Source of the DNA: Verrucomicrobiota bacterium
GTDB lineage: Bacteria; Verrucomicrobiota; Verrucomicrobiia; Opitutales; Opitutaceae
Assembly (NCBI GenBank): GCA_016235555.1
Contig: JACRKC010000027.1
Coordinates: 1 to 64,000 of the forward strand
DNA length: 64,000 bases
Direction of reading: 5' to 3'
A program made the position numbers and the translations under genes. The notes beneath the pieces were generated by a model that had not been told where the DNA came from, did no database searches, and was given only the letters and a program-made list of their open reading frames with translations. Shown here one piece after another: positions 1 through 64,000 of this stretch. The stretch's first letter is position 1; each line of letters opens with the position of its first letter.

Positions 1-114
1 CTCGCCGAGGATTTCGGAGGTGTCGGCGAGACGCCGGCACCAGCACCCGAGACGGGTGCGCTCCCCGAACCACCGAACTCTTTGTCACCCTATTTCGCGA
101 GGCTCAGTAGATGA
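1..114 (+). CDS. possible 3' end of an unidentified gene cut by the window edge
   Basis: Frame 1 is open from the first base and stops at a TGA at 112-114. It gives 37 residues ending in SPYFARLSR, preceded by a Pro/Glu-rich stretch that could be a linker tail. Third-position GC is lower than in clear genes of this window, so this may be non-coding. The family is not recognised. No function can be inferred. Confidence 0.2.
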   Translation, partial: LAEDFGGVGETPAPAPETGALPEPPNSLSPYFARLSR

Positions 115-398
115 CAAACGCCGCACCGGCCTCGTCACGTCGGCCGCTACGTTTGATTGCACGACTCCGGCTCAGCGATCCGACCGGCGCCATGCGATCG
201 GCGGGCTGGTCAGGCGGTCGGAGTTGAAATGCGGACACTCGGTGGCCGACCGGCCGACCGAGCGTGGCGCGCCGCGGCGTTCACACCAGATGAAATCGCC
301 GGCGCCCAGCGGCAGGGCGCGGGCGTGCGCACACTCCGGACCGCAGGGCGCGATGACTCGAGCGGGCGGTGGGGACGGCGAGACGGCGGCAGCGTCGC
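115..398. other. no gene recognised
   Basis: The open frames here overlap one another on both strands and have no recognisable domain. I see no convincing hairpin-plus-T terminator, tRNA or repeat copy. It separates the possible partial gene at the edge from the end of the small gene at 399-668. Confidence 0.4.
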
Positions 399-668
399 TC
401 AAATATACTTGCTGGGCGCGGGTTCGTCGTCGGGTTTGCCTTCGTAGGCCTGCACCGACCCGGCGGAGTCGCTCCAGAGCGGGAGATTCTGGCGGTGCCA
501 GTCCCACGTGTCGGCGATCTCCTTGCGGACGTTCGGGTCACGGGCCTGGAGCATGAGCCGGTTGAGCGCCGCGTAGGCGACGGCCTCGGGCTTCACGTTG
601 ATGGTGGTGGCGAACCGCTCGACGGCGTCGTATTCGGCGTTTTCGAGGTGGAGTTTGATGATCGGCAT
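399..668 (-). CDS. small hypothetical protein, possible ribbon-helix-helix-like fold
   Basis: This 89-residue protein starts with a short beta-like segment (MPIIKLHL) followed by two predicted helices and an acidic, proline-containing tail. That arrangement resembles ribbon-helix-helix DNA-binding proteins, but the match is weak and no family is claimed. A GGAGG ribosome binding site lies 6 bases before the ATG. The gene follows the multiheme cytochrome gene by about 50 bases on the same strand, so it is probably cotranscribed with it. It has no signal peptide and no cysteines, so it is unlikely to be an electron carrier. A local regulatory role is only a guess. Confidence 0.55.
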   Translation of the reverse strand: MPIIKLHLENAEYDAVERFATTINVKPEAVAYAALNRLMLQARDPNVRKEIADTWDWHRQNLPLWSDSAGSVQAYEGKPDDEPAPSKYI

Positions 669-717
669 GACGGCCTCCGGGTTGTGGTTGGGTTTCGGGG
701 TAACTGACAGGGTGGTG

Positions 718-2952
718 TTACGCGGGTGGCGGTGCGGCGGGCGGCGGCGGCGGGTCGATACCTCCGCTTTCGAGGGTCTTGAGGCGCGCCAGTTCGGCGG
801 GGTGTTCCTCGAGCATCTCGCGCTCAGACATGCGACCGGTCAGCCACGCGAGGTTCATCGGGTAAACGTCGGGGTTGAAGATGACGAAGTAGAAGTGCCA
901 GACGATGATCGCGAGGGTGGCGAGGATCGCCTCGTAGAAGTGAATCGTGCGCGAGATATCGAAGCCGAGTTTGGAGAAGAGTCCAATCGAGGTGTTTTCG
1001 AACCAGAGGACCGCGCCGGTGGCGCCCATGAGAAGCGTGCCCCAGACGAGCGCCCAGTATTCGGCTTTCTCGATGTAGCAGAAGCGGCCGAAGGCGGGCT
1101 TGGTCGCGGAGAGGCCGAGGTTGTATTTCAGCACGCCGAACGGATCGGTGACGTCGCGCCAGTCCGGGAGCAGGTCGCGGAAGAGGCTGCGGCCGGGCAC
1201 GGTGAAAGCGAGATACCAGACGTGCCACGCTCCGGCGACGAGCATCACAACGCCCGCGATGCGATGGATCCAGTTGCGCCACTCGAAGGCGCGCGCGCTC
1301 ACATTGCGGATCGACACGACCCACCACGCCTCGGGGTAGCGCAGCATGAAGCCGGTGATGACCAGCAGCACGAAGCTGATGACGAGGAAACCATGTTGCA
1401 CGCGCTCGTGCGCGGTCATGCGCAGGTAGAGGCGGTGCGCGACGTGCTCCTCCTCGATCAGGCCCTGCTGGATCGCGAGCTTGCGCCGCGTCTTCTTCAC
1501 GAAATCGAGCAGGTTGTGCACGAACATGCCGCCGACCACGACGACGATGAGCCAGACGTAGATCGTGGAGATGATGTAGAGGATCGGGTTGTTGCCGCCG
1601 GCGCCCTGGCCGGCCTCGGGGCTGACGTGGACCTGGCCGATCGCGAAGCGGGTGTTGGCGCCGGGGTGGCACTGACCGCAGGTCTTGACGAGGTTGTCCT
1701 TGTGGACGGTGGAAGTCGGGTCGTTCTGCGATTTGATGGCGTGCGAGCTGTGGCAGCTCGCGCAATTCACGACCTCGACCGAGCCGCCGCGCACGGCGAG
1801 GCCGTGGTAGCTGTCGGCGAAAGTCTGGAACGTGTGGGAGGCGATGCCGTATTTCTTCGTGAGCTTGAGCGACGCGTGGCAGTTGGCGCACACCTGCTGC
1901 GCGACGTTGGTGGCGTGCACGGGCGAGCTCGGGTCGGTGTGCTTCTTGATGTCGTGCTCGCCGTGGCAATCGGTGCAGGCGGCCGAGTCCATGTTGCCCT
2001 TCTTGAGGGCGGCGGCGTGGGCGCTGACGGCGAATTCCGCGCCGGTCTTGTCGTGGCATTTCGTGCAGGTCTCGGCCACGTGGATTTTGTTCATCTTCGC
2101 GCTGGCGGTCATCGCGCGGTTCATCTCGTGGGCTCCGTGACAATCGACGCAGTTGGCGGCGTCGACCTGGCCCTTTTGCAGCGCGGCGCCATGCACGCTC
2201 TGGTCGAACGAGGAGACGAACTTCGTGCCGCGCAGCGCCTGGCCGGCGACGGTTTCCTTTCCGACGTGGCAGGACTCGCACTGCTTGGTCTGCGCGAGTT
2301 TCTGCGCGAGCGTGGCCTTTTCGCCCTTGATGGCGACGACGGGCTGGCGGTGGCACGTGAGGCAGTCGGGGGCGTTGGCCTCCCTGGCTTTGAACGCGCG
2401 GCCGTGGGCAGAGGCGTTGAAGTGGTCGCGGGCTTTTTCGTGGCACTTGCCGCACGACTCGGCCTGCGGGCCGTTGAAGAAGGCGAACTCGGGTTTCTTC
2501 ACGCCCGCGGTGTCGTGCTTGCCGTGGCAACCGACGCAGGAGGTGTCTTCGCCGGCCGGCATCGGCTTCAGCCCGATGCGCGGGTGAAAGGCGTGCTTTT
2601 TCGCGGTGTCCTCGTGGCAGGAAATGCAATCGACGGCGACCATCGGCTTGCGATGGGGCGTCGCGTCGCCGTCAAACTTCTCGTGGCAATCGATGCAGTC
2701 CTGCCCCTTGTGGACGGACTTCGGGAGCGTCTTCTCGTCGAGAAACAGGGAAAGTTTTTTCCCGTCCTTGCGCATCGAGAGCTCCTTGTCGGTGTGGCAC
2801 TCGAGGCAGGCGGCGTTGGAATTGGCTGCGGGCGCGGCGGGCTTGGGCGCTTCGGCCGGTCTGGCGGCATCCGCGGCGCCGAGGCTGGTGAGGAGCAGGC
2901 CGAGGCCCAGCGCGGGAACGACGGTTCGCAAAGTGGCGGCCGGGAATCGCAT
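718..2952 (-). CDS. 13-heme cytochrome c fused to membrane cytochrome b (CbcL-like quinol oxidoreductase)
   Basis: The start at MRFPAATL is chosen because it gives a clean signal peptide (residues 1-29, ending in GAADA). The frame stays open upstream, but that part has no domain. Of 744 residues, the periplasmic part (about 45-450) carries 13 CXXCH motifs, from CLECH to CGQCH. The C-terminal part (about 454-710) has several membrane helices with paired histidines (WIHRIAGVV...AWHVWYL and TIHFYEA...VWHFYF), as in formate dehydrogenase or hydrogenase-type cytochrome b. Fusion of a multiheme c domain and a b domain is the composition of Geobacter CbcL, an inner-membrane menaquinol oxidase feeding extracellular electron transfer. 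By inference it moves electrons from quinol to periplasmic cytochromes. The last residues are proline-rich. Domain order and heme spacing were not compared with CbcL itself. Confidence 0.85.
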   Translation of the reverse strand: MRFPAATLRTVVPALGLGLLLTSLGAADAARPAEAPKPAAPAANSNAACLECHTDKELSMRKDGKKLSLFLDEKTLPKSVHKGQDCIDCHEKFDGDATPHRKPMVAVDCISCHEDTAKKHAFHPRIGLKPMPAGEDTSCVGCHGKHDTAGVKKPEFAFFNGPQAESCGKCHEKARDHFNASAHGRAFKAREANAPDCLTCHRQPVVAIKGEKATLAQKLAQTKQCESCHVGKETVAGQALRGTKFVSSFDQSVHGAALQKGQVDAANCVDCHGAHEMNRAMTASAKMNKIHVAETCTKCHDKTGAEFAVSAHAAALKKGNMDSAACTDCHGEHDIKKHTDPSSPVHATNVAQQVCANCHASLKLTKKYGIASHTFQTFADSYHGLAVRGGSVEVVNCASCHSSHAIKSQNDPTSTVHKDNLVKTCGQCHPGANTRFAIGQVHVSPEAGQGAGGNNPILYIISTIYVWLIVVVVGGMFVHNLLDFVKKTRRKLAIQQGLIEEEHVAHRLYLRMTAHERVQHGFLVISFVLLVITGFMLRYPEAWWVVSIRNVSARAFEWRNWIHRIAGVVMLVAGAWHVWYLAFTVPGRSLFRDLLPDWRDVTDPFGVLKYNLGLSATKPAFGRFCYIEKAEYWALVWGTLLMGATGAVLWFENTSIGLFSKLGFDISRTIHFYEAILATLAIIVWHFYFVIFNPDVYPMNLAWLTGRMSEREMLEEHPAELARLKTLESGGIDPPPPPAAPPPA

Positions 2953-3173
2953 GATGTGTCGGATTGCTCCTGGCTGCATGATAAGCGCGATCGGGGGATC
3001 GCTCTTCGCATCGGTTGACCAATCGTAGGCGCCGATTGCGGGGCCAACCGGTGCCCCGGCCCGGGCCAAGATATGCGCAGCATCCGGCAACGGGGCGTTA
3101 GCCGCGCGGGCCGGTTTCGCGAATACTGGATGCGACCCCCGCGCTTTACCCCTAGCTCGCGTTTCAGACCCGT

Positions 3174-4868
3174 ATGTCCGCTCCCGACAGCACGCGCCCG
3201 GCCGCTGCGACCGAGGCCGATCGGCTGGCCCGATTGGAGGAGCGGCTTGCGCGCATCGAGGCACAGCTCGGGATCGTGGCGGACGCGGTGCCGCCGGCGG
3301 TGGAGGGCGCGGCCGGCCCGATGGTGGCGGCGGTCGAGGCCGGGCCGGCGGCGCACGTGCGGACGGAGGATGAGATCGAGTTCGAAGTGGGCCAGAGCTG
3401 GTTCGCGCTCGCGGGCATCGTGGTGCTGACGATCGGGGCGGGTTTCCTGATTTCGCTGCCGTTTGCCCGGCTGCCGGTGGCGGTGCCGGCGCTGGCCGGA
3501 TTCGCGGTGGCGGGGCTGCTGCTGGGCGTCACGCGGTGGTGGCGCGACGCGATCGCGCCGGTGGCGAATCCATTGTGCGGGGCGGCGATGGTGCTGCTGG
3601 GCTTCGCGACGTTGCGGCTGTTTTTCCCGGAGGCGCGACAGGTGGTGTCGATCGACTCGCTGGCGGCGCGGGGGCTTCTCCTGCTGGTCGTGGCGGGCAA
3701 TTTTTTCCTGGCGCTGCGCCGGCGTTCACCGTGGCTCACGGCGCTGGCACTGCTCACCGGCTGCGTGGCCGTGGTGGCGGCGGGCGCGGCGTGGTTTGCG
3801 CTGCCATTGTTGGCGGGCCTGGCCCTGGCCGTGGTGGCGGCGGGCCGGCGGCATGAGTGGCCGGAACTCGCGGTGGTGGCGGCGCCGATGGCGTTCGTCA
3901 CGTATCTGCTGTGGGCGCTCGGCAACCCGCTGCGGGGCGGGGCCGGGCATTTTTCGACCGAGCCGGTGATCGCGCCGTTGGTGCTGCCGCTGCTGGTGGC
4001 GGTGTTTGCGGTCGCCGCGTGGCTGCGCCCGCGGGAGGAGGCGGAGGGGCCGCGCGAGAGCGTCTTCGCGCTGCTCAACTGCGGCCTCGGTTACGGCGTG
4101 TTTCTCCTGCACACGGTGGTGGCGCGGCGCGAGGCGGTGGCGGGGATGCACGCGCTGGCTTTCGTGATTTTCGTGGGGCTGGCGGCCGGTTTCTGGATGT
4201 GGCGGCAGAGCCGGGTGGCGACGTTCTTCTACGCGATGACCGGCTACGCCGCGCTGACGGTGGCGATCTTCAAGGCCTCGGCGGTGCCGGCGGTGTTTGT
4301 CTGGCTCTCGGTGCAGAGCGTGGTCGTCGTGGCGACGGCGATCTGGTTCCGCTCGCGCTTCATCGTGGTGGCGAACTTCCTCATCTACGTGGCGATCGTG
4401 CTCGGCTACATCGTGGTGACCAAGCACGAGACGGGGATCAGCCTCGGCTTCGGCGTCGTCGCGCTCGTGAGTGCGCGCATCCTCAACTGGCAGAAGGAGC
4501 GGCTGGAGTTGAAGACCGGCCTGATGCGCAACGCCTACCTCGTGGGTGCGTTTCTGGTCTTCCCCTACGCGCTCTACCATCTCGTGCCGGTGAAATACGT
4601 GACGCTGGCGTGGGTGGGCCTGGCGGTCGGCTATTACGCGCTGAACGTGCTGATCGAAAATCAAAAATACCGCTGGATGGGCCACGCGACGCTCCTGCTG
4701 ACGACGTGCTACCTCGTGGTGATCGGCACCCGGAGCTTCGAACCGGTCTATCGCGTGCTGTCGTTCCTCGTGCTCGGCACGGTGCTGCTGGCCGTGTCGG
4801 TGGTGTTGGCGCGGATGAGGCGGCGGCGGGAATCAGGCGCGCCCTCTTCGACGTCGATGGCCCGATGA
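3174..4868 (+). CDS. DUF2339-type polytopic membrane protein
   Basis: The 564-residue protein begins with an Ala-rich soluble region containing a short coiled coil (RLARLEERLARIEAQLG, about residues 19-35), then an acidic segment (EDEIEFEVGQSWF). From about residue 80 to the C-terminus it is almost continuous hydrophobic helices separated by short basic loops. This layout (N-terminal coiled coil, G-x-x-W/F-L-x-x-x-G-I-V-x-L motif, then a dozen or more helices) matches the DUF2339 family, whose function is unknown. It is divergent from the cytochrome gene at 718-2952 and convergent with the operon ending at 4948. There is no heme motif and no evident link to electron transfer other than position. 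Confidence 0.65.
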   Translation: MSAPDSTRPAAATEADRLARLEERLARIEAQLGIVADAVPPAVEGAAGPMVAAVEAGPAAHVRTEDEIEFEVGQSWFALAGIVVLTIGAGFLISLPFARLPVAVPALAGFAVAGLLLGVTRWWRDAIAPVANPLCGAAMVLLGFATLRLFFPEARQVVSIDSLAARGLLLLVVAGNFFLALRRRSPWLTALALLTGCVAVVAAGAAWFALPLLAGLALAVVAAGRRHEWPELAVVAAPMAFVTYLLWALGNPLRGGAGHFSTEPVIAPLVLPLLVAVFAVAAWLRPREEAEGPRESVFALLNCGLGYGVFLLHTVVARREAVAGMHALAFVIFVGLAAGFWMWRQSRVATFFYAMTGYAALTVAIFKASAVPAVFVWLSVQSVVVVATAIWFRSRFIVVANFLIYVAIVLGYIVVTKHETGISLGFGVVALVSARILNWQKERLELKTGLMRNAYLVGAFLVFPYALYHLVPVKYVTLAWVGLAVGYYALNVLIENQKYRWMGHATLLLTTCYLVVIGTRSFEPVYRVLSFLVLGTVLLAVSVVLARMRRRRESGAPSSTSMAR

Positions 4869-4874
4869 GGCGCC

Positions 4875-4949
4875 GGTCGTGGACGAGGCGTCCCGCCACG
4901 TTTTGGGGAGCGGATTCAAGGCCCGAGGCGGGACGCCTCGTCCACGATC
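4875..4949. terminator. long inverted repeat between convergent genes
   Basis: Two 23-base arms (4875-4897 and 4927-4949) are complementary at 22 positions around a 29-base loop. They contain the core CGAGGCGTCCCGCC and its complement. The element lies between the 3' ends of two convergent genes and its right arm overlaps the TGA of the minus-strand gene. It may act as a bidirectional terminator, but there is no T-run and it also resembles the dispersed palindromes elsewhere in the window. Confidence 0.5.
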
Positions 4950-5451
4950 AGTGGCCGCAACCGCAGCCTGTGCCGCAGCCGGACGAAGGTGCGTCCGCCA
5001 GGTCGGATTCGGCGCCGAAGCCGAGTTGGTCGGCGGCGTCGCAGATCAACGCGTAGTATTCGTCACGCGTGAGGCCGAGGGCGGCGGCGCCGAAGGTCTC
5101 GGCATCGTCGGAGGAGGCAAACACGCCGTAGTTCACGGCGACGAGCTGGTAGAGCACCAGGGCGGGCACGAGTTCGGGCTGCGTCTGGTAAACCGGATGC
5201 ACGCACATCGTGAAGCCATCCTCGGGGCGGTCGCCTTTCTGCACGGGTTGCGCGAACTCGCCGGGCAGGAGCTGGCGGTCGTCGAAGGCGATTTCAACCG
5301 GATAGCGGACGTAGGCACGATCGCCGAGCAGGCGTGTCAGCGACACCCAATCGATCGTCGGACCGTATTTGGAAAAAATCTCGAGGCCCTTCGTCCCGAC
5401 GTGGGCGGCGAGAGACTGCTTGGCGTCGTCGGCGGTGAGTTGCTGGGCCAT
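4948..5451 (-). CDS. small soluble protein with Cys-rich C-terminal tail, last gene of the NrfD operon
   Basis: This 167-residue protein has no signal peptide or membrane segment. The body is not recognised. The extreme C-terminus reads SSGCGTGCGCGH, a compact cluster of three cysteines and a histidine that could bind a metal ion or an Fe-S precursor. The start lies 4 bases after the NrfD-like gene, which indicates translational coupling and a role in the same complex. An assembly or chaperone function for the membrane iron-sulfur complex is a reasonable but unproven idea, by analogy with dedicated cytoplasmic chaperones (TorD/NarJ) of such operons, although no sequence similarity to them is visible. 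Confidence 0.6.
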   Translation of the reverse strand: MAQQLTADDAKQSLAAHVGTKGLEIFSKYGPTIDWVSLTRLLGDRAYVRYPVEIAFDDRQLLPGEFAQPVQKGDRPEDGFTMCVHPVYQTQPELVPALVLYQLVAVNYGVFASSDDAETFGAAALGLTRDEYYALICDAADQLGFGAESDLADAPSSGCGTGCGCGH

Positions 5452-5455
5452 GGCG

Positions 5456-7153
5456 TCAGGCGAGCGCGGGTTTGTCCTCGTTGGCCTTGGTCATGCGGCC
5501 CTGGAGGATCGGCACGCTCATGCGGAGGAAGACGGTGTAGCAGAGGAGGCCGAACGCCCAGATGCCGAAGCACACGAGCGTCTCGTTGAGGGACGGGCTG
5601 TATTCGACGATCGCGCCCATCGGCGTCGGGATGAAGCCGGGGATCACGAGGCCCATGCCCTTTTCGATCCAGATGCCGACGATGCAGCAGATGCACGCGA
5701 GATCGAGCCACCGGAGACTGCGGCTGATCGGCAGGATGAGGAGCACCATGCCGATCACGTTGAGCGCGACGGCGCTCCAGATCCACGGGACGAGCGCGTG
5801 GTGGCCGTGCAGACCGAGGAAAAGATATTTCGACGACGCGACGTGGAGGTTGCCGGAGTAGAATTCCTTGAAGACCTCGTTCGCGAGGAGGAACACATTG
5901 ATGATCATCGCGACCTGCACGATGCCGCGCAGGGTGAGCAGCGCGTGGTCGGTGATCATCAGTCGCTCGGCCATGCGCGAGCGCACGAGCTGGGCGAATT
6001 CCGGCGTCTCCATGAGCACGCGCAGCGAATCGACGGGCAGGCGGAGCACGCGGGATTTTTCCTCGGCGATGGCGGTGGCGGCGCGGGGCGTGCCGTGGAG
6101 CGCCGAGACTTCGCCGAATTGATCGCCGGGGCGGGCCGTGCGCGTGACACGGGCGCGGCCCGCCTCGGCGCGCTTCACGACGACGTGGCCTTCGAGGACA
6201 AAAAACGCGAACGGCGAGGTCGTGCCCTGGCGCAGGAGCACGTCGCCGGGTGCGACGGCGATGACCGAGGCGCCGGCGAGCGCGCGCTCCCGCGCCTCGA
6301 CCGGGACGGACGAGAGTTCGGGCAGTTCGCGGTTGAGCTGATCGAGATCGCTGAGCGTGGCGTTCGCGCCGGTCCGGTCGCCGACATCGGCGCCGGCTTC
6401 CAGCTCCTGCGCGGAGCCGGAGGCGGTGACGCGACGGATGACTTGCAGCGCGAGAATGATGAGCGCCGGGCCGGCGGCGAACGCGGAGGCGAGGAAGCGG
6501 GGACCGACAATCGCGGAGTTCCAGAACGGCCGCCCGCCGAGGCCGACATAGAGGAACGCGGTGACCGTGTGAATCGAGACCGCCCAGACGATGGCGATGA
6601 AGACGAAGGGAATGTAGAACCACTTCGCGGGTTTCCTCCCCTGGTAGCGCTGGTAGATCAGGTAGCCGCAGATGTGGACGTTCAGCAGCAGGTAGCCGTT
6701 GAGCACGATCACGTCCCAACTGAGCATTGACCGCGGGAAATTCATCTGCCCGATGATCGGGATGAGGTGCCAGAAGCGGTCGGGCCGGCCGAGGTCGACC
6801 GTCACAAACAGGAGGCACATGATGATCGCGGCGACGGCGAGCAGTTCGCCGAAGATCACGAGGTCGTGCAGTTCCTCGTTGTCGTAGATGTAGACCGGAA
6901 TGACCATCATCACGGCGGCGGCGGCGACGCCGACGAGGAAGGTGAAGTTGGCGATGTAGACGCCCCACGAAACCTCGTCACTCATGCCGGTGACGGTGAG
7001 GCCGTGGACGAACTGTTTGCAGTAGGCGTTGAGGCCGATGAGGGCGATCGCGGTGAGCACGCCCATCCACGTGTAGTAGCGCCAGTCGCCCTCGGTCGCC
7101 GCACGCGCGCAGCGCAGGAGGAAGCGGGTGTAGTTGCGGACGGCGGTGATCAT
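5456..7153 (-). CDS. NrfD/PsrC-family membrane subunit with an inserted cyclic-nucleotide-binding domain
   Basis: The 565-residue protein has hydrophobic helices at about 28-45, 65-90, 98-118, 145-168, 178-203 and 215-240, then again from about 405 to 545. This is the multi-helix quinol-binding NrfD type, including the signature VDLGRPDRFWHLI (118-131). Between the two halves lies a soluble segment (about 245-400) with a complete cyclic-nucleotide-binding fold: PGDVLLRQG (302-310), FVLEGHVVV, and the phosphate-binding cassette FGEVSALHGTPRAAT (346-360), where Glu348 and Arg357 are the ribose- and phosphate-contacting residues. This cassette is close to that of protein kinase A regulatory subunits. 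NrfD proteins pass electrons between quinone and a partner Fe-S protein, encoded just upstream here (gap 64 bases). The insertion suggests gating by cAMP or another nucleotide. I know of no described NrfD with this insert. Confidence 0.85.
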   Translation of the reverse strand: MITAVRNYTRFLLRCARAATEGDWRYYTWMGVLTAIALIGLNAYCKQFVHGLTVTGMSDEVSWGVYIANFTFLVGVAAAAVMMVIPVYIYDNEELHDLVIFGELLAVAAIIMCLLFVTVDLGRPDRFWHLIPIIGQMNFPRSMLSWDVIVLNGYLLLNVHICGYLIYQRYQGRKPAKWFYIPFVFIAIVWAVSIHTVTAFLYVGLGGRPFWNSAIVGPRFLASAFAAGPALIILALQVIRRVTASGSAQELEAGADVGDRTGANATLSDLDQLNRELPELSSVPVEARERALAGASVIAVAPGDVLLRQGTTSPFAFFVLEGHVVVKRAEAGRARVTRTARPGDQFGEVSALHGTPRAATAIAEEKSRVLRLPVDSLRVLMETPEFAQLVRSRMAERLMITDHALLTLRGIVQVAMIINVFLLANEVFKEFYSGNLHVASSKYLFLGLHGHHALVPWIWSAVALNVIGMVLLILPISRSLRWLDLACICCIVGIWIEKGMGLVIPGFIPTPMGAIVEYSPSLNETLVCFGIWAFGLLCYTVFLRMSVPILQGRMTKANEDKPALA

Positions 7154-7217
7154 GGGGAAGGAAAGCGGGGCGATGACGGGCCAACGAGGCGGGACGCTCC
7201 GCCTGCGGAGGAAGCGC

Positions 7218-8162
7218 TCATTTGTCGAAGTAGTAGAAGAATCGCGGCGAGGTGCCCATTTCCTCCTTCAACTGGATGAACACCCGCTTGGTTTTCAGGA
7301 TGAACGAGACCTCGCTCTCGGGGTCGAGGATGTTGCCAAATTTGCGCGCGCCGACCGGGCACACCTCAAGGCATGCGGGGTAACGGCCGGCGCGCGTCCG
7401 CTGAATGCAGAAATGACATTTCTCCATCACGCCCTGCTTGCGCGGCCGGTTGCCGAGGTAGGCCATGTTGGGATTGACGCGGTCCTTCGGGATCTGCGGC
7501 TTGGCAAAATTGAAGCGCCGCGCCCAGTAGGGGCACGCGGCCTCGCAGTAGCGGCAACCGATGCACCAGTCGTAATCGATCACCGTGATGCCGTCCTTCT
7601 CCTGCCAGGTGGCGTTGACGGGGCACACCTTCACGCAGGGCGGGTTTTTGCACTGCTGGCACTGCACCGGCATGTAGAAGAACCCGGGTTCGGGCACCTG
7701 CTTCGCGTCGTAGTTGTGCTCGGCCTTCTCGATGTCGAGCGAGCCGTGCGGGAGGCGGAGGACGCGGATGTATTGGATCTCGGGGCTGCGCGACTGGTTG
7801 TTCTCGGCCACGCAGGCGTGCACGCATTTGCGGCAGCCGATGCAGCGCGTGAGGTTGAGGCAGTAGACGAACTCGACGCCATCCATCGGCTTGAGGTCGC
7901 GCACATGCGGGCGCACGCCGTATTGCTTCTCGACCTCGCCCTCGATGCGCTTGAGCACCCGGGCCATTTCGTCCGGCGTGAGCTCCTTGTAATACTTCTG
8001 GAGGAACTGCTCGGTGTTGGTGAATTCATCCAGCTCGCGCAGCGGCGACAGGCTGGCCGCGAGGGCGGTGAGTCCGCCGACCGCCGCCGTGCCGCGCAGG
8101 AAGCTGCGGCGGGTCATCGCGGCGTCGGAGGTCTTGTCCGGGGTAGGCGAGGGAAGCGGCAT
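7218..8162 (-). CDS. Tat-exported ferredoxin-like protein with four [4Fe-4S] clusters (DsrO/HmcB/PsrB type)
   Basis: This 314-residue protein begins with a twin-arginine signal (MTRRSFLRG at residues 16-24, then a hydrophobic Ala/Leu stretch), so it is folded in the cytoplasm and exported. Four cysteine groups are present: CIGCRKCVHAC, CQQCKNPPCVKVC, CIGCRYCEAAC and CHFC...CLEVC. This is the pattern of the electron-transfer subunit that partners NrfD-family quinone subunits. It should sit on the periplasmic face between the NrfD-like subunit and the cytochromes. The stop of the tetraheme cytochrome gene lies one base before its ATG, and the NrfD-like gene follows after 64 bases, so these are subunits of one complex. 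Confidence 0.9.
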   Translation of the reverse strand: MPLPSPTPDKTSDAAMTRRSFLRGTAAVGGLTALAASLSPLRELDEFTNTEQFLQKYYKELTPDEMARVLKRIEGEVEKQYGVRPHVRDLKPMDGVEFVYCLNLTRCIGCRKCVHACVAENNQSRSPEIQYIRVLRLPHGSLDIEKAEHNYDAKQVPEPGFFYMPVQCQQCKNPPCVKVCPVNATWQEKDGITVIDYDWCIGCRYCEAACPYWARRFNFAKPQIPKDRVNPNMAYLGNRPRKQGVMEKCHFCIQRTRAGRYPACLEVCPVGARKFGNILDPESEVSFILKTKRVFIQLKEEMGTSPRFFYYFDK

Positions 8163-8163
8163 G

Positions 8164-8835
8164 TCAGTGGGCGGGCTGGGCGGTGGCGGGGGCCGGATGC
8201 GGATCGCGCAACGGATGCGGTCCGGGCGCGGGCTCGCGGCCGCCGATGCGCGGGGCGTGCGGATTGTGGCAGTTGGCGCAACTCAGCCGTTCGGCCGCGC
8301 CGCGTTTGCGATCCCAGTAGCCGCTGATGCGGCCGTGGGCGCCGGCCTCCCAGTCGCGGTAGGTCGGGCCGTGGCAACTGCCGCAGAGCGCGGGGATGTT
8401 GTCGAATTTCACGTCCTGGCCGGCGCGGGCCTGGAGCGTGACGAGAGTCTGTTCGTTGTGGCAGTTCCAGCAGTGGTCGTTGCGGTCGTGCGAGCCGTGC
8501 CCCATCACGATGTTCGAGTGCTCCTTCGGGATGATGATCTTGTGCTTGTCGTCGAAGCGGATCGGCGGCGGTTTGCCCTTCTCGTGGCAGCCGTAGCAAT
8601 CGTAGTCGGAGAGATCCTCCTTGGCCTTGACGAGGTCGGCGTAGGTTTTGCGCCACGGCGTCGTATCGAGGAATTTTTTGTCAACGAGCGGCAGCGGCTT
8701 CTGCGGCTCGACATGGCCCCAGAGGTTTTTGGCGAACATCGCGGCGAGGGCGACGAACAGGAGCGTGACGCCACCGAGCCAGAGGTTGGTGCGGCCCGCC
8801 GGAGCGGGGGGCGTCGGCCGGGGGGGAGTTTCCAT
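8164..8835 (-). CDS. membrane-anchored tetraheme cytochrome c
   Basis: A short basic, proline-rich N-terminus is followed by one hydrophobic helix (about 18-40, LWLGGVTLLFVALAAMF) that should anchor the protein with its domain in the periplasm. The 223-residue protein has four heme-binding motifs: CYGCH, CWNCH, CGSCH and CANCH. The tail after the last heme is rich in proline and histidine. A membrane tetraheme cytochrome with an Fe-S protein and an NrfD subunit reproduces the composition of Geobacter Cbc4 (CbcS-CbcT-CbcU) and of Hmc/Qrc-like complexes. It probably exchanges electrons with the small soluble cytochrome encoded just upstream. Spacing to both neighbours (30 and 1 bases) indicates one transcript. 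Confidence 0.85.
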   Translation of the reverse strand: METPPRPTPPAPAGRTNLWLGGVTLLFVALAAMFAKNLWGHVEPQKPLPLVDKKFLDTTPWRKTYADLVKAKEDLSDYDCYGCHEKGKPPPIRFDDKHKIIIPKEHSNIVMGHGSHDRNDHCWNCHNEQTLVTLQARAGQDVKFDNIPALCGSCHGPTYRDWEAGAHGRISGYWDRKRGAAERLSCANCHNPHAPRIGGREPAPGPHPLRDPHPAPATAQPAH

Positions 8836-8865
8836 GGGGTGAGGGAAACGCGCGCGGGCGACGGG

Positions 8866-9198
8866 CTATTTCCTGGCGAACGCGCGCACGACGGGCACGA
8901 GGGCCTTCATCTCGGCCTCGCTCAGGCCCTCGATGGGCTTCATCGAAAGTTTGCCGTCCTTGTCCTTGACCCCCTCCTTCATCGATTTCACCGCCTGCTC
9001 GTCGGTGAACTTGGCCTGCACCTTGGCGTCGGTCAGATCGGCGATGCCGAGTTTCCTGCCCATCTTGGTGTCGCCCTTGCCGTCGGCCCCGTGACATTTG
9101 GCGCACTGGCTTTCCCAGTTGGCGGCGGCGTCGGCGCCGAAGGCCGTGAGGGCGAGGCCGGAGAGGAGGACGGCGAGGGGGCGGAGGGAGGACTTCAT
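8866..9198 (-). CDS. periplasmic monoheme cytochrome c
   Basis: The start MKSSLRPL gives a 110-residue precursor with a signal peptide (about 1-25, ending GADAAA). The frame is open further upstream, but that extension is low-complexity and not plausible. The single heme motif is CAKCH, and Met in GKLSMKP is the probable second iron ligand, as in class I cytochromes c. It is the first gene of the operon running to 4948. By context it is a soluble shuttle between the membrane complex and another periplasmic or outer-membrane acceptor such as the octaheme cytochrome encoded divergently at 9494. Confidence 0.85.
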   Translation of the reverse strand: MKSSLRPLAVLLSGLALTAFGADAAANWESQCAKCHGADGKGDTKMGRKLGIADLTDAKVQAKFTDEQAVKSMKEGVKDKDGKLSMKPIEGLSEAEMKALVPVVRAFARK

Positions 9199-9493
9199 GG
9201 TCGGGAAGGGTCGGGACAAACGAAGGATGGTTGCTGAGGTGTGAGTGAAGCGCCGCGGCGGTGCGGTGCCGCCACTATCGCCGAGATGCGCCGCGCCGAC
9301 TCTCCGCATCTTGGCTGGCACGGCGCATTTCTTGCCAACGGTGGTCGCGGATTTTGCCCGGCCGGCCGAGGACAACCGCCGGGTGAACGTCGCCAACCGT
9401 TGCGCAGCCACGGCCAGAAACCGCCGGCATAATGGAGGCGCAATTACGCCTCCTCCACCGCCAACCCCAACCATAAACCGCTGATACTACATC
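9199..9493. promoter_or_regulatory. divergent control region with a perfect hairpin
   Basis: This 295-base gap separates the two divergent electron-transfer units, so it should hold both promoters. A perfect inverted repeat, GGAGGCGCAATTACGCCTCC (9434-9453), lies about 40 bases before the octaheme cytochrome gene and right after CATAAT, a possible -10 box. It could be an operator or a 5' leader hairpin. No confident -35 box was assigned, and no equivalent hairpin was found upstream of the second conduit. Confidence 0.4.
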
Positions 9494-10276
9494 ATGAGCC
9501 CCCAACCCCGTTGGACTAAAAGCACCCTCATCTTCGGGGGCGCGGCGCTGTGGGGCGCCGTGCTCGTCGGATGTGTGATGGTCAACCGCACCATGCTCGC
9601 GCCGCCGGCGATCCCCGGCGCCGCCCTCGTCGGCAACAAACAGTGCGCCGAATGCCACGAGGAGCAGACCGCGCGTGCGTCGAGTGCGACGCACGCGAAG
9701 GTCGCGCTCGCGCAGGATCCGAAACTCGGCCCGACGAGCTGCGAAGCCTGCCACGGCCCCGGCTCGCTCCACGTGAAGGCCGGCGGCAGCAAGGGCACGA
9801 TCATCAATCCGCAGAAGAACTCGGAGACGTGCTTCTCCTGCCACCTCGACAAGCGCGGCACGTTCATGCTGTCCAACAGCCACCAGGTGCTGAACGGCAA
9901 GATGTCCTGCGGCGACTGCCACGACCCGCACGAGGGCAACGCCCTCAAGGGTTCCGGCGCCTCGATCGAAAACGAGATCGAGACCTGCACCAAGTGCCAC
10001 ACCGCGCAGAAGGGCCCGTTCGTCTTCGTGCACAACGCGATGAAGGAAGGCTGCACGGCCTGCCACAACCCGCACGGCTCGGTCAACGCGAAGATGCTCC
10101 TCGCGCGTGACGCCAACCTCTGCCTGCGCTGCCACCTGCAGACGACCTCCACCAACGGCACGATCTTCGCCGGCGGCGAGGATCACCGCACGCGCCTGCA
10201 GGGCGGCACCTGCTGGATCGCCGGCTGCCACGAGACCATCCACGGCTCCTATTCGAGCAAACCCCTCCGCTACTAA
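9494..10276 (+). CDS. MtrA/DmsE-like octaheme cytochrome c, conduit 1
   Basis: This 260-residue protein has a short basic N-terminus, one hydrophobic stretch and a lipobox-like LVGC (25-28), so it may be a lipoprotein rather than a freely soluble protein. Heme motifs are CAECH, CEACH, CFSCH, CGDCH, CTKCH, CTACH and CLRCH, plus an eighth with wider spacing, CWIAGCH (CX4CH). The segments CEACHGPGSLH and ACHNPHG are typical of the MtrA/DmsE decaheme family, which is larger (about 300 residues or more, ten hemes). In MtrAB the cytochrome plugs an outer-membrane barrel and carries electrons through the outer membrane. The barrel gene follows after 20 bases. A paralogue is at 30177-30977. Confidence 0.85.
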   Translation: MSPQPRWTKSTLIFGGAALWGAVLVGCVMVNRTMLAPPAIPGAALVGNKQCAECHEEQTARASSATHAKVALAQDPKLGPTSCEACHGPGSLHVKAGGSKGTIINPQKNSETCFSCHLDKRGTFMLSNSHQVLNGKMSCGDCHDPHEGNALKGSGASIENEIETCTKCHTAQKGPFVFVHNAMKEGCTACHNPHGSVNAKMLLARDANLCLRCHLQTTSTNGTIFAGGEDHRTRLQGGTCWIAGCHETIHGSYSSKPLRY

Positions 10277-10296
10277 CCCTCAGCCAACCGAACGCA

Positions 10297-12510
10297 ATGA
10301 ACGCAAATAATTCATTCACCCGCACGGCTGGCCTGCTGGCTGGTGCGCTGCTCCTCCTCTCCGGTGCGTCCCTCGGCCGCGCCGCCAACGCGGAAGCCGA
10401 CGCGCTTCCGACGTTCCACGAAAACTTCCTCAAGGTCGGCGTCTCGCCCGCCAACGTCAGCGACAGCAAGGCCGGCTTCATGGCCCGCACGCAGATGTTC
10501 CGCAAGGGCTCCGCCGGCATCGAGGAGTTCAACGTCACCGAGGAACTCGACAAGACCACGACGCTCACCGTCGACGGTCGCGCGCTGCTCGGCGCCGAGG
10601 ACTACCTCGCCTCGTTCAAACTCACGAAGACCGAGGTCGGCTCCTTCGAGGCCGGCTACAAGAGCGTGCGCACGTTCTACGACGGTGCGGGCGGCTTCTT
10701 CCCGATCAACAACGCCTGGCTGCCGCTCTACTCGCGCCAGCTGTTCGTCGATCGCGGGGCCTTCTACGTGAACGGTGCGATCAACCTGCCAAAGGCTCCC
10801 GTGTTCACGTTCAGCTACCGCAACGAAACCCGTTCCGGCCGCAAGGACTCCACGATCTGGGGCGATACCAATCAGACCGGCATCCCGATCTACCGGCCGA
10901 CGTCGCTCAATCTTGTGTCGGCGAGCCGCAAGCTCATCCCCGCCTACATCAACCTCAGCGAGCGTAGAGAGACCTGGGAGGTCGCGATGAAGCAGACGGT
11001 CGGCGCCACCAGCTACCGGTTCTCGATCCTCGGCACCAAGATCAACAATCACGATACGCGCACCGTGGATCGCAACCCAGGCGAACTCAGCCCGCGGCCG
11101 GCGTTGCCCTCCAACCCGACGCCTCCGTTGCTGGTCTCGCCCTTCCTGGCTGCGAACCAGACCAAGGGCACCGACATGATGGGCCTCAAGGAGGACGGGC
11201 TCACCCTCTCGGGCAGGATCGAGACCAAGCTCAGCGACAGCGCCAAGGTGTTCCTCAGCCTCAGCCAGCACCACAGCGAGGGCGATCTCGCGCAGTCCCG
11301 TCTCATCACGGCCTACATCATGACCGACGCCGGCCTCACGACCACGGTCGGCGGCTACACCCCCGGCGGTCGCTCGCCGTATTCGCAGAGCGGCTCCGGC
11401 ACGATCAAACAGGATGTGTTCACCGGCGTGGTCGGTCTCGAATTCAAGCCGACGCGCGATCTCGAGATGACCGCGGGCCTCAAGGGCGAAGACCTCCAGA
11501 TCGAGGGCAACTACACCGCCAACTACGTGCTCAACATGGTCACGCTCACGACCGGCGCCGTCGCGCCGCAGTCGCTCACCGCGCCCAATTCGACCAAGAT
11601 CAGCGAGTCGCCATGGGTGCCCGAGCTGTCCGGGCGCTACACCGGTGTGAAGGACATGGCCTTCTGGTTCATGTGGGACTACAGCACGCTCAAACAGGAC
11701 GAGCGCAACAGCTACGTCGGCCTCACCACCAGCACCGGCCCGATGGTGCTCACCGCCCCCTCGGGCGCCAATGCGCGCGTCAAGGACCGTCACTCCAACC
11801 TGAAGGTCGGCGCCAACTGGACGCCCAACTCGATGATCATGGTCCGCGGCGAAGTGTTCACCAAGGATCACGAAAATAACTTCACGGGCCAGGGCACCGC
11901 GCTCGGCAGCTACTACATCCTCGACTACGACACCTACGGCGCCCGCGTGACGGCCACCGTCAAGCCGATGCCCGGCCTCTCGTTCTCGACCCGCTACCTC
12001 GTGCAACGCGGCAAGGCCGAGATCGCCGAGGATGGCTACGTGCACACCAACTCGAACGACTCGCGCCGCTACCAGCTCTCCGAGACGGTCGACTGGAATC
12101 CGAACAAGTCCGTCTACGTGCAGGGCAACCTCTGCATGTTCTGGGATACGATCGGCACCGTGTATCCGCGCGCCGGTGGCGCCGCCAACGACGTGCTCCA
12201 CAATGCCGACAACAACTTCTGGAACGCCAGCGTCGTCACCGGCTACGTCGTCGACAAGGACACGGATGCGCAGATCCAGGGCACCTACTACAAGGCCAAC
12301 AACTGGAATCCCTCCCTCGCCGCGGCGACCACGCCGTATGGCCAGGGCGGCAAGGACTACAGCGTCACCGTCGGCCTGAAGCACAAGTTCAGCGACCGGC
12401 TCGTCGGTTCGGCGAAAGTCGGCTATTTCAAGAGCGACAGCGAGACCACCGGCGGCTTCGCCAACTACAAGGGCACCATCGGCTGGCTGACGCTCGACTA
12501 TAAACTGTAA
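10297..12510 (+). CDS. MtrB/PioB-like outer-membrane beta-barrel, conduit 1
   Basis: The 737-residue precursor has a signal peptide (about 1-30, ending GRAANA). The rest is alternating polar/hydrophobic strands with many aromatic residues, ending in a short final strand (TLDYKL), the pattern of a large outer-membrane barrel. Length and pairing with a multiheme cytochrome fit MtrB/PioB, which sheath MtrA. The motif SGRKDSTIWG recurs in the paralogue at 30997-33249, as do DGAGGFF/DGVGGFF and the C-terminal region. The CXXC motif near the N-terminus of Shewanella MtrB is absent. Assignment to the MtrB family is by context and architecture, and strand count was not computed. Confidence 0.75.
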   Translation: MNANNSFTRTAGLLAGALLLLSGASLGRAANAEADALPTFHENFLKVGVSPANVSDSKAGFMARTQMFRKGSAGIEEFNVTEELDKTTTLTVDGRALLGAEDYLASFKLTKTEVGSFEAGYKSVRTFYDGAGGFFPINNAWLPLYSRQLFVDRGAFYVNGAINLPKAPVFTFSYRNETRSGRKDSTIWGDTNQTGIPIYRPTSLNLVSASRKLIPAYINLSERRETWEVAMKQTVGATSYRFSILGTKINNHDTRTVDRNPGELSPRPALPSNPTPPLLVSPFLAANQTKGTDMMGLKEDGLTLSGRIETKLSDSAKVFLSLSQHHSEGDLAQSRLITAYIMTDAGLTTTVGGYTPGGRSPYSQSGSGTIKQDVFTGVVGLEFKPTRDLEMTAGLKGEDLQIEGNYTANYVLNMVTLTTGAVAPQSLTAPNSTKISESPWVPELSGRYTGVKDMAFWFMWDYSTLKQDERNSYVGLTTSTGPMVLTAPSGANARVKDRHSNLKVGANWTPNSMIMVRGEVFTKDHENNFTGQGTALGSYYILDYDTYGARVTATVKPMPGLSFSTRYLVQRGKAEIAEDGYVHTNSNDSRRYQLSETVDWNPNKSVYVQGNLCMFWDTIGTVYPRAGGAANDVLHNADNNFWNASVVTGYVVDKDTDAQIQGTYYKANNWNPSLAAATTPYGQGGKDYSVTVGLKHKFSDRLVGSAKVGYFKSDSETTGGFANYKGTIGWLTLDYKL

Positions 12511-12533
12511 GCCAGGTTCCGCTTTGCGACTCC

Positions 12534-12570
12534 CGGCCGCTGCGCCCCGTGCGCCGCGGCCGTTTTTTTT
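12534..12570 (+). terminator. rho-independent terminator after conduit 1
   Basis: A stem CGGCCGC/GCGGCCG (12534-12540 with 12556-12562) with a 15-base loop is followed by eight T residues (12563-12570). It lies 24 bases after the barrel stop codon and should end the cytochrome-barrel transcript. Confidence 0.8.
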
Positions 12571-12676
12571 GGCGTCATCCGGCCGCGCCGTCCGCCCGCC
12601 GGGAGATTTTCCCGGCGGCGCCCGGTGAAACCGCATTGCACCGCACCCACGGTGGGCTTCTCCTCCTGCCCGCCGC

Positions 12677-15600
12677 ATGCCTTCCCCCGCGCCCGCTTCC
12701 GATCCGCTCGCCGCCTTCATCGCGCGCTGGTCCGCCGCCGGTTCCGCCGAGCGCGCCAACTACGTCCTGTTCCTGACCGAGCTGTGCGACGTGCTTGAGG
12801 TGCCGCGCCCTGTTCCCGCGAGCGACGACACCGCGCACAATGCCTACGTGTTTGAGCGCGCCGTCCCGCTCCACCAGCGCGACGGCAAAACCACCACCGG
12901 CCGCATCGACCTCTACAAGCGCGGCTGCTTCGTGCTCGAGGCCAAACAATACGCCGCCGAAACCCCCGCCGCCGAACCCGCCCAGCTCGCGCCCGCCCTC
13001 GATGCCCCGCCCGCGAAGAAATCCACCATCGCCCGCGGCTCCGCGGCTTGGGACGACGCCCTGCTCAAGGCCCGCGGCCAGGCCGAGCGCTACGCCCGCA
13101 ACCTCCCCGCTGGCGAGCCCACGCCGCCGTTTCTCCTCGTCGTCGATGTCGGCCACGTGTTCGAGCTGTTCGCCGACTTCTCGCAGCAGGGCAAGGCCTA
13201 CCTGCCGTTCCCCGATGCCCGGGCCAACCGCATCCGCCTCGCCGACCTCCGCGACGAAAAGATCCGCGCCCGGCTCCGCGCCGTCTGGCTGGAGCCGCTC
13301 ACGCTCGACCCCGCGAAAATCTCCGCCGCCGTCACGCGCGACGTCGCCCGCTACCTCGCCGAGCTCGCGAGACACTTCGAGCACCAGCACGACCCCGCCA
13401 CCGTCGCCGCGTTTCTTTCGCGCTGTCTCTTCTGCATGTTCGCCGAGGATGTCGACCTGCTCCCGCGCGACGCGTTCACCCAGCTCCTCGAATCCGTGCG
13501 GGGCGACCCCGCCGCCGCCGTGCCGCTGCTCAAGGCGCTCTTCGAGGAGATGAACCGCGGCGGCTACTCGCTCGCCCTGCGCAGGACGCTCCTCCACTTC
13601 AACGGCGGCCTCTTCGCCGAGTCCGCCGTGCTTCCGCTCGACAGCCCCACGCTCGGCCTCCTCATCGCCGCCGCGAAGCTGGACTGGAAACACGTCGAGC
13701 CCGCCATCTTCGGCACCCTGCTGGAGCGCGCCCTCCATCCGGCCGAGCGGCACAAGCTCGGCGCCCACTACACCCCGCGCGCCTACGTCGAGCGCCTCGT
13801 GCTGCCCACCGTGGTCGAGCCGCTGCGCGAGGACTGGGAACACGTGCGCGCCGCCGCCGTCACCCTCGCCAGCCGCGGCGACCTGAAAGGCGCCATCCAG
13901 GAGACGCGCGCCTTCCACCACCGCCTCTGCGCCGTGCGCGTGCTCGATCCCGCCTGCGGCTCCGGCAACTTCCTCTACGTCGCCCTCGAACACCTCAAGC
14001 GCCTCGAAGGCGAGGTCCTCCAGCTCGCCGAGGCCTTCGGCGAAAACATGCGCCTCGACATCGGCGGCGAGACCGTCGACCCGCACCAATTCCTCGGGAT
14101 CGAGCTCAACCCCCGCGCCGCCACCATCGCCGAGCTCGTGCTCTGGATCGGCTACCTCCAATGGCACCACCGCAACCGCGGCGCCACCGAGTGGCCCCAG
14201 CCCGTGCTCCGCGCCTTCCACAACATCGAGTGCCGCGACGCCGTGCTCGCCTGCGACCGGAAGGAATTCGCCAGGGACGCCGCCGGCAAGGTGCGGTTCG
14301 TCTGGGACCGGAAGACGATGAAAACCGATCCCGCCACCGGCCGCGAAGTGCCCGACGACAAAGCCGTCGTCCCGCTCGAGACCTTCGTCAACCCGCGCCC
14401 CGCCGGGTGGCCGCAGGCGGAGTTCATCGTGGGCAATCCGCCGTTTCTGGGAAAAGGCAAGATTCGCGAGGATCTGCGGGACGGTTACGTCGAGACGCTG
14501 CGTGAAGTTTACGAAGACGTGCCCGACAGCGCCGACTTCGTGATGTATTGGTGGCACAAAGCCGCGGAAGAAACGCTGGCAGGCCGCACGCGGCGCTTCG
14601 GTCTCATCACCACCAACAGCATCAAGCAGACATTCAATCGCCGGGTCGTGAAGCGCGCCTTGATGGAAGGAGTCTCGTTGCGCTTCGCGATTCCCGATCA
14701 CCCGTGGGTGGACACCGTCGACGGTGCCGCTGTTCGCATTGCGATGACGGTTGGTGCGCTCGGCCACCCGAATGCAGAGAAGTGGATGCTCTCCGAACCG
14801 CCGCCCCCCGACCCTTCGGCGTTTGCTGGCGATCTGCTCGTTGTCACTCACGAAACATCGAAGGACGACGGTTCGGCCGATGTCTTGTTTGCGATTCTCC
14901 ACGGGCGGATCGGCTCGGGCCTTAACATTGGAGCGGAGCTCGAAGACGCTGTGGCGCTCAAGGCGAATGATGCGCTTGCGAGCACCGGCCTTATTCTCGG
15001 CAGCCGCGGCTTTGTGCTTTCGCGTTCCGAAGCGGACGCAATCAAGCGCCGCGATAAGAACGCCTCCGCGATCATCTTTCCGCTGCGAAATGGCGAAGAC
15101 CTAACCGACAAACCCCGGGACGCATTCGTCATCGACACGCACGAACTCAGCGAAGACGCGCTTCGGCACAACTACCCCGTCGTTTTCGATCATCTCAGGA
15201 GCACCGTCTTCGAGGACCGGAAAACCAATCGCGATCCCAAGCTCAGAAAACTTTGGTGGTTGTTTCGTCGTAGCAACGAGCAGGTGCGGGGCGCCATCGC
15301 TGGCCTCCAGCGTTACATCGTCACAGTCGAAACCACCAAGCATCGCGTTTTTCAGTTTCTGTCTGCGAACACCAAACCGGAGCATGTTCTGATCGTGGCG
15401 GGATTGGAGGACGCCTTTCACCTCGGCGTCTTGAGCAGCCGCATCCACGTCGTTTACGCGCTTGCTGCCGGTGGCACGCTCGAAGATCGGCCGCGTTACA
15501 ACAAGACCCGCTGTTTCGATCCGTTCCCGTTTCCTGACTGCACGGAGAAGCAGAAGGCGAAAATCCGCGCGCTGGCCGAGGAACTCGACGCCCACCGCAA

Positions 15601-16309
15601 GCGTGCGCAGGCACAGCACGGCATCGGCCTCACCGATCTCTACAACGTGCTGGAAAAAATCCGGAAGGTGGAGCGCGTTGACCCCAACGCGCTTGCCTTG
15701 GACGGCGGCGGAAAAAACGCGTTGAGGTCAACGCGTTCCACCTCCGAATCAGCGGTGCTCACGCCGAAGGAAAAACACCTCCACGACCAGGCGCTCGTCG
15801 CCACGCTCCGCCAGCTCCACGACGATCTCGATGCGGCCGTGGCCGACGCCTACGACTGGCCCTGGCCGCTCGGCGACGATGACATCCTCGCCCGCGTGGT
15901 CGCCCTCAATGCCGCCCGCGCCGCCGAGGAAGCGAAAGGCATCGTCCGCTGGCTCCGCCCCGATTACCAACAGCCGCTCTTCGCGGGAGAAAAACAATCC
16001 GATCTCGGGCTCGCGCCGGCCGATGGTGCGGGCGGGGCGTTGCGCTCCGACCAACCGGGCGGGAGAAAGCCGGGGCATAAGGCCCCTCCCACCACGACCG
16101 CGAAAAAGGCCGCCTGGCCGAAGACCCTCGCCGAGCGCGTGCGCGCCGTGGAAACCATGCTCGCCGCCGAAGAAAAGCCCGCCACCGCCGCCGGCCTGGC
16201 GAAAAAGTTCTCCCGCGCCGACGGGACCGTGATTGCCGAAATCCTGCAAACGCTCGTCACCCTCGGTCGCGCCCGCCCCGGCGACGCCGGCGGGACGTTT
16301 GTGCGGTAA
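12677..16309 (+). CDS. single-chain MmeI-like restriction-modification enzyme (type IIG/IIL)
   Basis: This 1210-residue protein combines nuclease and adenine methyltransferase. Near the N-terminus Asp78 and VLEAK (86-90) form a PD-(D/E)xK nuclease motif. The S-adenosylmethionine motif DPACGSGNF lies near residue 424 and the catalytic NPPF near 586 (GNPPFLGKGK), followed by a target-recognition region and a C-terminal winged-helix-like segment (AWPKTLAERV onward). MmeI-type enzymes methylate one strand of their site and cut some 20 bases away, and need no separate restriction subunit. None is seen here. Two dispersed palindromic repeats sit in frame inside the gene (15666-15743 and about 16069-16093), in a loop after LYNVLEKIRK and in the linker before the C-terminal domain. 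They may or may not affect activity. Confidence 0.85.
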   Translation: MPSPAPASDPLAAFIARWSAAGSAERANYVLFLTELCDVLEVPRPVPASDDTAHNAYVFERAVPLHQRDGKTTTGRIDLYKRGCFVLEAKQYAAETPAAEPAQLAPALDAPPAKKSTIARGSAAWDDALLKARGQAERYARNLPAGEPTPPFLLVVDVGHVFELFADFSQQGKAYLPFPDARANRIRLADLRDEKIRARLRAVWLEPLTLDPAKISAAVTRDVARYLAELARHFEHQHDPATVAAFLSRCLFCMFAEDVDLLPRDAFTQLLESVRGDPAAAVPLLKALFEEMNRGGYSLALRRTLLHFNGGLFAESAVLPLDSPTLGLLIAAAKLDWKHVEPAIFGTLLERALHPAERHKLGAHYTPRAYVERLVLPTVVEPLREDWEHVRAAAVTLASRGDLKGAIQETRAFHHRLCAVRVLDPACGSGNFLYVALEHLKRLEGEVLQLAEAFGENMRLDIGGETVDPHQFLGIELNPRAATIAELVLWIGYLQWHHRNRGATEWPQPVLRAFHNIECRDAVLACDRKEFARDAAGKVRFVWDRKTMKTDPATGREVPDDKAVVPLETFVNPRPAGWPQAEFIVGNPPFLGKGKIREDLRDGYVETLREVYEDVPDSADFVMYWWHKAAEETLAGRTRRFGLITTNSIKQTFNRRVVKRALMEGVSLRFAIPDHPWVDTVDGAAVRIAMTVGALGHPNAEKWMLSEPPPPDPSAFAGDLLVVTHETSKDDGSADVLFAILHGRIGSGLNIGAELEDAVALKANDALASTGLILGSRGFVLSRSEADAIKRRDKNASAIIFPLRNGEDLTDKPRDAFVIDTHELSEDALRHNYPVVFDHLRSTVFEDRKTNRDPKLRKLWWLFRRSNEQVRGAIAGLQRYIVTVETTKHRVFQFLSANTKPEHVLIVAGLEDAFHLGVLSSRIHVVYALAAGGTLEDRPRYNKTRCFDPFPFPDCTEKQKAKIRALAEELDAHRKRAQAQHGIGLTDLYNVLEKIRKVERVDPNALALDGGGKNALRSTRSTSESAVLTPKEKHLHDQALVATLRQLHDDLDAAVADAYDWPWPLGDDDILARVVALNAARAAEEAKGIVRWLRPDYQQPLFAGEKQSDLGLAPADGAGGALRSDQPGGRKPGHKAPPTTTAKKAAWPKTLAERVRAVETMLAAEEKPATAAGLAKKFSRADGTVIAEILQTLVTLGRARPGDAGGTFVR
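15666..15743. repeat. palindromic dispersed repeat, family 1, inserted in frame in a gene
   Basis: Two 30-base arms (15666-15695 and 15714-15743) are near-perfect inverted copies with the core GGAGCGCGTTGACC / GGAACGCGTTGACC. The 78-base element equals 26 codons and adds an Asn/Ser/Thr/Arg-rich segment between LEKIRK and LTPKEKHLHDQ, where related enzymes are expected to read straight through. Other copies are at 49220-49299 (complete) and 59768-59797 (half). Confidence 0.8.
16069..16093. repeat. dispersed repeat, family 2, inside the MmeI-like gene
   Basis: This 25-base core (centre GGGGCATAAGGCCCC) matches 47201-47225 at 23 of 25 positions. Here it codes for part of the linker segment reading GRKPGHKAPPTTTAK, just before the C-terminal domain. 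The surrounding bases from about 16033 may belong to the same insertion. Confidence 0.65.
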
Positions 16310-16986
16310 GGGAGCGCGAGGGAGGCGAGGGCGGAGTAAGAGGCAGTCATGCACTTGTGAGCGGTGCAGCGCGCTCGAAAGGTCGGCCCCTACCCACGGG
16401 CAAAGTTCATGAAAGCCTCCAAGCGGGAGCGTTGCCGTTGAAGTTCGCGAAACGTGGTAGCAGCCGAGGTAACGAGGCGGGTTGACGCGATTCACCTTGC
16501 TCCAGCCTCCTCACTGCCTGCCCTGAGCTGGCCGAAGGGTCGGCTGCTACGGCCCACTGCGCGCGTCCGCTAAGTTCAAGGCCTCACCAGGATTTCCGCT
16601 GCCAGCCCGCCGCGAGCGCGAGCGAATGGACGAAACACCACTCGCGCGCGCTCGTGGCCACACCGACCACGCCGAAGCAGGCGACCGGGGATCGGGCCTG
16701 CCGTGAGTAAAGATCCTCGGGGCAAGCCCCGAGGCATCAGACCAATCCCACCGTGCAACCTTCGGCCACTGATCGTAGCGGCGAGCGCCCGCGAGCCGAC
16801 GCGCTTCGACTCGCTGGCGCTCGTCGCTACCCAACCCAGGCGAAGCAAGCTGGGCGGTATCGGACCCAACGAGAACGAAGGTCCTTCCGGGCGTCGCGCC
16901 AGACGTCGGGGAAAGTTGGGCGGCCGCCGCGCGTTGCGCTTTACGCCCGCGTGCGAACCCCTTTCCTCAAGGCGTTCCCGCTTCCC
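16310..16986. repeat. gene-free 677-base gap built mostly of dispersed repeats
   Basis: Three repeat copies occupy most of this gap. Bases 16338-16413 share a block starting AGAGGCAGTCATGCACTTG with 59799-59932. Bases 16424-16554 are an inverted copy of 49484-49612. Bases 16707-16880 are an inverted copy of 21463-21654 and include the hairpin CCTCGGGGCAAGCCCCGAGG. The open frames crossing this gap are not credible genes. The response regulator at 16987 must be transcribed from a promoter near or inside the last repeat. Confidence 0.75.
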
Positions 16987-17643
16987 ATGAAGCCCGCTCC
17001 ACGTCCCGCCCTTAGTTCCGCGCCCGCGCTTTTTCTGGCCGACGATCACAAGATCGTGCGCGACGGTCTGCGCGTGTTGCTCGAGCGGAGCGGCGCCTGC
17101 CGCGTCGTCGGCGACGCCGCCGACGGACGCGCGCTGGTCGCCCAGGTGCTCGCCCTGCAGCCGGAGGTGGTCGTGACCGACCTCGCGATGAGCGAGCTCA
17201 ACGGCGTCGAAGCGACGCGCCAGCTCCGGGCCGCCGGCTATCGGGGCGCCATCGTGATGCTCTCGGCGCACGACGAGCGGCGAATGGTCGCGCAGGCGTT
17301 CGACGCCGGGGTCAACGCCTACGTGCACAAGGACCACGCGTTCGAGCAGTTGGTCGCGGCGATCGCGGCGGCCCGCCGCGGCGAGATCTGGCTCAGTCCG
17401 CAACTCGCCGCGATCGCGGAGGACGGCTGCGTGAGCACGCTCGTGGAACTGCTCACGCCGCGGGAGCGCGAAGTGCTGCAACTCTTCGCCGAGGGGCGCG
17501 GCACCAAGGAAGTCGCCGCCGAACTCAGCGTGAGCCCGAAGACGATCGAGGTGCACCGGCTCAACCTTTTCGCCAAGCTGAGGGTCAACAACGTCATCGA
17601 ACTCACCCGGATCGCGATCAAGGAGGGCCTCGTGCAATTGTGA
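16987..17643 (+). CDS. NarL/FixJ-family response regulator
   Basis: The ATG at 16987 gives a 218-residue protein with the usual receiver plus LuxR-type helix-turn-helix layout. The receiver has the acidic pair Asp19-Asp20, the phospho-acceptor Asp65 (VVTDLAM) and the conserved Lys (VHKD). The C-terminal domain has LTPREREVLQL and SPKTIEVHRLNLFAKL, the DNA-recognition motif of the NarL family. The frame is open further upstream, but that part lies in repeats. It is convergent with the large hybrid kinase at 17698-21468, a candidate partner because no other kinase is closer. Its targets are unknown. Confidence 0.9.
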   Translation: MKPAPRPALSSAPALFLADDHKIVRDGLRVLLERSGACRVVGDAADGRALVAQVLALQPEVVVTDLAMSELNGVEATRQLRAAGYRGAIVMLSAHDERRMVAQAFDAGVNAYVHKDHAFEQLVAAIAAARRGEIWLSPQLAAIAEDGCVSTLVELLTPREREVLQLFAEGRGTKEVAAELSVSPKTIEVHRLNLFAKLRVNNVIELTRIAIKEGLVQL

Positions 17644-17697
17644 GGGGAGGGGGACGGGCCGCCCTCCGGCGTGCGGCACCGGGGTGGGCCTGCGGTG

Positions 17698-20600
17698 CTA
17701 CCCGCCGCGCTTCGCCGGGGCCAGAGCCGCGCGGGCCGCAACCACGACCTCGACGAGCTCGAAGGGTTTTTTCAAGGGCGCGACCCGGGCGGCGTGGAGG
17801 AAGTTCGCTTCCACGGCGTTCTCGAATCGACCGCTCATCATGATGATCGGCAGATCCGGGGCGAGCTGGCGCACCCGGGTGACCAGTTCGGGGCCGGTCA
17901 GCTCCGGCATGTTCTGATCGACAATCAACAGCTCGAATCGCGCCGGGTTGGATTCGAACCGTGCCCAGGCGGCGTTGGGGGAGGTGAAAACCTCCGGCTC
18001 AAAGCCGTGCTTCTGCAGGGTGAGGCGCACGACCGTGGCCACCGAGGGCTCGTCATCCACCACCATGACGCGTTGACCGCGACCCATGGCCGCGGGGCCG
18101 GCGAAGGCGGTCTCCACGCGGACGGCATCCGCGCTCGTGAGGGGCAGGTAGATCGCAAACGTGCTGCCGCCGCCCACGGTGCTGCTGACCTCGAGTCCGC
18201 CTTCGTGGGCGGTCACGATGTCGTGGACGATCGCGAGGCCGAGCCCCGTGCCTTCGCCGGCATGCTTGGTGGTGAAGAAGGGCTCGAAAATCCGCTGGCG
18301 CGTCGCTTCGTCCATGCCGCAGCCGGAATCGCGCACCGCCAGCCGCACGTAGCGTCCCGGCGCGCAGCCCGGGGGCAGCGCCATCCCGCCCGACGCGGCC
18401 AGATCCACCACGCCGACGCCGATCTGGATGCGCCCGGCCTTGGCGCCGATGGCGTGGGCGCCGTTGGTGCAGAGATTCATCAGCACCTGCTGGAGCTGGC
18501 CGGAATCGGCGAGCACGGGCGCGGAGTCGCAACTGATCGCGAGCGAGAGCGAGACGTTGGCGGGCATCGCGGCCGCGATGAGCGGGGCGGTGTCGCGCAC
18601 GACCTCGACGACGTTGACGTGGGTGCGCTTCTGGTCGCGACTGCTGCGCGAGAAGTTGAGGATGCGGCGCACGAGGTCGCGGGCGCTGAGGGCGCCGCGG
18701 CGCGCCTGCTTGAGCAGGTCGGCCGCCTCGTGGCCCGGGCCGAGACTCGTCGACGCCAGTTCGACGAAGCCGTTGATGCCGGTGAGGAGGTTGTTGAAAT
18801 CGTGCGCCACGCCGGCGGCGAGTTTGCCGAGCGTCTCCATCTTCTGCGCCTGCTGGAGCTGGGCGCGGAGGCGTTCCGACTCGGCGGTCGCGGAGACGAT
18901 CTCGGTGATGTCGCCCGCGACGCCGATCGACCAGCCGGGCCGGCCGAGGTCGTCGTCGTGCACGATGCCCTGCAGTTCGATGTGCCGGACCGACCGGTCG
19001 GCGCGGACCACCCGGAAGCGGATGTGGTAGTTGCGATCACAGGAGGGCAGGGCGTGCCACGAGCGGCGGACGGCCTCGCGATCCTCGTCGGCCACCTGCG
19101 CGAGGATGCTCTCCAGCGGCGGGGCGGACGAGGCCACGGGGAGGCCGAAAATCTCGAACATGCGGGCGTCCCATTCGGAGTTCTGGTTCTGGAGATGGTG
19201 CCGCCACACGCCGAAACGGGAGGCGCGCAGGGCCAGCGCGAGGCGTTCCGCCGCCGCCTCGAGCGAGGCCTCGGCCTGTTTGCGCGCGGTGATGTCCTGC
19301 ATCTGGGAGACGAAATACAGCGGCGCCCGGGCCGGATCGCGCAGGAGCGAAACGGTCAGCTCGATCCAGACGATGTGCCCGGCCCGGTGCACGTAGCGCT
19401 TCTCGAAATGGGCGGCGCCGATTGCGCCCGCGAGGAGCGCCCGCACGCGTTCGTGGTCGCGGGGCCGGTCGTCGGGGTGGGTGATCGATTGGAAATCGCG
19501 CTGGAGCATCTCGTCCCGCGAGTAGCCGACGATGCGGCACAACGCCGGATTCACCTCGAGCCAGCGTCCGTCCGTCGAGACGAGCGCCATGCCGATGCCC
19601 GAGTGATGCATCGCGGAACGGAAGCGTTCCTCGCTCAGCCGCATCGCCTCCATCGCCTGCTGCCGGTCCTCGAGGAGGCTGAGCAGCGTGCGGCGCACGT
19701 GTTCCGCCTCGGCGAGCAGGCGGCGGACCTCGGCCTCGGCCTTCGCCTGGCGCTCGCGGGCGCGCAAGGTCTGGAGGCCGTAGGCCATGTCGTCGGCGAG
19801 TTCGCGGAGCAGCGCCACTTCGTTTGCGTCGAACGCCTCGGGATCCGACGAATAGATCGCGACCGCGGCCACGACCGTGCCCTCGACGGTGAGGGGGAAA
19901 ACGTAGGAGCTGACCAAGCCCTGCTGCAGGGCCGCCTCGCGCCAGGGGGCGACCTTCGGGTCGGCGCCGAAGTCGGAGCTGAAAGCCGGCTGTCCGGTGC
20001 GAATGGCCACGCCGGTGGGGCCGTGGCCGCGTGGCTCGTCGGCCCAGGTGATCTTGAGGGTGGCCACATAATCGCTGGTGGTGTGGGTGCCGTGGTGGGC
20101 GACGGGGCGCACCGACCGGTGCTCGTCGTGTTCCGGGTAGCCGACCCACGCCAGCCGGTAGCCGCCGTCCTCCACGATGATGCGGCACACTTCCCGCAGA
20201 AATCCGAGTTCATCGGTCGCGTGCACGAGCGCGTGGTTGGTGTGGCTGAGCGCGCGCAACGCCCGGTTGGCCCGCTGCGCCTCCGCGCCGCTGCGCTTGC
20301 GTTCGGTGATGTCGACCTCGAACCCATCCCACACCACCCGGCCGGACTCCGCCTCACGGCGCGGTTGGGAGGAGATCATCATCCAGCGCACCGCGCCGTC
20401 GGGCCGCCGGATGCGCACCTCGGCGTGAAACACCGCCATGGCCGCAAAGGAGGCGGCCTCGGCGTCCGCCAGCGCCGCGCGGTCCTCTTCCACGACCTGG
20501 CCGTAAAGCACCGTGGCATCGGCCAGCACGGCCGCGGCGGTCACGCCGTGGAGGAGTTCGACGCCCGCGCTCACGTGCAGGAAACGCATCGCCCCGTCCG

Positions 20601-21468
20601 GCTCGCGGGCCACCTGGTAAATCACGCTGTCCGGCAGCCGGTCGGCGAGCAGCTGGAGCCGGGATTCGTTCACGCGCAGCGCATCGACCATCTGGTTGAG
20701 CGCCTCGCCCATGCGCGCGACCTCGTCGTTGCCCTGGGGCGAAACTTTCACCTGCCGGTCGCCCCGGGAGACCCGGGAAAACGCCGCCGCCAGTTCGACG
20801 ACCGGCCGGCTGAGCCGCCGGCCGAGGGCCAGGCCGAATCCGATGGCGCTCACCACGCTGACGATCGCGGCGATGAGCATCACGTTTCCGGTGCGCTCCA
20901 TGTCGCGCTGGGTGGCGATGGTCCGTTGCCTCGTTTCGTCGGCCGCGCGATAGTTCAGTTTGATCAGGCTGGAGAGTGCGGCGTTGGCGGGGGCAAGCGC
21001 CGCATCGGCCGCCGTGGCGAGCCGCGCCCGGGCCGCGGTGATCCGGGCCGGATCGTCGGCCTCGACCGCACCGCCGATGGCGTGCAGCACCTCCGTGTAT
21101 TCCTGCCGCCAGGCCTGGGCGATCGGAACGAAGGCGCGCCATTTCTCCGCCTCCGCCGCGCCTTGCGGCACGGCGGCGTAGAGGCGCCAGCCGGATTCGA
21201 AGTTCTGCCAGGACCGGTATTGTTGTGTGCGTTCGGCGGCGAGCGAGCGCCGGCCGTTCGCCGCCACCAGGCGGTGGGCCGAGTGCTCCAGTTCGTGCAT
21301 CGCCACATGCATCTGCGAGAGCCCGCGGATGCCGGGCAGCCGCACGGCGCCCACCTCGAAGAGGGCGGTGCCCAGGCGCTGGACCTGCCACAGCGCGAGC
21401 AGGGCGAGCGCGAGCGTGATGACCGCCAGAAAGCCGAAGGCACCGGTGAGTTTGGCCTGCAGCTTCAT
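17698..21468 (-). CDS. large hybrid sensor histidine kinase (HAMP-PAS-GAF-PAS-PAS-HisKA-HATPase-REC)
   Basis: The 1256-residue protein has an N-terminal membrane helix (about 8-28), a helical periplasmic sensor, a second helix (about 195-215) and a HAMP linker. PAS-like domains lie at about 275-390, 620-740 and 745-870, with a GAF-like domain at about 410-570. The kinase core has the H-box GVAHDFNNLL (His near 885), an ATPase domain with DSGCGM and GTGLGLAI, and ends in a receiver (Asp near 1181, VDQNMPELTG). The receiver at the C-terminus suggests a phosphorelay or self-control. The ATG lies next to inverted repeat copy B (21463-21654). Signal and target are unknown. Confidence 0.9.
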   Translation of the reverse strand: MKLQAKLTGAFGFLAVITLALALLALWQVQRLGTALFEVGAVRLPGIRGLSQMHVAMHELEHSAHRLVAANGRRSLAAERTQQYRSWQNFESGWRLYAAVPQGAAEAEKWRAFVPIAQAWRQEYTEVLHAIGGAVEADDPARITAARARLATAADAALAPANAALSSLIKLNYRAADETRQRTIATQRDMERTGNVMLIAAIVSVVSAIGFGLALGRRLSRPVVELAAAFSRVSRGDRQVKVSPQGNDEVARMGEALNQMVDALRVNESRLQLLADRLPDSVIYQVAREPDGAMRFLHVSAGVELLHGVTAAAVLADATVLYGQVVEEDRAALADAEAASFAAMAVFHAEVRIRRPDGAVRWMMISSQPRREAESGRVVWDGFEVDITERKRSGAEAQRANRALRALSHTNHALVHATDELGFLREVCRIIVEDGGYRLAWVGYPEHDEHRSVRPVAHHGTHTTSDYVATLKITWADEPRGHGPTGVAIRTGQPAFSSDFGADPKVAPWREAALQQGLVSSYVFPLTVEGTVVAAVAIYSSDPEAFDANEVALLRELADDMAYGLQTLRARERQAKAEAEVRRLLAEAEHVRRTLLSLLEDRQQAMEAMRLSEERFRSAMHHSGIGMALVSTDGRWLEVNPALCRIVGYSRDEMLQRDFQSITHPDDRPRDHERVRALLAGAIGAAHFEKRYVHRAGHIVWIELTVSLLRDPARAPLYFVSQMQDITARKQAEASLEAAAERLALALRASRFGVWRHHLQNQNSEWDARMFEIFGLPVASSAPPLESILAQVADEDREAVRRSWHALPSCDRNYHIRFRVVRADRSVRHIELQGIVHDDDLGRPGWSIGVAGDITEIVSATAESERLRAQLQQAQKMETLGKLAAGVAHDFNNLLTGINGFVELASTSLGPGHEAADLLKQARRGALSARDLVRRILNFSRSSRDQKRTHVNVVEVVRDTAPLIAAAMPANVSLSLAISCDSAPVLADSGQLQQVLMNLCTNGAHAIGAKAGRIQIGVGVVDLAASGGMALPPGCAPGRYVRLAVRDSGCGMDEATRQRIFEPFFTTKHAGEGTGLGLAIVHDIVTAHEGGLEVSSTVGGGSTFAIYLPLTSADAVRVETAFAGPAAMGRGQRVMVVDDEPSVATVVRLTLQKHGFEPEVFTSPNAAWARFESNPARFELLIVDQNMPELTGPELVTRVRQLAPDLPIIMMSGRFENAVEANFLHAARVAPLKKPFELVEVVVAARAALAPAKRGG

Positions 21469-21654
21469 TCTCGTTGGGTTTGAGACCGCGAAGCTTGCTT
21501 CGCCATGGTTGGGTAGCGACGAGCGCCAGCGAGTCGAAGAGCGTCGGCGAGTCGAAGAGCGTCGGCTCGCTGGCGCTCGCCGCTACGATGAGTGGTCGAA
21601 GGTTGCATGGTGGGTTTGGTCAAATGCCCCGGAGCTTGCTCCGGGGATTTTTAC
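21463..21654. repeat. inverted copy B of a composite repeat flanking the two-component genes
   Basis: This element is the reverse complement of 16707-16880, with one extra internal duplication. It contains hairpin CCCCGGAGCTTGCTCCGGGG, the conserved GGTTGCAYGGTGGG segment, and a long palindromic part around GCGACGAGCGCCAGCGAGTC. It fills the gap between two minus-strand genes. The stop codon of the PAS protein (21651-21653) and the start codon of the hybrid kinase (21466-21468) lie at its two ends. Confidence 0.8.
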
Positions 21655-23345
21655 GGCGACGCAGGCGGCGTGGCCTGCGGGTCCCCGCCGTCGGACGTTT
21701 GGCTGGCGTAGCGGAGGGGGAGGCCGGCCTGCCGGCAGAGGGCGTTGACCTCGGTCTTGAGTTCGCGCACGCGGTCCTCCCGGTCGATCATCACCTGCTG
21801 CCAGCGCTTGAGCTCGTCGAGCTGCCGGGCGGCGTGCAGGGCGGCGGCCTGCCGGGGCCGCAAATCGCGGGCGAAACTGCAGTTGATCTCCTCGCCGCCC
21901 CTCGCGAGGTGCACGGAGGTGAGCTCGATCGGAATCTCCGTGCCATCCTTGTGCCGATGGATCGTCTCGCCGGTGCGGACGCCCGCGGCCCGCAGGTCGT
22001 GCCGCGCTTGTTGCAACTGGTCGGGGGTCGCGCGCGGCGCGATCAGGGCGACGGGCTGTCCGATCAGTTCCTCGCGGGTGTAGCCGAGCACGCGGCAGCC
22101 GGTATCGTTGACGTAGATGATGCGATCGTCCGCGTTCAGCCAGTAGGCGCCGTCCACGTGGTGATCCACGACGCGCGCAAACCGCTCGTTCTCCAGTTTC
22201 GCCTGCTGGCGGGCCGTGATGTCCTGGATCTGGGCCACGAGATAGAGCGGCCGGCCGGTGGCGTCGCGCACCGGTGCGACGTGGAGGCCCGCCCACACCG
22301 TGCGACCGGATTTGTGCAGATAGCGTTTGTCGCGCCGATAGACGGTGAACATGCCGGTGACGATGTCGTGCAGGGCGCGCGCGGCCCGCTCCCGCTCATC
22401 CGGGTGGGTGAGCGCGACGTCGTTCAGTTGCAGGAGTTCCTCCCGGGTGTAGCCGAGCATCTCGCACAGGGCGGGATTGACTTCGAGGCAGGTGCCGTCG
22501 GGGCGGACGAGGGCGACGCCGATGGCGGAACTCTGCAGGGCATCGCGGTAGCGCTCCTCGCTGCGGCGGAGGTGGGCGAGCTGGTCCCGGAGCTGGGTCG
22601 CCATGCGGTCGAGCGCCCGGCCGATTTGGGCGAGTTCATCCGCCCCGCCGGTCGCAAAACCGGGGGCCGCGGCGCCGCGGCCCGCGGCGTCGGCGGCCGC
22701 GACCAGCGCCTCCACCCGGCGGGCGAAACGGAAGTGCAGATACGCCCAGAGGCCGAGGCAGCCCGCGGCCGCCAGGCCGCCGACCACGGCCGTGCGCGCG
22801 AGGATGCGCGCGCGCAGGTCGCGCTCCGGTCCGGCGAGATCGAATTCGATCACCAAGGCGCCGATCCGGGACGGGCGGAGTTCCCCCGCGAGCGGCGCGA
22901 GGGGAAAGGGGAAGGCGGCCCGCATCAACGCGCCCCCGGCGCTTTTTTCGATCTGGGCCACCATCGTCTGGCGCGCGCGCGTGAGGTTTTCGTGGGCCTG
23001 GGCCGAGCGCAGCTCGACGAAATCGCGGCCCTCCCAGTCGCCGAGCGTGGAGAAGCGCACGAGATTCCGGTCGTCGACCACGCACGCCAGGCTCACATCG
23101 GGGGCGATCGCGAGGTTGGCCAGTTCGTTGGCCACATTGCCGGCGGGCTCATGGGCCATGGATCGTTCGATGCGCGGCAGGGTGAGATTGCCCAGCGCGG
23201 CGGCTCGCCGGCGGAGCGTGTCCTCGCCCAGGGACTGCTCCGACCGCCAGGTGAGCACGGCGAAGACGGTGCCGAGCAGCACCACCAAGCCGCCCAGCGC
23301 CGCGGGCACGGTGTAGCGGATCGAATAGGCGGAGACGAAGCGCAT
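21651..23345 (-). CDS. membrane PAS-domain signalling protein without kinase domain
   Basis: Of 564 residues, helix 1 is at about 12-32 and helix 2 at about 185-205, enclosing a periplasmic sensor domain. A HAMP-like linker follows, then two PAS domains (about 265-385 and 395-510). It ends in a coiled coil, LDELKRWQQVMIDREDRV followed by LKTEVNALCRQAGLPLRY. That C-terminal motif is common in bacterial multi-sensor proteins, but no kinase, cyclase or receiver domain follows. It must act through a partner, perhaps the receiver-kinase encoded upstream in the same operon. The gene starts 3 bases after the substrate-binding lipoprotein gene ends, implying translational coupling. Confidence 0.75.
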   Translation of the reverse strand: MRFVSAYSIRYTVPAALGGLVVLLGTVFAVLTWRSEQSLGEDTLRRRAAALGNLTLPRIERSMAHEPAGNVANELANLAIAPDVSLACVVDDRNLVRFSTLGDWEGRDFVELRSAQAHENLTRARQTMVAQIEKSAGGALMRAAFPFPLAPLAGELRPSRIGALVIEFDLAGPERDLRARILARTAVVGGLAAAGCLGLWAYLHFRFARRVEALVAAADAAGRGAAAPGFATGGADELAQIGRALDRMATQLRDQLAHLRRSEERYRDALQSSAIGVALVRPDGTCLEVNPALCEMLGYTREELLQLNDVALTHPDERERAARALHDIVTGMFTVYRRDKRYLHKSGRTVWAGLHVAPVRDATGRPLYLVAQIQDITARQQAKLENERFARVVDHHVDGAYWLNADDRIIYVNDTGCRVLGYTREELIGQPVALIAPRATPDQLQQARHDLRAAGVRTGETIHRHKDGTEIPIELTSVHLARGGEEINCSFARDLRPRQAAALHAARQLDELKRWQQVMIDREDRVRELKTEVNALCRQAGLPLRYASQTSDGGDPQATPPASP

Positions 23346-23348
23346 GCG

Positions 23349-24335
23349 TCAGGGCCGGCCGGCCGGCTGGCGCCGCGCCGCCTGGGTCACGAACCGGCCG
23401 TCGGGGAGCGGCGCCAGCGGCACCGGGGCGGACAGGAGTTTGTGCTCGATCATCACGTCGTGCAACGACCGGAGCTGCGCCGGCAGCGCGCCGGCGGCGG
23501 TGGTGAAGAACCGCGCGTTGCGCGGGGCATCGAAGATTTCGATCGTGCGGAGGGCGGCGGGGTAGGTGTCGGGCGGCAACCGGCCGCGGCTCGCCACCCG
23601 GCGGCCCGCCTCGGCCGGGTTGTCCTTCAGGAAGCCCACGGCGAGGAACCAGCCATCGACGAGTTGTTGCACGTTCGCCGGCTGGCGCTCGATGACCGAC
23701 CGGCGGGTGACCAGCACGTCGAGGATTTCCCCGGGGATCTGGCTGCTGTCGAAAATCTTCCGGGCGCCGCGCTGGAGAATCTGCGTGGCCACGGGATCGA
23801 ACGCCACCACGGCATCGACGCGGCTGTCGTCGTAGCCGGTGTGCATCGTGTCGGCCCCCCGCGAGTGCACGGTGACCTCGGAGTCCTTCACGCCGCCGGC
23901 CTGCAGGGCGCGGGCCAGCATGTAGGCGCCGAGCGCTCCGGCCTCCATGGCCACGGTCCTGCCGCGCAGATCGGCCACGGTGGCGACGGGCGGCTTGGCG
24001 AGAATCATGTCGGCGCCGTTGGATGCATCGCACACGAGGATGATGCGCTGTTCAGGGTCGGTCTGGGCGAGCGCCAGGGCCTCGTCGGCCGTCACCGCCG
24101 CGACGTCGATCGCGCGGCTGCGATAGGCACGCATGACGTCGGTGGCGTTCGGAAAGCTGAAGATCTGGACCCTGGGCGCGTGGTAGTGCCCGAGGCTCTC
24201 CGCCACGAAAAGCGGGCCGTAGCCGGGCCAGATGTTGGCGCCGACGCGGAGCGACGCCGGAGCTTCGCCGCAGGCGGCCAGGCCGAGTGTCAGCGCGACA
24301 ACGCTCGCGCGCCAAGGGAACGATCGCGAAGTCAT
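23349..24335 (-). CDS. NitT/TauT-type substrate-binding lipoprotein, orphan of its transporter
   Basis: The start MTSRSFPW gives 328 residues with a lipoprotein signal (LGLAACG, lipobox LAAC). The mature part shows the features of the NMT1/THI5-like or SsuA family: VGANIWPGYGPLFVAESLG, VAAVTADEALALAQ and LRGRTVAMEAGALGAYMLA. Such proteins bind small organic ligands for ABC uptake of nitrate, sulfonate, pyrimidine precursors or similar. No permease or ATPase gene is present. The gene lies between a receiver-kinase and the membrane PAS protein, so it is more likely a periplasmic ligand sensor for that membrane protein. The ligand is unknown. Confidence 0.8.
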   Translation of the reverse strand: MTSRSFPWRASVVALTLGLAACGEAPASLRVGANIWPGYGPLFVAESLGHYHAPRVQIFSFPNATDVMRAYRSRAIDVAAVTADEALALAQTDPEQRIILVCDASNGADMILAKPPVATVADLRGRTVAMEAGALGAYMLARALQAGGVKDSEVTVHSRGADTMHTGYDDSRVDAVVAFDPVATQILQRGARKIFDSSQIPGEILDVLVTRRSVIERQPANVQQLVDGWFLAVGFLKDNPAEAGRRVASRGRLPPDTYPAALRTIEIFDAPRNARFFTTAAGALPAQLRSLHDVMIEHKLLSAPVPLAPLPDGRFVTQAARRQPAGRP

Positions 24336-24369
24336 GGTGGGATCGAGCGCAGCAGGCGGGGTCGGCCGG

Positions 24370-26373
24370 TCAACCTCCGGCCGCCACACCCGCCGGCGGG
24401 GCCGCGGACGCCGCCGGAAAGAACAGCCGCACGGTGGTGCCTTCGCCGGGAGCGCTTTCGACGACGACGGCCCCGCGGTGGCGTCTGACGATGCCGTAGA
24501 CGCCGGCGAGGCCCAGCCCGGTGCCCTGGCCCGGGAGCTTGGTGGTGAAGAACGGCTCGAACAGGCGCGCCACGGTCGCGGCGGTCATGCCGGGCCCGGT
24601 GTCGCGCACCGCCAGCTGCACGGTGTGGTGGGCGCCGATCTGCGGGTGCTGTTCGCGCAGCGCCGCGGGCGGCTCGCCGTGGGCCACGGCGAACTCGAGC
24701 CGGCCGCCCCGCCCGGCCATCGCCTGGCCGGCATTGAGGCCGAGCTGGAGCAGGGCTTCGTTGAGTTCCCGCGCGCTGGCCTTCACGAGCGGACAGCCCG
24801 CGTCGAACCGCGTGACCAGGGTGATCCCGTCGGGCAGGGCCGGCCGCAGGACCTCGATCGCCTCGCCGACGACCGCCGGAAGCGAGATCGGTGCCTGCGG
24901 TCCGGCGGCTTGTTCGGAAAATTTCAACAGCCGCGTGATCAGATCACGGGCGCGCCGGCTGGTGCCGACGGCGTCCCGCAGGCACGGCCGCAGCGCGTGG
25001 TCCGGCGGCAGGTCGGCCTCGATGAGCTGAAGGTTGAGCAGAATCGCGGTGAGGAGGTTGTTGAATTCGTGGGCGACTCCGCCGGCCAGGGTGCCCACCG
25101 CCTCCAGCTTGCGGGCCTGGCTGAGCTGCTGCTCAAGCAGCCGCTGCCGCTGCTCGAGCCGCTTCAGGTCCGTCACGTCGACGAGCACATTGATGGCGCC
25201 CGTGAGGACGCCGGCCGGGTCGAACACGGGGCTGGAGCAGGCGAGCACGTGGCGCCGGCGGCCCTCGCCGAAATCGATCACCAGTTCGTCGTCGCGCACG
25301 AGCCGCCGCTCGGCGAGCGCGACGGCCATCCAGCCGCGTTCCGGCGGGACGCACGCGCCCCCGGCTTCGAAGATCCCGAGTGAGCGGCAATACCGGTCGG
25401 CTTCGTCGAGCAGGCGCGGGGCGCGGCCCCACAGGACGGTGGTCTGCGTGTTGAAGTGCGTGAGGTAGCCGTGCGCATCGCACGCGAAGACCGCGGCCGG
25501 CATCGCGTCGAACTGCTGGCGCAGGTGCGCCTCGCTCGCGCGCAGCGCGCTTTCGATCCGCCGGAACGCGGTGACATCCTGAAGCTGGACGACGCCGATC
25601 ACCGACCGGTCCGACTCGTCCTTGATCAGGGAGACGTGGAGCTGGACCCGGCAGGCTTCGCCGGCCTGGTGCCGGCAGTCCTGTTCGAACTGGAACGACG
25701 CCCCCTCGCCGGCGAGCAGCCGCGCGAAGCCGCGCCGGTATTCCAGCAGCCCCTCCGGCGCGAGGATCAGCTCGAGTCCGCCGGCGGTCAGTTCGGACAG
25801 GCTGTAGCCGAGCGTCGCGGTGGTGGCCCGGTTGGCGCGCAGCACGCGACCCTCGGGGGTGGCGAGGATTTTTCCGAGCGGGGCTTCATCGAAGACCTTC
25901 TGGCAGAGCTCCTGATTCTGCCGGAGGAGGACGCGGGTGCGGCGTTCCCGCACGGCGCGCGCCAGCGTGTGCGGCAGCATGGTGAGATACTCGCGCGCGG
26001 TGTCCTTCACCAGATAGTCGGCGGCGCCGGCGCGCACCGCGCGCACGGCGAGCGCGAGGTCGTCGGCGCCGGTGACAAAAATCACGGGGACATCGCCGGC
26101 TTCGCCCAGGACCGCGAAGCCGTTGCCGTCCGGCAGGCCGTGATCCACGAGGATCGCGTCAAAATTTCCCGCCGCCATCGCGGCGTGGGCCTCGGCCACG
26201 CTCGCGGTTGCGACGAGATCGTAGGGCAGGTCGTGCTGCGTCACATGGCGGCGCAGCGCCAGGCGGTCGACCGCATCGTCCTCGACCACGAGCACGCGCC
26301 AGCGCAGCGGCGGCTCCGCGCCGGAGAGGGGGCCGGCAAAGGGCGTCGGTCCGCCGGTCTGGTGCGGGTTCAT
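24370..26373 (-). CDS. receiver-PAS-PAS histidine kinase
   Basis: The 667-residue cytoplasmic protein starts with a receiver domain (acidic residues EDD at 31-33, phospho-acceptor Asp77 in LVDHGLPDGNG). Two PAS-like domains follow at about 155-275 and 285-405. The kinase core has the H-box GGVAHEFNNLL (His near 435) and ATPase motifs DTGPGM and GTGLGLAG. It has no membrane segment. A receiver at the N-terminus means it can be modified by another kinase, and the separate kinase two genes upstream is a candidate. It overlaps the preceding receiver gene by 4 bases. Confidence 0.9.
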   Translation of the reverse strand: MNPHQTGGPTPFAGPLSGAEPPLRWRVLVVEDDAVDRLALRRHVTQHDLPYDLVATASVAEAHAAMAAGNFDAILVDHGLPDGNGFAVLGEAGDVPVIFVTGADDLALAVRAVRAGAADYLVKDTAREYLTMLPHTLARAVRERRTRVLLRQNQELCQKVFDEAPLGKILATPEGRVLRANRATTATLGYSLSELTAGGLELILAPEGLLEYRRGFARLLAGEGASFQFEQDCRHQAGEACRVQLHVSLIKDESDRSVIGVVQLQDVTAFRRIESALRASEAHLRQQFDAMPAAVFACDAHGYLTHFNTQTTVLWGRAPRLLDEADRYCRSLGIFEAGGACVPPERGWMAVALAERRLVRDDELVIDFGEGRRRHVLACSSPVFDPAGVLTGAINVLVDVTDLKRLEQRQRLLEQQLSQARKLEAVGTLAGGVAHEFNNLLTAILLNLQLIEADLPPDHALRPCLRDAVGTSRRARDLITRLLKFSEQAAGPQAPISLPAVVGEAIEVLRPALPDGITLVTRFDAGCPLVKASARELNEALLQLGLNAGQAMAGRGGRLEFAVAHGEPPAALREQHPQIGAHHTVQLAVRDTGPGMTAATVARLFEPFFTTKLPGQGTGLGLAGVYGIVRRHRGAVVVESAPGEGTTVRLFFPAASAAPPAGVAAGG

Positions 26374-26783
26374 GAGGCGGATTCGCTGAGCGTCCAGTAG
26401 AGCTGGATCGTGCGGATGACCTCCACGAACTGGCGGTAGTCCACCGGTTTCACCATGTAGCCGGCGACGCTGAGCTGGAAGCTCCGCACGCGGTCGTGCT
26501 CTTCCTTCGAGGTCGTGAGCACGACCACGGGGAGGCGGCGCAGGTGGGGATCCTGCTTGGCGACCTCGAGAAACTCGAGGCCGTTCATGCGCGGCATGTT
26601 CAGATCGAGGAGGATCACGCCGGGCGCCGGCTGACCGGGCCGGCGCAGCCAGGCGAGGGCTTCCTCCCCGTCGTGCACGACGTGCAGCGGGTTGGTGACG
26701 CGCAGCTCTTGCAGGGCGCGGCGCACGGTCATGACGTCGACGAGATCGTCCTCGACCAGCAGGATGGAGGCGGAGTTTTTCAT
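26370..26783 (-). CDS. single-domain response regulator (CheY/Rcp1 type)
   Basis: The start MKNSASIL gives 137 residues, one receiver domain with no output. Acidic residues EDD (11-13), phospho-acceptor Asp60 (LLDLNMPRMNG) and the conserved Lys in YMVKPVDY are present. Small receivers of this type usually pair with bacteriophytochrome-like or PAS kinases, and the kinase gene directly upstream overlaps by 4 bases. It probably relays phosphate from that kinase to another component, perhaps the hybrid proteins of this operon. Confidence 0.9.
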   Translation of the reverse strand: MKNSASILLVEDDLVDVMTVRRALQELRVTNPLHVVHDGEEALAWLRRPGQPAPGVILLDLNMPRMNGLEFLEVAKQDPHLRRLPVVVLTTSKEEHDRVRSFQLSVAGYMVKPVDYRQFVEVIRTIQLYWTLSESAS

Positions 26784-27994
26784 GCGAGGGTGGCGACGGG
26801 CGCCACGGGGCGCTGGCGGGGCAGCCGGAAATAGAAGGTGCTGCCCTCGCCGACGCGTGATTCCACCCACACCTGGCCGCCGAGCACCTCGACGTTTTTC
26901 TTCACCACCGCGAGGCCGATGCCCGTGCTCTCGCGCACGTCGCGGCGGTCGAGGGTCTGGAAAATCTGGAAGATCTTCTGAAAATATTTCGCCTCGATCC
27001 CCGGCCCCGTGTCGCGCACGGAGAACAGCCAGCCGGCCGGCTCGGGCACGCCGTCGATGACGACTTCGCCTTCAGGCCGGCCCATGTATTTCACGGCATT
27101 GGAGATCAGGTTTTCGAAGACCTGGATCAGCCGCGTGCGCTCGCTTTGCACCACCGGCAGGCGGCCGGCGAGGCGCACCACGATGGACGGCGGCGGGGCC
27201 AGCAACTCGCAGACTTCGCGCACGAGGTCGTTGAGGTCCACGGCGGTGATCTCCTGCTGCTCGCGGCCGATGCGCGAATAGTGCAGGATGCCGTCGACGA
27301 GGGCGTCCATGCGTTTCACGCGCCCGAGCAGCAGCTCGAACTGCGCCTTGCCCTCGGGGCCGATCTGGCCCGCGTAGTCCGCGGCCAGCCAGTTGGCGAG
27401 GGAGTTGATCGCCCGGAGCGGCGCCTTCAAGTCGTGCGAAACCACATAGGCGAACTGATCGAGCTCGCGGTTGATTTCCTTGAGGGCCTCGAGCAACTCC
27501 GCCTGCCGCTGTTCGGCGCGCACGCGCTCGGTGATGTCGGCGCGGATCGCGATGTAGCGCTCGGGCCGCCCTTCGGCGTTGAGGAAAGGGACGATCGTCG
27601 TGGCCACCCAGTAGAGCGAGCCATCCCGGGCCCGGTTGCAGATCTCGCCCTTCCAGACCTGGCCGGATGAAATCGTGTGCCACAGGCCGCGGAAAAACCC
27701 CGGCGGGTGCCGGCCGGAGTTGATGATGCGGTGATCCCGGCCGAGCAGTTCCTCGCGCGAGTATTTCGAGATGGCGCAGAATTTGTCGTTCACGCGCAGG
27801 ATGCGCCCGCGCGCATCGGTGACCGCCACGATGGCGTGTTCATCGAGCGCCTTCGTGAGATCGAAAACGTCGAGGGCGTCGACGCCCTCGGCGGCCGGAC
27901 CGGAGGAGGGGGCGCCCACGCCGCCACCTCCCGGACTGGCGGAGGCCGGCGCGGGGGACGGACCGGGGAACGGAGCGGGCGTGGCGCTGAGCAC
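26780..27994 (-). CDS. PAS-domain histidine kinase
   Basis: This 404-residue soluble kinase starts with a Pro/Gly/Ala-rich segment (1-35), then a PAS domain with PAC motif (about 45-160: [26 protein letters not shown]). The kinase core carries [14 protein letters not shown], with His187 as the phosphorylated residue, and ATPase motifs [16 protein letters not shown] and [11 protein letters not shown]. The H-box type matches Cph1-like kinases, which pair with Rcp1-like receivers such as the one encoded next. It is the first gene of the sensory operon running to 21651. It lacks a chromophore-binding domain, so the stimulus may be redox or a small ligand. Confidence 0.9.
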
Positions 27995-28150
27995 AGGCGG
28001 ATTGTGGGACCCGGCCGTGTCGCGTGCGACCTCAGAGTGCTAGGGAAATTCCTTATCCACGGCGGACGCGTTGCTCCTCAAGCCCCGGCGGGGGCCGCCG
28101 ATTGCAGCCACGAACCCACCACCGAACCCATCAACCCTCCCTCTGTTGTC

Positions 28151-29770
28151 ATGAAGAATTGGACTATTGGAAAACGTATCACCGCCGCCATGGGACTGCT
28201 CTGCGTGCTGCTGCTCCTCGTGGGCGGCCTCACCTGGAACAGCCTCGGCGAAATCCGCCAGCGGGCCGTCCTGCTCAAGGGCGACGTCATGCCCGGCATG
28301 ATTCAAAGCGGCGAATTCTTCTCGTTTCTCGCGAAGGAATTCATCCGCCTGCAAATCTACGCCCAGCCCGGCCGCAAGGCGGAGCGCCCGCAGTTGCGGA
28401 AGGAAATGGAGGGTTTCGGCCAGAAATCCGCCGCCGCCGCGAAAGCGTATGAAGGCACCATCACGCAGCCGCGGGATCGCGAGCTCTTCCGTCAAGTGGA
28501 GGCCGCCAGGGAGGCCTACCGGCCGGCCCAGCACGCGTTCCTCGCCCTCGTCGACGCGGGCCAGGACCAGGAGGCGGAGGCGTTCATGGCGGCCAAACTT
28601 TTTCCGCTTTACCGCGCCTACGCCGCCACGGCCGAGGAACTCCTGGACTACAACGCGAAGAACGGCGACGTCCTCGCCCTTGAAATCGACGGTCACGCCA
28701 CCCGCACCAGCAAGATCATCATCACGATCACGATCGTGGCGCTCCTGCTCGGCGCGGCGGTCGGATTTTTCATCATCCGCGGCACGAGCCGCGTGCTCGG
28801 CCAGGTGGCCGGGCAACTCGGCGCCGGCGCCGACCAGACCGCCGCCGCCGCCGGCCAGGTCTCGGCTTCGAGCCAGTCGCTCGCCGAGGGCGCGAGCGAG
28901 CAGGCGGCCTCGCTCGAGGAGACGAGCGCCTCGCTGGAGGAGATCGCGGGCATGACCAGGAAAAACGCGGAGTCCGCGGCGCAGGCGAAGGAACTCGCGG
29001 GCCAGACGCGTCATGCGGCCGAGGCCGGCGTGGCCAGCATGACCGAGATGAAGACCGCGATGGATGCGATCAAGGACTCGTCCGCCAGCATCGCGAAGAT
29101 CGTGAAGACGATCGACGAGATCGCCTTCCAGACGAACATCCTCGCCCTCAACGCCGCGGTCGAGGCCGCGCGCGCCGGCGAGGCGGGGGCCGGGTTTGCC
29201 GTCGTCGCCGAGGAAGTGCGCTCGCTCGCCCAGCGCTCCGCCCAGTCCGCCGAGGAAACCGCCATGAAGATTGAAGATTCGGTCAGCCGCAGCGAACACG
29301 GCGTGCGGATCAGCGCCAAGGTCGGGCAGAGCTTCGAGGAGATCGTGGTCAAGGCGCGTCGCGTCGACGAACTTGTCGCCGAGATCGCCACCGCCTCCAA
29401 CGAACAGAACCAAGGCATCGGTCAGGTGACCACGGCGGTCGCGCAGATGGACAAGGTCACGCAATCCAACGCCGCCGGCGCCGAGGAGGCCGCCAGCGCG
29501 GCGGAGGAACTCAACGCCCAGGCCGAGATGATGCGCGAGTCCGTCCGCAACCTGCAGACGCTCGTCGGGGGCGGGGCGTCACATGCGACCGCGGTGCACC
29601 ACGACAGTCCCGCGGCCGCGGTGACAGCGGCGATCCGGCGTTCTCCGGCGAAAGCCACCGCGACGGTTTCGCCCGCGCCGGCGCACCGCGAAATGGCGGA
29701 AGCGCTCGCCAGCCGTATCAACGGATCGGTTCCCTCGACCGCCGGCGACGGCGCCGAGTTTTTTCGGTGA
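28151..29770 (+). CDS. methyl-accepting chemotaxis protein
   Basis: The ATG at 28151 begins a typical receptor of 539 residues: basic start, helix 1 (about 9-29), a mostly helical periplasmic 4-helix-bundle-like sensor (30-185), helix 2 (about 187-210), and a cytoplasmic coiled-coil signalling domain. The hairpin tip reads [20 protein letters not shown] (near 320-345), the CheA/CheW contact region. No clear HAMP domain and no CheR-binding pentapeptide are seen. The gene is divergent from the sensory operon and lies 406 bases upstream of the second octaheme cytochrome gene on the same strand. A role in taxis toward electron acceptors is possible but not shown. Confidence 0.9.
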
Positions 29771-30176
29771 GGCGGGCGCGCGCCGGCGGTGATCCGACGC
29801 CGTCGGCGCCGCCGTAACCGTCGGCGCCGGCTCCGCTCGATCGGCGGTCTCCCGTGTCCGCGCCGGCGCCAACCGCAGGGGAATGAAGATCGGCGCGGAG
29901 CCTGCTCCATCGCCGTAAAGTGCCGTCGCACCGCCGGCCGCGCCGAGGGGGCCCGGGCTGCGCGTTTTGGCCGGAGGGTGCGCATCGTTTGCCGCGCCCT
30001 TCCGCGGCGCGGCGGTTGCGCCGTGGGTTGCGCCCGGCCCGGATGAATTCACAAGCGTTGCGCTATCCTCCACAAGGAATGCACAGCGGTCCGGTCGATA
30101 AACTGGCAGGGTGATCCCCGCCGGGACAGGCTGCCCCGAAATTGCACTCACCACACTAACTTCAACCCAAGCTACC
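29771..30176 (+). promoter_or_regulatory. gap of 406 bases before conduit 2, probable promoter and leader
   Basis: No gene is credible here. The first part is GC-rich with repeated GGCGCCG runs. The last 130 bases are less GC-rich and can form stems (for example GGCAGGG with CCCGCC near 30105-30125), so a structured 5' leader is possible. I looked for the conserved GCAAAGCC core of GEMM (cyclic-dinucleotide) riboswitches, which control some multiheme cytochromes, and did not find it. Confidence 0.35.
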
Positions 30177-30977
30177 ATGACGCTTCGCCCTCGCTGGACT
30201 AAGTCGACGCTCATCTTCGGCGGCACGGCCCTCTGGGGCATCGTGCTGATCGGATGCGTGTCTGTTAATCGCACGATGGTCGCACCGCCGCAGATCGCGG
30301 GTGCGAATTTCGTTGGCTCAAAGGAGTGCTCCCAGTGCCACGAAGACCAGACGGAGCACTTCGATGGCGCCACACACGCCCGGCTCAATCTCACCGACGC
30401 CAAGGTCGGCGACACCGGGTGCGAGTCCTGCCACGGCCCGGGCAGCCTCCACGTCGCCGCCGGTGGCAGCAAGGGCACGATCATCAATCCGAAGAAGTCG
30501 CCGGAAACCTGCTTCCAGTGCCACCTCGACAAGCGCGCTCAATTCAGCCTGCCGAACAGCCACCAGGTCTTGAATGGCAAGATGGGCTGCGGCGACTGCC
30601 ACGAAGTGCACAAGGGCAACGCCATCGTCGGCACCGGTGTCGACCTCGAGGGCATCAACGCCACCTGCACCAAGTGCCACACGCAGCAGAAGGGACCGTT
30701 CGTCTACGAGCACTCCGCCATGCGCGAGGGCTGCGTCGCCTGCCACAATCCGCACGGCACCGTGAACCAGAAGATGCTGGTCGCGCGCGACGCCAACCTC
30801 TGCCTGCGCTGCCACCTCGAGACGCCCGACGCCGGCTCCTCCGGCCAGATCAACGCCAATGCGATTCGCCGCACCTCGGAGAATCACAACTCGCGCCTCA
30901 TGCAGGGCACGTGCTGGAGCGCGAGCTGCCACGAGCAGCCGCACGGCTCCAACGCCTCCTACCACTTCCGCAACTGA
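30177..30977 (+). CDS. MtrA/DmsE-like octaheme cytochrome c, conduit 2
   Basis: The start MTLRPRWTKST is chosen because it aligns with the start of the paralogue at 9494, and the frame is open 22 codons further up. This 266-residue protein has a lipobox-like LIGC, seven CXXCH motifs (CSQCH, CESCH, CFQCH, CGDCH, CTKCH, CVACH, CLRCH) and an eighth CX4CH (CWSASCH). It shares long identical segments with the first copy, such as RWTKSTLIFGG, GGSKGTIINP, NSHQVLNGKM and LVARDANLCLRCHL. It should form the electron-carrying core of a second barrel complex encoded 19 bases downstream. An extra segment before the last heme (SSGQINANAIRRT) differs between the copies and may affect the exit side. Confidence 0.85.
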   Translation: MTLRPRWTKSTLIFGGTALWGIVLIGCVSVNRTMVAPPQIAGANFVGSKECSQCHEDQTEHFDGATHARLNLTDAKVGDTGCESCHGPGSLHVAAGGSKGTIINPKKSPETCFQCHLDKRAQFSLPNSHQVLNGKMGCGDCHEVHKGNAIVGTGVDLEGINATCTKCHTQQKGPFVYEHSAMREGCVACHNPHGTVNQKMLVARDANLCLRCHLETPDAGSSGQINANAIRRTSENHNSRLMQGTCWSASCHEQPHGSNASYHFRN

Positions 30978-30996
30978 ACGCACCACCCAGCACGCC

Positions 30997-33249
30997 ATGA
31001 ATAACACGAATTCCACTTTCATTCGTCGGGCCGGCGTTCTTGCCAGCGGCCTCCTGCTCGTCGCCGGCGTTCACGCCCGCGCGGCCAGCGCGAAACCCGA
31101 GGCGGATGCCTTCCCCAACTACGAGAGCTACATCAAGCTCTCCGGCCAGGCCGCCTCCATCAGCGGCAGCGAAACCGCCTTCCAAAGCCGCACCAAGAAC
31201 CCGTCGAACGGCGGCCTCGGCATCGAGGATCTCCACCTCTCGAAGGATCTCTCGAAGACCACCTCGCTGGTCATCGACGGCAAGGCCCTCGCCGGCTCCG
31301 AGGATTACCTCGGCAGCTTCAAGATCACCAAGAACGAGGTCGGCTCGTTCGAGGTGGGCTACAAGCGCTTCCGCACGTTCTACGACGGCGTGGGCGGCTT
31401 CTTCCCGACCAACAGCCAGTGGCTGCCCCTCAACGATCAGGATCTCCATGTCGACCGCGCCAAGTTCTGGGCGGAAGGCGTGATCGCGGTGAAGGGGGCG
31501 CCGGTGTTCACGCTGCGTTACACGAACGAACTGCGCTCCGGCCGCAAGGATTCCACCATCTGGGGCTCGTCCTCGCTCACCGGCCTGCCGTTCAATCTCG
31601 CGCCCAATCCGATCAACCCGGCGCGCAAGCTCACGCCGGGTTACATCGACCTGAGCGAGCGCAACGAGGAGCTCGAACTCTCGATGAAGCACAAGATCGG
31701 CAAGACGAACCTCCTCGTCTCGATCAAGGGCGAGCAGTTCAACAACCTCGACACGCGCAACGTCACCAACTTCCCCGGTGAAGCGATTCCGTGGGCGATC
31801 GCCAGCCTCTCGACGACGGTCCCCGCCGGCCAGATCGCCAACCCGCAGAACATCGCCAAGGCCGCCGCGCCCTCGAACAACTGGAACAACCAGGTCCTCA
31901 TCGCCGAGACCGAGGGGATGAAGTCGAAGTTGTCCGAGTTCCTCGTCGAGGCCGACACGCCGCTCACCGACAAACTCACGCTCAAGGTCAACGGGGTCTA
32001 CGAACTCGTCCACACCTCCGTCGTCGGCAGCCGTCCGCTCATCACCACGACCCCGACCGCCACCGGCCCGGTGCCGGTGACGACCAACAACTACTCGGGC
32101 CTCGCGGGCGGCACGCGCCTGAAGAACCTCGTCGGCAACGTCGCCCTCGACTGGAAGCCGGTGAAGACCGTGTTCGTGAAGTTCGCCTACCGTTATCAGG
32201 AGGAATACGTCCGCGGCTCCAGCACCTACAACGTCATCGCCGCCTCCGGCACGCCCGCCACCACGCTCGCGACCACGCCCCGCATCGGCTGGGCCAAGCT
32301 CGAGCAGGAGGTGAAGACCCCGGTGCTTGAGATCCGCTACACCGGCATCAAGGACCTCGCGCTCTACTTCAGCGGCAGCGAGCGCGATCTGAGCGGCATC
32401 GAGCGCAATACGTCGGCCTACAATCCGCTCACCGCGGCCCTGGGCACGCCCGCCATCCAGAACGTCTCCGAGGACCACGGCAACTACACCCTCGGCGCCA
32501 ACTGGAAAGTCTCCCCGGTGGTCAGCCTCCGCGGTGAGGTCTTCCGGAAGGGCCACAAGGACAACACCCAGGGCTTCGATGCGCGCGTCGGCGACTACTA
32601 CCTCCTCGATTCCGACTACTCGGGCTTCAAGCTCACGTCGATCGTCAAGCCCACGCCGTTCCTGGGCTTCACCACGCGTTACGTGAATCAGCTCGGCAAG
32701 ATGAAGGTCACGGGCTTCCTGCCCACCTATCCGGCCTACGATTCGCTCAGCTCGAAGAACCACATGATCAGCGAGAGCATCGACTTCACGCCGGACAAGA
32801 GTGTCTACGTGCAGCTCAACGCCAACCTCGTCTTCCATGTCATCAGCACGATCTACCCGCGCGCCGGTCTCACGCCCGCCGCGGTGAACGCCGCCGGCCT
32901 CGTGACGGCCAATGCGTTCGACTCGAACCGCGTGGTCCAGAACTCGAACAACAACTACATGACGCTCGGGTTCCTCAGCGGCTGGAGCGTGAGCAAGGAC
33001 ACCGACGCGCAGTTCCAGTGCAATTACTACCGCGCCAACAACGGCAACGCCGCGCTCGCCGCGCTCACGCTGCCCTACGGCGTGGCGGTGAAGGACACGC
33101 AGATCACGGTCGGCCTGAAGCACCGCTTCTCCGAGAAGTGGATCGGTCACGCGAAGGTCGGCTACTTCGACAGCGCAAACGACACCACCGGCGGCCGCAC
33201 CAACTACCACGGCCCGATGGCCTATCTCTCGTTCGAGCACGGTCTGTAA
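30997..33249 (+). CDS. MtrB/PioB-like outer-membrane beta-barrel, conduit 2
   Basis: The start MNNTNSTFI follows the cytochrome stop by 19 bases and gives a signal peptide of about 32 residues. At 750 residues it matches the first barrel (737) in layout, with shared motifs FYDGVGGFFP, SGRKDSTIWG and IYPRAG, and a similar last strand (YLSFEHGL). Long central stretches differ, mainly in expected surface loops, so the two conduits may face different extracellular partners. No extracellular multiheme cytochrome (MtrC-like) is encoded next to either pair in this window. Confidence 0.75.
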   Translation: MNNTNSTFIRRAGVLASGLLLVAGVHARAASAKPEADAFPNYESYIKLSGQAASISGSETAFQSRTKNPSNGGLGIEDLHLSKDLSKTTSLVIDGKALAGSEDYLGSFKITKNEVGSFEVGYKRFRTFYDGVGGFFPTNSQWLPLNDQDLHVDRAKFWAEGVIAVKGAPVFTLRYTNELRSGRKDSTIWGSSSLTGLPFNLAPNPINPARKLTPGYIDLSERNEELELSMKHKIGKTNLLVSIKGEQFNNLDTRNVTNFPGEAIPWAIASLSTTVPAGQIANPQNIAKAAAPSNNWNNQVLIAETEGMKSKLSEFLVEADTPLTDKLTLKVNGVYELVHTSVVGSRPLITTTPTATGPVPVTTNNYSGLAGGTRLKNLVGNVALDWKPVKTVFVKFAYRYQEEYVRGSSTYNVIAASGTPATTLATTPRIGWAKLEQEVKTPVLEIRYTGIKDLALYFSGSERDLSGIERNTSAYNPLTAALGTPAIQNVSEDHGNYTLGANWKVSPVVSLRGEVFRKGHKDNTQGFDARVGDYYLLDSDYSGFKLTSIVKPTPFLGFTTRYVNQLGKMKVTGFLPTYPAYDSLSSKNHMISESIDFTPDKSVYVQLNANLVFHVISTIYPRAGLTPAAVNAAGLVTANAFDSNRVVQNSNNNYMTLGFLSGWSVSKDTDAQFQCNYYRANNGNAALAALTLPYGVAVKDTQITVGLKHRFSEKWIGHAKVGYFDSANDTTGGRTNYHGPMAYLSFEHGL

Positions 33250-33279
33250 GCGACTCCCCCGGTTTCACCAACCCACCAG

Positions 33280-33307
33280 CCCGCGCCACCCCGGCGCGGG
33301 CTTTTTC
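33280..33307 (+). terminator. rho-independent terminator after conduit 2
   Basis: The stem CCCGCGCC / GGCGCGGG (33280-33300) with a five-base loop is followed by CTTTTT. It lies 30 bases after the barrel stop codon and should end the second cytochrome-barrel transcript. Confidence 0.85.
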
Positions 33308-33665
33308 GTGCCCGCCGCTCGGCTCCGATCGGGGGACGGCACCCGCGGTGGGCGCCGGGGGCCGAAGCCAGTGCCTGATTGGAGTGGCTTAAAGATTTTC
33401 GTAGCCGTTTGGTAGCGTCGGAAGAGTTCAGCAGGTAGGGCCCGCTCTCCGAGCGGGCCTGAGTTCCGGCGTGCGCCCCTGCCAACCCAGGCCGGCTCGG
33501 AGAGCCGGCCCTACCCACGAACCGGCTTTTTCGACGTCCTCAACGTATTACTTCGTTTTGTTCACCCTCATCACCGCCGGGTTTTTCAGAGGGAAAGTAA
33601 CCCGATGGGTTACTTTCGTCTTGGAGTCGTTTTTGCGAAGAACGTGACAAAGTGGTGATCGCCGC
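33308..33665. repeat. gene-free gap with two palindromic elements
   Basis: Bases 33434-33516 form a dispersed-type double palindrome: arms starting GTAGGGCCCGCTC and ending GAGCCGGCCCTACC, each arm itself a hairpin. Bases 33594-33616 form a separate perfect inverted repeat (arms AAAGTAACCC / GGGTTACTTT, three-base loop), much less GC-rich than the surroundings. The second may terminate the minus-strand gene ending at 33666, but it has no T-run. No gene is seen. Confidence 0.6.
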
Positions 33666-34787
33666 CTACTCGCCGCCGGCCGCGCGCAGAATCGCGCCGA
33701 AGGCCCGGGCGCCTTCCTCCAATGCGGCGACTTCGATGAATTCGTCGATGGTGTGCGCCTGGGCGATCGAGCCCGGTCCGAAGGCAACGGCGGGGATGCC
33801 GTGAGCGTTGAAAATGTTGGCGTCGGAAAACCACGGCACGCTCATGCAACCGCGCGCGTGCGGCGCCAGCCGTTGCAGCCACGGGTGCGCCGGCGCCACG
33901 ACGAAAGGCGGTCCGGTGCGATGCACCGCCACGTCGAGCCCCGGGGCGGCGTCGCGCACCGCGGTGAGCGCGGTGTCGTTGTCGAGCGTCGGATGCGTGC
34001 GGATGTCGAGCCCGACTCGGCAGCGATCGGGCACGACGTTGAGCTCCTGGCCCCCGCGCACGATGCCCACGTTGAGCGAGGCGGGGCCGAGATCGGGATG
34101 CACCGTGCCGGCGAAACGCGGCGCGAGCTGATCGCGGCAGGCGGCGAGAAAGGGCAGGGTGGCGAACACCGCGTTGCGCCCGCGCTCCGGCGTCGCGCCG
34201 TGCGCCGCCCGGCCCGCCGCGTCGACCCACACGCGCAGCACGCCCTTGGCGGCGTGCACGAATTTCAGGTCGGTCGGCTCGAGGGCGATGGCGAAGTCGG
34301 CGCGGAAGCCACCCGCGCAGAGTGCGCGCGCCCCCGTGCTCAACTCCTCCTCACCCATCGTCGCCGCAAAGATCAGATTGAGCCGCGGCGCCGGGACCGT
34401 GCGGCGCCAGTCGTGAATCGCCCACAGCGCCGCGGCCATCGGCCCCTTCGTATCGCACGCCCCGCGGCCATGCAGGCGGCCGTCGCGGATCTCCGGTGCG
34501 AACGGGGCGACGGTCATGCCCGCGACGCCCACCGTGTCGAGGTGCGGCACAAGGGCGAGGGTGGGCGCGTCCGCCCGGCCGCTGGCGAATCGTCCGACCA
34601 CGTTCGGCCGGCCGGGCTGCACGTCGGTGACCGTGACCTCGGCCCCGAGCGCGCGCAGCAACGCTGCGACCTGCGCACCCATCGCCGCCTCCCCGGGCGT
34701 CGTGCCGCCGCTGTCGCCCTCCGGCGATACGCTCGGAATGGCGACGAGGTCGCGCAGGAGTTCGGTGACGCTCGCCGGGAATTTCAT
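33666..34787 (-). CDS. M20-family zinc deacylase (ArgE/DapE type)
   Basis: The start MKFPASVTEL gives 373 residues, normal for the family. Metal-site motifs are present: HLDTVG, GACDTKGPMAA, the catalytic glutamate in ATMGEEELSTG, and a later conserved segment (PWFSDANIFNAHGIPAVAFGPG). The dimerisation domain contains AAHGATPERGRNA. Such enzymes hydrolyse N-acyl bonds of amino acids, for example N-acetylornithine or N-succinyl-diaminopimelate. The exact substrate cannot be told. It follows the URO-D/corrinoid genes on the same strand, separated by a palindromic repeat, so a functional link is uncertain. Confidence 0.85.
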   Translation of the reverse strand: MKFPASVTELLRDLVAIPSVSPEGDSGGTTPGEAAMGAQVAALLRALGAEVTVTDVQPGRPNVVGRFASGRADAPTLALVPHLDTVGVAGMTVAPFAPEIRDGRLHGRGACDTKGPMAAALWAIHDWRRTVPAPRLNLIFAATMGEEELSTGARALCAGGFRADFAIALEPTDLKFVHAAKGVLRVWVDAAGRAAHGATPERGRNAVFATLPFLAACRDQLAPRFAGTVHPDLGPASLNVGIVRGGQELNVVPDRCRVGLDIRTHPTLDNDTALTAVRDAAPGLDVAVHRTGPPFVVAPAHPWLQRLAPHARGCMSVPWFSDANIFNAHGIPAVAFGPGSIAQAHTIDEFIEVAALEEGARAFGAILRAAGGE

Positions 34788-34804
34788 CGGCGGTGAGTCT
34801 GGTC

Positions 34805-34863
34805 GTGGCACGGGTCTCCTGACCCGTGTTGGACAAAATCACGGGTCGGGCGACCCGTGCCAC
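34805..34863. repeat. palindromic dispersed repeat, family 3
   Basis: Arms GTGGCACGGGTCTCC...CCCGTG and CACGGGTCGGGCG...GTGCCAC are inverted copies and each forms its own hairpin. A second copy is at 41101-41156. It lies between two minus-strand genes. Confidence 0.8.
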
Positions 34864-34905
34864 CAAGCTGCGGATGAAAGCGCCACGCCATCTCAGAGCC
34901 GTGAT

Positions 34906-36033
34906 TCAAAACGCCTCGCCGCGCAAGAGTTGCTGTTTGCGCGCGATGTAGTGCTCGAAGTTGGCGAGCGACACGTCGGGCGGCACGAGATGATCGACGG
35001 TCGGGATGAAACCGCCGTCGGCCACGAGCGGCGCCAGCGAACGCAGGTGCGCGTCGATCGCGGCGGGATTCTTCGCAAGTTCGCGTTTGTCGACGCCGCC
35101 CCAGAGGCGCAGCGATCGGCCGAATTTCCTCCGCACTGCGAGCGGGTCCATGTCGGAGGCGCGTTCGAGCGGCCAGATCGCGTCGACGCCCGCTTCGAGC
35201 AGGTGCGGGATGAGCAGTTCGCAGTTGCCGTCGGTGTCGACCACAAACCACGGCACGCCGTGCGACTTGAAGAAAGCGACGAGCCGCTTCATGTGCGGCA
35301 GGATGAACGTGCGGTAGGTGTCGGGACTGAGCAGCGGGCCGTTCTTCATGCTCATGTCCTCGTTGAGGAAAATGTAATCCGGGACGACGCCCGCCTCCAG
35401 CGCCGGCCGCGCGGTCTCGATCGTGAAGTCGGCGATGAACTCCATCATCTCGTGCATCATCTCCGGGTAGTCATACCACGCGTAGCTGAGATTCTCCGTG
35501 CCCATCCACTCGCGGCCGCGCCAGTAAAAGCCGAGCGTGCTGCAGTTTCTCCCGAGCACGAGCACGTGGTCGCGCTGCTGCCAGCCGCGCTGGGCGAAGT
35601 CGCGCCAATACGCCGGATAGCGGCTCGGGCTCGACGGACGGAAACGCTTTTTCAATTCCGCAAAATCCGCCGGCGTCTCGACCGGGAAACGCAGGTATTC
35701 GTCCATGCTCGCGCGCATGCCCTCGGCCGCGCCGGTGACGAGCGCCTTGCTCACGACGCCGTTGGCGCGCTGGATGATCTCGGTGTCGCCGTCGCGCGAG
35801 AGCACTTTCTCCTCGTAAGGCGGCACCATGTCGAAGCGCACATCGAAATATTCGCGCGGATCGAGCCCCCAGCGTTCCTCGCCGACGAACCAGTCCCAGT
35901 GGTAGTCGTCGATCGCGAGGCCTTCGTCGCGCCAGCGGAGCTTGGTCTGCACCCACGTGCCGACCTCGTGGTTCGGCACGCGATCGACCGCGCCGTAGTT
36001 CATGCACGCGTGGAAGCGTTCGCGCGTCGTCAT
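34906..36033 (-). CDS. URO-D-family methyltransferase-like protein (first of two)
   Basis: The start MTTRERFHAC overlaps the stop of the preceding gene (ATGA), giving 375 residues. The fold family is uroporphyrinogen decarboxylase-like: TTRERFHACMNYGAVDRVP at the start, DTDGNCELLIPHLLEAGVDA and a late WGGVDKRELAKNP. In this family the members beside corrinoid proteins (MtaA, MtbA, CmuA types) move methyl groups to or from cobalamin and are not heme-synthesis enzymes. The full HxC zinc motif seen in its neighbour is not evident here (only GNC), so it may bind its metal or substrate differently. The methyl donor is unknown. Confidence 0.8.
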   Translation of the reverse strand: MTTRERFHACMNYGAVDRVPNHEVGTWVQTKLRWRDEGLAIDDYHWDWFVGEERWGLDPREYFDVRFDMVPPYEEKVLSRDGDTEIIQRANGVVSKALVTGAAEGMRASMDEYLRFPVETPADFAELKKRFRPSSPSRYPAYWRDFAQRGWQQRDHVLVLGRNCSTLGFYWRGREWMGTENLSYAWYDYPEMMHEMMEFIADFTIETARPALEAGVVPDYIFLNEDMSMKNGPLLSPDTYRTFILPHMKRLVAFFKSHGVPWFVVDTDGNCELLIPHLLEAGVDAIWPLERASDMDPLAVRRKFGRSLRLWGGVDKRELAKNPAAIDAHLRSLAPLVADGGFIPTVDHLVPPDVSLANFEHYIARKQQLLRGEAF

Positions 36034-37289
36034 CGCGGGGTGCCGTTGAAGTCGCGGATGGCGTCGACCATCGCGACGATGTTCTCCGTGGGCGTGCGCG
36101 CCTGCACGTTGTGGATGGTGTTGAACACGAAACCGCCGCCCGGCGAAAAAATCTTCAGCCGCTCCGTGACTTGCGCGCGCACCTCGGCGGGCGTGCCGAA
36201 GGGCAGGGTGTGCTGGGTGTCGACGCCGCCGCCCCAAAATACGATGCGCCCGCCGAATTCGGCCTTGAGCCGCGCCGGATCCATGCCGGCGGCCGAGCAC
36301 TGCACGGGATTGAGAATATCGAACCCGATGTCGATCAACCGCGGGATCAGCGGATAGACCGCGCCGCAGGTGTGCTTGAACGTCTTCCACTTCGTGTGCC
36401 GGTGCACCCAGTCGTTGACGCGCCGGTAGTAGGGCGCCCACAGCTCGTCGAACGTCGCCACCGAGCAGAATTGCGAGGCCTGCGTGCCGAAATCCGTGCC
36501 GCAGACGAACAGCACATCGACCGCATCGCCTGCGATGCGGGCAAAGGTCGCGAGATTCTTCAGCGCGACCTCGCATTGGTAGTCGAACACGGCGTGGATG
36601 TAGTCGCGCCGCTCGACGAGCGAGACATACCATTCGGTCACATCACGGATGCCGCGCGGCTGCTTCAGAAAGGCCGCCGGCACGAGCGCGATGTCGCCGA
36701 AACCCGTGCCGCCGAAGCTCGCGTGCACCGCCCGGTCGCTGCCCTGCACGCGGGCGATCTCGCGCTCCCAGTGCGCGATGTCCGCGGCCGTGATGGCGGT
36801 GAATTCCTCGCAGTTGTCGCGCGGATCGAGTTTGTCCTCGTCGATCGGAGGCTGACGCACGATCGCGTCGAAGAAATAACCGCCCCGCGGCAGGTGGCCG
36901 CTGGCCGGAGCGGTGGTGTCACCCTGCGGAAAGATGAACACATCGCCCGTCGGCTCTTCGCGCACGTTGAATTCGCCCGGCACCAGCACGACCTGGCCCC
37001 ACGGCGCGCGCCACTCTTTCCAGTTTTCCTGCGCGAAGCCGAACATCGTGCCGCGTCCGCTCACGCCGATGGCATCGGATCCGAGCGCCGCCACCAGGTC
37101 CGGCTCGATCTCGCCTAGCATCTGGAAGGGCTCGCAAATTTTCACCGGGTGCTCCGGCAGCCCGAAATGCCGCCGCAGCGCGGCGACGCAGCTCGCGTGC
37201 ATGCCGGTGACCCCGGTGCTGCCGAAGTCCGCCGGCACGGGGCCGGCCCGATGGTCGAGCGCGGCGAGAACTTTTTCCCGGGACGTCAC
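36030..37289 (-). CDS. URO-D-family corrinoid methyltransferase (second of two)
   Basis: A GTG start (VTSREKVLAAL) 10 bases after the corrinoid-protein gene is preferred over the longer open frame, giving 419 residues. It has the family start motif, RRHFGLPEHPVKIC, and a C-terminal HTCGAVYPLIPRLIDIGFD followed by NPVQCSA. That is an HxC...C pattern like the zinc site of MtaA, MtbA and CmuA. With the corrinoid protein and its neighbour it should form a methyl-transfer system acting on a methylated compound (methoxy, methylamine or methyl halide type). The acceptor gene (metH/metF-like) is not in the window. Confidence 0.8.
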   Translation of the reverse strand: MTSREKVLAALDHRAGPVPADFGSTGVTGMHASCVAALRRHFGLPEHPVKICEPFQMLGEIEPDLVAALGSDAIGVSGRGTMFGFAQENWKEWRAPWGQVVLVPGEFNVREEPTGDVFIFPQGDTTAPASGHLPRGGYFFDAIVRQPPIDEDKLDPRDNCEEFTAITAADIAHWEREIARVQGSDRAVHASFGGTGFGDIALVPAAFLKQPRGIRDVTEWYVSLVERRDYIHAVFDYQCEVALKNLATFARIAGDAVDVLFVCGTDFGTQASQFCSVATFDELWAPYYRRVNDWVHRHTKWKTFKHTCGAVYPLIPRLIDIGFDILNPVQCSAAGMDPARLKAEFGGRIVFWGGGVDTQHTLPFGTPAEVRAQVTERLKIFSPGGGFVFNTIHNVQARTPTENIVAMVDAIRDFNGTPR

Positions 37290-37299
37290 GGCGGCGCGT

Positions 37300-37938
37300 T
37301 CAGGCCGCTTCACCCACGAGCAACTTGGCCACGTCGATGGCCGAGCCGGCGTCGGCGGCAAAACCATCCGCGCCGATCTCGTCCGCGAACTGCTGCGTGA
37401 TCGGAGCGCCGCCGATGATGACTTTTACGCCGGACAGTTGCGCGGCCTTGAGCGCGGCGACCGTGTCCTTCATCGCCCCCATCGTGGTCGTGAGCAGCGC
37501 GGAGAGCCCCACGAGATGGGCGCCCTGCTCGCGCGCCGTGGCGATATAGCGGTCTGCGGAAACATTGGTCCCGAGGTCGACGACCTTGAAGTTCGCCCCG
37601 CGCCACATCGTGGCGACGAGGTTCTTGCCGATGTCGTGGAGATCGCCCTGCACCGTGCCGATCACGGCGGTGTATTTCGGCACGATGCCGGCCTGGACGA
37701 GGAGCGGTTCGAGCAGCTTGAACGACTCCTTCATCGCGCGGGCGGCCACGAGCATCTCGGGCACGAAGACTTCGTTGCGTTTGAATTTCTCGCCGACGAT
37801 CGACATGCCGGGCACGAGACCCTGTTCGACGATCTGGCGGGGCGGCGTGCCGGCGGCGAGGAGTTCCTGCGTGAGACGGACGGCGTCGACGCGTTTGCCG
37901 GCGGCGACGGCGTCGGTGAGAAGGGTAAGGGGAGTCAC
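37300..37938 (-). CDS. corrinoid (cobalamin-binding) methyl-carrier protein, MtaC/MtbC type
   Basis: The GTG start (VTPLTLLTDAV) gives 212 residues, the normal length of methyl-carrier corrinoid proteins. The N-terminal helical cap (about 1-85) is followed by the cobalamin domain with the base-off motif GDLHDIGKN (His101 is the lower cobalt ligand), then SALLTTTM and IGGAPITQQFADEIGADG. It carries a methyl group on cobalt between the two URO-D-type enzymes. The frame is open upstream, but that part covers the promoter region. It is the first gene of the three-gene set ending at 34906. Confidence 0.9.
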   Translation of the reverse strand: MTPLTLLTDAVAAGKRVDAVRLTQELLAAGTPPRQIVEQGLVPGMSIVGEKFKRNEVFVPEMLVAARAMKESFKLLEPLLVQAGIVPKYTAVIGTVQGDLHDIGKNLVATMWRGANFKVVDLGTNVSADRYIATAREQGAHLVGLSALLTTTMGAMKDTVAALKAAQLSGVKVIIGGAPITQQFADEIGADGFAADAGSAIDVAKLLVGEAA

Positions 37939-38091
37939 GGCGCGATTTTTGGCGCGCCGGATCGTTCTGCAAAGGCCAATTGCTGCGCAGAAACTGTCGG
38001 ATTTTTGAAATTTCAGACAAAATATGCGCAGGCTGTTTCGCGCCAAAATTTGACGCGCATCCGGGGCGGAGTTCAGCCGTCATGTCGTCTG
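37939..38091. promoter_or_regulatory. divergent promoter region with palindromic operator candidates
   Basis: This 153-base region separates the corrinoid genes from the divergent TonB-dependent receptor. It contains a perfect TGAAATTTCA palindrome (38006-38015), flanked by TGTC and GACA, and a wider inverted pair ATTTTTGGCGCG / CGCGCCAAAAT near its ends. These are plausible regulator sites controlling one or both directions. The regulator is not identified. Confidence 0.4.
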
Positions 38092-41040
38092 ATGAACCGA
38101 CTACCCCTGCCTGTTCTAGCCCGTGCCTGCCTGGCGCTCGCCACCATCGGATCGTGGCTGCCCGCGCGGGCGCAATCAGCCACCGCCCAGCCGGCCGCCA
38201 AGCCGGCGCCATCGGGGCCGGCGGATGAAACCATCGTGCTCTCCCCCTTCGAGGTCCGCTCCGAGTCCGACGTCGGCTACCAGGCGATGAACACCACGTC
38301 CGGCAGCCGTCTCGCGACGAACCTCAAGGACACCGCGGCTTCGATCTCGCCGTTTACCCCCGAGTTTCTCTCCGACATCGCCGCGACCAACGTCAACGAG
38401 ATGCTCGCCTACGCGACCAACGCCGAACTCAACGCCGGCGACTCCGAGGGCTCCGGCTTCAACAACCCACGCGATTTCAGCTCGGCGGGCGGCGAGCCGT
38501 TTCGCATCCGCGGCATCCCGGGCGGCACCTCGACCGACTACGTCGAGAACAACGCGCCGCAGGATCTCTACAATATCGAGCGCGCCGAGGTCGCGAGCGG
38601 CCCCAATTCGATCCTCTTCGGCTCGGGCGATGCGGGCGGGCTCGTCTCGCTCGCCTCGAAGAAAGCCAGCGTCGCGCGCAACAAATACTCCGCGCAGGCC
38701 GTGTTCGGTTCGTGGGACTACTCGCGCTACACGACCGATCTCAACCGGGTGATCATCCCCCAGGTGCTCGCGCTCCGCCTCAACGGCCTTTACTCCAACG
38801 CCAAGGGCTGGCGCACCTACGAGTTCAACGATGCCAAACGCTACACCGGCTCGGTCACCTACAAACCATTCAAGCGCACGACGATTTCCGCCAACTACGA
38901 GGACGGTCGCACGGTCAACAGTGTCGGCCTCAAATGGAATCTTACCAACCAGATGACCAGCTGGGTCGCCGCCGGCCGCAACGTCTCCGATGCCACCGCC
39001 GCCAACACCGCCCTCGGCATCTCCAGCCTCGGCGCCAACCAGCGCTTCACCTACTTCACGCAGGACGGATTCGTCGCGAACATGCGCAACGAACTCCGTT
39101 CGAACATCGCACCCGGGATCGCCGACACGCTGCTGCCGCCCTCGATCTTCCCCTATGAGGTCAATTGGGCCGGCCCCGATACCCGGCTCACGCGCAAGTT
39201 CTCCAACCACCAGGTCGCCGTCGAGCAGCGCCTCACCGACTCACTCACCGCGCAGGCGATCTACCTCAGGAACAAGACCGATGCGTTCGCGCGCACCTTC
39301 GTCTACAACGGCAACACGATGGATTTTCTCGGCGACCCGAACCTCAACATTCCGGCCTCAAGCGGCACCGGCACCATCCTCAACCCGCGCCGCGGCCAGC
39401 TCTACTTCGAGTCCAACGAGAATCACGACCAGACGATCGCCGAAAACGAGATCAAGCGTCTGACCGTCGCCTACGAGTTGAAACTCGGCCGATGGTTCGG
39501 CCACCACCGCATGGCCGCGCTCGGCGAGCAGGCGACCAAGACCAACTGGACCCGGGCGCGCCGCGAAATCCTCGTCGATCAAAACAACCGTCCGCTCGCC
39601 GGCGCCACCGGCACCGCCGCCGCGCTCAGCGATCCGGCCAACGCCCAGAATCTCCTCTACCGCCGCAACTACGTCACCGAGGGCGTCAACGACACTTACG
39701 CGCTCACCGGCCTCTACACCCCGCTCGCCCCCTTCGCCTACAACGGCCTCACCGCCAGTTCGCGCCTGGTCACGACCGGCGAGCAGAACTCCATCAAGGA
39801 CACGCGCACGCTCATGCTCGCAGTGCAGAGCTCGTTTCTGAACAACCGCCTCACAACCACGTTTGGCTACCGCAAGGACAACATCATTTATAAAGACGAC
39901 GATTCGCCGCGCATCTCCAGCGCCACCGACCCGCGCATCACGTCGGGCCAATACGTGCTCAACGAGCTCGCCGCGAACAAGGTCTTCGTGCGCCACGACG
40001 TGCACCCGAAGACCACAACCGCCGGTGGCGTCTTCCATCTGAACAAGCGCTTCTCGGTCTTCTACAACACCTCGAAGAACGTCGGCGCGCCGCGCTTCCT
40101 GCGCACGCTGCTCCCGCGCGGCGAACTACCCGGCACACCGGTCGGCAAAGGCCGCGATTTCGGCACGATGATCGATCTCTTCGGCGACGACCGGTATTTC
40201 GCGCGGTTCACCTATTTCGAGACCTCGCAAATCGGCGACGCCGCCGTGTCGCCCAGCGGGCAGGTGCTCAACGCCACCGCGCTCGGCCGTTCGCAGACAC
40301 TCGCGGTGCTCGCGGCGTTTTTGCAGGCGGGCAAGCTGACGCAGGCGCAGGTCGACGCGCAGTCGTTCAACTGGAACGCCGCCACGATCGACACCGCGAG
40401 CAAGGGTGTGGAACTCGAGCTCGTCGCCAACCCCACCCGCAACTGGACCATCCGCGCCAACTACTCGCACTCCGAGCGCGACCGCGAAAATTTCTTCGCC
40501 GAGGGTTACGCGTTCTTTGCCGTGAAATTCGCCGAGTGGCGCGCGCTCGCCGCCGGCAACCCCGCGCTTCAGGCCACCGTCGAGACCAACATCGCCGCCA
40601 TCCAGGGCAACGAGCTCGACGGTCGCGCGGTCGCGCAGGAGCAGGGCTTCGGCTCCGTCCCGCACAAGGCCACGCTCACGACGCGCTACAAGTTCGACGG
40701 CTCCGGCCTCTTCGGCGACCGGCTGAAAGGCGCGTTCGTCGGCGGCGCGCTGCGCTATCAATCGAAGGTCTTTTCCCAGACCGACACGCGCGCCGCCAGC
40801 GCCGGCGGCACCGGCAAGGACTACTACGCCAACATGTCGCTCTTCGCCGACGCGTTCGCGGGCTACCGCTTCCGCCTGCCGTGGCAAAAACTGCCCGTGA
40901 GCGTGCAACTCAATGTGCGCAATCTCACCAACTCCTACCTGAGCACGACCGCCCGCTGGAATGCCGATTTCAGCGGTGCGCGGCGCATCTATCTGCGCGA
41001 GCCGCGTTCGTATCGGCTGACGTTGTCGGCGGATTATTGA
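38092..41040 (+). CDS. TonB-dependent outer-membrane receptor
   Basis: The start MNRLPLPV gives 982 residues with a signal peptide ending ARAQS. A short linker leads to a TonB-box-like ETIVLSPFEV (about 45-55), typical of Opitutaceae receptors. The plug domain (SRLATNLKDTAASI, FRIRGIPGGTSTDY, IERAEVASGPNSILFG) is followed by a 22-strand-type barrel ending in a final aromatic strand (YRLTLSADY). It imports a substrate too large or scarce for porins. The following gene encodes an exported alpha/alpha-toroid protein. The substrate is unknown, and divergence from the corrinoid methyltransferase genes hints that it may import cobalamin or the methylated substrate. Confidence 0.9.
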   Translation: MNRLPLPVLARACLALATIGSWLPARAQSATAQPAAKPAPSGPADETIVLSPFEVRSESDVGYQAMNTTSGSRLATNLKDTAASISPFTPEFLSDIAATNVNEMLAYATNAELNAGDSEGSGFNNPRDFSSAGGEPFRIRGIPGGTSTDYVENNAPQDLYNIERAEVASGPNSILFGSGDAGGLVSLASKKASVARNKYSAQAVFGSWDYSRYTTDLNRVIIPQVLALRLNGLYSNAKGWRTYEFNDAKRYTGSVTYKPFKRTTISANYEDGRTVNSVGLKWNLTNQMTSWVAAGRNVSDATAANTALGISSLGANQRFTYFTQDGFVANMRNELRSNIAPGIADTLLPPSIFPYEVNWAGPDTRLTRKFSNHQVAVEQRLTDSLTAQAIYLRNKTDAFARTFVYNGNTMDFLGDPNLNIPASSGTGTILNPRRGQLYFESNENHDQTIAENEIKRLTVAYELKLGRWFGHHRMAALGEQATKTNWTRARREILVDQNNRPLAGATGTAAALSDPANAQNLLYRRNYVTEGVNDTYALTGLYTPLAPFAYNGLTASSRLVTTGEQNSIKDTRTLMLAVQSSFLNNRLTTTFGYRKDNIIYKDDDSPRISSATDPRITSGQYVLNELAANKVFVRHDVHPKTTTAGGVFHLNKRFSVFYNTSKNVGAPRFLRTLLPRGELPGTPVGKGRDFGTMIDLFGDDRYFARFTYFETSQIGDAAVSPSGQVLNATALGRSQTLAVLAAFLQAGKLTQAQVDAQSFNWNAATIDTASKGVELELVANPTRNWTIRANYSHSERDRENFFAEGYAFFAVKFAEWRALAAGNPALQATVETNIAAIQGNELDGRAVAQEQGFGSVPHKATLTTRYKFDGSGLFGDRLKGAFVGGALRYQSKVFSQTDTRAASAGGTGKDYYANMSLFADAFAGYRFRLPWQKLPVSVQLNVRNLTNSYLSTTARWNADFSGARRIYLREPRSYRLTLSADY

Positions 41041-41066
41041 TTTCGCACAGAATGTCCGATCGAAAA

Positions 41067-41185
41067 AAGGTAGGAGCCTGCTTGCAGGCGATGGCATGGC
41101 GTGGCACGGGTCTCCCGACCCGTGAGTCCGAACACGGGTCGGGAGACCCGTGCCACGAAATCGCCGGCAAGCCGGCTCCTACCTT
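41067..41185. repeat. nested palindromic repeat (family 3 inside another inverted repeat)
   Basis: An outer inverted pair (AAGGTAGGAGCCTGCTTGCA, 41067 onward, with its complement ending near 41185) encloses a complete family-3 element at 41101-41156. The arrangement suggests that one mobile palindrome inserted into another. It fills the gap between the receptor and the toroid protein gene. Confidence 0.8.
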
Positions 41186-41216
41186 CCATCAGTCGGTCAC
41201 TGAACCCCTTCTCGCC

Positions 41217-43334
41217 ATGAGCACCACTGTTTCGCGCCGCACCGTCCTGAAGTCCTTTGCCGCCGCCGGGGCGGTCGCCGTGCTGCCACGTCGCCTCTCC
41301 GCGCAGCCCGCCGATGGACGCGCGATCGTGCTTCGCTACCTCGCCGCACACGCGCGGCCCGACCGCGGCTACGCCTTCGAGGATCAGCAGCGCTCGCATC
41401 TCACTCCTACCTTTGCCGTCATCGGCTGTTATCGGCTGCTCGGTGAGTCCGTGCCGGACCAGTCCGCCCTCATCGAGTTCGTGCGCACGCACCACCCGCG
41501 CGAACTGAAGAAGCTCGAGCAGGAGCGGCGCATCTTCGAGTGGCAGCAGATCCAGGCGCTGCGGTGGCTCGGCGACGATGCGGCGGACTTTCGCGAACGC
41601 ATCAAGGGGTTCACCGCCCCGCTCGGTTACCTGAAGCAATACGAGCGGCACGGCTACCCGATCTTCCAGTCGGAGACGGGCGTCATCCAATCGCACGCGT
41701 TGCTCGGTCTCCCGCTCGAAGCGCTGGCACCGGCGTTCCCCCGCTACGTCACCGAGCGGCGCCGCGCCAACGGCAGCTTCAACAACACGCCGTCGGCCGA
41801 CGGCGGCGACGGCCACGTGATGAACACGCTCTGGGGTCTGCAAGCCCTCCGCACGCTCGGCCTCCCCGACGAGAAAAGAGCCGGGACGATCGCGTGGTTG
41901 CGGGCGTGCCAGCTGCCGAACGGCGGCTTCACCTACCAGCCGCAGCCGATGTTCGGCGGCGTCGACGACGTGGCCTACACGCGCGCCGCCCTGCGTGCGC
42001 TCAAACTGCTCGGCGGCGAGCCGGCGAACCGCGCGGCGTGCCTCGCGTGGCTGCACTCGCTCGCGAATGCCGACGGCGGCTTCGCCGACCGGCCCGGCTG
42101 GCTGAGCAACCCGCTCGCGACTTTTCACGCGCTCGACGCTCTCGATGCCCTCGGCGCACTCGACTCGTTGAACTCGATCAACCGCCGCGCCCCGCGTGGC
42201 CGACAGTCGTTGCCGGGTAATCTCAAGGTCTTTTCCGCGCTGATCGAGGCCCACGGCAACGGCGATGCCGTCGCGCTCGCGAGCGCCTTGCGGATCGACC
42301 TCTGGGGCGCGAAGAATTCGCGACCGGAGTGGATGGTCCGTGTCCGCGCGCTGGCTGCTGAACAGAAAGTGCCCGTGCAGTTTTTCGTGGCGAACGAGGA
42401 ATACGGCACATGGGTCGACGTTCCCGGACTCGGCACCTACAGTCACACCAGCGACATCATCGCACCGGGCGATGCGGATTTTGGTCCGGCGCTTGGCGCC
42501 CGGGGCGAGGTGCCGGCACCGGTCTCATGGCCGGAGTTTCGTGAGCGGCGGCTCAAGCCCTTGGGGCGCGGCCGCGGCCGGCTGGTCTGGCAGTTCGGCG
42601 AAAATGAGGAGCTGGTGCGGATGTTCCTCGACGATTCGGTCGAGCGCGGCGGGTTCGCGGCCATCAGCACGTTTCACTTCGGCAATCCGGACTTCACCAA
42701 CTCCGAGCCGTTTCTCCACCGGTGGCGCGGCCAGATCCCGTTCATCGGCCTGCACGACGCGCATGGCGCCGAGCCGTGGTGGTGGGGTGACATGGTCGGC
42801 GGCTACCGGACGCTCTTTCTCGCGACCGAGCCGACGTGGGACGCGTTCCTCGACGCGTTGAAACAGCACCGCGTGCTGGCCGTGCGACGCGACGACGCGA
42901 GTCGCGGCGAGTTGTGGATGCACGCAAGTTCGCCCGAGGTGGCCGATTTCGTGCGCGAGCGAGAGCGCGAGTGGCGGTGGTGGGACAACCCGGCCATTGC
43001 GCGGCCGCTCGTGTCACTCGTGGCGCTCACGCCCGCGGACACGCTCGAGACCGGCCGGCCGGAGAGTGGCGTCGCGCTGCGCGTGCGCTGGGCGTGGAAA
43101 AACACGCCCCAGGGTTTTCCGCAAACACCGCTCGCCGAGTTCGTGCGCCTGACTGTGGACGGAGTGGAGGTCGCAACGACCGTCACGGAAAAAAAGCGTC
43201 CGAATGGCAACGGCCTCGCGGATGTATACCGGCTGGCGATGGTGCCTACACCGGGCCGCCGCAGAGCGACGGTGACGGTGCGCGAACTCGCCACGGGACG
43301 GCTCGTTGAGCAGACGATCGAGGTCGTCGTGTAG
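41217..43334 (+). CDS. Tat-exported alpha/alpha-toroid (prenyltransferase/squalene-oxidase repeat) protein
   Basis: The start MSTTVSRRTVLKSF carries a twin-arginine signal, so the 705-residue protein is exported folded. Residues about 140-290 contain repeats of the type GGFTYQPQP..., LHSLANADGGFADRPGW and NGSFNNTPSADGGDG, diagnostic of prenyltransferase/squalene-cyclase-like toroids. The C-terminal half (about 340-700) is not recognised. It has several histidine/aspartate-containing segments (TYSHTSDIIAPGD, GLHDAHGAEPWWWGD) that recall a PHP-type or other metal-dependent fold, and a last beta-rich domain. The DCTAE-type cyclase motif was not seen. Enzymatic activity is unknown. Confidence 0.65.
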   Translation: MSTTVSRRTVLKSFAAAGAVAVLPRRLSAQPADGRAIVLRYLAAHARPDRGYAFEDQQRSHLTPTFAVIGCYRLLGESVPDQSALIEFVRTHHPRELKKLEQERRIFEWQQIQALRWLGDDAADFRERIKGFTAPLGYLKQYERHGYPIFQSETGVIQSHALLGLPLEALAPAFPRYVTERRRANGSFNNTPSADGGDGHVMNTLWGLQALRTLGLPDEKRAGTIAWLRACQLPNGGFTYQPQPMFGGVDDVAYTRAALRALKLLGGEPANRAACLAWLHSLANADGGFADRPGWLSNPLATFHALDALDALGALDSLNSINRRAPRGRQSLPGNLKVFSALIEAHGNGDAVALASALRIDLWGAKNSRPEWMVRVRALAAEQKVPVQFFVANEEYGTWVDVPGLGTYSHTSDIIAPGDADFGPALGARGEVPAPVSWPEFRERRLKPLGRGRGRLVWQFGENEELVRMFLDDSVERGGFAAISTFHFGNPDFTNSEPFLHRWRGQIPFIGLHDAHGAEPWWWGDMVGGYRTLFLATEPTWDAFLDALKQHRVLAVRRDDASRGELWMHASSPEVADFVREREREWRWWDNPAIARPLVSLVALTPADTLETGRPESGVALRVRWAWKNTPQGFPQTPLAEFVRLTVDGVEVATTVTEKKRPNGNGLADVYRLAMVPTPGRRRATVTVRELATGRLVEQTIEVVV

Positions 43335-43371
43335 CGGGTTCGAGGCGTCCGTCATGCGGCGCCCCACGGAG

Positions 43372-43509
43372 CGGCGGTTTTCAACCGCCGACTGATGGCG
43401 GTCAGCGCCGGAGGTCGTCGCTTCGTCGGCGCCGGGCACAGGTGGCGCGGCTGCGACGGAGCAGAGTCCTCCGATGGTGATTCTTCGGCGGGCGCTTGGA
43501 AAAGCGCCC
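43372..43509. repeat. two perfect short hairpins between convergent genes
   Basis: CGGCGGTT-TTC-AACCGCCG (43372-43390) and GGGCGCTT-GGAA-AAGCGCCC (43490-43509) are perfect hairpins in the 190-base gap between convergent genes. They may work as terminators or be further dispersed palindromes. No T-run follows either one. Confidence 0.6.
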
Positions 43510-43524
43510 CTCCGGTCGGGCGGG

Positions 43525-45111
43525 CTACGGCACTTCGTAGCCCTTCACGTCGGAGCGGGGCATCGGTGGCGGGATGGGCACGCCGTGCGCGGCCATCACT
43601 TCCTTGATCGCGGCGACGGTTTCGAACGAGGGCTTGAAATTGCCGTAGCGGTGACCCTCGGCGATGCGCAGTGGGGTCCAGCCGCGTTTGTTGGGTGTGT
43701 TCCACGCTTCGATTTTCGCGCCCTTGGCATCGAGGAATTTCACGACCTTCGGGAAGTTCGCGAAGCCGGCGCCGTGCATCGCGGTGTCGCCGTTGTTGGA
43801 GACGGCGTTGATATCGGCGCCGAGGCTGAGCAGGTAGGCGCAGGCTTCGACCGCTTCGTCGTCGGTGCCGGCTTCCTCCTCGGCGGAGCGCGTGCCGAGG
43901 CCGGCGGCGGCCATGAGCGGTGTCACGTTGTCGACATTTTTGATCGTCGGGTCGGCGCCGAGTTCGACGAGGAGTTTCATGAAAGGCGTGTCGGCGGTGT
44001 CGGCGGCGAGCATGAACGGCGTGCAGCCCTTGCGGTTGACGCGTCCCGCGCTCGACGGACCGCCGGTGAGTTGCGCGTTCACGTTGGCGCCTTTGGCGAC
44101 AAGTTTGCGGATGAGTTGCTCGCTCGTGACGCGGCCGTGGTCCTCGGGGATCGGGTCGCCTTCGTCCTCGCCGATGTCGGGCTTGCGGATCCACGAGAGG
44201 ATGTGGAGCGGCGTGTAGCCGGAGCGCAGGTCGTTCGGATCGGCCCCGAGGTCGAGCAAGACGGAGGCGAGCTCGTAGTGGCCGTTTTCGATCGCGAGAC
44301 TCATCGCGCTGGCGCCGCGGCGGAGCTGTTTGTTGCCGCGCGGCGGGGTGGTGGGCGCGGTGATCGCGTTGATGTCGACGCCGGCTTTGAGGAAGGCGCG
44401 CGCGACGTCGATGTGGCCGGCACGCACGGCGAAGAGCATCGGCGTGTAACCGGTGGCGAGTGGAGTTTGGACATCGGCTTTGGCGGCGAGCAGCGCCTCG
44501 ACGACCGCAAGGTGGCCTTCGGCGGCGGCCCACATGAGGGCGGTCTGGCCGCCTTCGAGCTTGGCGCTGACGTCAACGCCGTGGGCGAGGAGCGCTTTCA
44601 CGGCGGCGAGTTTGCCGGTGCGGGCGGCGGTCATGAGCGGTGTCTCACCGCCGCGGAGCGCGAGGTTGGCGTCGGCACCGGCGTCGAGGAGGAGTGTGAC
44701 TATCGCGGTGTTGCCGTTGGCGCACGCGAGCGAAAGCGGCGTGACACCGTAGCGGTTCTTCGCGTTGGGATCGGCCTTGGCTGCAAGGAGGGCTTTCGCA
44801 GTCGTGAGATCGTCGTGGTGCACGGCCCAGTGGAGGGCGGTCATGCCGTCGACTTGGGCGGCGTTGACGTTCGAGTCGGAGAGGACGGCGCGGATGGCGG
44901 CGGCGTCTTTCTTCTCGACGGCGTCGGCGAGGGCGGATTTCGAGGGCGCGGCGAAGGCAGACGAAGCGATAAGCAAAATGCTCAGGCGACAAACCACCGA
45001 ACTTAACCGCGGATTACACAGATTACGCGGATAGCGGTCGGCTGGCTTGGAGTCATCCGTGCCATCAGTGTAATCTGTGGCCAAAAAATCTGGCCGGATT
45101 GTTTTCATCAT
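43525..45111 (-). CDS. exported ankyrin-repeat protein with a repeat-derived N-terminal region
   Basis: The start MMKTIRPDF overlaps the stop of the preceding DUF1552 gene (ATGATGA), which supports coupling. The 528-residue protein has a hydrophobic export segment RLSILLIASSAFAAPS at about residues 43-58, unusually far from the start, then about ten ankyrin repeats (for example GMTALHWAVHHDDLTTAKALL, GVTPLSLACANGNTAIVTLLL). Between the start and the export segment lies TDYTDGTDDSKPADRYPR, encoded by a dispersed palindromic repeat at 45003-45083. Ankyrin repeats bind proteins. The partner is probably the DUF1552/DUF1592 pair encoded upstream. Confidence 0.8.
   Translation of the reverse strand: MMKTIRPDFLATDYTDGTDDSKPADRYPRNLCNPRLSSVVCRLSILLIASSAFAAPSKSALADAVEKKDAAAIRAVLSDSNVNAAQVDGMTALHWAVHHDDLTTAKALLAAKADPNAKNRYGVTPLSLACANGNTAIVTLLLDAGADANLALRGGETPLMTAARTGKLAAVKALLAHGVDVSAKLEGGQTALMWAAAEGHLAVVEALLAAKADVQTPLATGYTPMLFAVRAGHIDVARAFLKAGVDINAITAPTTPPRGNKQLRRGASAMSLAIENGHYELASVLLDLGADPNDLRSGYTPLHILSWIRKPDIGEDEGDPIPEDHGRVTSEQLIRKLVAKGANVNAQLTGGPSSAGRVNRKGCTPFMLAADTADTPFMKLLVELGADPTIKNVDNVTPLMAAAGLGTRSAEEEAGTDDEAVEACAYLLSLGADINAVSNNGDTAMHGAGFANFPKVVKFLDAKGAKIEAWNTPNKRGWTPLRIAEGHRYGNFKPSFETVAAIKEVMAAHGVPIPPPMPRSDVKGYEVP
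45003..45083. repeat. palindromic dispersed repeat inside the ankyrin gene
   Basis: The element has arms with ACCGCGGATTACACAGATTA and its inverted counterpart CAGTGTAATCTGTGG. It is translated as the TDYTDGTD...NLCNPR segment ahead of the export signal. Translated repeats of this type occur widely in Planctomycetes and Verrucomicrobia genomes, from general knowledge. Confidence 0.7.
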
Positions 45112-46466
45112 ATCGTCACCGGCGAGAACAGGTCGTTGATCTTGCCCGTGCTGTCGGCGAATTGGTCGATCTTCACGCCGACTTTGTCCATGAGGGTGAG
45201 GTGGAGGTTGGCGAGCGGGACCGGCTCCTTGTAGCGGATGTGGCGGTTGCCTCTCATGCCGCCCGCGGCGCCGCCGGCGACGAGCGTCGGGAGGTTCGTG
45301 TGGTCGTGGACGTTGGGGTTGCCGATGCCGCTGCCGTAGAGGATCACCGAATGATCGAGCAGCGAGCCGTCGCCGTCGGGGGTGTGCTTCAGGCGGTCGA
45401 GGTAGTAGGCGAAGAGTGAGACGTGGAACGCGTTGATCTTCGACATGCGCTCGATCTTCGCGGGGTCGTTGCCGTGGTGGGAGAGCGGGTGGTGCGGGTC
45501 GGGCACGCCGGTCTCGGCGGCGTAGGTGCGGTTGCTGGTCTCGCGGGCGAGTTGGAAGGTGATGACGCGCGTCACGTCGCCCTGCCACGCGAGCACCTGG
45601 AGGTCGAACATCAGCTTGGCGTGGTCGGTGTAGGCGGCGGGGACGCCGAGCGGGCGGTCGAGGTCGGCGGGGAGGTTGTTTTTCGCGACGTCGGCCTCGG
45701 CTTTCTGGATGCGGCGCTCGACCTCGCGCACGGTGTCGAGGTATTCGGCGATCTTGCGCTGGTCGGCGGGGCCGAGCTGGCGTTTGAGGCTGGCGATGTC
45801 CTCGCTGATGAGGTCGAGCAGACTCGCGCGGCGGCGGAGCGCGGCGCGGCGTTCGGCAAGCGTGCCGCCTTCGCCGAAGAGACGCTCGAAGACGACGCGC
45901 GGGTGCGCCTCGGCGGGGAGCGGCGTGGTGGGCGAGGACCACGAGAGGTTGTTTTGGTAGACGCACGCGTAGCCGTTGTCGCACTGGCCGGTGGTCTGGA
46001 GCTGGTCCATCGCGAGTTCGAGCGAGGGGAGCTGGGTGTCCTGGCCGATTTGTTGCGCGGCGAGCTGGTCGGCGGTGGTGCCGAGGTAGTAGTCGGAGCT
46101 CTCGGTGTGCTTCGCTTTGGCGGCGCTGAGGAAGGCGGCGTTGGAGGTGGCGTGCGAGCCGGGGTAGGCGTTGCGCAGCTCCAGATTTGTGAACGCGGTG
46201 AGGTGGTCGCGGTGCGGAGCGAGCGAGGCGAGGATGGGCGAGAGTTCGTTGAGCGTGCCGTCGTTGCCGAGGGGCGTCCAACGCGACTGGTCGCAGCCCA
46301 TCGGCATGAAGACGTAGCCGAGGCGGCGCACGGGGCGGAGCGGGGTCTTGGTCGCGGCGGTGGCGGCAGGCACCATGGCATCGAGGAGCGGGAGCGCGAG
46401 GGTGGCGCCGACGCCGCGGAGGAACGTGCGGCGGGGGAGGGCGGTGCGGGTGAGAAAGGTGCTCAT
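45108..46466 (-). CDS. Tat-exported DUF1552 protein
   Basis: This 452-residue protein begins with a twin-arginine signal (LPRRTFLRGVGATLALPLLDA). The body matches the DUF1552 family: GYVFMPMGCDQSRWTP, ANSER-free Asn/Gln-rich core, ELAMDQ, and late IYGSGIGNPNVHDHTNLPTLVAGG, which resembles the metal-binding part of DUF1501/sulfatase-like exported proteins. The family's function is unknown. In Planctomycetes and Verrucomicrobia it is nearly always encoded beside a DUF1592-containing cytochrome-like protein, as here. A joint role in extracellular or periplasmic oxidation of a polymer is often suggested but unproven. Confidence 0.85.
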   Translation of the reverse strand: MSTFLTRTALPRRTFLRGVGATLALPLLDAMVPAATAATKTPLRPVRRLGYVFMPMGCDQSRWTPLGNDGTLNELSPILASLAPHRDHLTAFTNLELRNAYPGSHATSNAAFLSAAKAKHTESSDYYLGTTADQLAAQQIGQDTQLPSLELAMDQLQTTGQCDNGYACVYQNNLSWSSPTTPLPAEAHPRVVFERLFGEGGTLAERRAALRRRASLLDLISEDIASLKRQLGPADQRKIAEYLDTVREVERRIQKAEADVAKNNLPADLDRPLGVPAAYTDHAKLMFDLQVLAWQGDVTRVITFQLARETSNRTYAAETGVPDPHHPLSHHGNDPAKIERMSKINAFHVSLFAYYLDRLKHTPDGDGSLLDHSVILYGSGIGNPNVHDHTNLPTLVAGGAAGGMRGNRHIRYKEPVPLANLHLTLMDKVGVKIDQFADSTGKINDLFSPVTI

Positions 46467-46512
46467 GGGGAAAAGGTGCGGGCGGTGATGCGGCGAACTG
46501 GCATTGAATTTT

Positions 46513-46594
46513 TACAGGAGGAAGCAGAGGGCGCAGAGGTTTTGGCTTCGGGCTCCGCTCGAACTCTCCGCGCTCTCTGCGGCCTCCTGTGAAA
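46513..46594. repeat. palindromic dispersed repeat, family 4
   Basis: The arms TTACAGGAGGAAGCAGAGGG (46513 onward) and CTCTCTGCGGCCTCCTGTGA (ending 46594) are inverted copies around a pyrimidine-rich centre. It fills the gap between the DUF1592 and DUF1552 genes and may form a long hairpin in their shared transcript. Confidence 0.75.
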
Positions 46595-46606
46595 TGGATT
46601 GGAGAA

Positions 46607-49054
46607 TCATGGCGTCTTTCGCATTTGAAACGGCGGGCTGTTAACGAGGGCGAGGATCAGGGACGAGAAGCGGTAGTCTTCCTTTTGCGCACGGCGGAGG
46701 ATGGCTCGGACGGCCGGGGCGTCGTAGGTTTCGACGCCCCGGCCGAGGGCGAAGATGAGAAGTTTTTCGACGACGTTGCCGGCGAAGAGCTCGGGGCGCT
46801 GGAGCAGCGCCTGTTCGAGCGCGCCCACGCCGGCGAAGGTCGTGCCGTCGGGCAGGCCGCTGGCGGTGTCGATGGGGACGTAGTTTTCGGCGGCGCGCCA
46901 ACGGCCGATGGCGTCGTAGTTTTCGAGCGCGAATCCGATCGGATCGATGAGGTTGTGGCAGCTGGCGCAGACGGGTTTTTCACGGTGGGCGGCGAGGCGC
47001 GCGCGGATCGGGAGCGTGGCGGAGACGACCGCTTGGTCGAGCGACGGGACGTTCGGTGGCGGCGGCGCGGGCGGCGTGCCGAGCAGGTTGTCGAGAATCC
47101 ACTTGCCGCGGATGACGGGCGAGGTGCGCGTGGCGTAGGACGTGACCGTGAGGATGCTGCCGTGGCGAAGGAGGCCGCCGCGCTGCCGCTCAGACCCCGA
47201 GTCGGGGCGTAAGGCCCCTCCCACCGCCCTGTCGCCGCCGGCGAAAGAGACGCGGCGGAAGTGGCTGCCGTGGATGTGTGGGATGCCATAGTGGCGGGCG
47301 AGGCGCTCGTTGAGAAACGTGTAGTCGGCGGCGAGCAGGTCGGTGATGGGGCGATCTTCGCGAAACACGCTTTCGACGAAGCGCTCGGTTTCCTCGCGCA
47401 ACGCCTGCCGGAGGTTGTCGTCGAAATTGATGAAGAGCCGGAGGTCGGGCGCGACGCTGTCGAGCGCGCGCAGATGGAGCCATTGGGCGGCGAAGTTGGT
47501 GACGAGGCTGCGCGAGCGTTCGTCGGCGAGCATGCGGCGGACCTGGGTTTCGAGGCCGGCGGGGTGGTGCAGGTCGCCGCGCGCGGCGGCATCGAGCAGC
47601 GGTTCGTCGGGCAGACTGCTCCACAGGAAGAACGCCAGGCGCGACGCGAGTTCGAAATCGAAGAGGCGGTAGACGGTGCCGGGCGCGAGGCCGGGTGGAT
47701 CCTGCTCGACGCGGAGGAGGAAGCGCGGGCTGACGAGGATGGCGGCGAGGGCGTGTTCGATGCCGGCCTCGAAGCCAGCGCCCTCGGCGGCGCCGTCGCG
47801 GAAGAATTGGAGCGGTTTGCGGAGATCGTCGTCGGTGACGGGGCGGCGGTAGGCGAGGCGGGTGAGGCGGGCGAGGACCATCGTGGCCGCGGCCTCAGGT
47901 GCGACGATTTTAGGGTCGGCCGGCTTGATCAGCCCGAACGACGTCGGCGGCATGGAATTGAAACCACTCAGCACGCCGAAAATTTTTCGCCGGCTCGGGG
48001 TATCGCCGGGGGCGGTCGCGTCGAAGGGGCCGGTGATGGAGACTTGGTAGACGGCAGGCGTCTGGCGCGGGTGGCGGTGCATGTTGAAATGCACCTGGAA
48101 AGGTTCGCGCTCGGTCTCGATGAGAGTGGTGGGGTTTTTGAGGAACGTCGCGCCCAGGTCGTGTGGACCGGCCTTCACGCTGACGCGGAACTTCAGGTGC
48201 TGGTCGACGATCTCGGCGTTTTTGTCGGCGCCGGGCGGCTTTACGGTGGCCTGCGCGACTTGCTCGCGATCGAGGAGCAGCAGGAACTCGTGCGGTTTCT
48301 TGAGGCCTTCGACCTGTTCGTTGCGGTCGCGCGAGAGGCGGACTTGGATCTCGTAGGTGCCGTCCTGCGGAAACGAATAGGCGATGAGCATCCCGCCGCG
48401 GGTGCCGAGGGGGAGGCCGGCGACATGCTCCTCCTGCGTGACATCGGGCTTGGTGCGAAACGTGTCGCCGCTGGGGACTTTGCCGGGAGTGCCGACGGCG
48501 AGGCGGGCGATTTTCTGGGCGGCCGAGACGTAACGGTCCATCAACGTGGGCGAGAGCGTGCCGAGGGTGACGTTGTCGAAACCGAGGGCGGGCTCGTCGT
48601 TGGGCAGCAGCGTGCCCGCATCAAGGTCGACGCCGAGCAGGTCGCGGATGGCGTTTTGATATTCGGTGCGCGTGAGGCGGCGGAAGGTGTCGGTGCGGCC
48701 GGGATTCGGCGCGGCGGCGGCAGTCCGGTCGAGCGCGGCGGTGAGCTCGACGACGGCGCGTTGGTAGGTGGCCTGGTCGGGCCGTGGCTCGCCGAGCGGC
48801 GGCATGTGACGGTGGTCGAGTTTGCGCGCCACTTTTTCCCAGGCGGCGGGGGCGGCGGCGACATTGGATGGGTCGAGTCCCTCGATGGAGAAGTCGCCCT
48901 TCGTGATCCCGCCGGTGTGGCAATCGGTGCAGAATTTTTCGACGAGCGAGGCCACCTGCCCGGCGGCGCGCGCGGTGACGGCGGTGCACAGCAAAGACGC
49001 GGCGATGAGCGCGCAACGCGTCGGACGGAAACCTCTCGCGGTCGGGTGGGGCAT
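46607..49054 (-). CDS. exported cytochrome-like protein with DUF1587-DUF1595-DUF1592-DUF1588-DUF1585
   Basis: The start MPHPTARGF gives 815 residues with a signal peptide ending TARAAG. A cytochrome-like segment carries one heme motif (CTDCH near residue 45), followed by the DUF1587 start (RRLTRTEYQNAIRDLLGVDL), a beta-rich middle, DUF1592 (RLTRLAYRRPVTDDDL), DUF1588 (GSILTVTSYATRTSPVIRGKW, CASCHNLIDPIGFALENYD with a second heme-type motif) and DUF1585 (ELFAGNVVEKLLIFALGRGVE). The heme iron suggests a redox role in the periplasm or on the cell surface. A dispersed repeat at 47201-47225 adds residues around AVGGALRPDSGSE in the loop before DUF1588. The reaction is unknown. Confidence 0.9.
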   Translation of the reverse strand: MPHPTARGFRPTRCALIAASLLCTAVTARAAGQVASLVEKFCTDCHTGGITKGDFSIEGLDPSNVAAAPAAWEKVARKLDHRHMPPLGEPRPDQATYQRAVVELTAALDRTAAAAPNPGRTDTFRRLTRTEYQNAIRDLLGVDLDAGTLLPNDEPALGFDNVTLGTLSPTLMDRYVSAAQKIARLAVGTPGKVPSGDTFRTKPDVTQEEHVAGLPLGTRGGMLIAYSFPQDGTYEIQVRLSRDRNEQVEGLKKPHEFLLLLDREQVAQATVKPPGADKNAEIVDQHLKFRVSVKAGPHDLGATFLKNPTTLIETEREPFQVHFNMHRHPRQTPAVYQVSITGPFDATAPGDTPSRRKIFGVLSGFNSMPPTSFGLIKPADPKIVAPEAAATMVLARLTRLAYRRPVTDDDLRKPLQFFRDGAAEGAGFEAGIEHALAAILVSPRFLLRVEQDPPGLAPGTVYRLFDFELASRLAFFLWSSLPDEPLLDAAARGDLHHPAGLETQVRRMLADERSRSLVTNFAAQWLHLRALDSVAPDLRLFINFDDNLRQALREETERFVESVFREDRPITDLLAADYTFLNERLARHYGIPHIHGSHFRRVSFAGGDRAVGGALRPDSGSERQRGGLLRHGSILTVTSYATRTSPVIRGKWILDNLLGTPPAPPPPNVPSLDQAVVSATLPIRARLAAHREKPVCASCHNLIDPIGFALENYDAIGRWRAAENYVPIDTASGLPDGTTFAGVGALEQALLQRPELFAGNVVEKLLIFALGRGVETYDAPAVRAILRRAQKEDYRFSSLILALVNSPPFQMRKTP
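47201..47225. repeat. dispersed repeat, family 2, inside the DUF1592 gene
   Basis: This 25-base copy matches 16069-16093 at 23 of 25 positions. It is read on the minus strand as GGALRP within the insert between SFAGGD and QRGGLLRHGS, where related proteins normally have a much shorter loop. Confidence 0.7.
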
Positions 49055-49651
49055 GGGGAACTCGAGGCGAGCCGAACAAAGCCGCCGCCGCCCGCTGCGG
49101 CGAGGCAAAAGACCGGCGGACGGTCAGCGAAAAACGGGGCGGTCGTGGCCCCGGCCTGTCACGCGCTGAGCCGGACTCGTGCATTTGAGTGTGGTTTCGC
49201 TGGCGAAAAGGTCGGATCGAGGTGGAGCGCGTTGCTCCCCAACGCGCTTTCAGGAGTTACGTCGCAGCCCAAGCGCGTTGAGGGCAACGCGCTCCACCTC
49301 GACTGCCCTGTTGCGGCTGCGAGGGCGTCGAAAAAGGGTTCACCTGTTTGTCATTCCGAGCGGAGCGAAGAATCCAGCGGGGCTTTCGCACCTCGGAGAA
49401 TGCCGCGGAAATCCAACTGGATTCTTCGCTCCGCTCAGAATGACAGGCCTTTTAGACGCCCTCTGAGCCGGAAGTGTGCAGTCGGCCGTAGCAGCCGACC
49501 CTTCGGCCAGCTCAGGGCAGGCAGTGAGGAGGCTGGAGCAAAGGGAGTCGCGGCAACCAGCCTCGCTGCTCGGCTGCTACCACGTTTCGCGAACTTCAAC
49601 CGCAATGTTCCGGCTGAGTGTTCCGCGGGCAGGTCGCAGACCTGCCCTACT
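49055..49651. repeat. gene-free 597-base gap made of four repeats
   Basis: Bases 49220-49299 are a full family-1 palindrome. Bases 49321-49463 are a nested structure: outer arms GAGGGCGTCGAAAAAGG and its complement enclose a second palindrome with GTCATTCCGAGCGGAGCGAA (49350-49446), related to a half copy at 63152-63184. Bases 49484-49612 are the inverted copy of 16424-16554. A further short GGCAGGTCGCAGACCTGCC-type hairpin lies near 49630. No gene is credible here. Confidence 0.75.
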
Positions 49652-50707
49652 TCACGGCAGCATCCGCGCGCGGACGGACTTGATGAGGTCGTCGTAGCCG
49701 CCGAGGAATTGGTTCAGCGTGTGGACCGTCGCGCCGTAGGTGAGGAAGTCGGCGGGGTTCATGCCGTTTTCGTCGTGGGCGCGGATGAAGTCGGGGAACT
49801 TCGCGCGGAGCTCGGCGAGGACCGCGGGATCGACGGGGTCTTCGAGCGTGAGGCGCGGCTCGGTGGCGGAGGCGTTGAACTTCGTCCACCACGTGTAGGG
49901 GACCGTCTGGAGAACCTCGCGGCCAATGATTTGCGACCAGTGGCCTTCGTGACGGTAGGCGGCGGCGAGGAGCGTGCCGGGGCGGCCGCTGCTCTTGAAA
50001 AGCTGGTGCGCGCGTTTGAAGACGGCGATGCCGGCCCAGTCCATCGCGCCTGGGGTGGTCGCGATTTTTTCCGCTTCGGCGACGCGCTTGAGCTGATCAT
50101 CGACGCGACCGATCATGAGCGTGATGTAGGGGCGGATGGCATCGGTGTCGCGGCCGGCGGCGGCGGCGCGTTTGAGTCCGCGTTCGAAGGCGGCGGAGAC
50201 GGCGAGCGCCTGCGGGACGGCAAAGGAGACGGTGGCGTTTACGCGGATGCCGCGGGCCGTCATTTCCTCGATGGCGGCGATGCCGACGGCGGTGGCGGGG
50301 GCCTTGATCGCGATGTTGGGCGCGAGGGCGGCGAGTTGCGTGGCCTGCGCGACCATCAGCGCCTGGTTCGGATAATACTTCGGGTTGACCTGCGCGGAGA
50401 GAAAACCCTTCACGCCGCGCGTGGCGTCGAAGACGGGCTTGAGACGCGAGGCGGCGTCGATCGCGAGCGTGTGGATGAGTTTCCACGCGATGTCGTCCTC
50501 GGTGTCGGCGGGATTTTCCGCGAGGAGCCGATCGATGATCGGATGGCAGAGGGTGGGCTGGGCTTTGACGGCCTGGGAAACGATCACGGGGTTCGACGTG
50601 CCGCCGGTGGCGCCGAGGGCGACGGCTTCGCCGAGCTCGGCGGGGACGCCGGAGTCGTTCCACCAATCGGCGCCGAGCGCCGTCATTTGGGACATGCGGT
50701 TGGTCAT
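49652..50707 (-). CDS. transaldolase-family protein at the end of the inositol locus
   Basis: The start MTNRMSQMTAL gives 351 residues, with transaldolase motifs: GATGGTSNPVIVSQAV (TSNP, substrate phosphate), a Schiff-base lysine in NIAIKAPATAVGIAAIEE, and NATVSFAVPQALAV. Transaldolases move a dihydroxyacetone unit between sugar phosphates. It is longer than the small FSA type and follows iolE on the same strand, separated by a palindromic repeat. In this position it may take part in carbon rearrangement downstream of inositol, or replace the missing 2-deoxy-5-ketogluconate-6-phosphate aldolase step. That is only an inference. Confidence 0.8.
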   Translation of the reverse strand: MTNRMSQMTALGADWWNDSGVPAELGEAVALGATGGTSNPVIVSQAVKAQPTLCHPIIDRLLAENPADTEDDIAWKLIHTLAIDAASRLKPVFDATRGVKGFLSAQVNPKYYPNQALMVAQATQLAALAPNIAIKAPATAVGIAAIEEMTARGIRVNATVSFAVPQALAVSAAFERGLKRAAAAGRDTDAIRPYITLMIGRVDDQLKRVAEAEKIATTPGAMDWAGIAVFKRAHQLFKSSGRPGTLLAAAYRHEGHWSQIIGREVLQTVPYTWWTKFNASATEPRLTLEDPVDPAVLAELRAKFPDFIRAHDENGMNPADFLTYGATVHTLNQFLGGYDDLIKSVRARMLP

Positions 50708-50724
50708 CGGAGGGAAATTTTGGT

Positions 50725-50811
50725 TAACCACGAATGGACACGAAGAGACACGAATTAGTAGCGAACGGCGGACCTGAGCCTTCGTGTGAATTCGTGTCCA
50801 TTCGTGGTTGA
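50725..50811. repeat. palindromic dispersed repeat, family 5
   Basis: The arms AACCACGAATGGACACGAAG (50728 onward) and its counterpart TTCGTGTCCATTCGTGGTTG are inverted copies. Sequences of this type occur in many Verrucomicrobia genomes, from general knowledge. It lies between iolE and the transaldolase gene in the same transcription unit. Confidence 0.8.
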
Positions 50812-50825
50812 TAAGATTGTTCAGA

Positions 50826-51740
50826 TCAGACGCCGGTTTGGGTGCGGACGTAGGCGCGGGCTTTTCTGGCTTTGGGGAGGGCGGGGACTTTTACGGGATC
50901 CTCCTCGGCTTCGACGACGAGCCAGCCGCGGTAATCGGCGCGAGCGAGGATTTTGAAGATCGCGGGATAATCCACGCAGCCGTCGCCGGCGATGGTGAAC
51001 ACGCCGTGGGCGACCGCGCGGTAGAAGGACCAGCCTTCGCGGCGCACACGCTCGGCGACGGCGGGGCGCACGCTCTTGAGGTGCACGTGGCCGATGCGCG
51101 CGGCGTATTTTTTGGCGATGGCGACGGGGTCGATGCCGGCGAAGGCGAGGTGGCCGGCGTCGAGGAGCAACGAGATTTCCGGGACAGCGGCGAGCAGGTG
51201 GTGGAGATCGGCTTCGCCCTGGATGACCGTGCCCATGTGGTGGTGATAGACGATGCGCATCTCTTCGGATGCGGCGAGAGCGGCGAGGCGCTTGAGGCCG
51301 GAGATGAATTTGCGCCACTCGGACGCGGTGAGGCGGGGCGTGAGTTCGCTTGCTCGCGATCCGAAACCGAGCGCGGCGTTTTTGTCGCCATGAATGCAGC
51401 GGGTGCACTCGGCGACGATGGCGACGCGGGCGCCGAGGGTTTTCAGGAGGTTGAGGTGCGCGCGGAAATTTTTCTCCTCCTCGGCGAAGGGCTTCGACGC
51501 GAGGTAGGTGGAGTGCCAGCCGCTGACAAGGCGGAGGTGGTGGCGGCCGAGGGCGTCGGCGAGTGCGGCGGGCGTGCGGGGGTAGGCGTGGCCGAGTTCG
51601 CTGCCGGCGAAACCGGCGGCGCGCATTTCGCGGAGGATGGTGTCGAGGGGCACGTCGCCCGCGAGGTCCATGAAGTCATCGTTGGACCAGACGATGGGAT
51701 TGGCGCCGACGAGGCAGGAGGGGTGGAGGGAGACGGGCAT
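50826..51740 (-). CDS. iolE: myo-inosose-2 dehydratase
   Basis: This 304-residue protein is a TIM-barrel sugar isomerase/epimerase of the IolE group. Recognisable features are GANPIVWSNDDFMDLAG at the N-terminus, GFAGSELGHAYPRT, and metal-ligand strands at YHHHMGT, LLLDAGHLAFAG and IGHVHLKS. It removes water from 2-keto-myo-inositol (inosose) to make the trihydroxycyclohexane-dione. The next enzyme, IolD, is encoded just upstream in the transcript. The intergenic region to iolD contains two small palindromic repeats (51754-51813). Confidence 0.85.
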   Translation of the reverse strand: MPVSLHPSCLVGANPIVWSNDDFMDLAGDVPLDTILREMRAAGFAGSELGHAYPRTPAALADALGRHHLRLVSGWHSTYLASKPFAEEEKNFRAHLNLLKTLGARVAIVAECTRCIHGDKNAALGFGSRASELTPRLTASEWRKFISGLKRLAALAASEEMRIVYHHHMGTVIQGEADLHHLLAAVPEISLLLDAGHLAFAGIDPVAIAKKYAARIGHVHLKSVRPAVAERVRREGWSFYRAVAHGVFTIAGDGCVDYPAIFKILARADYRGWLVVEAEEDPVKVPALPKARKARAYVRTQTGV

Positions 51741-51753
51741 CTTTCTTTTGTCG

Positions 51754-51813
51754 GTCGGGGTTAATCCCCGACAGGTTTGTGCGAGGTGAAGGGTGTCGGG
51801 CGTAAAGCCCGAC
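51754..51813. repeat. two small perfect hairpins between iolD and iolE
   Basis: GTCGGGG-TTAAT-CCCCGAC (51754-51772) and GTCGGGC-GTAAA-GCCCGAC (51795-51813) are related perfect hairpins. They may adjust the relative amounts of the two enzymes made from one transcript, or be mere repeats. Confidence 0.65.
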
Positions 51814-51818
51814 CTACA

Positions 51819-53702
51819 TCAATAATAGAAGCGTTGTTTGGTTTTCACCGTGCGATCGTAGCGGGCGCGGGCGGCGCGGACGCCGGGGAGCTTCGAGGTG
51901 GCGGAGACGGGGACGTCCCACCACGAGTAACCGGGCAGGCGCACGTCGGCGGGGACGTTGGTGTGGATCACGACGGTGCCTTTTGCGGCTTTCGCTTGCG
52001 CGAGCGCGGCGCGGAGTTCGGCGACGGTGTTGGCACGTAGGCCGGTGGCGCCGAGGCTTTCGGCGTTCTTGGCGAAATCGACATCGACGGGTTTGCCAGT
52101 GAGGCGGGCGTCGGAGCCGGTGCGATGGCGGAATTCGTTGCCAAAGCTGTTGCCGCCGCTGCCGCATTGGAGGCCGTGGATGCAGCCGAAGCCGTGATTG
52201 TCGCAGACGACCACGATTAGTTTCCGGCCTTCCTGCACGGCGGTCACGATCTCGGTGTGGAGCATCAGGTAACTGCCATCGCCGAGGAAAGCGTAGACCT
52301 CGCGTTTGGACTCGGCGAGTTTGATGCCGAGCGCGCCGGCGATCTCGTAGCCCATGCAGGAGTAACCGTATTCCGAGTGGTAGTCGTTCGTGGCGTGGGA
52401 GCGCCAGAGCTTGTGGATGTCGCCGGGGATGCCGCCGGAGGCGTGGACGACGGTGCCGTCGGCGCCGCAGGCGCGATTCACCTCGTCGATGACCTGCGCT
52501 TGGGTGAGCGGAACGCCGCGCTTCTGCGCGACGAGCGTGGCGCGGGTGGCGGACCATTTCTCCTTTTCACGCGCAACCTTCGTGCGGTGCGCGGCGGGCG
52601 CGCGCCAGCCGGCAAGCGCGCGGGTGAGTTGGGTGAGAATGGCGCGGGCGTCGCCGATAAGCGGGAGCGCGCCGTGCTTGTGGGCGTCGGCGCCGTGAAT
52701 GTTGATCGCGATGAAGCGGACGCGGGGATGCTGGAACTGCGATTTCGAGGCGGTGGTGAAATCGCTGAGGCGGGTGCCGATGTTGATCACGAGGTCGGCT
52801 TCGACGGCGATGGCGTTGGCAGCGGACGTGCCGGTGACGCCGATGGCGCCGAGGCACGACGGGTGTTCGTCGATGAGGGCGCCTTTGCCGGCTTGGGAGA
52901 CGCCGACGGGAATGCCGGTGACGGTGCAGAATTTCGCGAGCGCATCGGTGGCGTCGGAGTAGTGAACGCCGCCGCCGGCGACGATGAGCGGGCGTTTCGC
53001 GGTGCGAATCAGTGCGGCGGCGGCGCGGAGATTTTCGGTGGAGCAGCCGGGGCGCTCGACGGTGTAGACGCGTTTCTCGAAAAAGTGCAGCGGGTAGTCG
53101 TAGCTCTCGGCCTGGACGTCCTCGGGCATGGCGAGGGTCACGGCGCCGGTCTCGGCCGGATCGGCGAGGACGCGCATCGCCTCGGGGAGGGCGGTGAGGA
53201 TTTGTTCGGGGCGGTTGAGACGATCCCAGTATTTCGAGACGGGGCGGAAGCAGTCGTTGACGGAGACGTCCTGGCTCGACGGAAATTCGAGTTGTTGCAG
53301 CACGGGGCCGGGGCGGCGGTTCGAGAAAATATCGCCGGGGAGCAGGAGGACGGGGAGGCGGTTGACCGACGCGACCGCGGCGCCGGTGACCATGTTGGTC
53401 GCGCCCGGGCCGATGGAGCTGGTGCAGGCATACGTGCCCAGGCGCTGCCGCGCCTTCGCGAAGGCGACGGCGGCGTGGACCATCGCCTGCTCGTTTTTGC
53501 ACTGGAGATACGGGAGCGTGTTTTTGCCGCCGAACGAGCCGTGTTCCTCGAGCGCCTGACCGAAGCCGGTGACATTGCCGTGGCCGAAGATGCCCCACAC
53601 GCCGTGGATGAGGCGGTGCTCGACGCCGTCGCGGCGGATGTATTGACGCTGGAGAAAGCGCACCAGCGCGGCGGCCATGTTGAGGGTGACGGTGTTTTTC
53701 AT
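51819..53702 (-). CDS. iolD: 3D-(3,5/4)-trihydroxycyclohexane-1,2-dione acylhydrolase (ThDP-dependent)
   Basis: This 627-residue enzyme belongs to the thiamine-diphosphate family. The N-terminal domain shows HGVWGIFGHGNVTGFGQALEE, CKNEQAMVHAAVAFAKA with the catalytic glutamate, and SSIGPGATNM. The C-terminal cofactor motif is GDGSYLMLHTEIVTA...CDNHGFGCIHGLQ. It opens the ring of the dione to 5-deoxy-glucuronate. Length fits IolD. It overlaps iolB by 4 bases (ATGA), and the pair is under the operator at 54566. Confidence 0.9.
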   Translation of the reverse strand: MKNTVTLNMAAALVRFLQRQYIRRDGVEHRLIHGVWGIFGHGNVTGFGQALEEHGSFGGKNTLPYLQCKNEQAMVHAAVAFAKARQRLGTYACTSSIGPGATNMVTGAAVASVNRLPVLLLPGDIFSNRRPGPVLQQLEFPSSQDVSVNDCFRPVSKYWDRLNRPEQILTALPEAMRVLADPAETGAVTLAMPEDVQAESYDYPLHFFEKRVYTVERPGCSTENLRAAAALIRTAKRPLIVAGGGVHYSDATDALAKFCTVTGIPVGVSQAGKGALIDEHPSCLGAIGVTGTSAANAIAVEADLVINIGTRLSDFTTASKSQFQHPRVRFIAINIHGADAHKHGALPLIGDARAILTQLTRALAGWRAPAAHRTKVAREKEKWSATRATLVAQKRGVPLTQAQVIDEVNRACGADGTVVHASGGIPGDIHKLWRSHATNDYHSEYGYSCMGYEIAGALGIKLAESKREVYAFLGDGSYLMLHTEIVTAVQEGRKLIVVVCDNHGFGCIHGLQCGSGGNSFGNEFRHRTGSDARLTGKPVDVDFAKNAESLGATGLRANTVAELRAALAQAKAAKGTVVIHTNVPADVRLPGYSWWDVPVSATSKLPGVRAARARYDRTVKTKQRFYY

Positions 53703-54541
53703 GCGAGACCTGGGGGGAGATCTTTCGGGCGCCAACCCTGTTGCGCGGGGTCGAGCGTCCATTGGTGTGCGGGAGAAAACGTGAAGCCGGTGTAGGGATT
53801 TCCCGGCAGATGGCGAATCATCCAGAGATAATACATGCCGTAGCCCGGCGCGGAAACCTGTGCGTGGTCGAGCCCGGGCCGGATCGAGACGGTGTCGTTG
53901 GCGCGCACCTTCACGACGTCGTCGCCGAGCTCGGCGTGGCCGTAGCCGTCGGGTTGCGTGAAGCGGTAGAAATAGATTTCCGGCTGGTCGTGATGGTGCG
54001 GCGGGTAGCTGGACCACCGGCCGGGGAAGTTGACGACTTCGCCGAGGACGAGGTTCGACTCGGGGCGCGTCGTGAGATCGAAGATGGCGCGGACGTTGCG
54101 GAGCGCGGCGTTTTGCACGAGGCCGGCGCCGCGATACTCGGGCTGGAGGTCGGCGGGCGTGAACAGGCGCGGCGTGAAGCGGCGGTCGTTGGTGGTGCGC
54201 ACGACTGCAAACTCGGCGCCGGCGGCCGCCGCGCGGAGTTCGATCGGCGTCGCGGCGCAAACATGGAGCGCGGTCGGCGGTTCATCGAAGAGGCTGCCGC
54301 GCATCACGGTGGCACGGGAGCCCGCGAAGGTTACGTCGGCCTCGCCGCGCAGGAGCACCCAGGCCGATTCCTTGGCGTGCGCCTCGGCGCGAGTTTCGCC
54401 GCCCCGGAGGTGCACGATCGAGAAGTCCATCATCATGTCGGGCGCGCCGGCCGGCGGCAGGCCTTCGCGCGTGATGACAGTCTCGCCGGCGGCAAAGCCC
54501 CCGCGCGGGCCGCGTTGCAAAGCGTGGTCGGGAGACGGCAT
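53699..54541 (-). CDS. iolB: 5-deoxy-glucuronate isomerase
   Basis: The start MPSPDHALQRG gives 280 residues, the usual IolB length. The two-cupin fold shows metal ligands in YPPHHHDQPEIYFYRF and the late region RPGLDHAQVSAPGYGMYYLW; the N-terminal half has FSIVHLRGGETRAEAHAKES. It converts 5-deoxy-glucuronate to 2-deoxy-5-keto-gluconate, the step after IolD. It is the first gene of the minus-strand iol operon. The operator at 54566-54579 lies 25 bases before its start. Confidence 0.9.
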   Translation of the reverse strand: MPSPDHALQRGPRGGFAAGETVITREGLPPAGAPDMMMDFSIVHLRGGETRAEAHAKESAWVLLRGEADVTFAGSRATVMRGSLFDEPPTALHVCAATPIELRAAAAGAEFAVVRTTNDRRFTPRLFTPADLQPEYRGAGLVQNAALRNVRAIFDLTTRPESNLVLGEVVNFPGRWSSYPPHHHDQPEIYFYRFTQPDGYGHAELGDDVVKVRANDTVSIRPGLDHAQVSAPGYGMYYLWMIRHLPGNPYTGFTFSPAHQWTLDPAQQGWRPKDLPPGLA

Positions 54542-54565
54542 GGGGTAGGATGGCGGGCGATGAAA

Positions 54566-54579
54566 TGTAAACGTTCTCA
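54566..54579. promoter_or_regulatory. LacI-type operator upstream of iolB and the divergent SDR gene
   Basis: TGTAAACGTTCTCA has 12 of 14 bases of the palindrome TGTAAACGTTTACA found before the LacI regulator. It is in the divergent region between iolB (minus) and the dehydrogenase gene (plus), and the identical 14-mer is at 55490. Confidence 0.75.
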
Positions 54580-54676
54580 AAAAAATTCACCGGCAGCGCA
54601 ATGGAGCTGTAAAGCACGAAATCGCGCGCGCAGCGCTTGCGGGCGGCGGCGCGCATCGTTCCACTCCGGCCTGCGC

Positions 54677-55447
54677 ATGGAGTTTGCCGACCTCTTCTCG
54701 TTGCATGGCCGCCGTGTCCTGATCACGGGTGCGGCGCAAGGCATCGGCCTGACGCTCGCGCGCGGATTGGCGGCGGCGGGGGCGGAGTTGTTGTTGAACG
54801 ATCTCGATGGCGCGAAGCTCGACGCGACCGCCGCGGCGCTGCGGGCGGAGGGCTGCACGGTCACCACGGCAGCGTTCAACGTTGCGCGAGAGAGCGAAGT
54901 GGTGTCCGGCGTCGCCCGGCTGGAGCGCGAGGGCGGACCGATCGATGTCCTGGTCAACAACGCCGGCATTCACCGCCGCGCGCCGCTCGAGTCGATGCCG
55001 CTGGAGAACTGGCAGGCGGTCCTCGACGTAAATCTCACGAGCGCGTTCCTGGTCGCGCGGGCGGTGGCACCGGGGATGATCGCGTGCCGGGCGGGAAAAA
55101 TCATCAATCTCTGCTCGATGAACTGCGAACTCGCGCGGCCCAACATCGCCAACTACGCCGCGGCGAAAGGCGGCCTGAAGATGCTCACGCGGGCGATGGC
55201 GGTGGAGTGGGCGAAGCACAACATCCAGGCCAACGGCCTCGGTCCCGGCTACCTGCTCACCGAGATGACGCGCGCGTTGGCGGCCGATCCGGTCTTCGAC
55301 GGATGGATCCGCGGGCGCACCCCGGCCGGGCGATGGGGCGAGCCGGGCGATTTGATCGGGGCGGCGGTATTCCTCGCTTCGACTGGCTCGGACTTCATGA
55401 ACGGGCAGGTGCTCTACGTCGACGGCGGGTTGCTCGCGGCGCTGTGA
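54677..55447 (+). CDS. short-chain dehydrogenase/reductase (gluconate 5-dehydrogenase-like)
   Basis: The ATG at 54677 gives 256 residues with the classic SDR pattern: cofactor motif TGAAQGIG (near residues 18-25), NNAG, and the catalytic Ser-Tyr-Lys in LCSMNCELARPNIANYAAAKGG. The closest visible type is gluconate 5-dehydrogenase and similar sugar-acid reductases. In an inositol cluster, and with no Gfo/Idh-type inositol dehydrogenase (IolG) in the window, it may oxidise inositol or an inositol isomer, or reduce a keto acid from the pathway. The promoter is in the divergent region that holds the operator at 54566. Confidence 0.85.
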   Translation: MEFADLFSLHGRRVLITGAAQGIGLTLARGLAAAGAELLLNDLDGAKLDATAAALRAEGCTVTTAAFNVARESEVVSGVARLEREGGPIDVLVNNAGIHRRAPLESMPLENWQAVLDVNLTSAFLVARAVAPGMIACRAGKIINLCSMNCELARPNIANYAAAKGGLKMLTRAMAVEWAKHNIQANGLGPGYLLTEMTRALAADPVFDGWIRGRTPAGRWGEPGDLIGAAVFLASTGSDFMNGQVLYVDGGLLAAL

Positions 55448-55467
55448 GACGGAAGCGGAATTGGCCC

Positions 55468-55503
55468 TTGACAGAAAATTTCGCGAAAATGTAAACGTTC
55501 TCA
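55468..55503 (+). promoter_or_regulatory. sigma-70 promoter with overlapping LacI-type operator before the receptor gene
   Basis: A perfect TTGACA -35 box (55468-55473) is followed after a suitable gap by the operator TGTAAACGTTCTCA (55490-55503), which covers the expected -10 position. A repressor bound there would block transcription of the TonB-dependent receptor at 55536. Confidence 0.7.
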
Positions 55504-55535
55504 CGTTCGGTTCACCACCACCCAACCCCACACCC

Positions 55536-58500
55536 ATGACCTCTCCGCTGCTTCGTGCGGCTGGCGGCGCGTTTCCCGCCTCCTCGTGTATTCGCTTCGC
55601 GCTTCCGTGCCTGCTGGCCCTGGTGCTCGCGGCCACGGCCTTCGCGCAATCCGGCGCCGGCAAGATCGCCGGGCGCATTTTCAATCCGAGCACCCAGCAG
55701 TATGTCCGCAACGCCGAGGTGCGCGTGACCGGCACCGACACGGTCGCGTTTTCGGGCGACGACGGCTATTACGAACTGTCCGGGGTGGCCGCCGGCGCGG
55801 TGTCGCTTACCGTCACATTCACGGGCTACGAGGTGGCGACGGCGACGGTCAATGTCGCGGCGGGCCAGGCGGTGACACGGGACTTCGAGTTGCGCGGGGC
55901 GACCTACCAGGGGCCCGCGCGCAAGGAGGGCGACGTGATCAAACTCGATTCGTTCGTGGTGTCGACCGAGCGCGAGGGCAACGCGAAGGCGATCATGGAC
56001 CAGCGGGCGGCCCTCAACTTCAAGAATGTGGTCGCGACCGACAACTTCGGCGAAGTCACGAGCGGCAACGTGGGCGAGTTCGTGAAATACATGCCCGGCA
56101 TCGTGATCGACTACACGCAGTCGGATGCGCGGGCCGCCCGGATCGGCGGCCTCGATCCGAAATACGTCGGGATCAGCATCGACGGCATGCGCATGGCCAA
56201 TGCGGCCTCGGGCAGTTTCAGCGGCACCTCCCGCGGCTTTGAGTTCGAGCAGGCATCGATCAACAGCATCGAGTCGATCGAGATCAGCAAGACCCTCACG
56301 GCGGGCATGGACGCCGATGCGGCCTCGGGGAGCATCAATATGAAGAGCAAAAACGCCTTCGAGCGCAAAGGCCGCGAACTCGTGATCGATGCCACGCTCT
56401 CCGGCAACACCTACGCCTTCACGCTGCACAAGACCCCCGGACCCGACGACGGCAACCACCTGAAGATGTTTCCCGGGTTCAAGGCCAACTACAGCGAGTC
56501 GTTCGGCGGGCGCTTCGGCGTGCAACTGAGCGCGATGACCAATGTCGTGTTCACCGAGCAGGAAAACGGCTCAACCAATTACGATTTCAGCAACCGCACG
56601 CGCGGGCCGGTCATCACGAGCCTGTCGTTCCGCCACGGTCCGAAGATCACGCGCCGCGACGCCTTCGGCGCGAACTTCGACTACAAGTGGTCGGACCGCC
56701 TCATCCTTTCGCTGCGCACGTCGGGTTCGCACCTCAACGATCAATACATCAACCGCGTGATCAACTTCGTCGCGTCCGCGGCCCAGATCGATCCGGCGTC
56801 CACGCTCACCAAGGTGACCGCGCAGCCCACCGCCAACGCCAACACGCGGCTCGAGGAATCGCAGGGCCATCGCAACCGTCTCAACGACACCGTCACCTAC
56901 GCGCCCAAGCTCGTCTACAAGCTCGCCGATCTCACGCTGACCGGCGGCGGCGGCTACTCCCGCAGCCGCACGCACTACGTCGACGTCAACGGTGGTTTTT
57001 TCAACAACGTCATCGCCCGCATCACGCGCATGGGGTGGAGTGCCGAGCGCGACAGCACGATCCAGCCCGGCTGGCGCATGACGCAGACTTCCGGCCGCTC
57101 GTGGAGCGATCCCGCGAGCTTCGGCCGCGACGATGCCAACGCGAATAACATCCGCAGCCGCGAGGCCGCCGGCCAGAATCAAGTGTTCGTGGCCTACTTC
57201 GACGCGAAGAAGACGCTCAATCTCGGCGGCCTGCCCGTCACGCTCGCGGCCGGTGGCAAGGTCCGCCTGACCACTCACGACATCTACGATCGCTCGAGGC
57301 AGTGGACCTACGTCGGCCCGAGCACCGCGACCGGTCCTGGCTCCCAGCTCACCGCGGCCTTCCCGGTCTACCAGAACCGCGGGTTCGATCCCAAGGTCGG
57401 CGGCAACATGACCGCGCTCAACATCCCCTACGTGGACAACACCGCGATGCAGCGCCTCTACCTTGCGAATCCCGCTTGGTTCACCGAGGACGCGCTCACG
57501 AATTTCCGCACGGCATTCACTTCGCCGCGCGCGTTGAAAGAGCAGGTCGACGCCGGCTTCGCTGAAGGCAGCACGCGCCTCGGCCGGCTGCGGCTGAACC
57601 TCGGTTTGCGCCACGAACGCACCCGCAACACCGGCCGCGTGTTCGAGATCCTCCCGAATGCCGTCGTCACCGCCGCCGGCTACACGGCGAACAGCATCCC
57701 GGGCATCGTCTACCAATACCGCAACGGCGTGCGGCAAAACCAGTATGGCGGCTACGGCAACTGGTTCCTCAGCGGCGGCGCGAAATACGAGTTCACGCGC
57801 AATTTCGTGCTCCAACTCGCCGCCAGCCAGTCGATCCTGCGCCCCGGATACGACACGGTGGCCGGCCTGCCGGCGATCGATGACATCAACCGCATCGTCA
57901 CGATCCCCAATCCGCAAATGAAGCCCGAGCTCTCGAACAAGTATTTCGCGAGCCTCCAATACTACCTCGAACCGGCCGGCACGATCGCCCTCTCCACCTA
58001 TCAGCTCGACGTGAAGAACATGGGCGCGGTCAACACGCCCACCAGCGGCAGCGCGGCCGGCTTCGACGATCCCGCCTACGCCGGCTACTCGTTCCAGCAG
58101 CCGACCAATCTTTCCGGCACGCGCAAGATGAAGGGCGTCGACTTCGAATACAGCCAGCAACTTGTGTTCCTGCCGGGGCACTGGCGCGGGCTCTCGGTGT
58201 TCGGCTCGATCTCCCGGACGATCGCGGATGTGCCGCTCGTGAGCGTGGTCCCGAAGTCGGCCAACGGCGGCCTTCGCTACAGCAATGCGAAATTCAACGT
58301 GCAGTTGCGGGCCACGTGGTCGGCGGCCCGCATCGATGGATTCGGCACCAACGTGACCAACTGGCAGACCGAGCGCCTCCTCGCCGACCTGAGCGCGGGC
58401 TACAAAATCAACCGCACCTACGAGCTCACGATCGCGGGTCGCAACATCAACAACGCGTTCCAGGACTACTATGCCGGCCAGCCCGGCCTGCTGCGGGCGC

Positions 58501-58550
58501 GCGAGATCCTCGGCCCGATCTGGACGTTTGGCGTGCGCGGCCGCTTCTGA
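55536..58550 (+). CDS. TonB-dependent receptor of the inositol locus
   Basis: The start MTSPLLRAAGG gives 1004 residues with a signal peptide ending TAFAQ. An N-terminal carboxypeptidase-regulatory-like domain (GRIFNPSTQQYVRNAEVRV, about 45-125) is followed by a linker with a TonB box (KLDSFVVSTERE), a plug (AALNFKNVVATDNFGEVTSGNVGEFVKYMPG-type segment), and a large barrel ending in WTFGVRGRF, with Phe as the last residue. This domain order is that of polysaccharide or sugar-ester receptors. By operon and operator it probably imports an inositol-containing molecule, which may be larger than free inositol (for example phytate or a glycoside). Confidence 0.9.
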   Translation: MTSPLLRAAGGAFPASSCIRFALPCLLALVLAATAFAQSGAGKIAGRIFNPSTQQYVRNAEVRVTGTDTVAFSGDDGYYELSGVAAGAVSLTVTFTGYEVATATVNVAAGQAVTRDFELRGATYQGPARKEGDVIKLDSFVVSTEREGNAKAIMDQRAALNFKNVVATDNFGEVTSGNVGEFVKYMPGIVIDYTQSDARAARIGGLDPKYVGISIDGMRMANAASGSFSGTSRGFEFEQASINSIESIEISKTLTAGMDADAASGSINMKSKNAFERKGRELVIDATLSGNTYAFTLHKTPGPDDGNHLKMFPGFKANYSESFGGRFGVQLSAMTNVVFTEQENGSTNYDFSNRTRGPVITSLSFRHGPKITRRDAFGANFDYKWSDRLILSLRTSGSHLNDQYINRVINFVASAAQIDPASTLTKVTAQPTANANTRLEESQGHRNRLNDTVTYAPKLVYKLADLTLTGGGGYSRSRTHYVDVNGGFFNNVIARITRMGWSAERDSTIQPGWRMTQTSGRSWSDPASFGRDDANANNIRSREAAGQNQVFVAYFDAKKTLNLGGLPVTLAAGGKVRLTTHDIYDRSRQWTYVGPSTATGPGSQLTAAFPVYQNRGFDPKVGGNMTALNIPYVDNTAMQRLYLANPAWFTEDALTNFRTAFTSPRALKEQVDAGFAEGSTRLGRLRLNLGLRHERTRNTGRVFEILPNAVVTAAGYTANSIPGIVYQYRNGVRQNQYGGYGNWFLSGGAKYEFTRNFVLQLAASQSILRPGYDTVAGLPAIDDINRIVTIPNPQMKPELSNKYFASLQYYLEPAGTIALSTYQLDVKNMGAVNTPTSGSAAGFDDPAYAGYSFQQPTNLSGTRKMKGVDFEYSQQLVFLPGHWRGLSVFGSISRTIADVPLVSVVPKSANGGLRYSNAKFNVQLRATWSAARIDGFGTNVTNWQTERLLADLSAGYKINRTYELTIAGRNINNAFQDYYAGQPGLLRAREILGPIWTFGVRGRF

Positions 58551-58570
58551 GCGTCGCGACACGTGTTCCC

Positions 58571-58608
58571 TTGCACGTGGGGCGGCCGTATCTGTGTAAA
58601 CGTTTACA
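58571..58608 (+). promoter_or_regulatory. perfect LacI-type operator and promoter before the regulator gene
   Basis: The exact palindrome TGTAAACGTTTACA (58595-58608) lies 68 bases before the regulator start. It overlaps the expected -10 box, 18 bases after a TTGCAC -35-like box (58571-58576). The arrangement points to autoregulation. Confidence 0.75.
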
Positions 58609-58676
58609 ACGTTTTTCATCGCCGTGGGTTCTGGCGCCGGCCAACTTCGCGGGCACCGTCCACACGCCTCGCACCC

Positions 58677-59672
58677 ATGGCCAGCCTGCAAGAAGTCGCC
58701 CGCCGCGCCAAAGTCTCCATCGCCACGGTCTCGCGCGTCCTCAACCGATCCGACAAGGTGGTGCCCGAGACGCGGGCCGCCGTGGAGCAGGCGCTGCGCG
58801 AACTCGACTACCGGCCGAGCCGCGTGGCGCGCCGGTTGCGAATGAACAGCGGACGCGCCCACCTCGTGGGCCTCATCATCCCCGACATCCAGAATCCGTT
58901 TTACGCCGAGATCGCGCGGGGGGTGGAAGACGCCGCTTACGCCGCGGAATACGCGCTGCTGCTCTGCAATTCCGACGAGAGCATCGACAAGGAGCGATTC
59001 TACCTCGGCGTCATGCGCGACGAGTCGGTCGACGGCATCGTCCTGCCGCCTTTCGATGAAACCGATGCCGCGGTGGCTGAATTCGCAAAAACCGGCATTC
59101 CCATCGTTTGTGTCGACCGCAGCCTCGCGCAGGAGAAGACCGATCTCGTCGAGGTCGACAATTACCGCGGCGCCCGCGAGGCGATGGCCCACCTGATCGC
59201 CAAGGGGCACAAACAGATCGGTCTGATCGAGGGTCGCTCGCACGTTTCCACGAGCCGCGAACGCCGCCGCGGCTACCTCGACGCGCTGGCCGGGCACGGC
59301 CTTCCGGTGCGCAAGGAACTGATGCGTGCGGGTGACTTCAAGCAGGAGAGCGGCCGGGTGCTCGCCAACGAACTGCTCGATCTGCGCAAACCGCCGACCG
59401 CGCTGTTTGTCTGCAACAACTTGATGACGGTCGGCGCGCTCGCCGCGCTGCACCAGCGCGATCTGCGCGTGCCGCGGGATGTCGCCGTCGTCGGCTTCGA
59501 CGACCTCCCGTGGGCCGAGGCGCTCGACCCGCCGCCCACTGTCGTGCGCCAGCCCGCCTACGATGTTGGCCGCCAGGCGATGGAGCTGCTCTTGAAGCGC
59601 ATCACCGAGCCGGGGCGCCCGCCCGTCACGGTGCGCTTGTTGCCCGAGTTGGTCGTGCGGCGCTCGACGTAG
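58677..59672 (+). CDS. LacI-family transcription regulator of the inositol locus
   Basis: The start MASLQEVARRAKVS gives 331 residues. The N-terminal helix-turn-helix reads LQEVARRAKVSIATVSRVLN (4-23), then the hinge helix (RPSRVARRLR). The sugar-binding domain shows VGLIIPDIQNPFYAEIARGVE, GIVLPPFDE, VDNYRGAREAMAHLIAKGH, and VVGFDDLPWAE. It should bind the TGTAAACGTTTACA-type sites at 54566, 55490 and 58595 and respond to an inositol-derived ligand. LacI proteins are typically repressors. The ligand is inferred only from neighbours. Confidence 0.9.
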   Translation: MASLQEVARRAKVSIATVSRVLNRSDKVVPETRAAVEQALRELDYRPSRVARRLRMNSGRAHLVGLIIPDIQNPFYAEIARGVEDAAYAAEYALLLCNSDESIDKERFYLGVMRDESVDGIVLPPFDETDAAVAEFAKTGIPIVCVDRSLAQEKTDLVEVDNYRGAREAMAHLIAKGHKQIGLIEGRSHVSTSRERRRGYLDALAGHGLPVRKELMRAGDFKQESGRVLANELLDLRKPPTALFVCNNLMTVGALAALHQRDLRVPRDVAVVGFDDLPWAEALDPPPTVVRQPAYDVGRQAMELLLKRITEPGRPPVTVRLLPELVVRRST

Positions 59673-60110
59673 CGGGCGATGTGCCCGGACCGTTCGGGGC
59701 CGCGATGCGGCGCAGCCTGGTCGCCGCGCGCGGCCCACTTGTTGGCGCTCGCGGCTGACTGTTCCTGAAAGCGTGTTGGGGGCAACGCGCTCCACCTCAA
59801 GAGGCGGTCATGCACTTGGGGGCAGTGCAGCGCTCTTAAAAGGTGGGGCCCGACCTCCGGGCGGGCCGATAAAACGGGTGCATCCTGACGGGCCGCCCCG
59901 AGGTCGACCCCCACCCACCGGCAAGGTTCACGACGGCCGTTGGGGACGCGGCGGCGCCAGCGAGGCGGTCAGGTGGGGCGGCGGGGCGCGAAGTTGCGGG
60001 GATGTTTCGGGAGGTCCGGCGCGAAGCGTTTCTCCCGCAGCCTCCGACAGGCGGGCGCGTGGTGCTGATGAACGCGTCCTGGGCACCGGCGGCGAACGGG
60101 ACGGGGCGCC
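59673..60110. repeat. gene-free gap with repeat copies
   Basis: A half copy of the family-1 palindrome is at 59768-59797. Bases 59799-59932 match 16338-16413 at both ends, but here a further palindrome (around GGGCGGGCC / GGGCCGCCC, about 59839-59925) lies inside it. The rest, up to the rpoN stop at 60111, shows no gene. Confidence 0.65.
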
Positions 60111-61628
60111 TCACTTGTAGTCGCGGCGAAGATTGCTCGGCAGGATGCCGAGTTCCTCGCGATATTTCGCGACGGTGCGGCGGGCGATGGTGATGCCCTT
60201 TTCCTGCAACTTGGCGACCAGCTCCTGATCGCTCAGCGGTGCGGCCTTGTCTTCGAGGGTGACGAGTTCGGCGATCATGTCCTTCACGCTGGTGTTCGAC
60301 ACGGATGCGCCGGTGTCGGACTGGTAGCCGGGGGTGAAGAAATACTTGAAGTCGAAGACTCCGTGAGGGGTCTTGATGAATTTGTTGGCGATGGCGCGGC
60401 TGACCGTGGTCTCGTGCACGCCGACGACATCCGCGATCTGCGTCATCGTGAGCGGCTTGAGGTGCGAGACGCCGTGTTCGAAGAACTCCCGCTGGGCGTT
60501 GATGATTTCGCGGGTGATGCGCTCGATGGTGCGCTGGCGCTGTTCGATGGAATCGATCAGGAATTTCCCGGAGCGCATGCGCTCGCGCAGGTAGTCGCGC
60601 TCCTGCTTCGAGAGCGTGCCCTTCGCGATGAGCTCGCGGTAGGTGCTGGAGAGGCGGAGGCGCGGGATGTAGTCGCTGTTGAGGTCGATTTTCCACTCGT
60701 CGCCATCCTGCTCGACGGTCACGTCGGGCACGACCACGCGGTTGTGATCCTCGGCGAAGCGCCGGCCGGGCGCGGGATCGAGTTTGCCGATTTCCTCGAT
60801 GGCGGACTGCACGTCGTCGGCGTCGGCGCCGAGCTTGCGCGCGAGCTCGGGGATGCGGCGGCGCGTCAGCAGTTCGAAGTGGTCGCGAATCATGCGCGTG
60901 GCGAGGGCGTCGCTGCGGCCCTTCGCGGAAAGTTGCAGGAGCAGGCACTCCGCGAGGTCCTTGGCGCCGATGCCGGCGGGCTCGAAGGTCTTCAGGGCCT
61001 TGACGGCCGCCTGCACGGCGTCCAGCGGCAAGCCGGTCTGGAGCGCGATGTCGGAGGCGGTTTGCGTCATGAAACCGCGGTCGTCCAGCGAGCCGACGAG
61101 GTGGCGCATCGCCTCCAGCGCGGGCGGCGGGAGGTCGGCCAGCTCGGCCTGCTGCATCAGGTGTTCCTGCAGGGAGGTTTCGCTGACCAGTGAATCGAAG
61201 AAGTGCTGCCGGCGCTCGGCGTCCTCGGCGGTGTAGGGCTGGGCGCCGCCGACGTTCGCCATGTGGTCACGCCAGTCTTCGTCGAGTTTGCCGAGGATTT
61301 CGAATTCCTTGTCCTTCGAGAAATCGAGTTCGTCGCGGGCCTTCGCGTCCGAGTGATCCGCCGGCGTGGAGGCTTCCGGGGGGGCGCTGCCGCTCGCGTC
61401 GTCGGCCTCGGCAGTGGCGGTGCTGTCCTCGGCGGGTTTGTCGAGCGACACCCCCTCCATCGGGAGTTCTTCGAGCGTCGGATTGCTCTGCAATTCCTCC
61501 TGGATGACCGAGCGCAGGTCGAGCGCGGCGACTTGGAGGATCTTGAGCGACTGGCGGAGCTGCGGAGCCAGGATGAGGCTCTGCGTCTGCCGCTGGCGAA
61601 GTTCGTGACTAAACCCGGGCCCGCTCAT
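60111..61628 (-). CDS. rpoN: RNA polymerase sigma-54 factor
   Basis: This 505-residue protein has the three parts of sigma-54. The Gln/Leu-rich activator region I comes first (ELRQRQTQSLILAPQLRQSL, IQEELQSNPTLEE). A long acidic region II follows (about 55-115), then the core-binding and DNA-binding region with LTMTQIADVVGVHETTVSRAI and the RpoN box ARRTVAKYREELGI near the C-terminus. It directs transcription from -24/-12 promoters and needs enhancer-binding ATPases, none of which is in the window. The gene follows a Ser/Thr kinase gene by 29 bases on the same strand. Confidence 0.95.
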   Translation of the reverse strand: MSGPGFSHELRQRQTQSLILAPQLRQSLKILQVAALDLRSVIQEELQSNPTLEELPMEGVSLDKPAEDSTATAEADDASGSAPPEASTPADHSDAKARDELDFSKDKEFEILGKLDEDWRDHMANVGGAQPYTAEDAERRQHFFDSLVSETSLQEHLMQQAELADLPPPALEAMRHLVGSLDDRGFMTQTASDIALQTGLPLDAVQAAVKALKTFEPAGIGAKDLAECLLLQLSAKGRSDALATRMIRDHFELLTRRRIPELARKLGADADDVQSAIEEIGKLDPAPGRRFAEDHNRVVVPDVTVEQDGDEWKIDLNSDYIPRLRLSSTYRELIAKGTLSKQERDYLRERMRSGKFLIDSIEQRQRTIERITREIINAQREFFEHGVSHLKPLTMTQIADVVGVHETTVSRAIANKFIKTPHGVFDFKYFFTPGYQSDTGASVSNTSVKDMIAELVTLEDKAAPLSDQELVAKLQEKGITIARRTVAKYREELGILPSNLRRDYK

Positions 61629-61657
61629 GGACTGGATGAAGGTTGGCTGGGTTCATC

Positions 61658-62632
61658 TCAGACGGGCGGGCGGGAAGAAAGCGAAGGGATGACGGGATCG
61701 CGGACGCCGAAGAGCTCCTTGATGTAGACGCCGAGCTTCTCATTGGTGGGGCCGTAACGATCGGAGTAGAGGTAGAGCTCGAGGTCGGTCAGCATGTCGT
61801 AGGCCGACTGGTAGCGCCTTTCGCGATCACGTTGGAAGCCGCGCTGGATGATGGCCTCGAGTTTCGGGTCGATGTCGGCGCGGATCGTGCCGAATTGGGG
61901 AATCGGCATGGTGAGGATGTTGCGGCGGGATTGGGCGCGGTCGGCGGCGCGGAAAATATTCCGGCCGAGCAACAGCTCCGTGAGCACGATGGTGAGCGGA
62001 AAAAGGTCGGCGCGGGCGTCCGTGATGGCGTAGCTGGCCTGTTCCGGCGAGAGGTATTCGTCCTTGCCGGCGATCACTTTGCCTTCCTCGTTATACATGA
62101 GGTCGAGGGCCTTCGCGATGCCGAAGTCGGTCAGTTTCACGTCGCCCTCGAGCGCGACGAGGACGTTTTTCGGGCCGATGTCGCGGTGGACGATGTTGAG
62201 GTGCCGGCCTTCGCGGTCGCACTTCATGTGCGCGTAGGTGAGGCCGCGGGCGATGCGCGAGACGATGAACGCGGCGAGGTCGACCGGGATGGCCTTGCCG
62301 AGCTGGCGGTGGCGCTCGATGAACTGTTCGAGGTTCACGCCGCGCACAAATTCCATCACCATGAAATACTGCCCGCCCACCTGGCCGAGGTGGTAGGTCT
62401 GGACGATGTTGGTGTGGATGAGGTCGGCGACGAGCCGCGCCTCGCCGATGAAATTTCTCTGGAATTCCTCGATGGCGGAATACTCCTCGCGAATCAGTTT
62501 GACGGCGACGGTCTTGCGAAAATTGCCGGCGCCCAGTTGCACCGCTTCGTAGACGACGCCCATGCCGCCCTCGGCGAGCTTGCGCACCATCTCGTAGTGA
62601 ATCTCGTTAAAGATATGTTTGATCGACGCCAC
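61658..62632 (-). CDS. Hanks-type serine/threonine protein kinase
   Basis: This 324-residue protein is almost only a kinase domain. It shows the glycine loop ([12 protein letters not shown]), the lysine of VAVKLIREE, the catalytic loop [18 protein letters not shown] and [12 protein letters not shown]. The usual HRDLKPxN is changed to HRDIGPKN, with catalytic Asp and Asn kept. There is no transmembrane helix or sensor domain, unlike most bacterial Hanks kinases, so it is probably soluble. The substrate is unknown. Cotranscription with rpoN, 29 bases downstream, makes the sigma factor or its partners candidates worth testing. Confidence 0.9.
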
Positions 62633-62744
62633 GGGGCGAGGAAAGGCCGGGCGTTGTTGACTGGCAAGAACGCAAATGAGAATTCGGCGCGGAAATTGCT
62701 GTGCGTGGGTTTGACAGCGCGAGGGCCGATTCTACGGTGCGCGC

Positions 62745-63062
62745 ATGATCACACTGACCTCTCGCGCCGCGCAACGCGTGCGCATGATGCACGGCGAACT
62801 GGGCGCTCCGACAAAGCGGCTGCGGGTGTTTGTCGAGTCCGGCGGCTGTTCCGGCTTTCAGTATGGCATGTCCTTTGACGAGGCGAAGGAGGGTGACGCC
62901 GAACTGGTGAGCGAGGGCGTGCCGATGCTGGTGGATGCGGCGAGTCTGGCGTATCTCGATGGCTCGGCGATCGACTTCGACGATGGGCTGCACGGGAAGG
63001 GATTCGAGATCAAGAATCCCAACGCCCAGAGCACGTGCGGGTGCGGAAAGTCGTTCAGTTGA
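62745..63062 (+). CDS. A-type iron-sulfur cluster carrier (IscA/ErpA family)
   Basis: This 105-residue protein shows the three conserved cysteines of A-type carriers: Cys in VESGGCSGFQYGM and the CGC near the end (STCGCGKSFS). It binds an Fe-S cluster or iron and passes it to target proteins such as the iron-sulfur subunit encoded at 7218. The family name is clear, but IscA, SufA and ErpA cannot be told apart here. It is divergent from the kinase gene, and no other isc or suf genes are nearby. Confidence 0.9.
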   Translation: MITLTSRAAQRVRMMHGELGAPTKRLRVFVESGGCSGFQYGMSFDEAKEGDAELVSEGVPMLVDAASLAYLDGSAIDFDDGLHGKGFEIKNPNAQSTCGCGKSFS

Positions 63063-63151
63063 TTTGGCGGTCGCTGGCGGTTGCCAGATCATCCCGCGCG
63101 CGGCGAACGCTCCTGCCGGAATTCTGAGTCACGCGGAGGTGCGTGCATCCG

Positions 63152-63184
63152 ATTGGATTCTTCGCTTCGCGCGGAATGACACGC
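63152..63184. repeat. half copy of the GTCATTCCGAGCG-type repeat
   Basis: The segment TGGATTCTTCGCTTCGCGCG followed by GAATGACA matches the right arm of the repeat at 49350-49446. Only one arm is present. Confidence 0.6.
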
Positions 63185-63194
63185 CGGAGGTGTG

Positions 63195-63896
63195 TCACTT
63201 GCGCGCCTCATGCAGGGCCACGATGCAAAACGTCAGGGCGCGCGCCTCGACCTTGGCGAAGCCGGCCGCGCGGATTTCCTCGGCGAGCGCAGCGCGGCCA
63301 GGAAAAGACTCAATGGTTTCGTTGAGATAGACGTAAGCCGCGCGATCACCGGTGGTCCAGCCGGCGAGCGTGGGGAGAATCGTGCGCAGGTAAAAGAGGT
63401 AGACCGGCCGGAACCACGCGTGCGGCTGGGAGAACTCCAGCACGAACAGCCGTCCGCCAGGGCGCAGCACGCGGCGCATCTCGCGCAGGCCGCGCGGCCG
63501 GTCGGCGAGGTTGCGCAGACCGAAGGCAATCGTAACGGCGTCGACGCTTTCGTCGGGCAGGGGCAGGGCGAGGCCGTCGCCGGGGCGGAAGGTGACGTTG
63601 GCGTAGCGGTCAGGGCCGGCAGCGCTTTTTTTCAACTCTGCCTGATCGAGCATGGGTTGACAGAAATCCATACCGACGATCGACACGGGGGCTTCCAGCC
63701 CGCGGCTGAGGGCAAACGCCACGTCCCCGCTGCCCGTGGCGAGGTCGAGGACGTCGCGCGGGGCGGAGCGGCGCACCGCAGCCACGAGGCAGCGGCGCCA
63801 CCAAACGTCCGTGCCGCCACTGAGGAGCCGGTTCGCGAGGTCGTAACGTCGCGCGATTCGGCCGAACATGGAATTAACCGCGGCGGGATCAGGCAT
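63195..63896 (-). CDS. ubiE/menG: demethylmenaquinone/2-polyprenyl-6-methoxyphenol methyltransferase
   Basis: This 233-residue protein has the class I methyltransferase motif LDLATGSGDVAFALS and the family signatures MFGRIARRYDLANRLLSGG, DAVTIAFGLRNLADRPRGLREM and GGRLFVLEFSQP. It makes the last or next-to-last methylation in menaquinone or ubiquinone synthesis. The resulting quinol is the likely electron source for the membrane complexes at the left of the window. Verrucomicrobia usually have menaquinone, so menG is preferred. Confidence 0.9.
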   Translation of the reverse strand: MPDPAAVNSMFGRIARRYDLANRLLSGGTDVWWRRCLVAAVRRSAPRDVLDLATGSGDVAFALSRGLEAPVSIVGMDFCQPMLDQAELKKSAAGPDRYANVTFRPGDGLALPLPDESVDAVTIAFGLRNLADRPRGLREMRRVLRPGGRLFVLEFSQPHAWFRPVYLFYLRTILPTLAGWTTGDRAAYVYLNETIESFPGRAALAEEIRAAGFAKVEARALTFCIVALHEARK

Positions 63897-63940
63897 GTGG
63901 GTGGCGGAAAGGTGTCGTCAAAATGCTGTCAGACAGTGTA

Positions 63941-63968
63941 GTTATAATGATTGACCACACCCCGTAAA
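63941..63968 (-). promoter_or_regulatory. possible sigma-70 promoter for ubiE/menG
   Basis: On the minus strand TTTACG (63968-63963) and TATAAC (63946-63941) are spaced by 16 bases, 45 bases before the start codon. The surrounding 80 bases are clearly less GC-rich than the rest. A CTGTCAGACAG palindrome lies between the -10 box and the gene. Confidence 0.4.
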
Positions 63969-64000
63969 TCCGAATAGTCAATGGCGCTTCAGTCTCACGG

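Follow-up and report, generated by a model that had tools for sequence, protein, structure and literature searches.

The stretch of DNA analysed here (64,000 nucleotides, hereafter the window) derives from a draft Verrucomicrobiota genome of 140 contigs, and carries on its minus strand a gene running from an ATG at position 7153 to a stop codon at 5456 (5456..7153), which encodes 565 amino acids with no internal stops. A preliminary description had placed the gene at these coordinates, without giving the strand, and had proposed an NrfD-type quinone subunit with a cyclic-nucleotide-binding (CNB) domain built into its middle. Profile searches with both families that it had named bear this out: the Pfam NrfD model (PF03916) matched residues 54-245 with 134.9 bits (cut-off 25.8; E 6.3e-39), and the cNMP_binding model (PF00027) matched residues 300-382 with 65.6 bits (cut-off 27.5; E 3.9e-18). 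Furthermore, the NCBIfam DsrP equivalog model NF045798 matched the protein in two stretches (419.8 bits; cut-off 350), and also matched 76/76 aligned members of the family at E<=1e-5, a threshold on E-values rather than on individual scores against the model cut-off. Accordingly, the gene product is a quinone subunit of the NrfD type, DsrP-like, in which about residues 255-399 make up a complete CNB domain. All of its parts lie on the minus strand. The N-terminal NrfD part (residues 1-243; 6425..7153) comprises helix A and core helices 1-5, and is followed by an inserted module (residues 244-399; 5957..6424) consisting of a variable linker (244-262) and the CNB domain proper (about 263-397), which includes a phosphate-binding cassette (residues 345-361; 6071..6121) with E348 and R357. 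The C-terminal NrfD part (residues 400-565; 5459..5956) comprises core helices 6-8 and helix B, the numbering of core helices being our own mapping by analogy to ActC. Pfam reported no match in this C-terminal part; it is spanned by the alignment with insert-free homologues and adopts the NrfD fold in the model described below.

The NrfD gene belongs to an operon whose order, common to loci with and without the insert, is cytochrome, 4-heme cytochrome, Fe-S protein, NrfD and a 167-aa protein. In the window, all on the minus strand, these are a monoheme cytochrome c (8866..9198), a cytochrome with four CxxCH motifs (8164..8835), an Fe-S protein with a twin-arginine-like start (7218..8162), the NrfD gene, and the conserved 167-aa protein beside it (4948..5451). 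The open reading frame listed for the monoheme cytochrome starts at 9474, and we infer a start at 9198, ahead of a signal-like sequence. Of the NCBIfam models, DsrO scored best for the Fe-S protein, its 169.9 bits falling short of the cut-off of 200, and the Pfam TAT_signal match of this protein was likewise too low at 20.4 bits (cut-off 22.7). The 167-aa protein matched no Pfam or NCBIfam family; its predicted structure (pLDDT 90) bears a weak likeness to IrrE/PprI/selecase-type folds (best Z 8.5), Foldseek yielded no match at E<=1e-3, the listed sequence contains no HExxH, and the tail is rich in Cys and Gly. Divergent from the operon, on the plus strand, are an MtrA/DmsE-like multiheme cytochrome (9494..10276) with seven CxxCH motifs and one longer motif, matched by the NCBIfam DmsE and GSU2203 models below their cut-offs, and its likely outer-membrane barrel partner (10297..12510), for which one weak Pfam barrel match, below cut-off, was obtained. 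Also identified was a minus-strand gene (718..3264, upstream start unsure) for a multiheme protein in which 13 CxxCH motifs and a membrane domain of the cytochrome b561 type share one chain, a candidate for a second route from quinol to multiheme cytochromes. Beyond the barrel gene lies a 1210-aa open reading frame (12677-16309, plus strand) with an NPPF motif, presumably a methyltransferase-restriction enzyme of the MmeI kind.

Alignment of the membrane part to ActC of R. marinus (6f0k_C) paired D120 with His139, S142 with Ser164, D147 with Asp169 and K498 with Arg395. According to a review of NrfD-like subunits, His139, Ser164, Asp169 and Asp253 of ActC form the quinone site and Arg395 is the proposed gate, whose counterpart in DsrP of D. 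vulgaris is Lys329 (PMC8076601). All four residues of the window protein are invariant in 76 rows comprising homologues with and without the insert, and in wider counts D120 was found in 85/85 and K498 in 83/83 sequences. The third quinone-site residue of ActC, Asp253, is not kept, and aligns with a leucine (L201). Judged by these residues, the membrane part looks functional. A true DsrMKJOP sulfite/sulfate system was considered and rejected: no DsrA match was found at E<=1e-3 in the window genome, a draft estimated to be 98.6% complete, and no protein in the whole genome, the Fe-S neighbour included, exceeded the DsrO cut-off. Given these two results, the complex is not a sulfate-reduction complex. 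The same genome also encodes a second, insert-free DsrP-like paralogue (contig C120, locus L139, NrfD gene at 18484-19707), with a DsrO-like gene immediately before it.

To place the insert in three dimensions, we examined an AlphaFold2 model built from 76 aligned rows (mean pLDDT 82.8, pTM 0.82). The membrane part superimposed on ActC of alternative complex III (6btm_C) with Z 33.4 and an rmsd of 3.3 over 374 residues spanning 14-553, and the model together with the ActC alignment displays the two four-helix bundles and 8-10 membrane helices of the NrfD fold, in both the first and the last part of the protein. Model helices cover residues 24-54, 65-89 (break at 83), 93-120, 143-170, 177-205 and 216-242 in the N-terminal part, and 402-432, 457-478 (break at 474), 480-502 and 522-550 in the C-terminal part. 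Between them, residues 263-397 form a CNB fold with beta-roll, helical N-terminal motif and C-helix, and align with the CNB domain of MlotiK1 with Z 16.5 and an rmsd of 2.0 over 125 residues. The preliminary description had left the side of the membrane on which the domain lies to structure prediction; on the helix count mapped from ActC, the model puts the domain in the loop between core helices 5 and 6, and a cytoplasmic position of this loop is probable, on account of an excess of lysine and arginine on the insert side (mean K+R of 10.3 over 54 loop residues, vs 4.4 over 85 residues on the opposite side, in 35 insert-free rows) and of the twin-arginine-like start of the Fe-S partner. The CNB helix at 384-395 closely precedes core helix 6 (402-432) and might act as a lever, with a mean pLDDT of only 66 at the proposed joint (391-400). 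Loops 121-140 and 431-460 are modelled with a mean pLDDT of 55-60. On the other side of the domain, the long, variable linker to core helix 5 could uncouple it from the membrane part.

Within the insert, the cassette is intact, as had been claimed: Glu348 and Arg357 occupy the positions given in the preliminary description and are invariant in 48 rows, together with F346, G347, S350, L352 and A361. These rows comprise the window protein and 47 loci drawn from the best 80 of 562 relatives, a further locus (L081) stopping before the cassette; the Gly-Glu plus Arg pattern of PF00027 was present in 48/48. Also invariant in 48/48 rows is R397, the last residue to align with position 348 of MlotiK1 (by structure and sequence) and position 632 of HCN2 (by structure), which we take to be the ligand-contacting C-helix arginines of those proteins. 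The cassette glutamate, the cassette arginine and the C-helix arginine make the ribose, phosphate and base contacts of cyclic nucleotide sites. Sequence matches of the CNB part were to PKA, PKG, Epac, MlotiK1, HCN and CRP-type structures. On this evidence the insert appears competent for nucleotide binding, and a 3',5'-cyclic nucleotide is the ligand class that the conserved residues support. A threonine after the cassette arginine is a mark of cGMP-selective sites. This threonine is not conserved after R357 (n=48: M 17, T 12, V 7, A 5, L 3, E 2, and others), making cAMP the first guess and the probable ligand.

The variability at this position would equally suit a CNB fold adapted to some other ligand, such as a cyclic dinucleotide or a cyclic pyrimidine nucleotide, or one with a purely structural role; CNB folds are known both with other ligands and without any. 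The domain also diverges more than the membrane part, mean pairwise identity being 79% in the cassette, 56% in the remaining CNB domain and 21% in the linker, vs 85% and 81% in the two membrane parts. The invariance of the cassette Glu and Arg and of R397 in every row argues against such a ligand or role, which we regard as distinctly unlikely. Across 484 non-independent pairs with high dS, the median dN/dS was 0.33 in the CNB part and 0.13 in the NrfD part, and a value of about 0.33 indicates that the CNB part is under purifying selection. We also considered a tie between the insert and cyclase content and rejected it, class III cyclases having been found in 37/37 genomes examined, 18 with and 19 without the insert. 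Since cyclases are equally present without the insert, their presence is compatible with a cAMP ligand and does not discriminate. The window genome itself encodes five class III cyclases, none of them on the contig of the window.

The draft state of the window genome leaves room for a frame error, a chimeric assembly or a chance resemblance, the first two of which the preliminary description had itself named as fatal to its reading, along with an absence of related genomes sharing the insertion. A search of 57 genomes, one of them the window's own, recovered the complete architecture in seven others (74-84% identity) and, divided between two contigs, in an eighth; further genomes carry both membrane parts uninterrupted by any insert. 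A scan of one genome per species, from which the best 80 of 562 relatives were kept, identified the insert at a conserved point in 48 loci (L034-L081) and its absence in 32 (L082-L113). The flanks are separated by 154-165 residues in 47/48 insert-bearing loci, the exception being L081, which is truncated by its contig end, and by exactly 4 residues in 32/32 insert-free loci; upon translation, none of these 80 loci contained an internal stop. Because the same continuous frame recurs in many separate genomes, the architecture is real, and with E-values far below chance an artefact can be ruled out for practical purposes. All 80 loci come from metagenome-assembled genomes, of which 75 bear Verrucomicrobiota names, 3 are named 'bacterium' and 2 are assigned to Klebsiella or Proteobacteria; these two labels look wrong, because the rows in question group with Verrucomicrobiota rows on the tree. 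More broadly, four loci (L067, L068, L091 and L112) labelled Klebsiella pneumoniae, Proteobacteria or Akkermansia muciniphila appear to represent an environmental Verrucomicrobiota locus under labels that are probably wrong.

Closer examination of the window's own family revealed matches at E<=1e-30 in 69/200 genomes. Among these, 23 possess the insert (in 3 cases on broken contigs), 31 possess an insert-free orthologue, defined by our own bound of more than 450 bits for the first half, and 15 possess only a more distant form. In none of the 200 family genomes searched do both orthologous forms occur together, and within each of six genera (g7, g16, g17, g58, g59 and g61) both are represented. 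Across a sample of the phylum, 17/387 genomes matched at E<=1e-40, five of them with the insert and all five in the window's family; with 5/387 sampled genomes carrying it, the insert is rare across the phylum. The 57-genome, best-80-loci and 200-genome sets overlap, and their counts are not additive. The hosts of the CNB-bearing subunit form one group of soil and freshwater bacteria. From a plasmid collection, seven records matched, in none of which a single place spanned 80% of the query. One insert-free relative (L142; 48.6%), on a plasmid of Flammeovirga kamogawensis (Bacteroidota), is annotated as a sulfate-reduction subunit, and adjoins NapD and a molybdopterin oxidoreductase in its operon, indicating that NrfD modules can serve different acceptors.

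On a tree of 83 rows constructed without the insert columns, presence of the insert required 11 trait changes (bootstrap 9-12), at least 3 of them forced by strongly supported branches; this careful tree is preferred to an earlier quick tree, on which 9 changes were counted and at least 5 were forced. A single gain or loss was rejected, being found in 0/200 bootstrap trees, and the division of changes into gains and losses is affected by the root and by recombination. The insert is an optional module, gained or lost among otherwise orthologous subunits. This refines the preliminary description in two respects: the NrfD part groups with DsrP-like subunits, and the inserted domain may be present or absent among congeners. 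In quick trees of 74 rows, columns flanking the insert yielded 5 changes vs 13-14 for distal columns, which suggests either exchange of the module together with its flanks by recombination or co-adaptation of neighbouring residues. The patchy distribution and the flank effect would also be expected of a functionless selfish or neutral element moving between alleles by recombination. With an invariant cassette, purifying selection and 80 loci of uninterrupted frame set against it, we consider such an element very improbable.

An association of the insert with a different operon was likewise rejected, the operon being alike with and without it. Among the best 80 of 562 relatives, the Fe-S gene accompanies 46/48 insert-bearing and 31/32 insert-free loci, the missing three beginning inside the NrfD gene. 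Respective counts are 46/48 and 30/32 for the 4-heme cytochrome and 23/48 (four of them below 31% identity) and 13/32 for the MtrA-like match, many loci being short. Since orthologues without the CNB domain occupy the same operon, the domain is dispensable to the complex. The 9-12 gains and losses that the tree requires are more than expected of a vital control function, and count against such a role. Alternatively, a nucleotide-binding domain could help the complex to assemble or oligomerise, or dock a cytoplasmic partner, rather than control turnover, and CNB domains often serve as dimer or docking modules. The linker, long and variable on one side, and the low confidence with which the joint to core helix 6 is modelled would fit this alternative, as would the 167-aa neighbour as a possible partner, found at 43/48 insert-bearing loci (not always adjacent, e.g. 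L054). However, that neighbour is nearly as common without the insert (26/32), which argues against a dedicated partner, and the close succession of the CNB helix and core helix 6 in the model suggests mechanical coupling. We therefore rate assembly or docking as a credible but unlikely account of the insert.

Our preferred reading, to which we give somewhat better than an even chance, is that the complex is a quinol:cytochrome c oxidoreductase that a cyclic nucleotide, probably cAMP, would tune directly through the inserted domain. The NrfD protein would be its membrane, quinone-binding subunit, partnered on the periplasmic side by the Fe-S protein and c-type cytochromes. Electrons would probably be passed to periplasmic multiheme cytochromes and a porin-cytochrome conduit on the way to a putative final acceptor. 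In the cytoplasm, the CNB domain would bind a 3',5'-cyclic nucleotide, most likely cAMP, and binding could move the C-helix, positioned just before core helix 6. This movement may alter the second four-helix bundle, with its proton half-channel and gate lysine, and the altered bundle would set the rate of proton-coupled quinol oxidation, such that the CNB domain may gate the reaction.

Control of respiratory complexes is attributed mostly to gene expression, substrate and proton-motive force. As to the broader proposition, that a second messenger (probably cAMP) directly gates a respiratory quinone oxidoreductase by way of a sensor module subject to gain and loss, we consider the case evenly balanced. 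If true, a second messenger would control respiration directly, through a conserved and seemingly ligand-competent domain set between two helices of the quinone subunit, and the export of electrons from the quinol pool would respond immediately to a cytoplasmic signal rather than through transcription. Because the operon is shared by close relatives that have the domain and close relatives that lack it, the effect of the domain is open to natural comparison, and the optional domain might provide a handle on a possible involvement of the second helix bundle of NrfD proteins in proton-coupled quinol oxidation.

Several known systems share elements of this arrangement. In the channels MlotiK1, SthK and HCN2, a helix similarly connects a CNB domain to a transmembrane bundle, and MlotiK1 is the best structural match to the CNB domain of the window protein. 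In cyclic-nucleotide-gated and HCN channels, the CNB domain comes after the final membrane helix and gates the pore; in the window protein, by contrast, it lies between two helices of a redox subunit, with its C-helix ahead of the next helix. The mycobacterial acetyltransferase Pat (Rv0998; structure match Z 16.3) likewise combines a cAMP-type CNB domain and an enzyme in one chain, and a model of Pat matches 45/76 of the aligned proteins, including the window protein at residues 298-391. Pat is soluble, has its CNB domain at the N-terminus and performs no electron transfer. An optional domain of this kind is also found in encapsulins, where shell proteins of family 2b carry a CRP/FNR-type CNB domain and those of sister family 2a do not; these are soluble shell proteins, not membrane redox subunits (PMC8049743). 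A CNB protein is tied to a redox enzyme in Rhodococcus equi, where it is encoded beside a group 3b hydrogenase, there as a separate gene and with a soluble enzyme; NrfD and CNB are likewise separate proteins in that report (PMC13332983).

Among NrfD-like subunits, DsrP of DsrMKJOP, ActC, PsrC, QrcD and HybB resemble the window protein in fold, helix plan, quinone-site and gate positions and Fe-S partner, and, unlike in the window protein, no inserted ligand-binding domain was noticed in the part of the review that covers them, the words 'cyclic', 'fused' and 'fusion' being absent from its main text (PMC8076601). DsrMKJOP differs further in its DsrO and DsrA, as set out above. The preliminary description knew of no described example, and none appeared among the matches listed in searches of titles and abstract beginnings in the open-access literature; the pairing of NrfD and CNB domains may well be listed in architecture databases. 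With respect to the destination of the electrons, the closest parallel is provided by freshwater Verrucomicrobia, for which extracellular electron transfer has been proposed from porin-multiheme cytochrome clusters (PMC5615132; see also PMC6344600). The main text of the former contains 0 occurrences of 'cyclic'. These clusters combine an 8-heme periplasmic cytochrome with a porin, like positions 9494-12510 of the window, and in the passages considered their inner-membrane step carries only the general label 'ET in IM' (PMC5615132), a step that the NrfD complex may represent in the porin-multiheme extracellular route.
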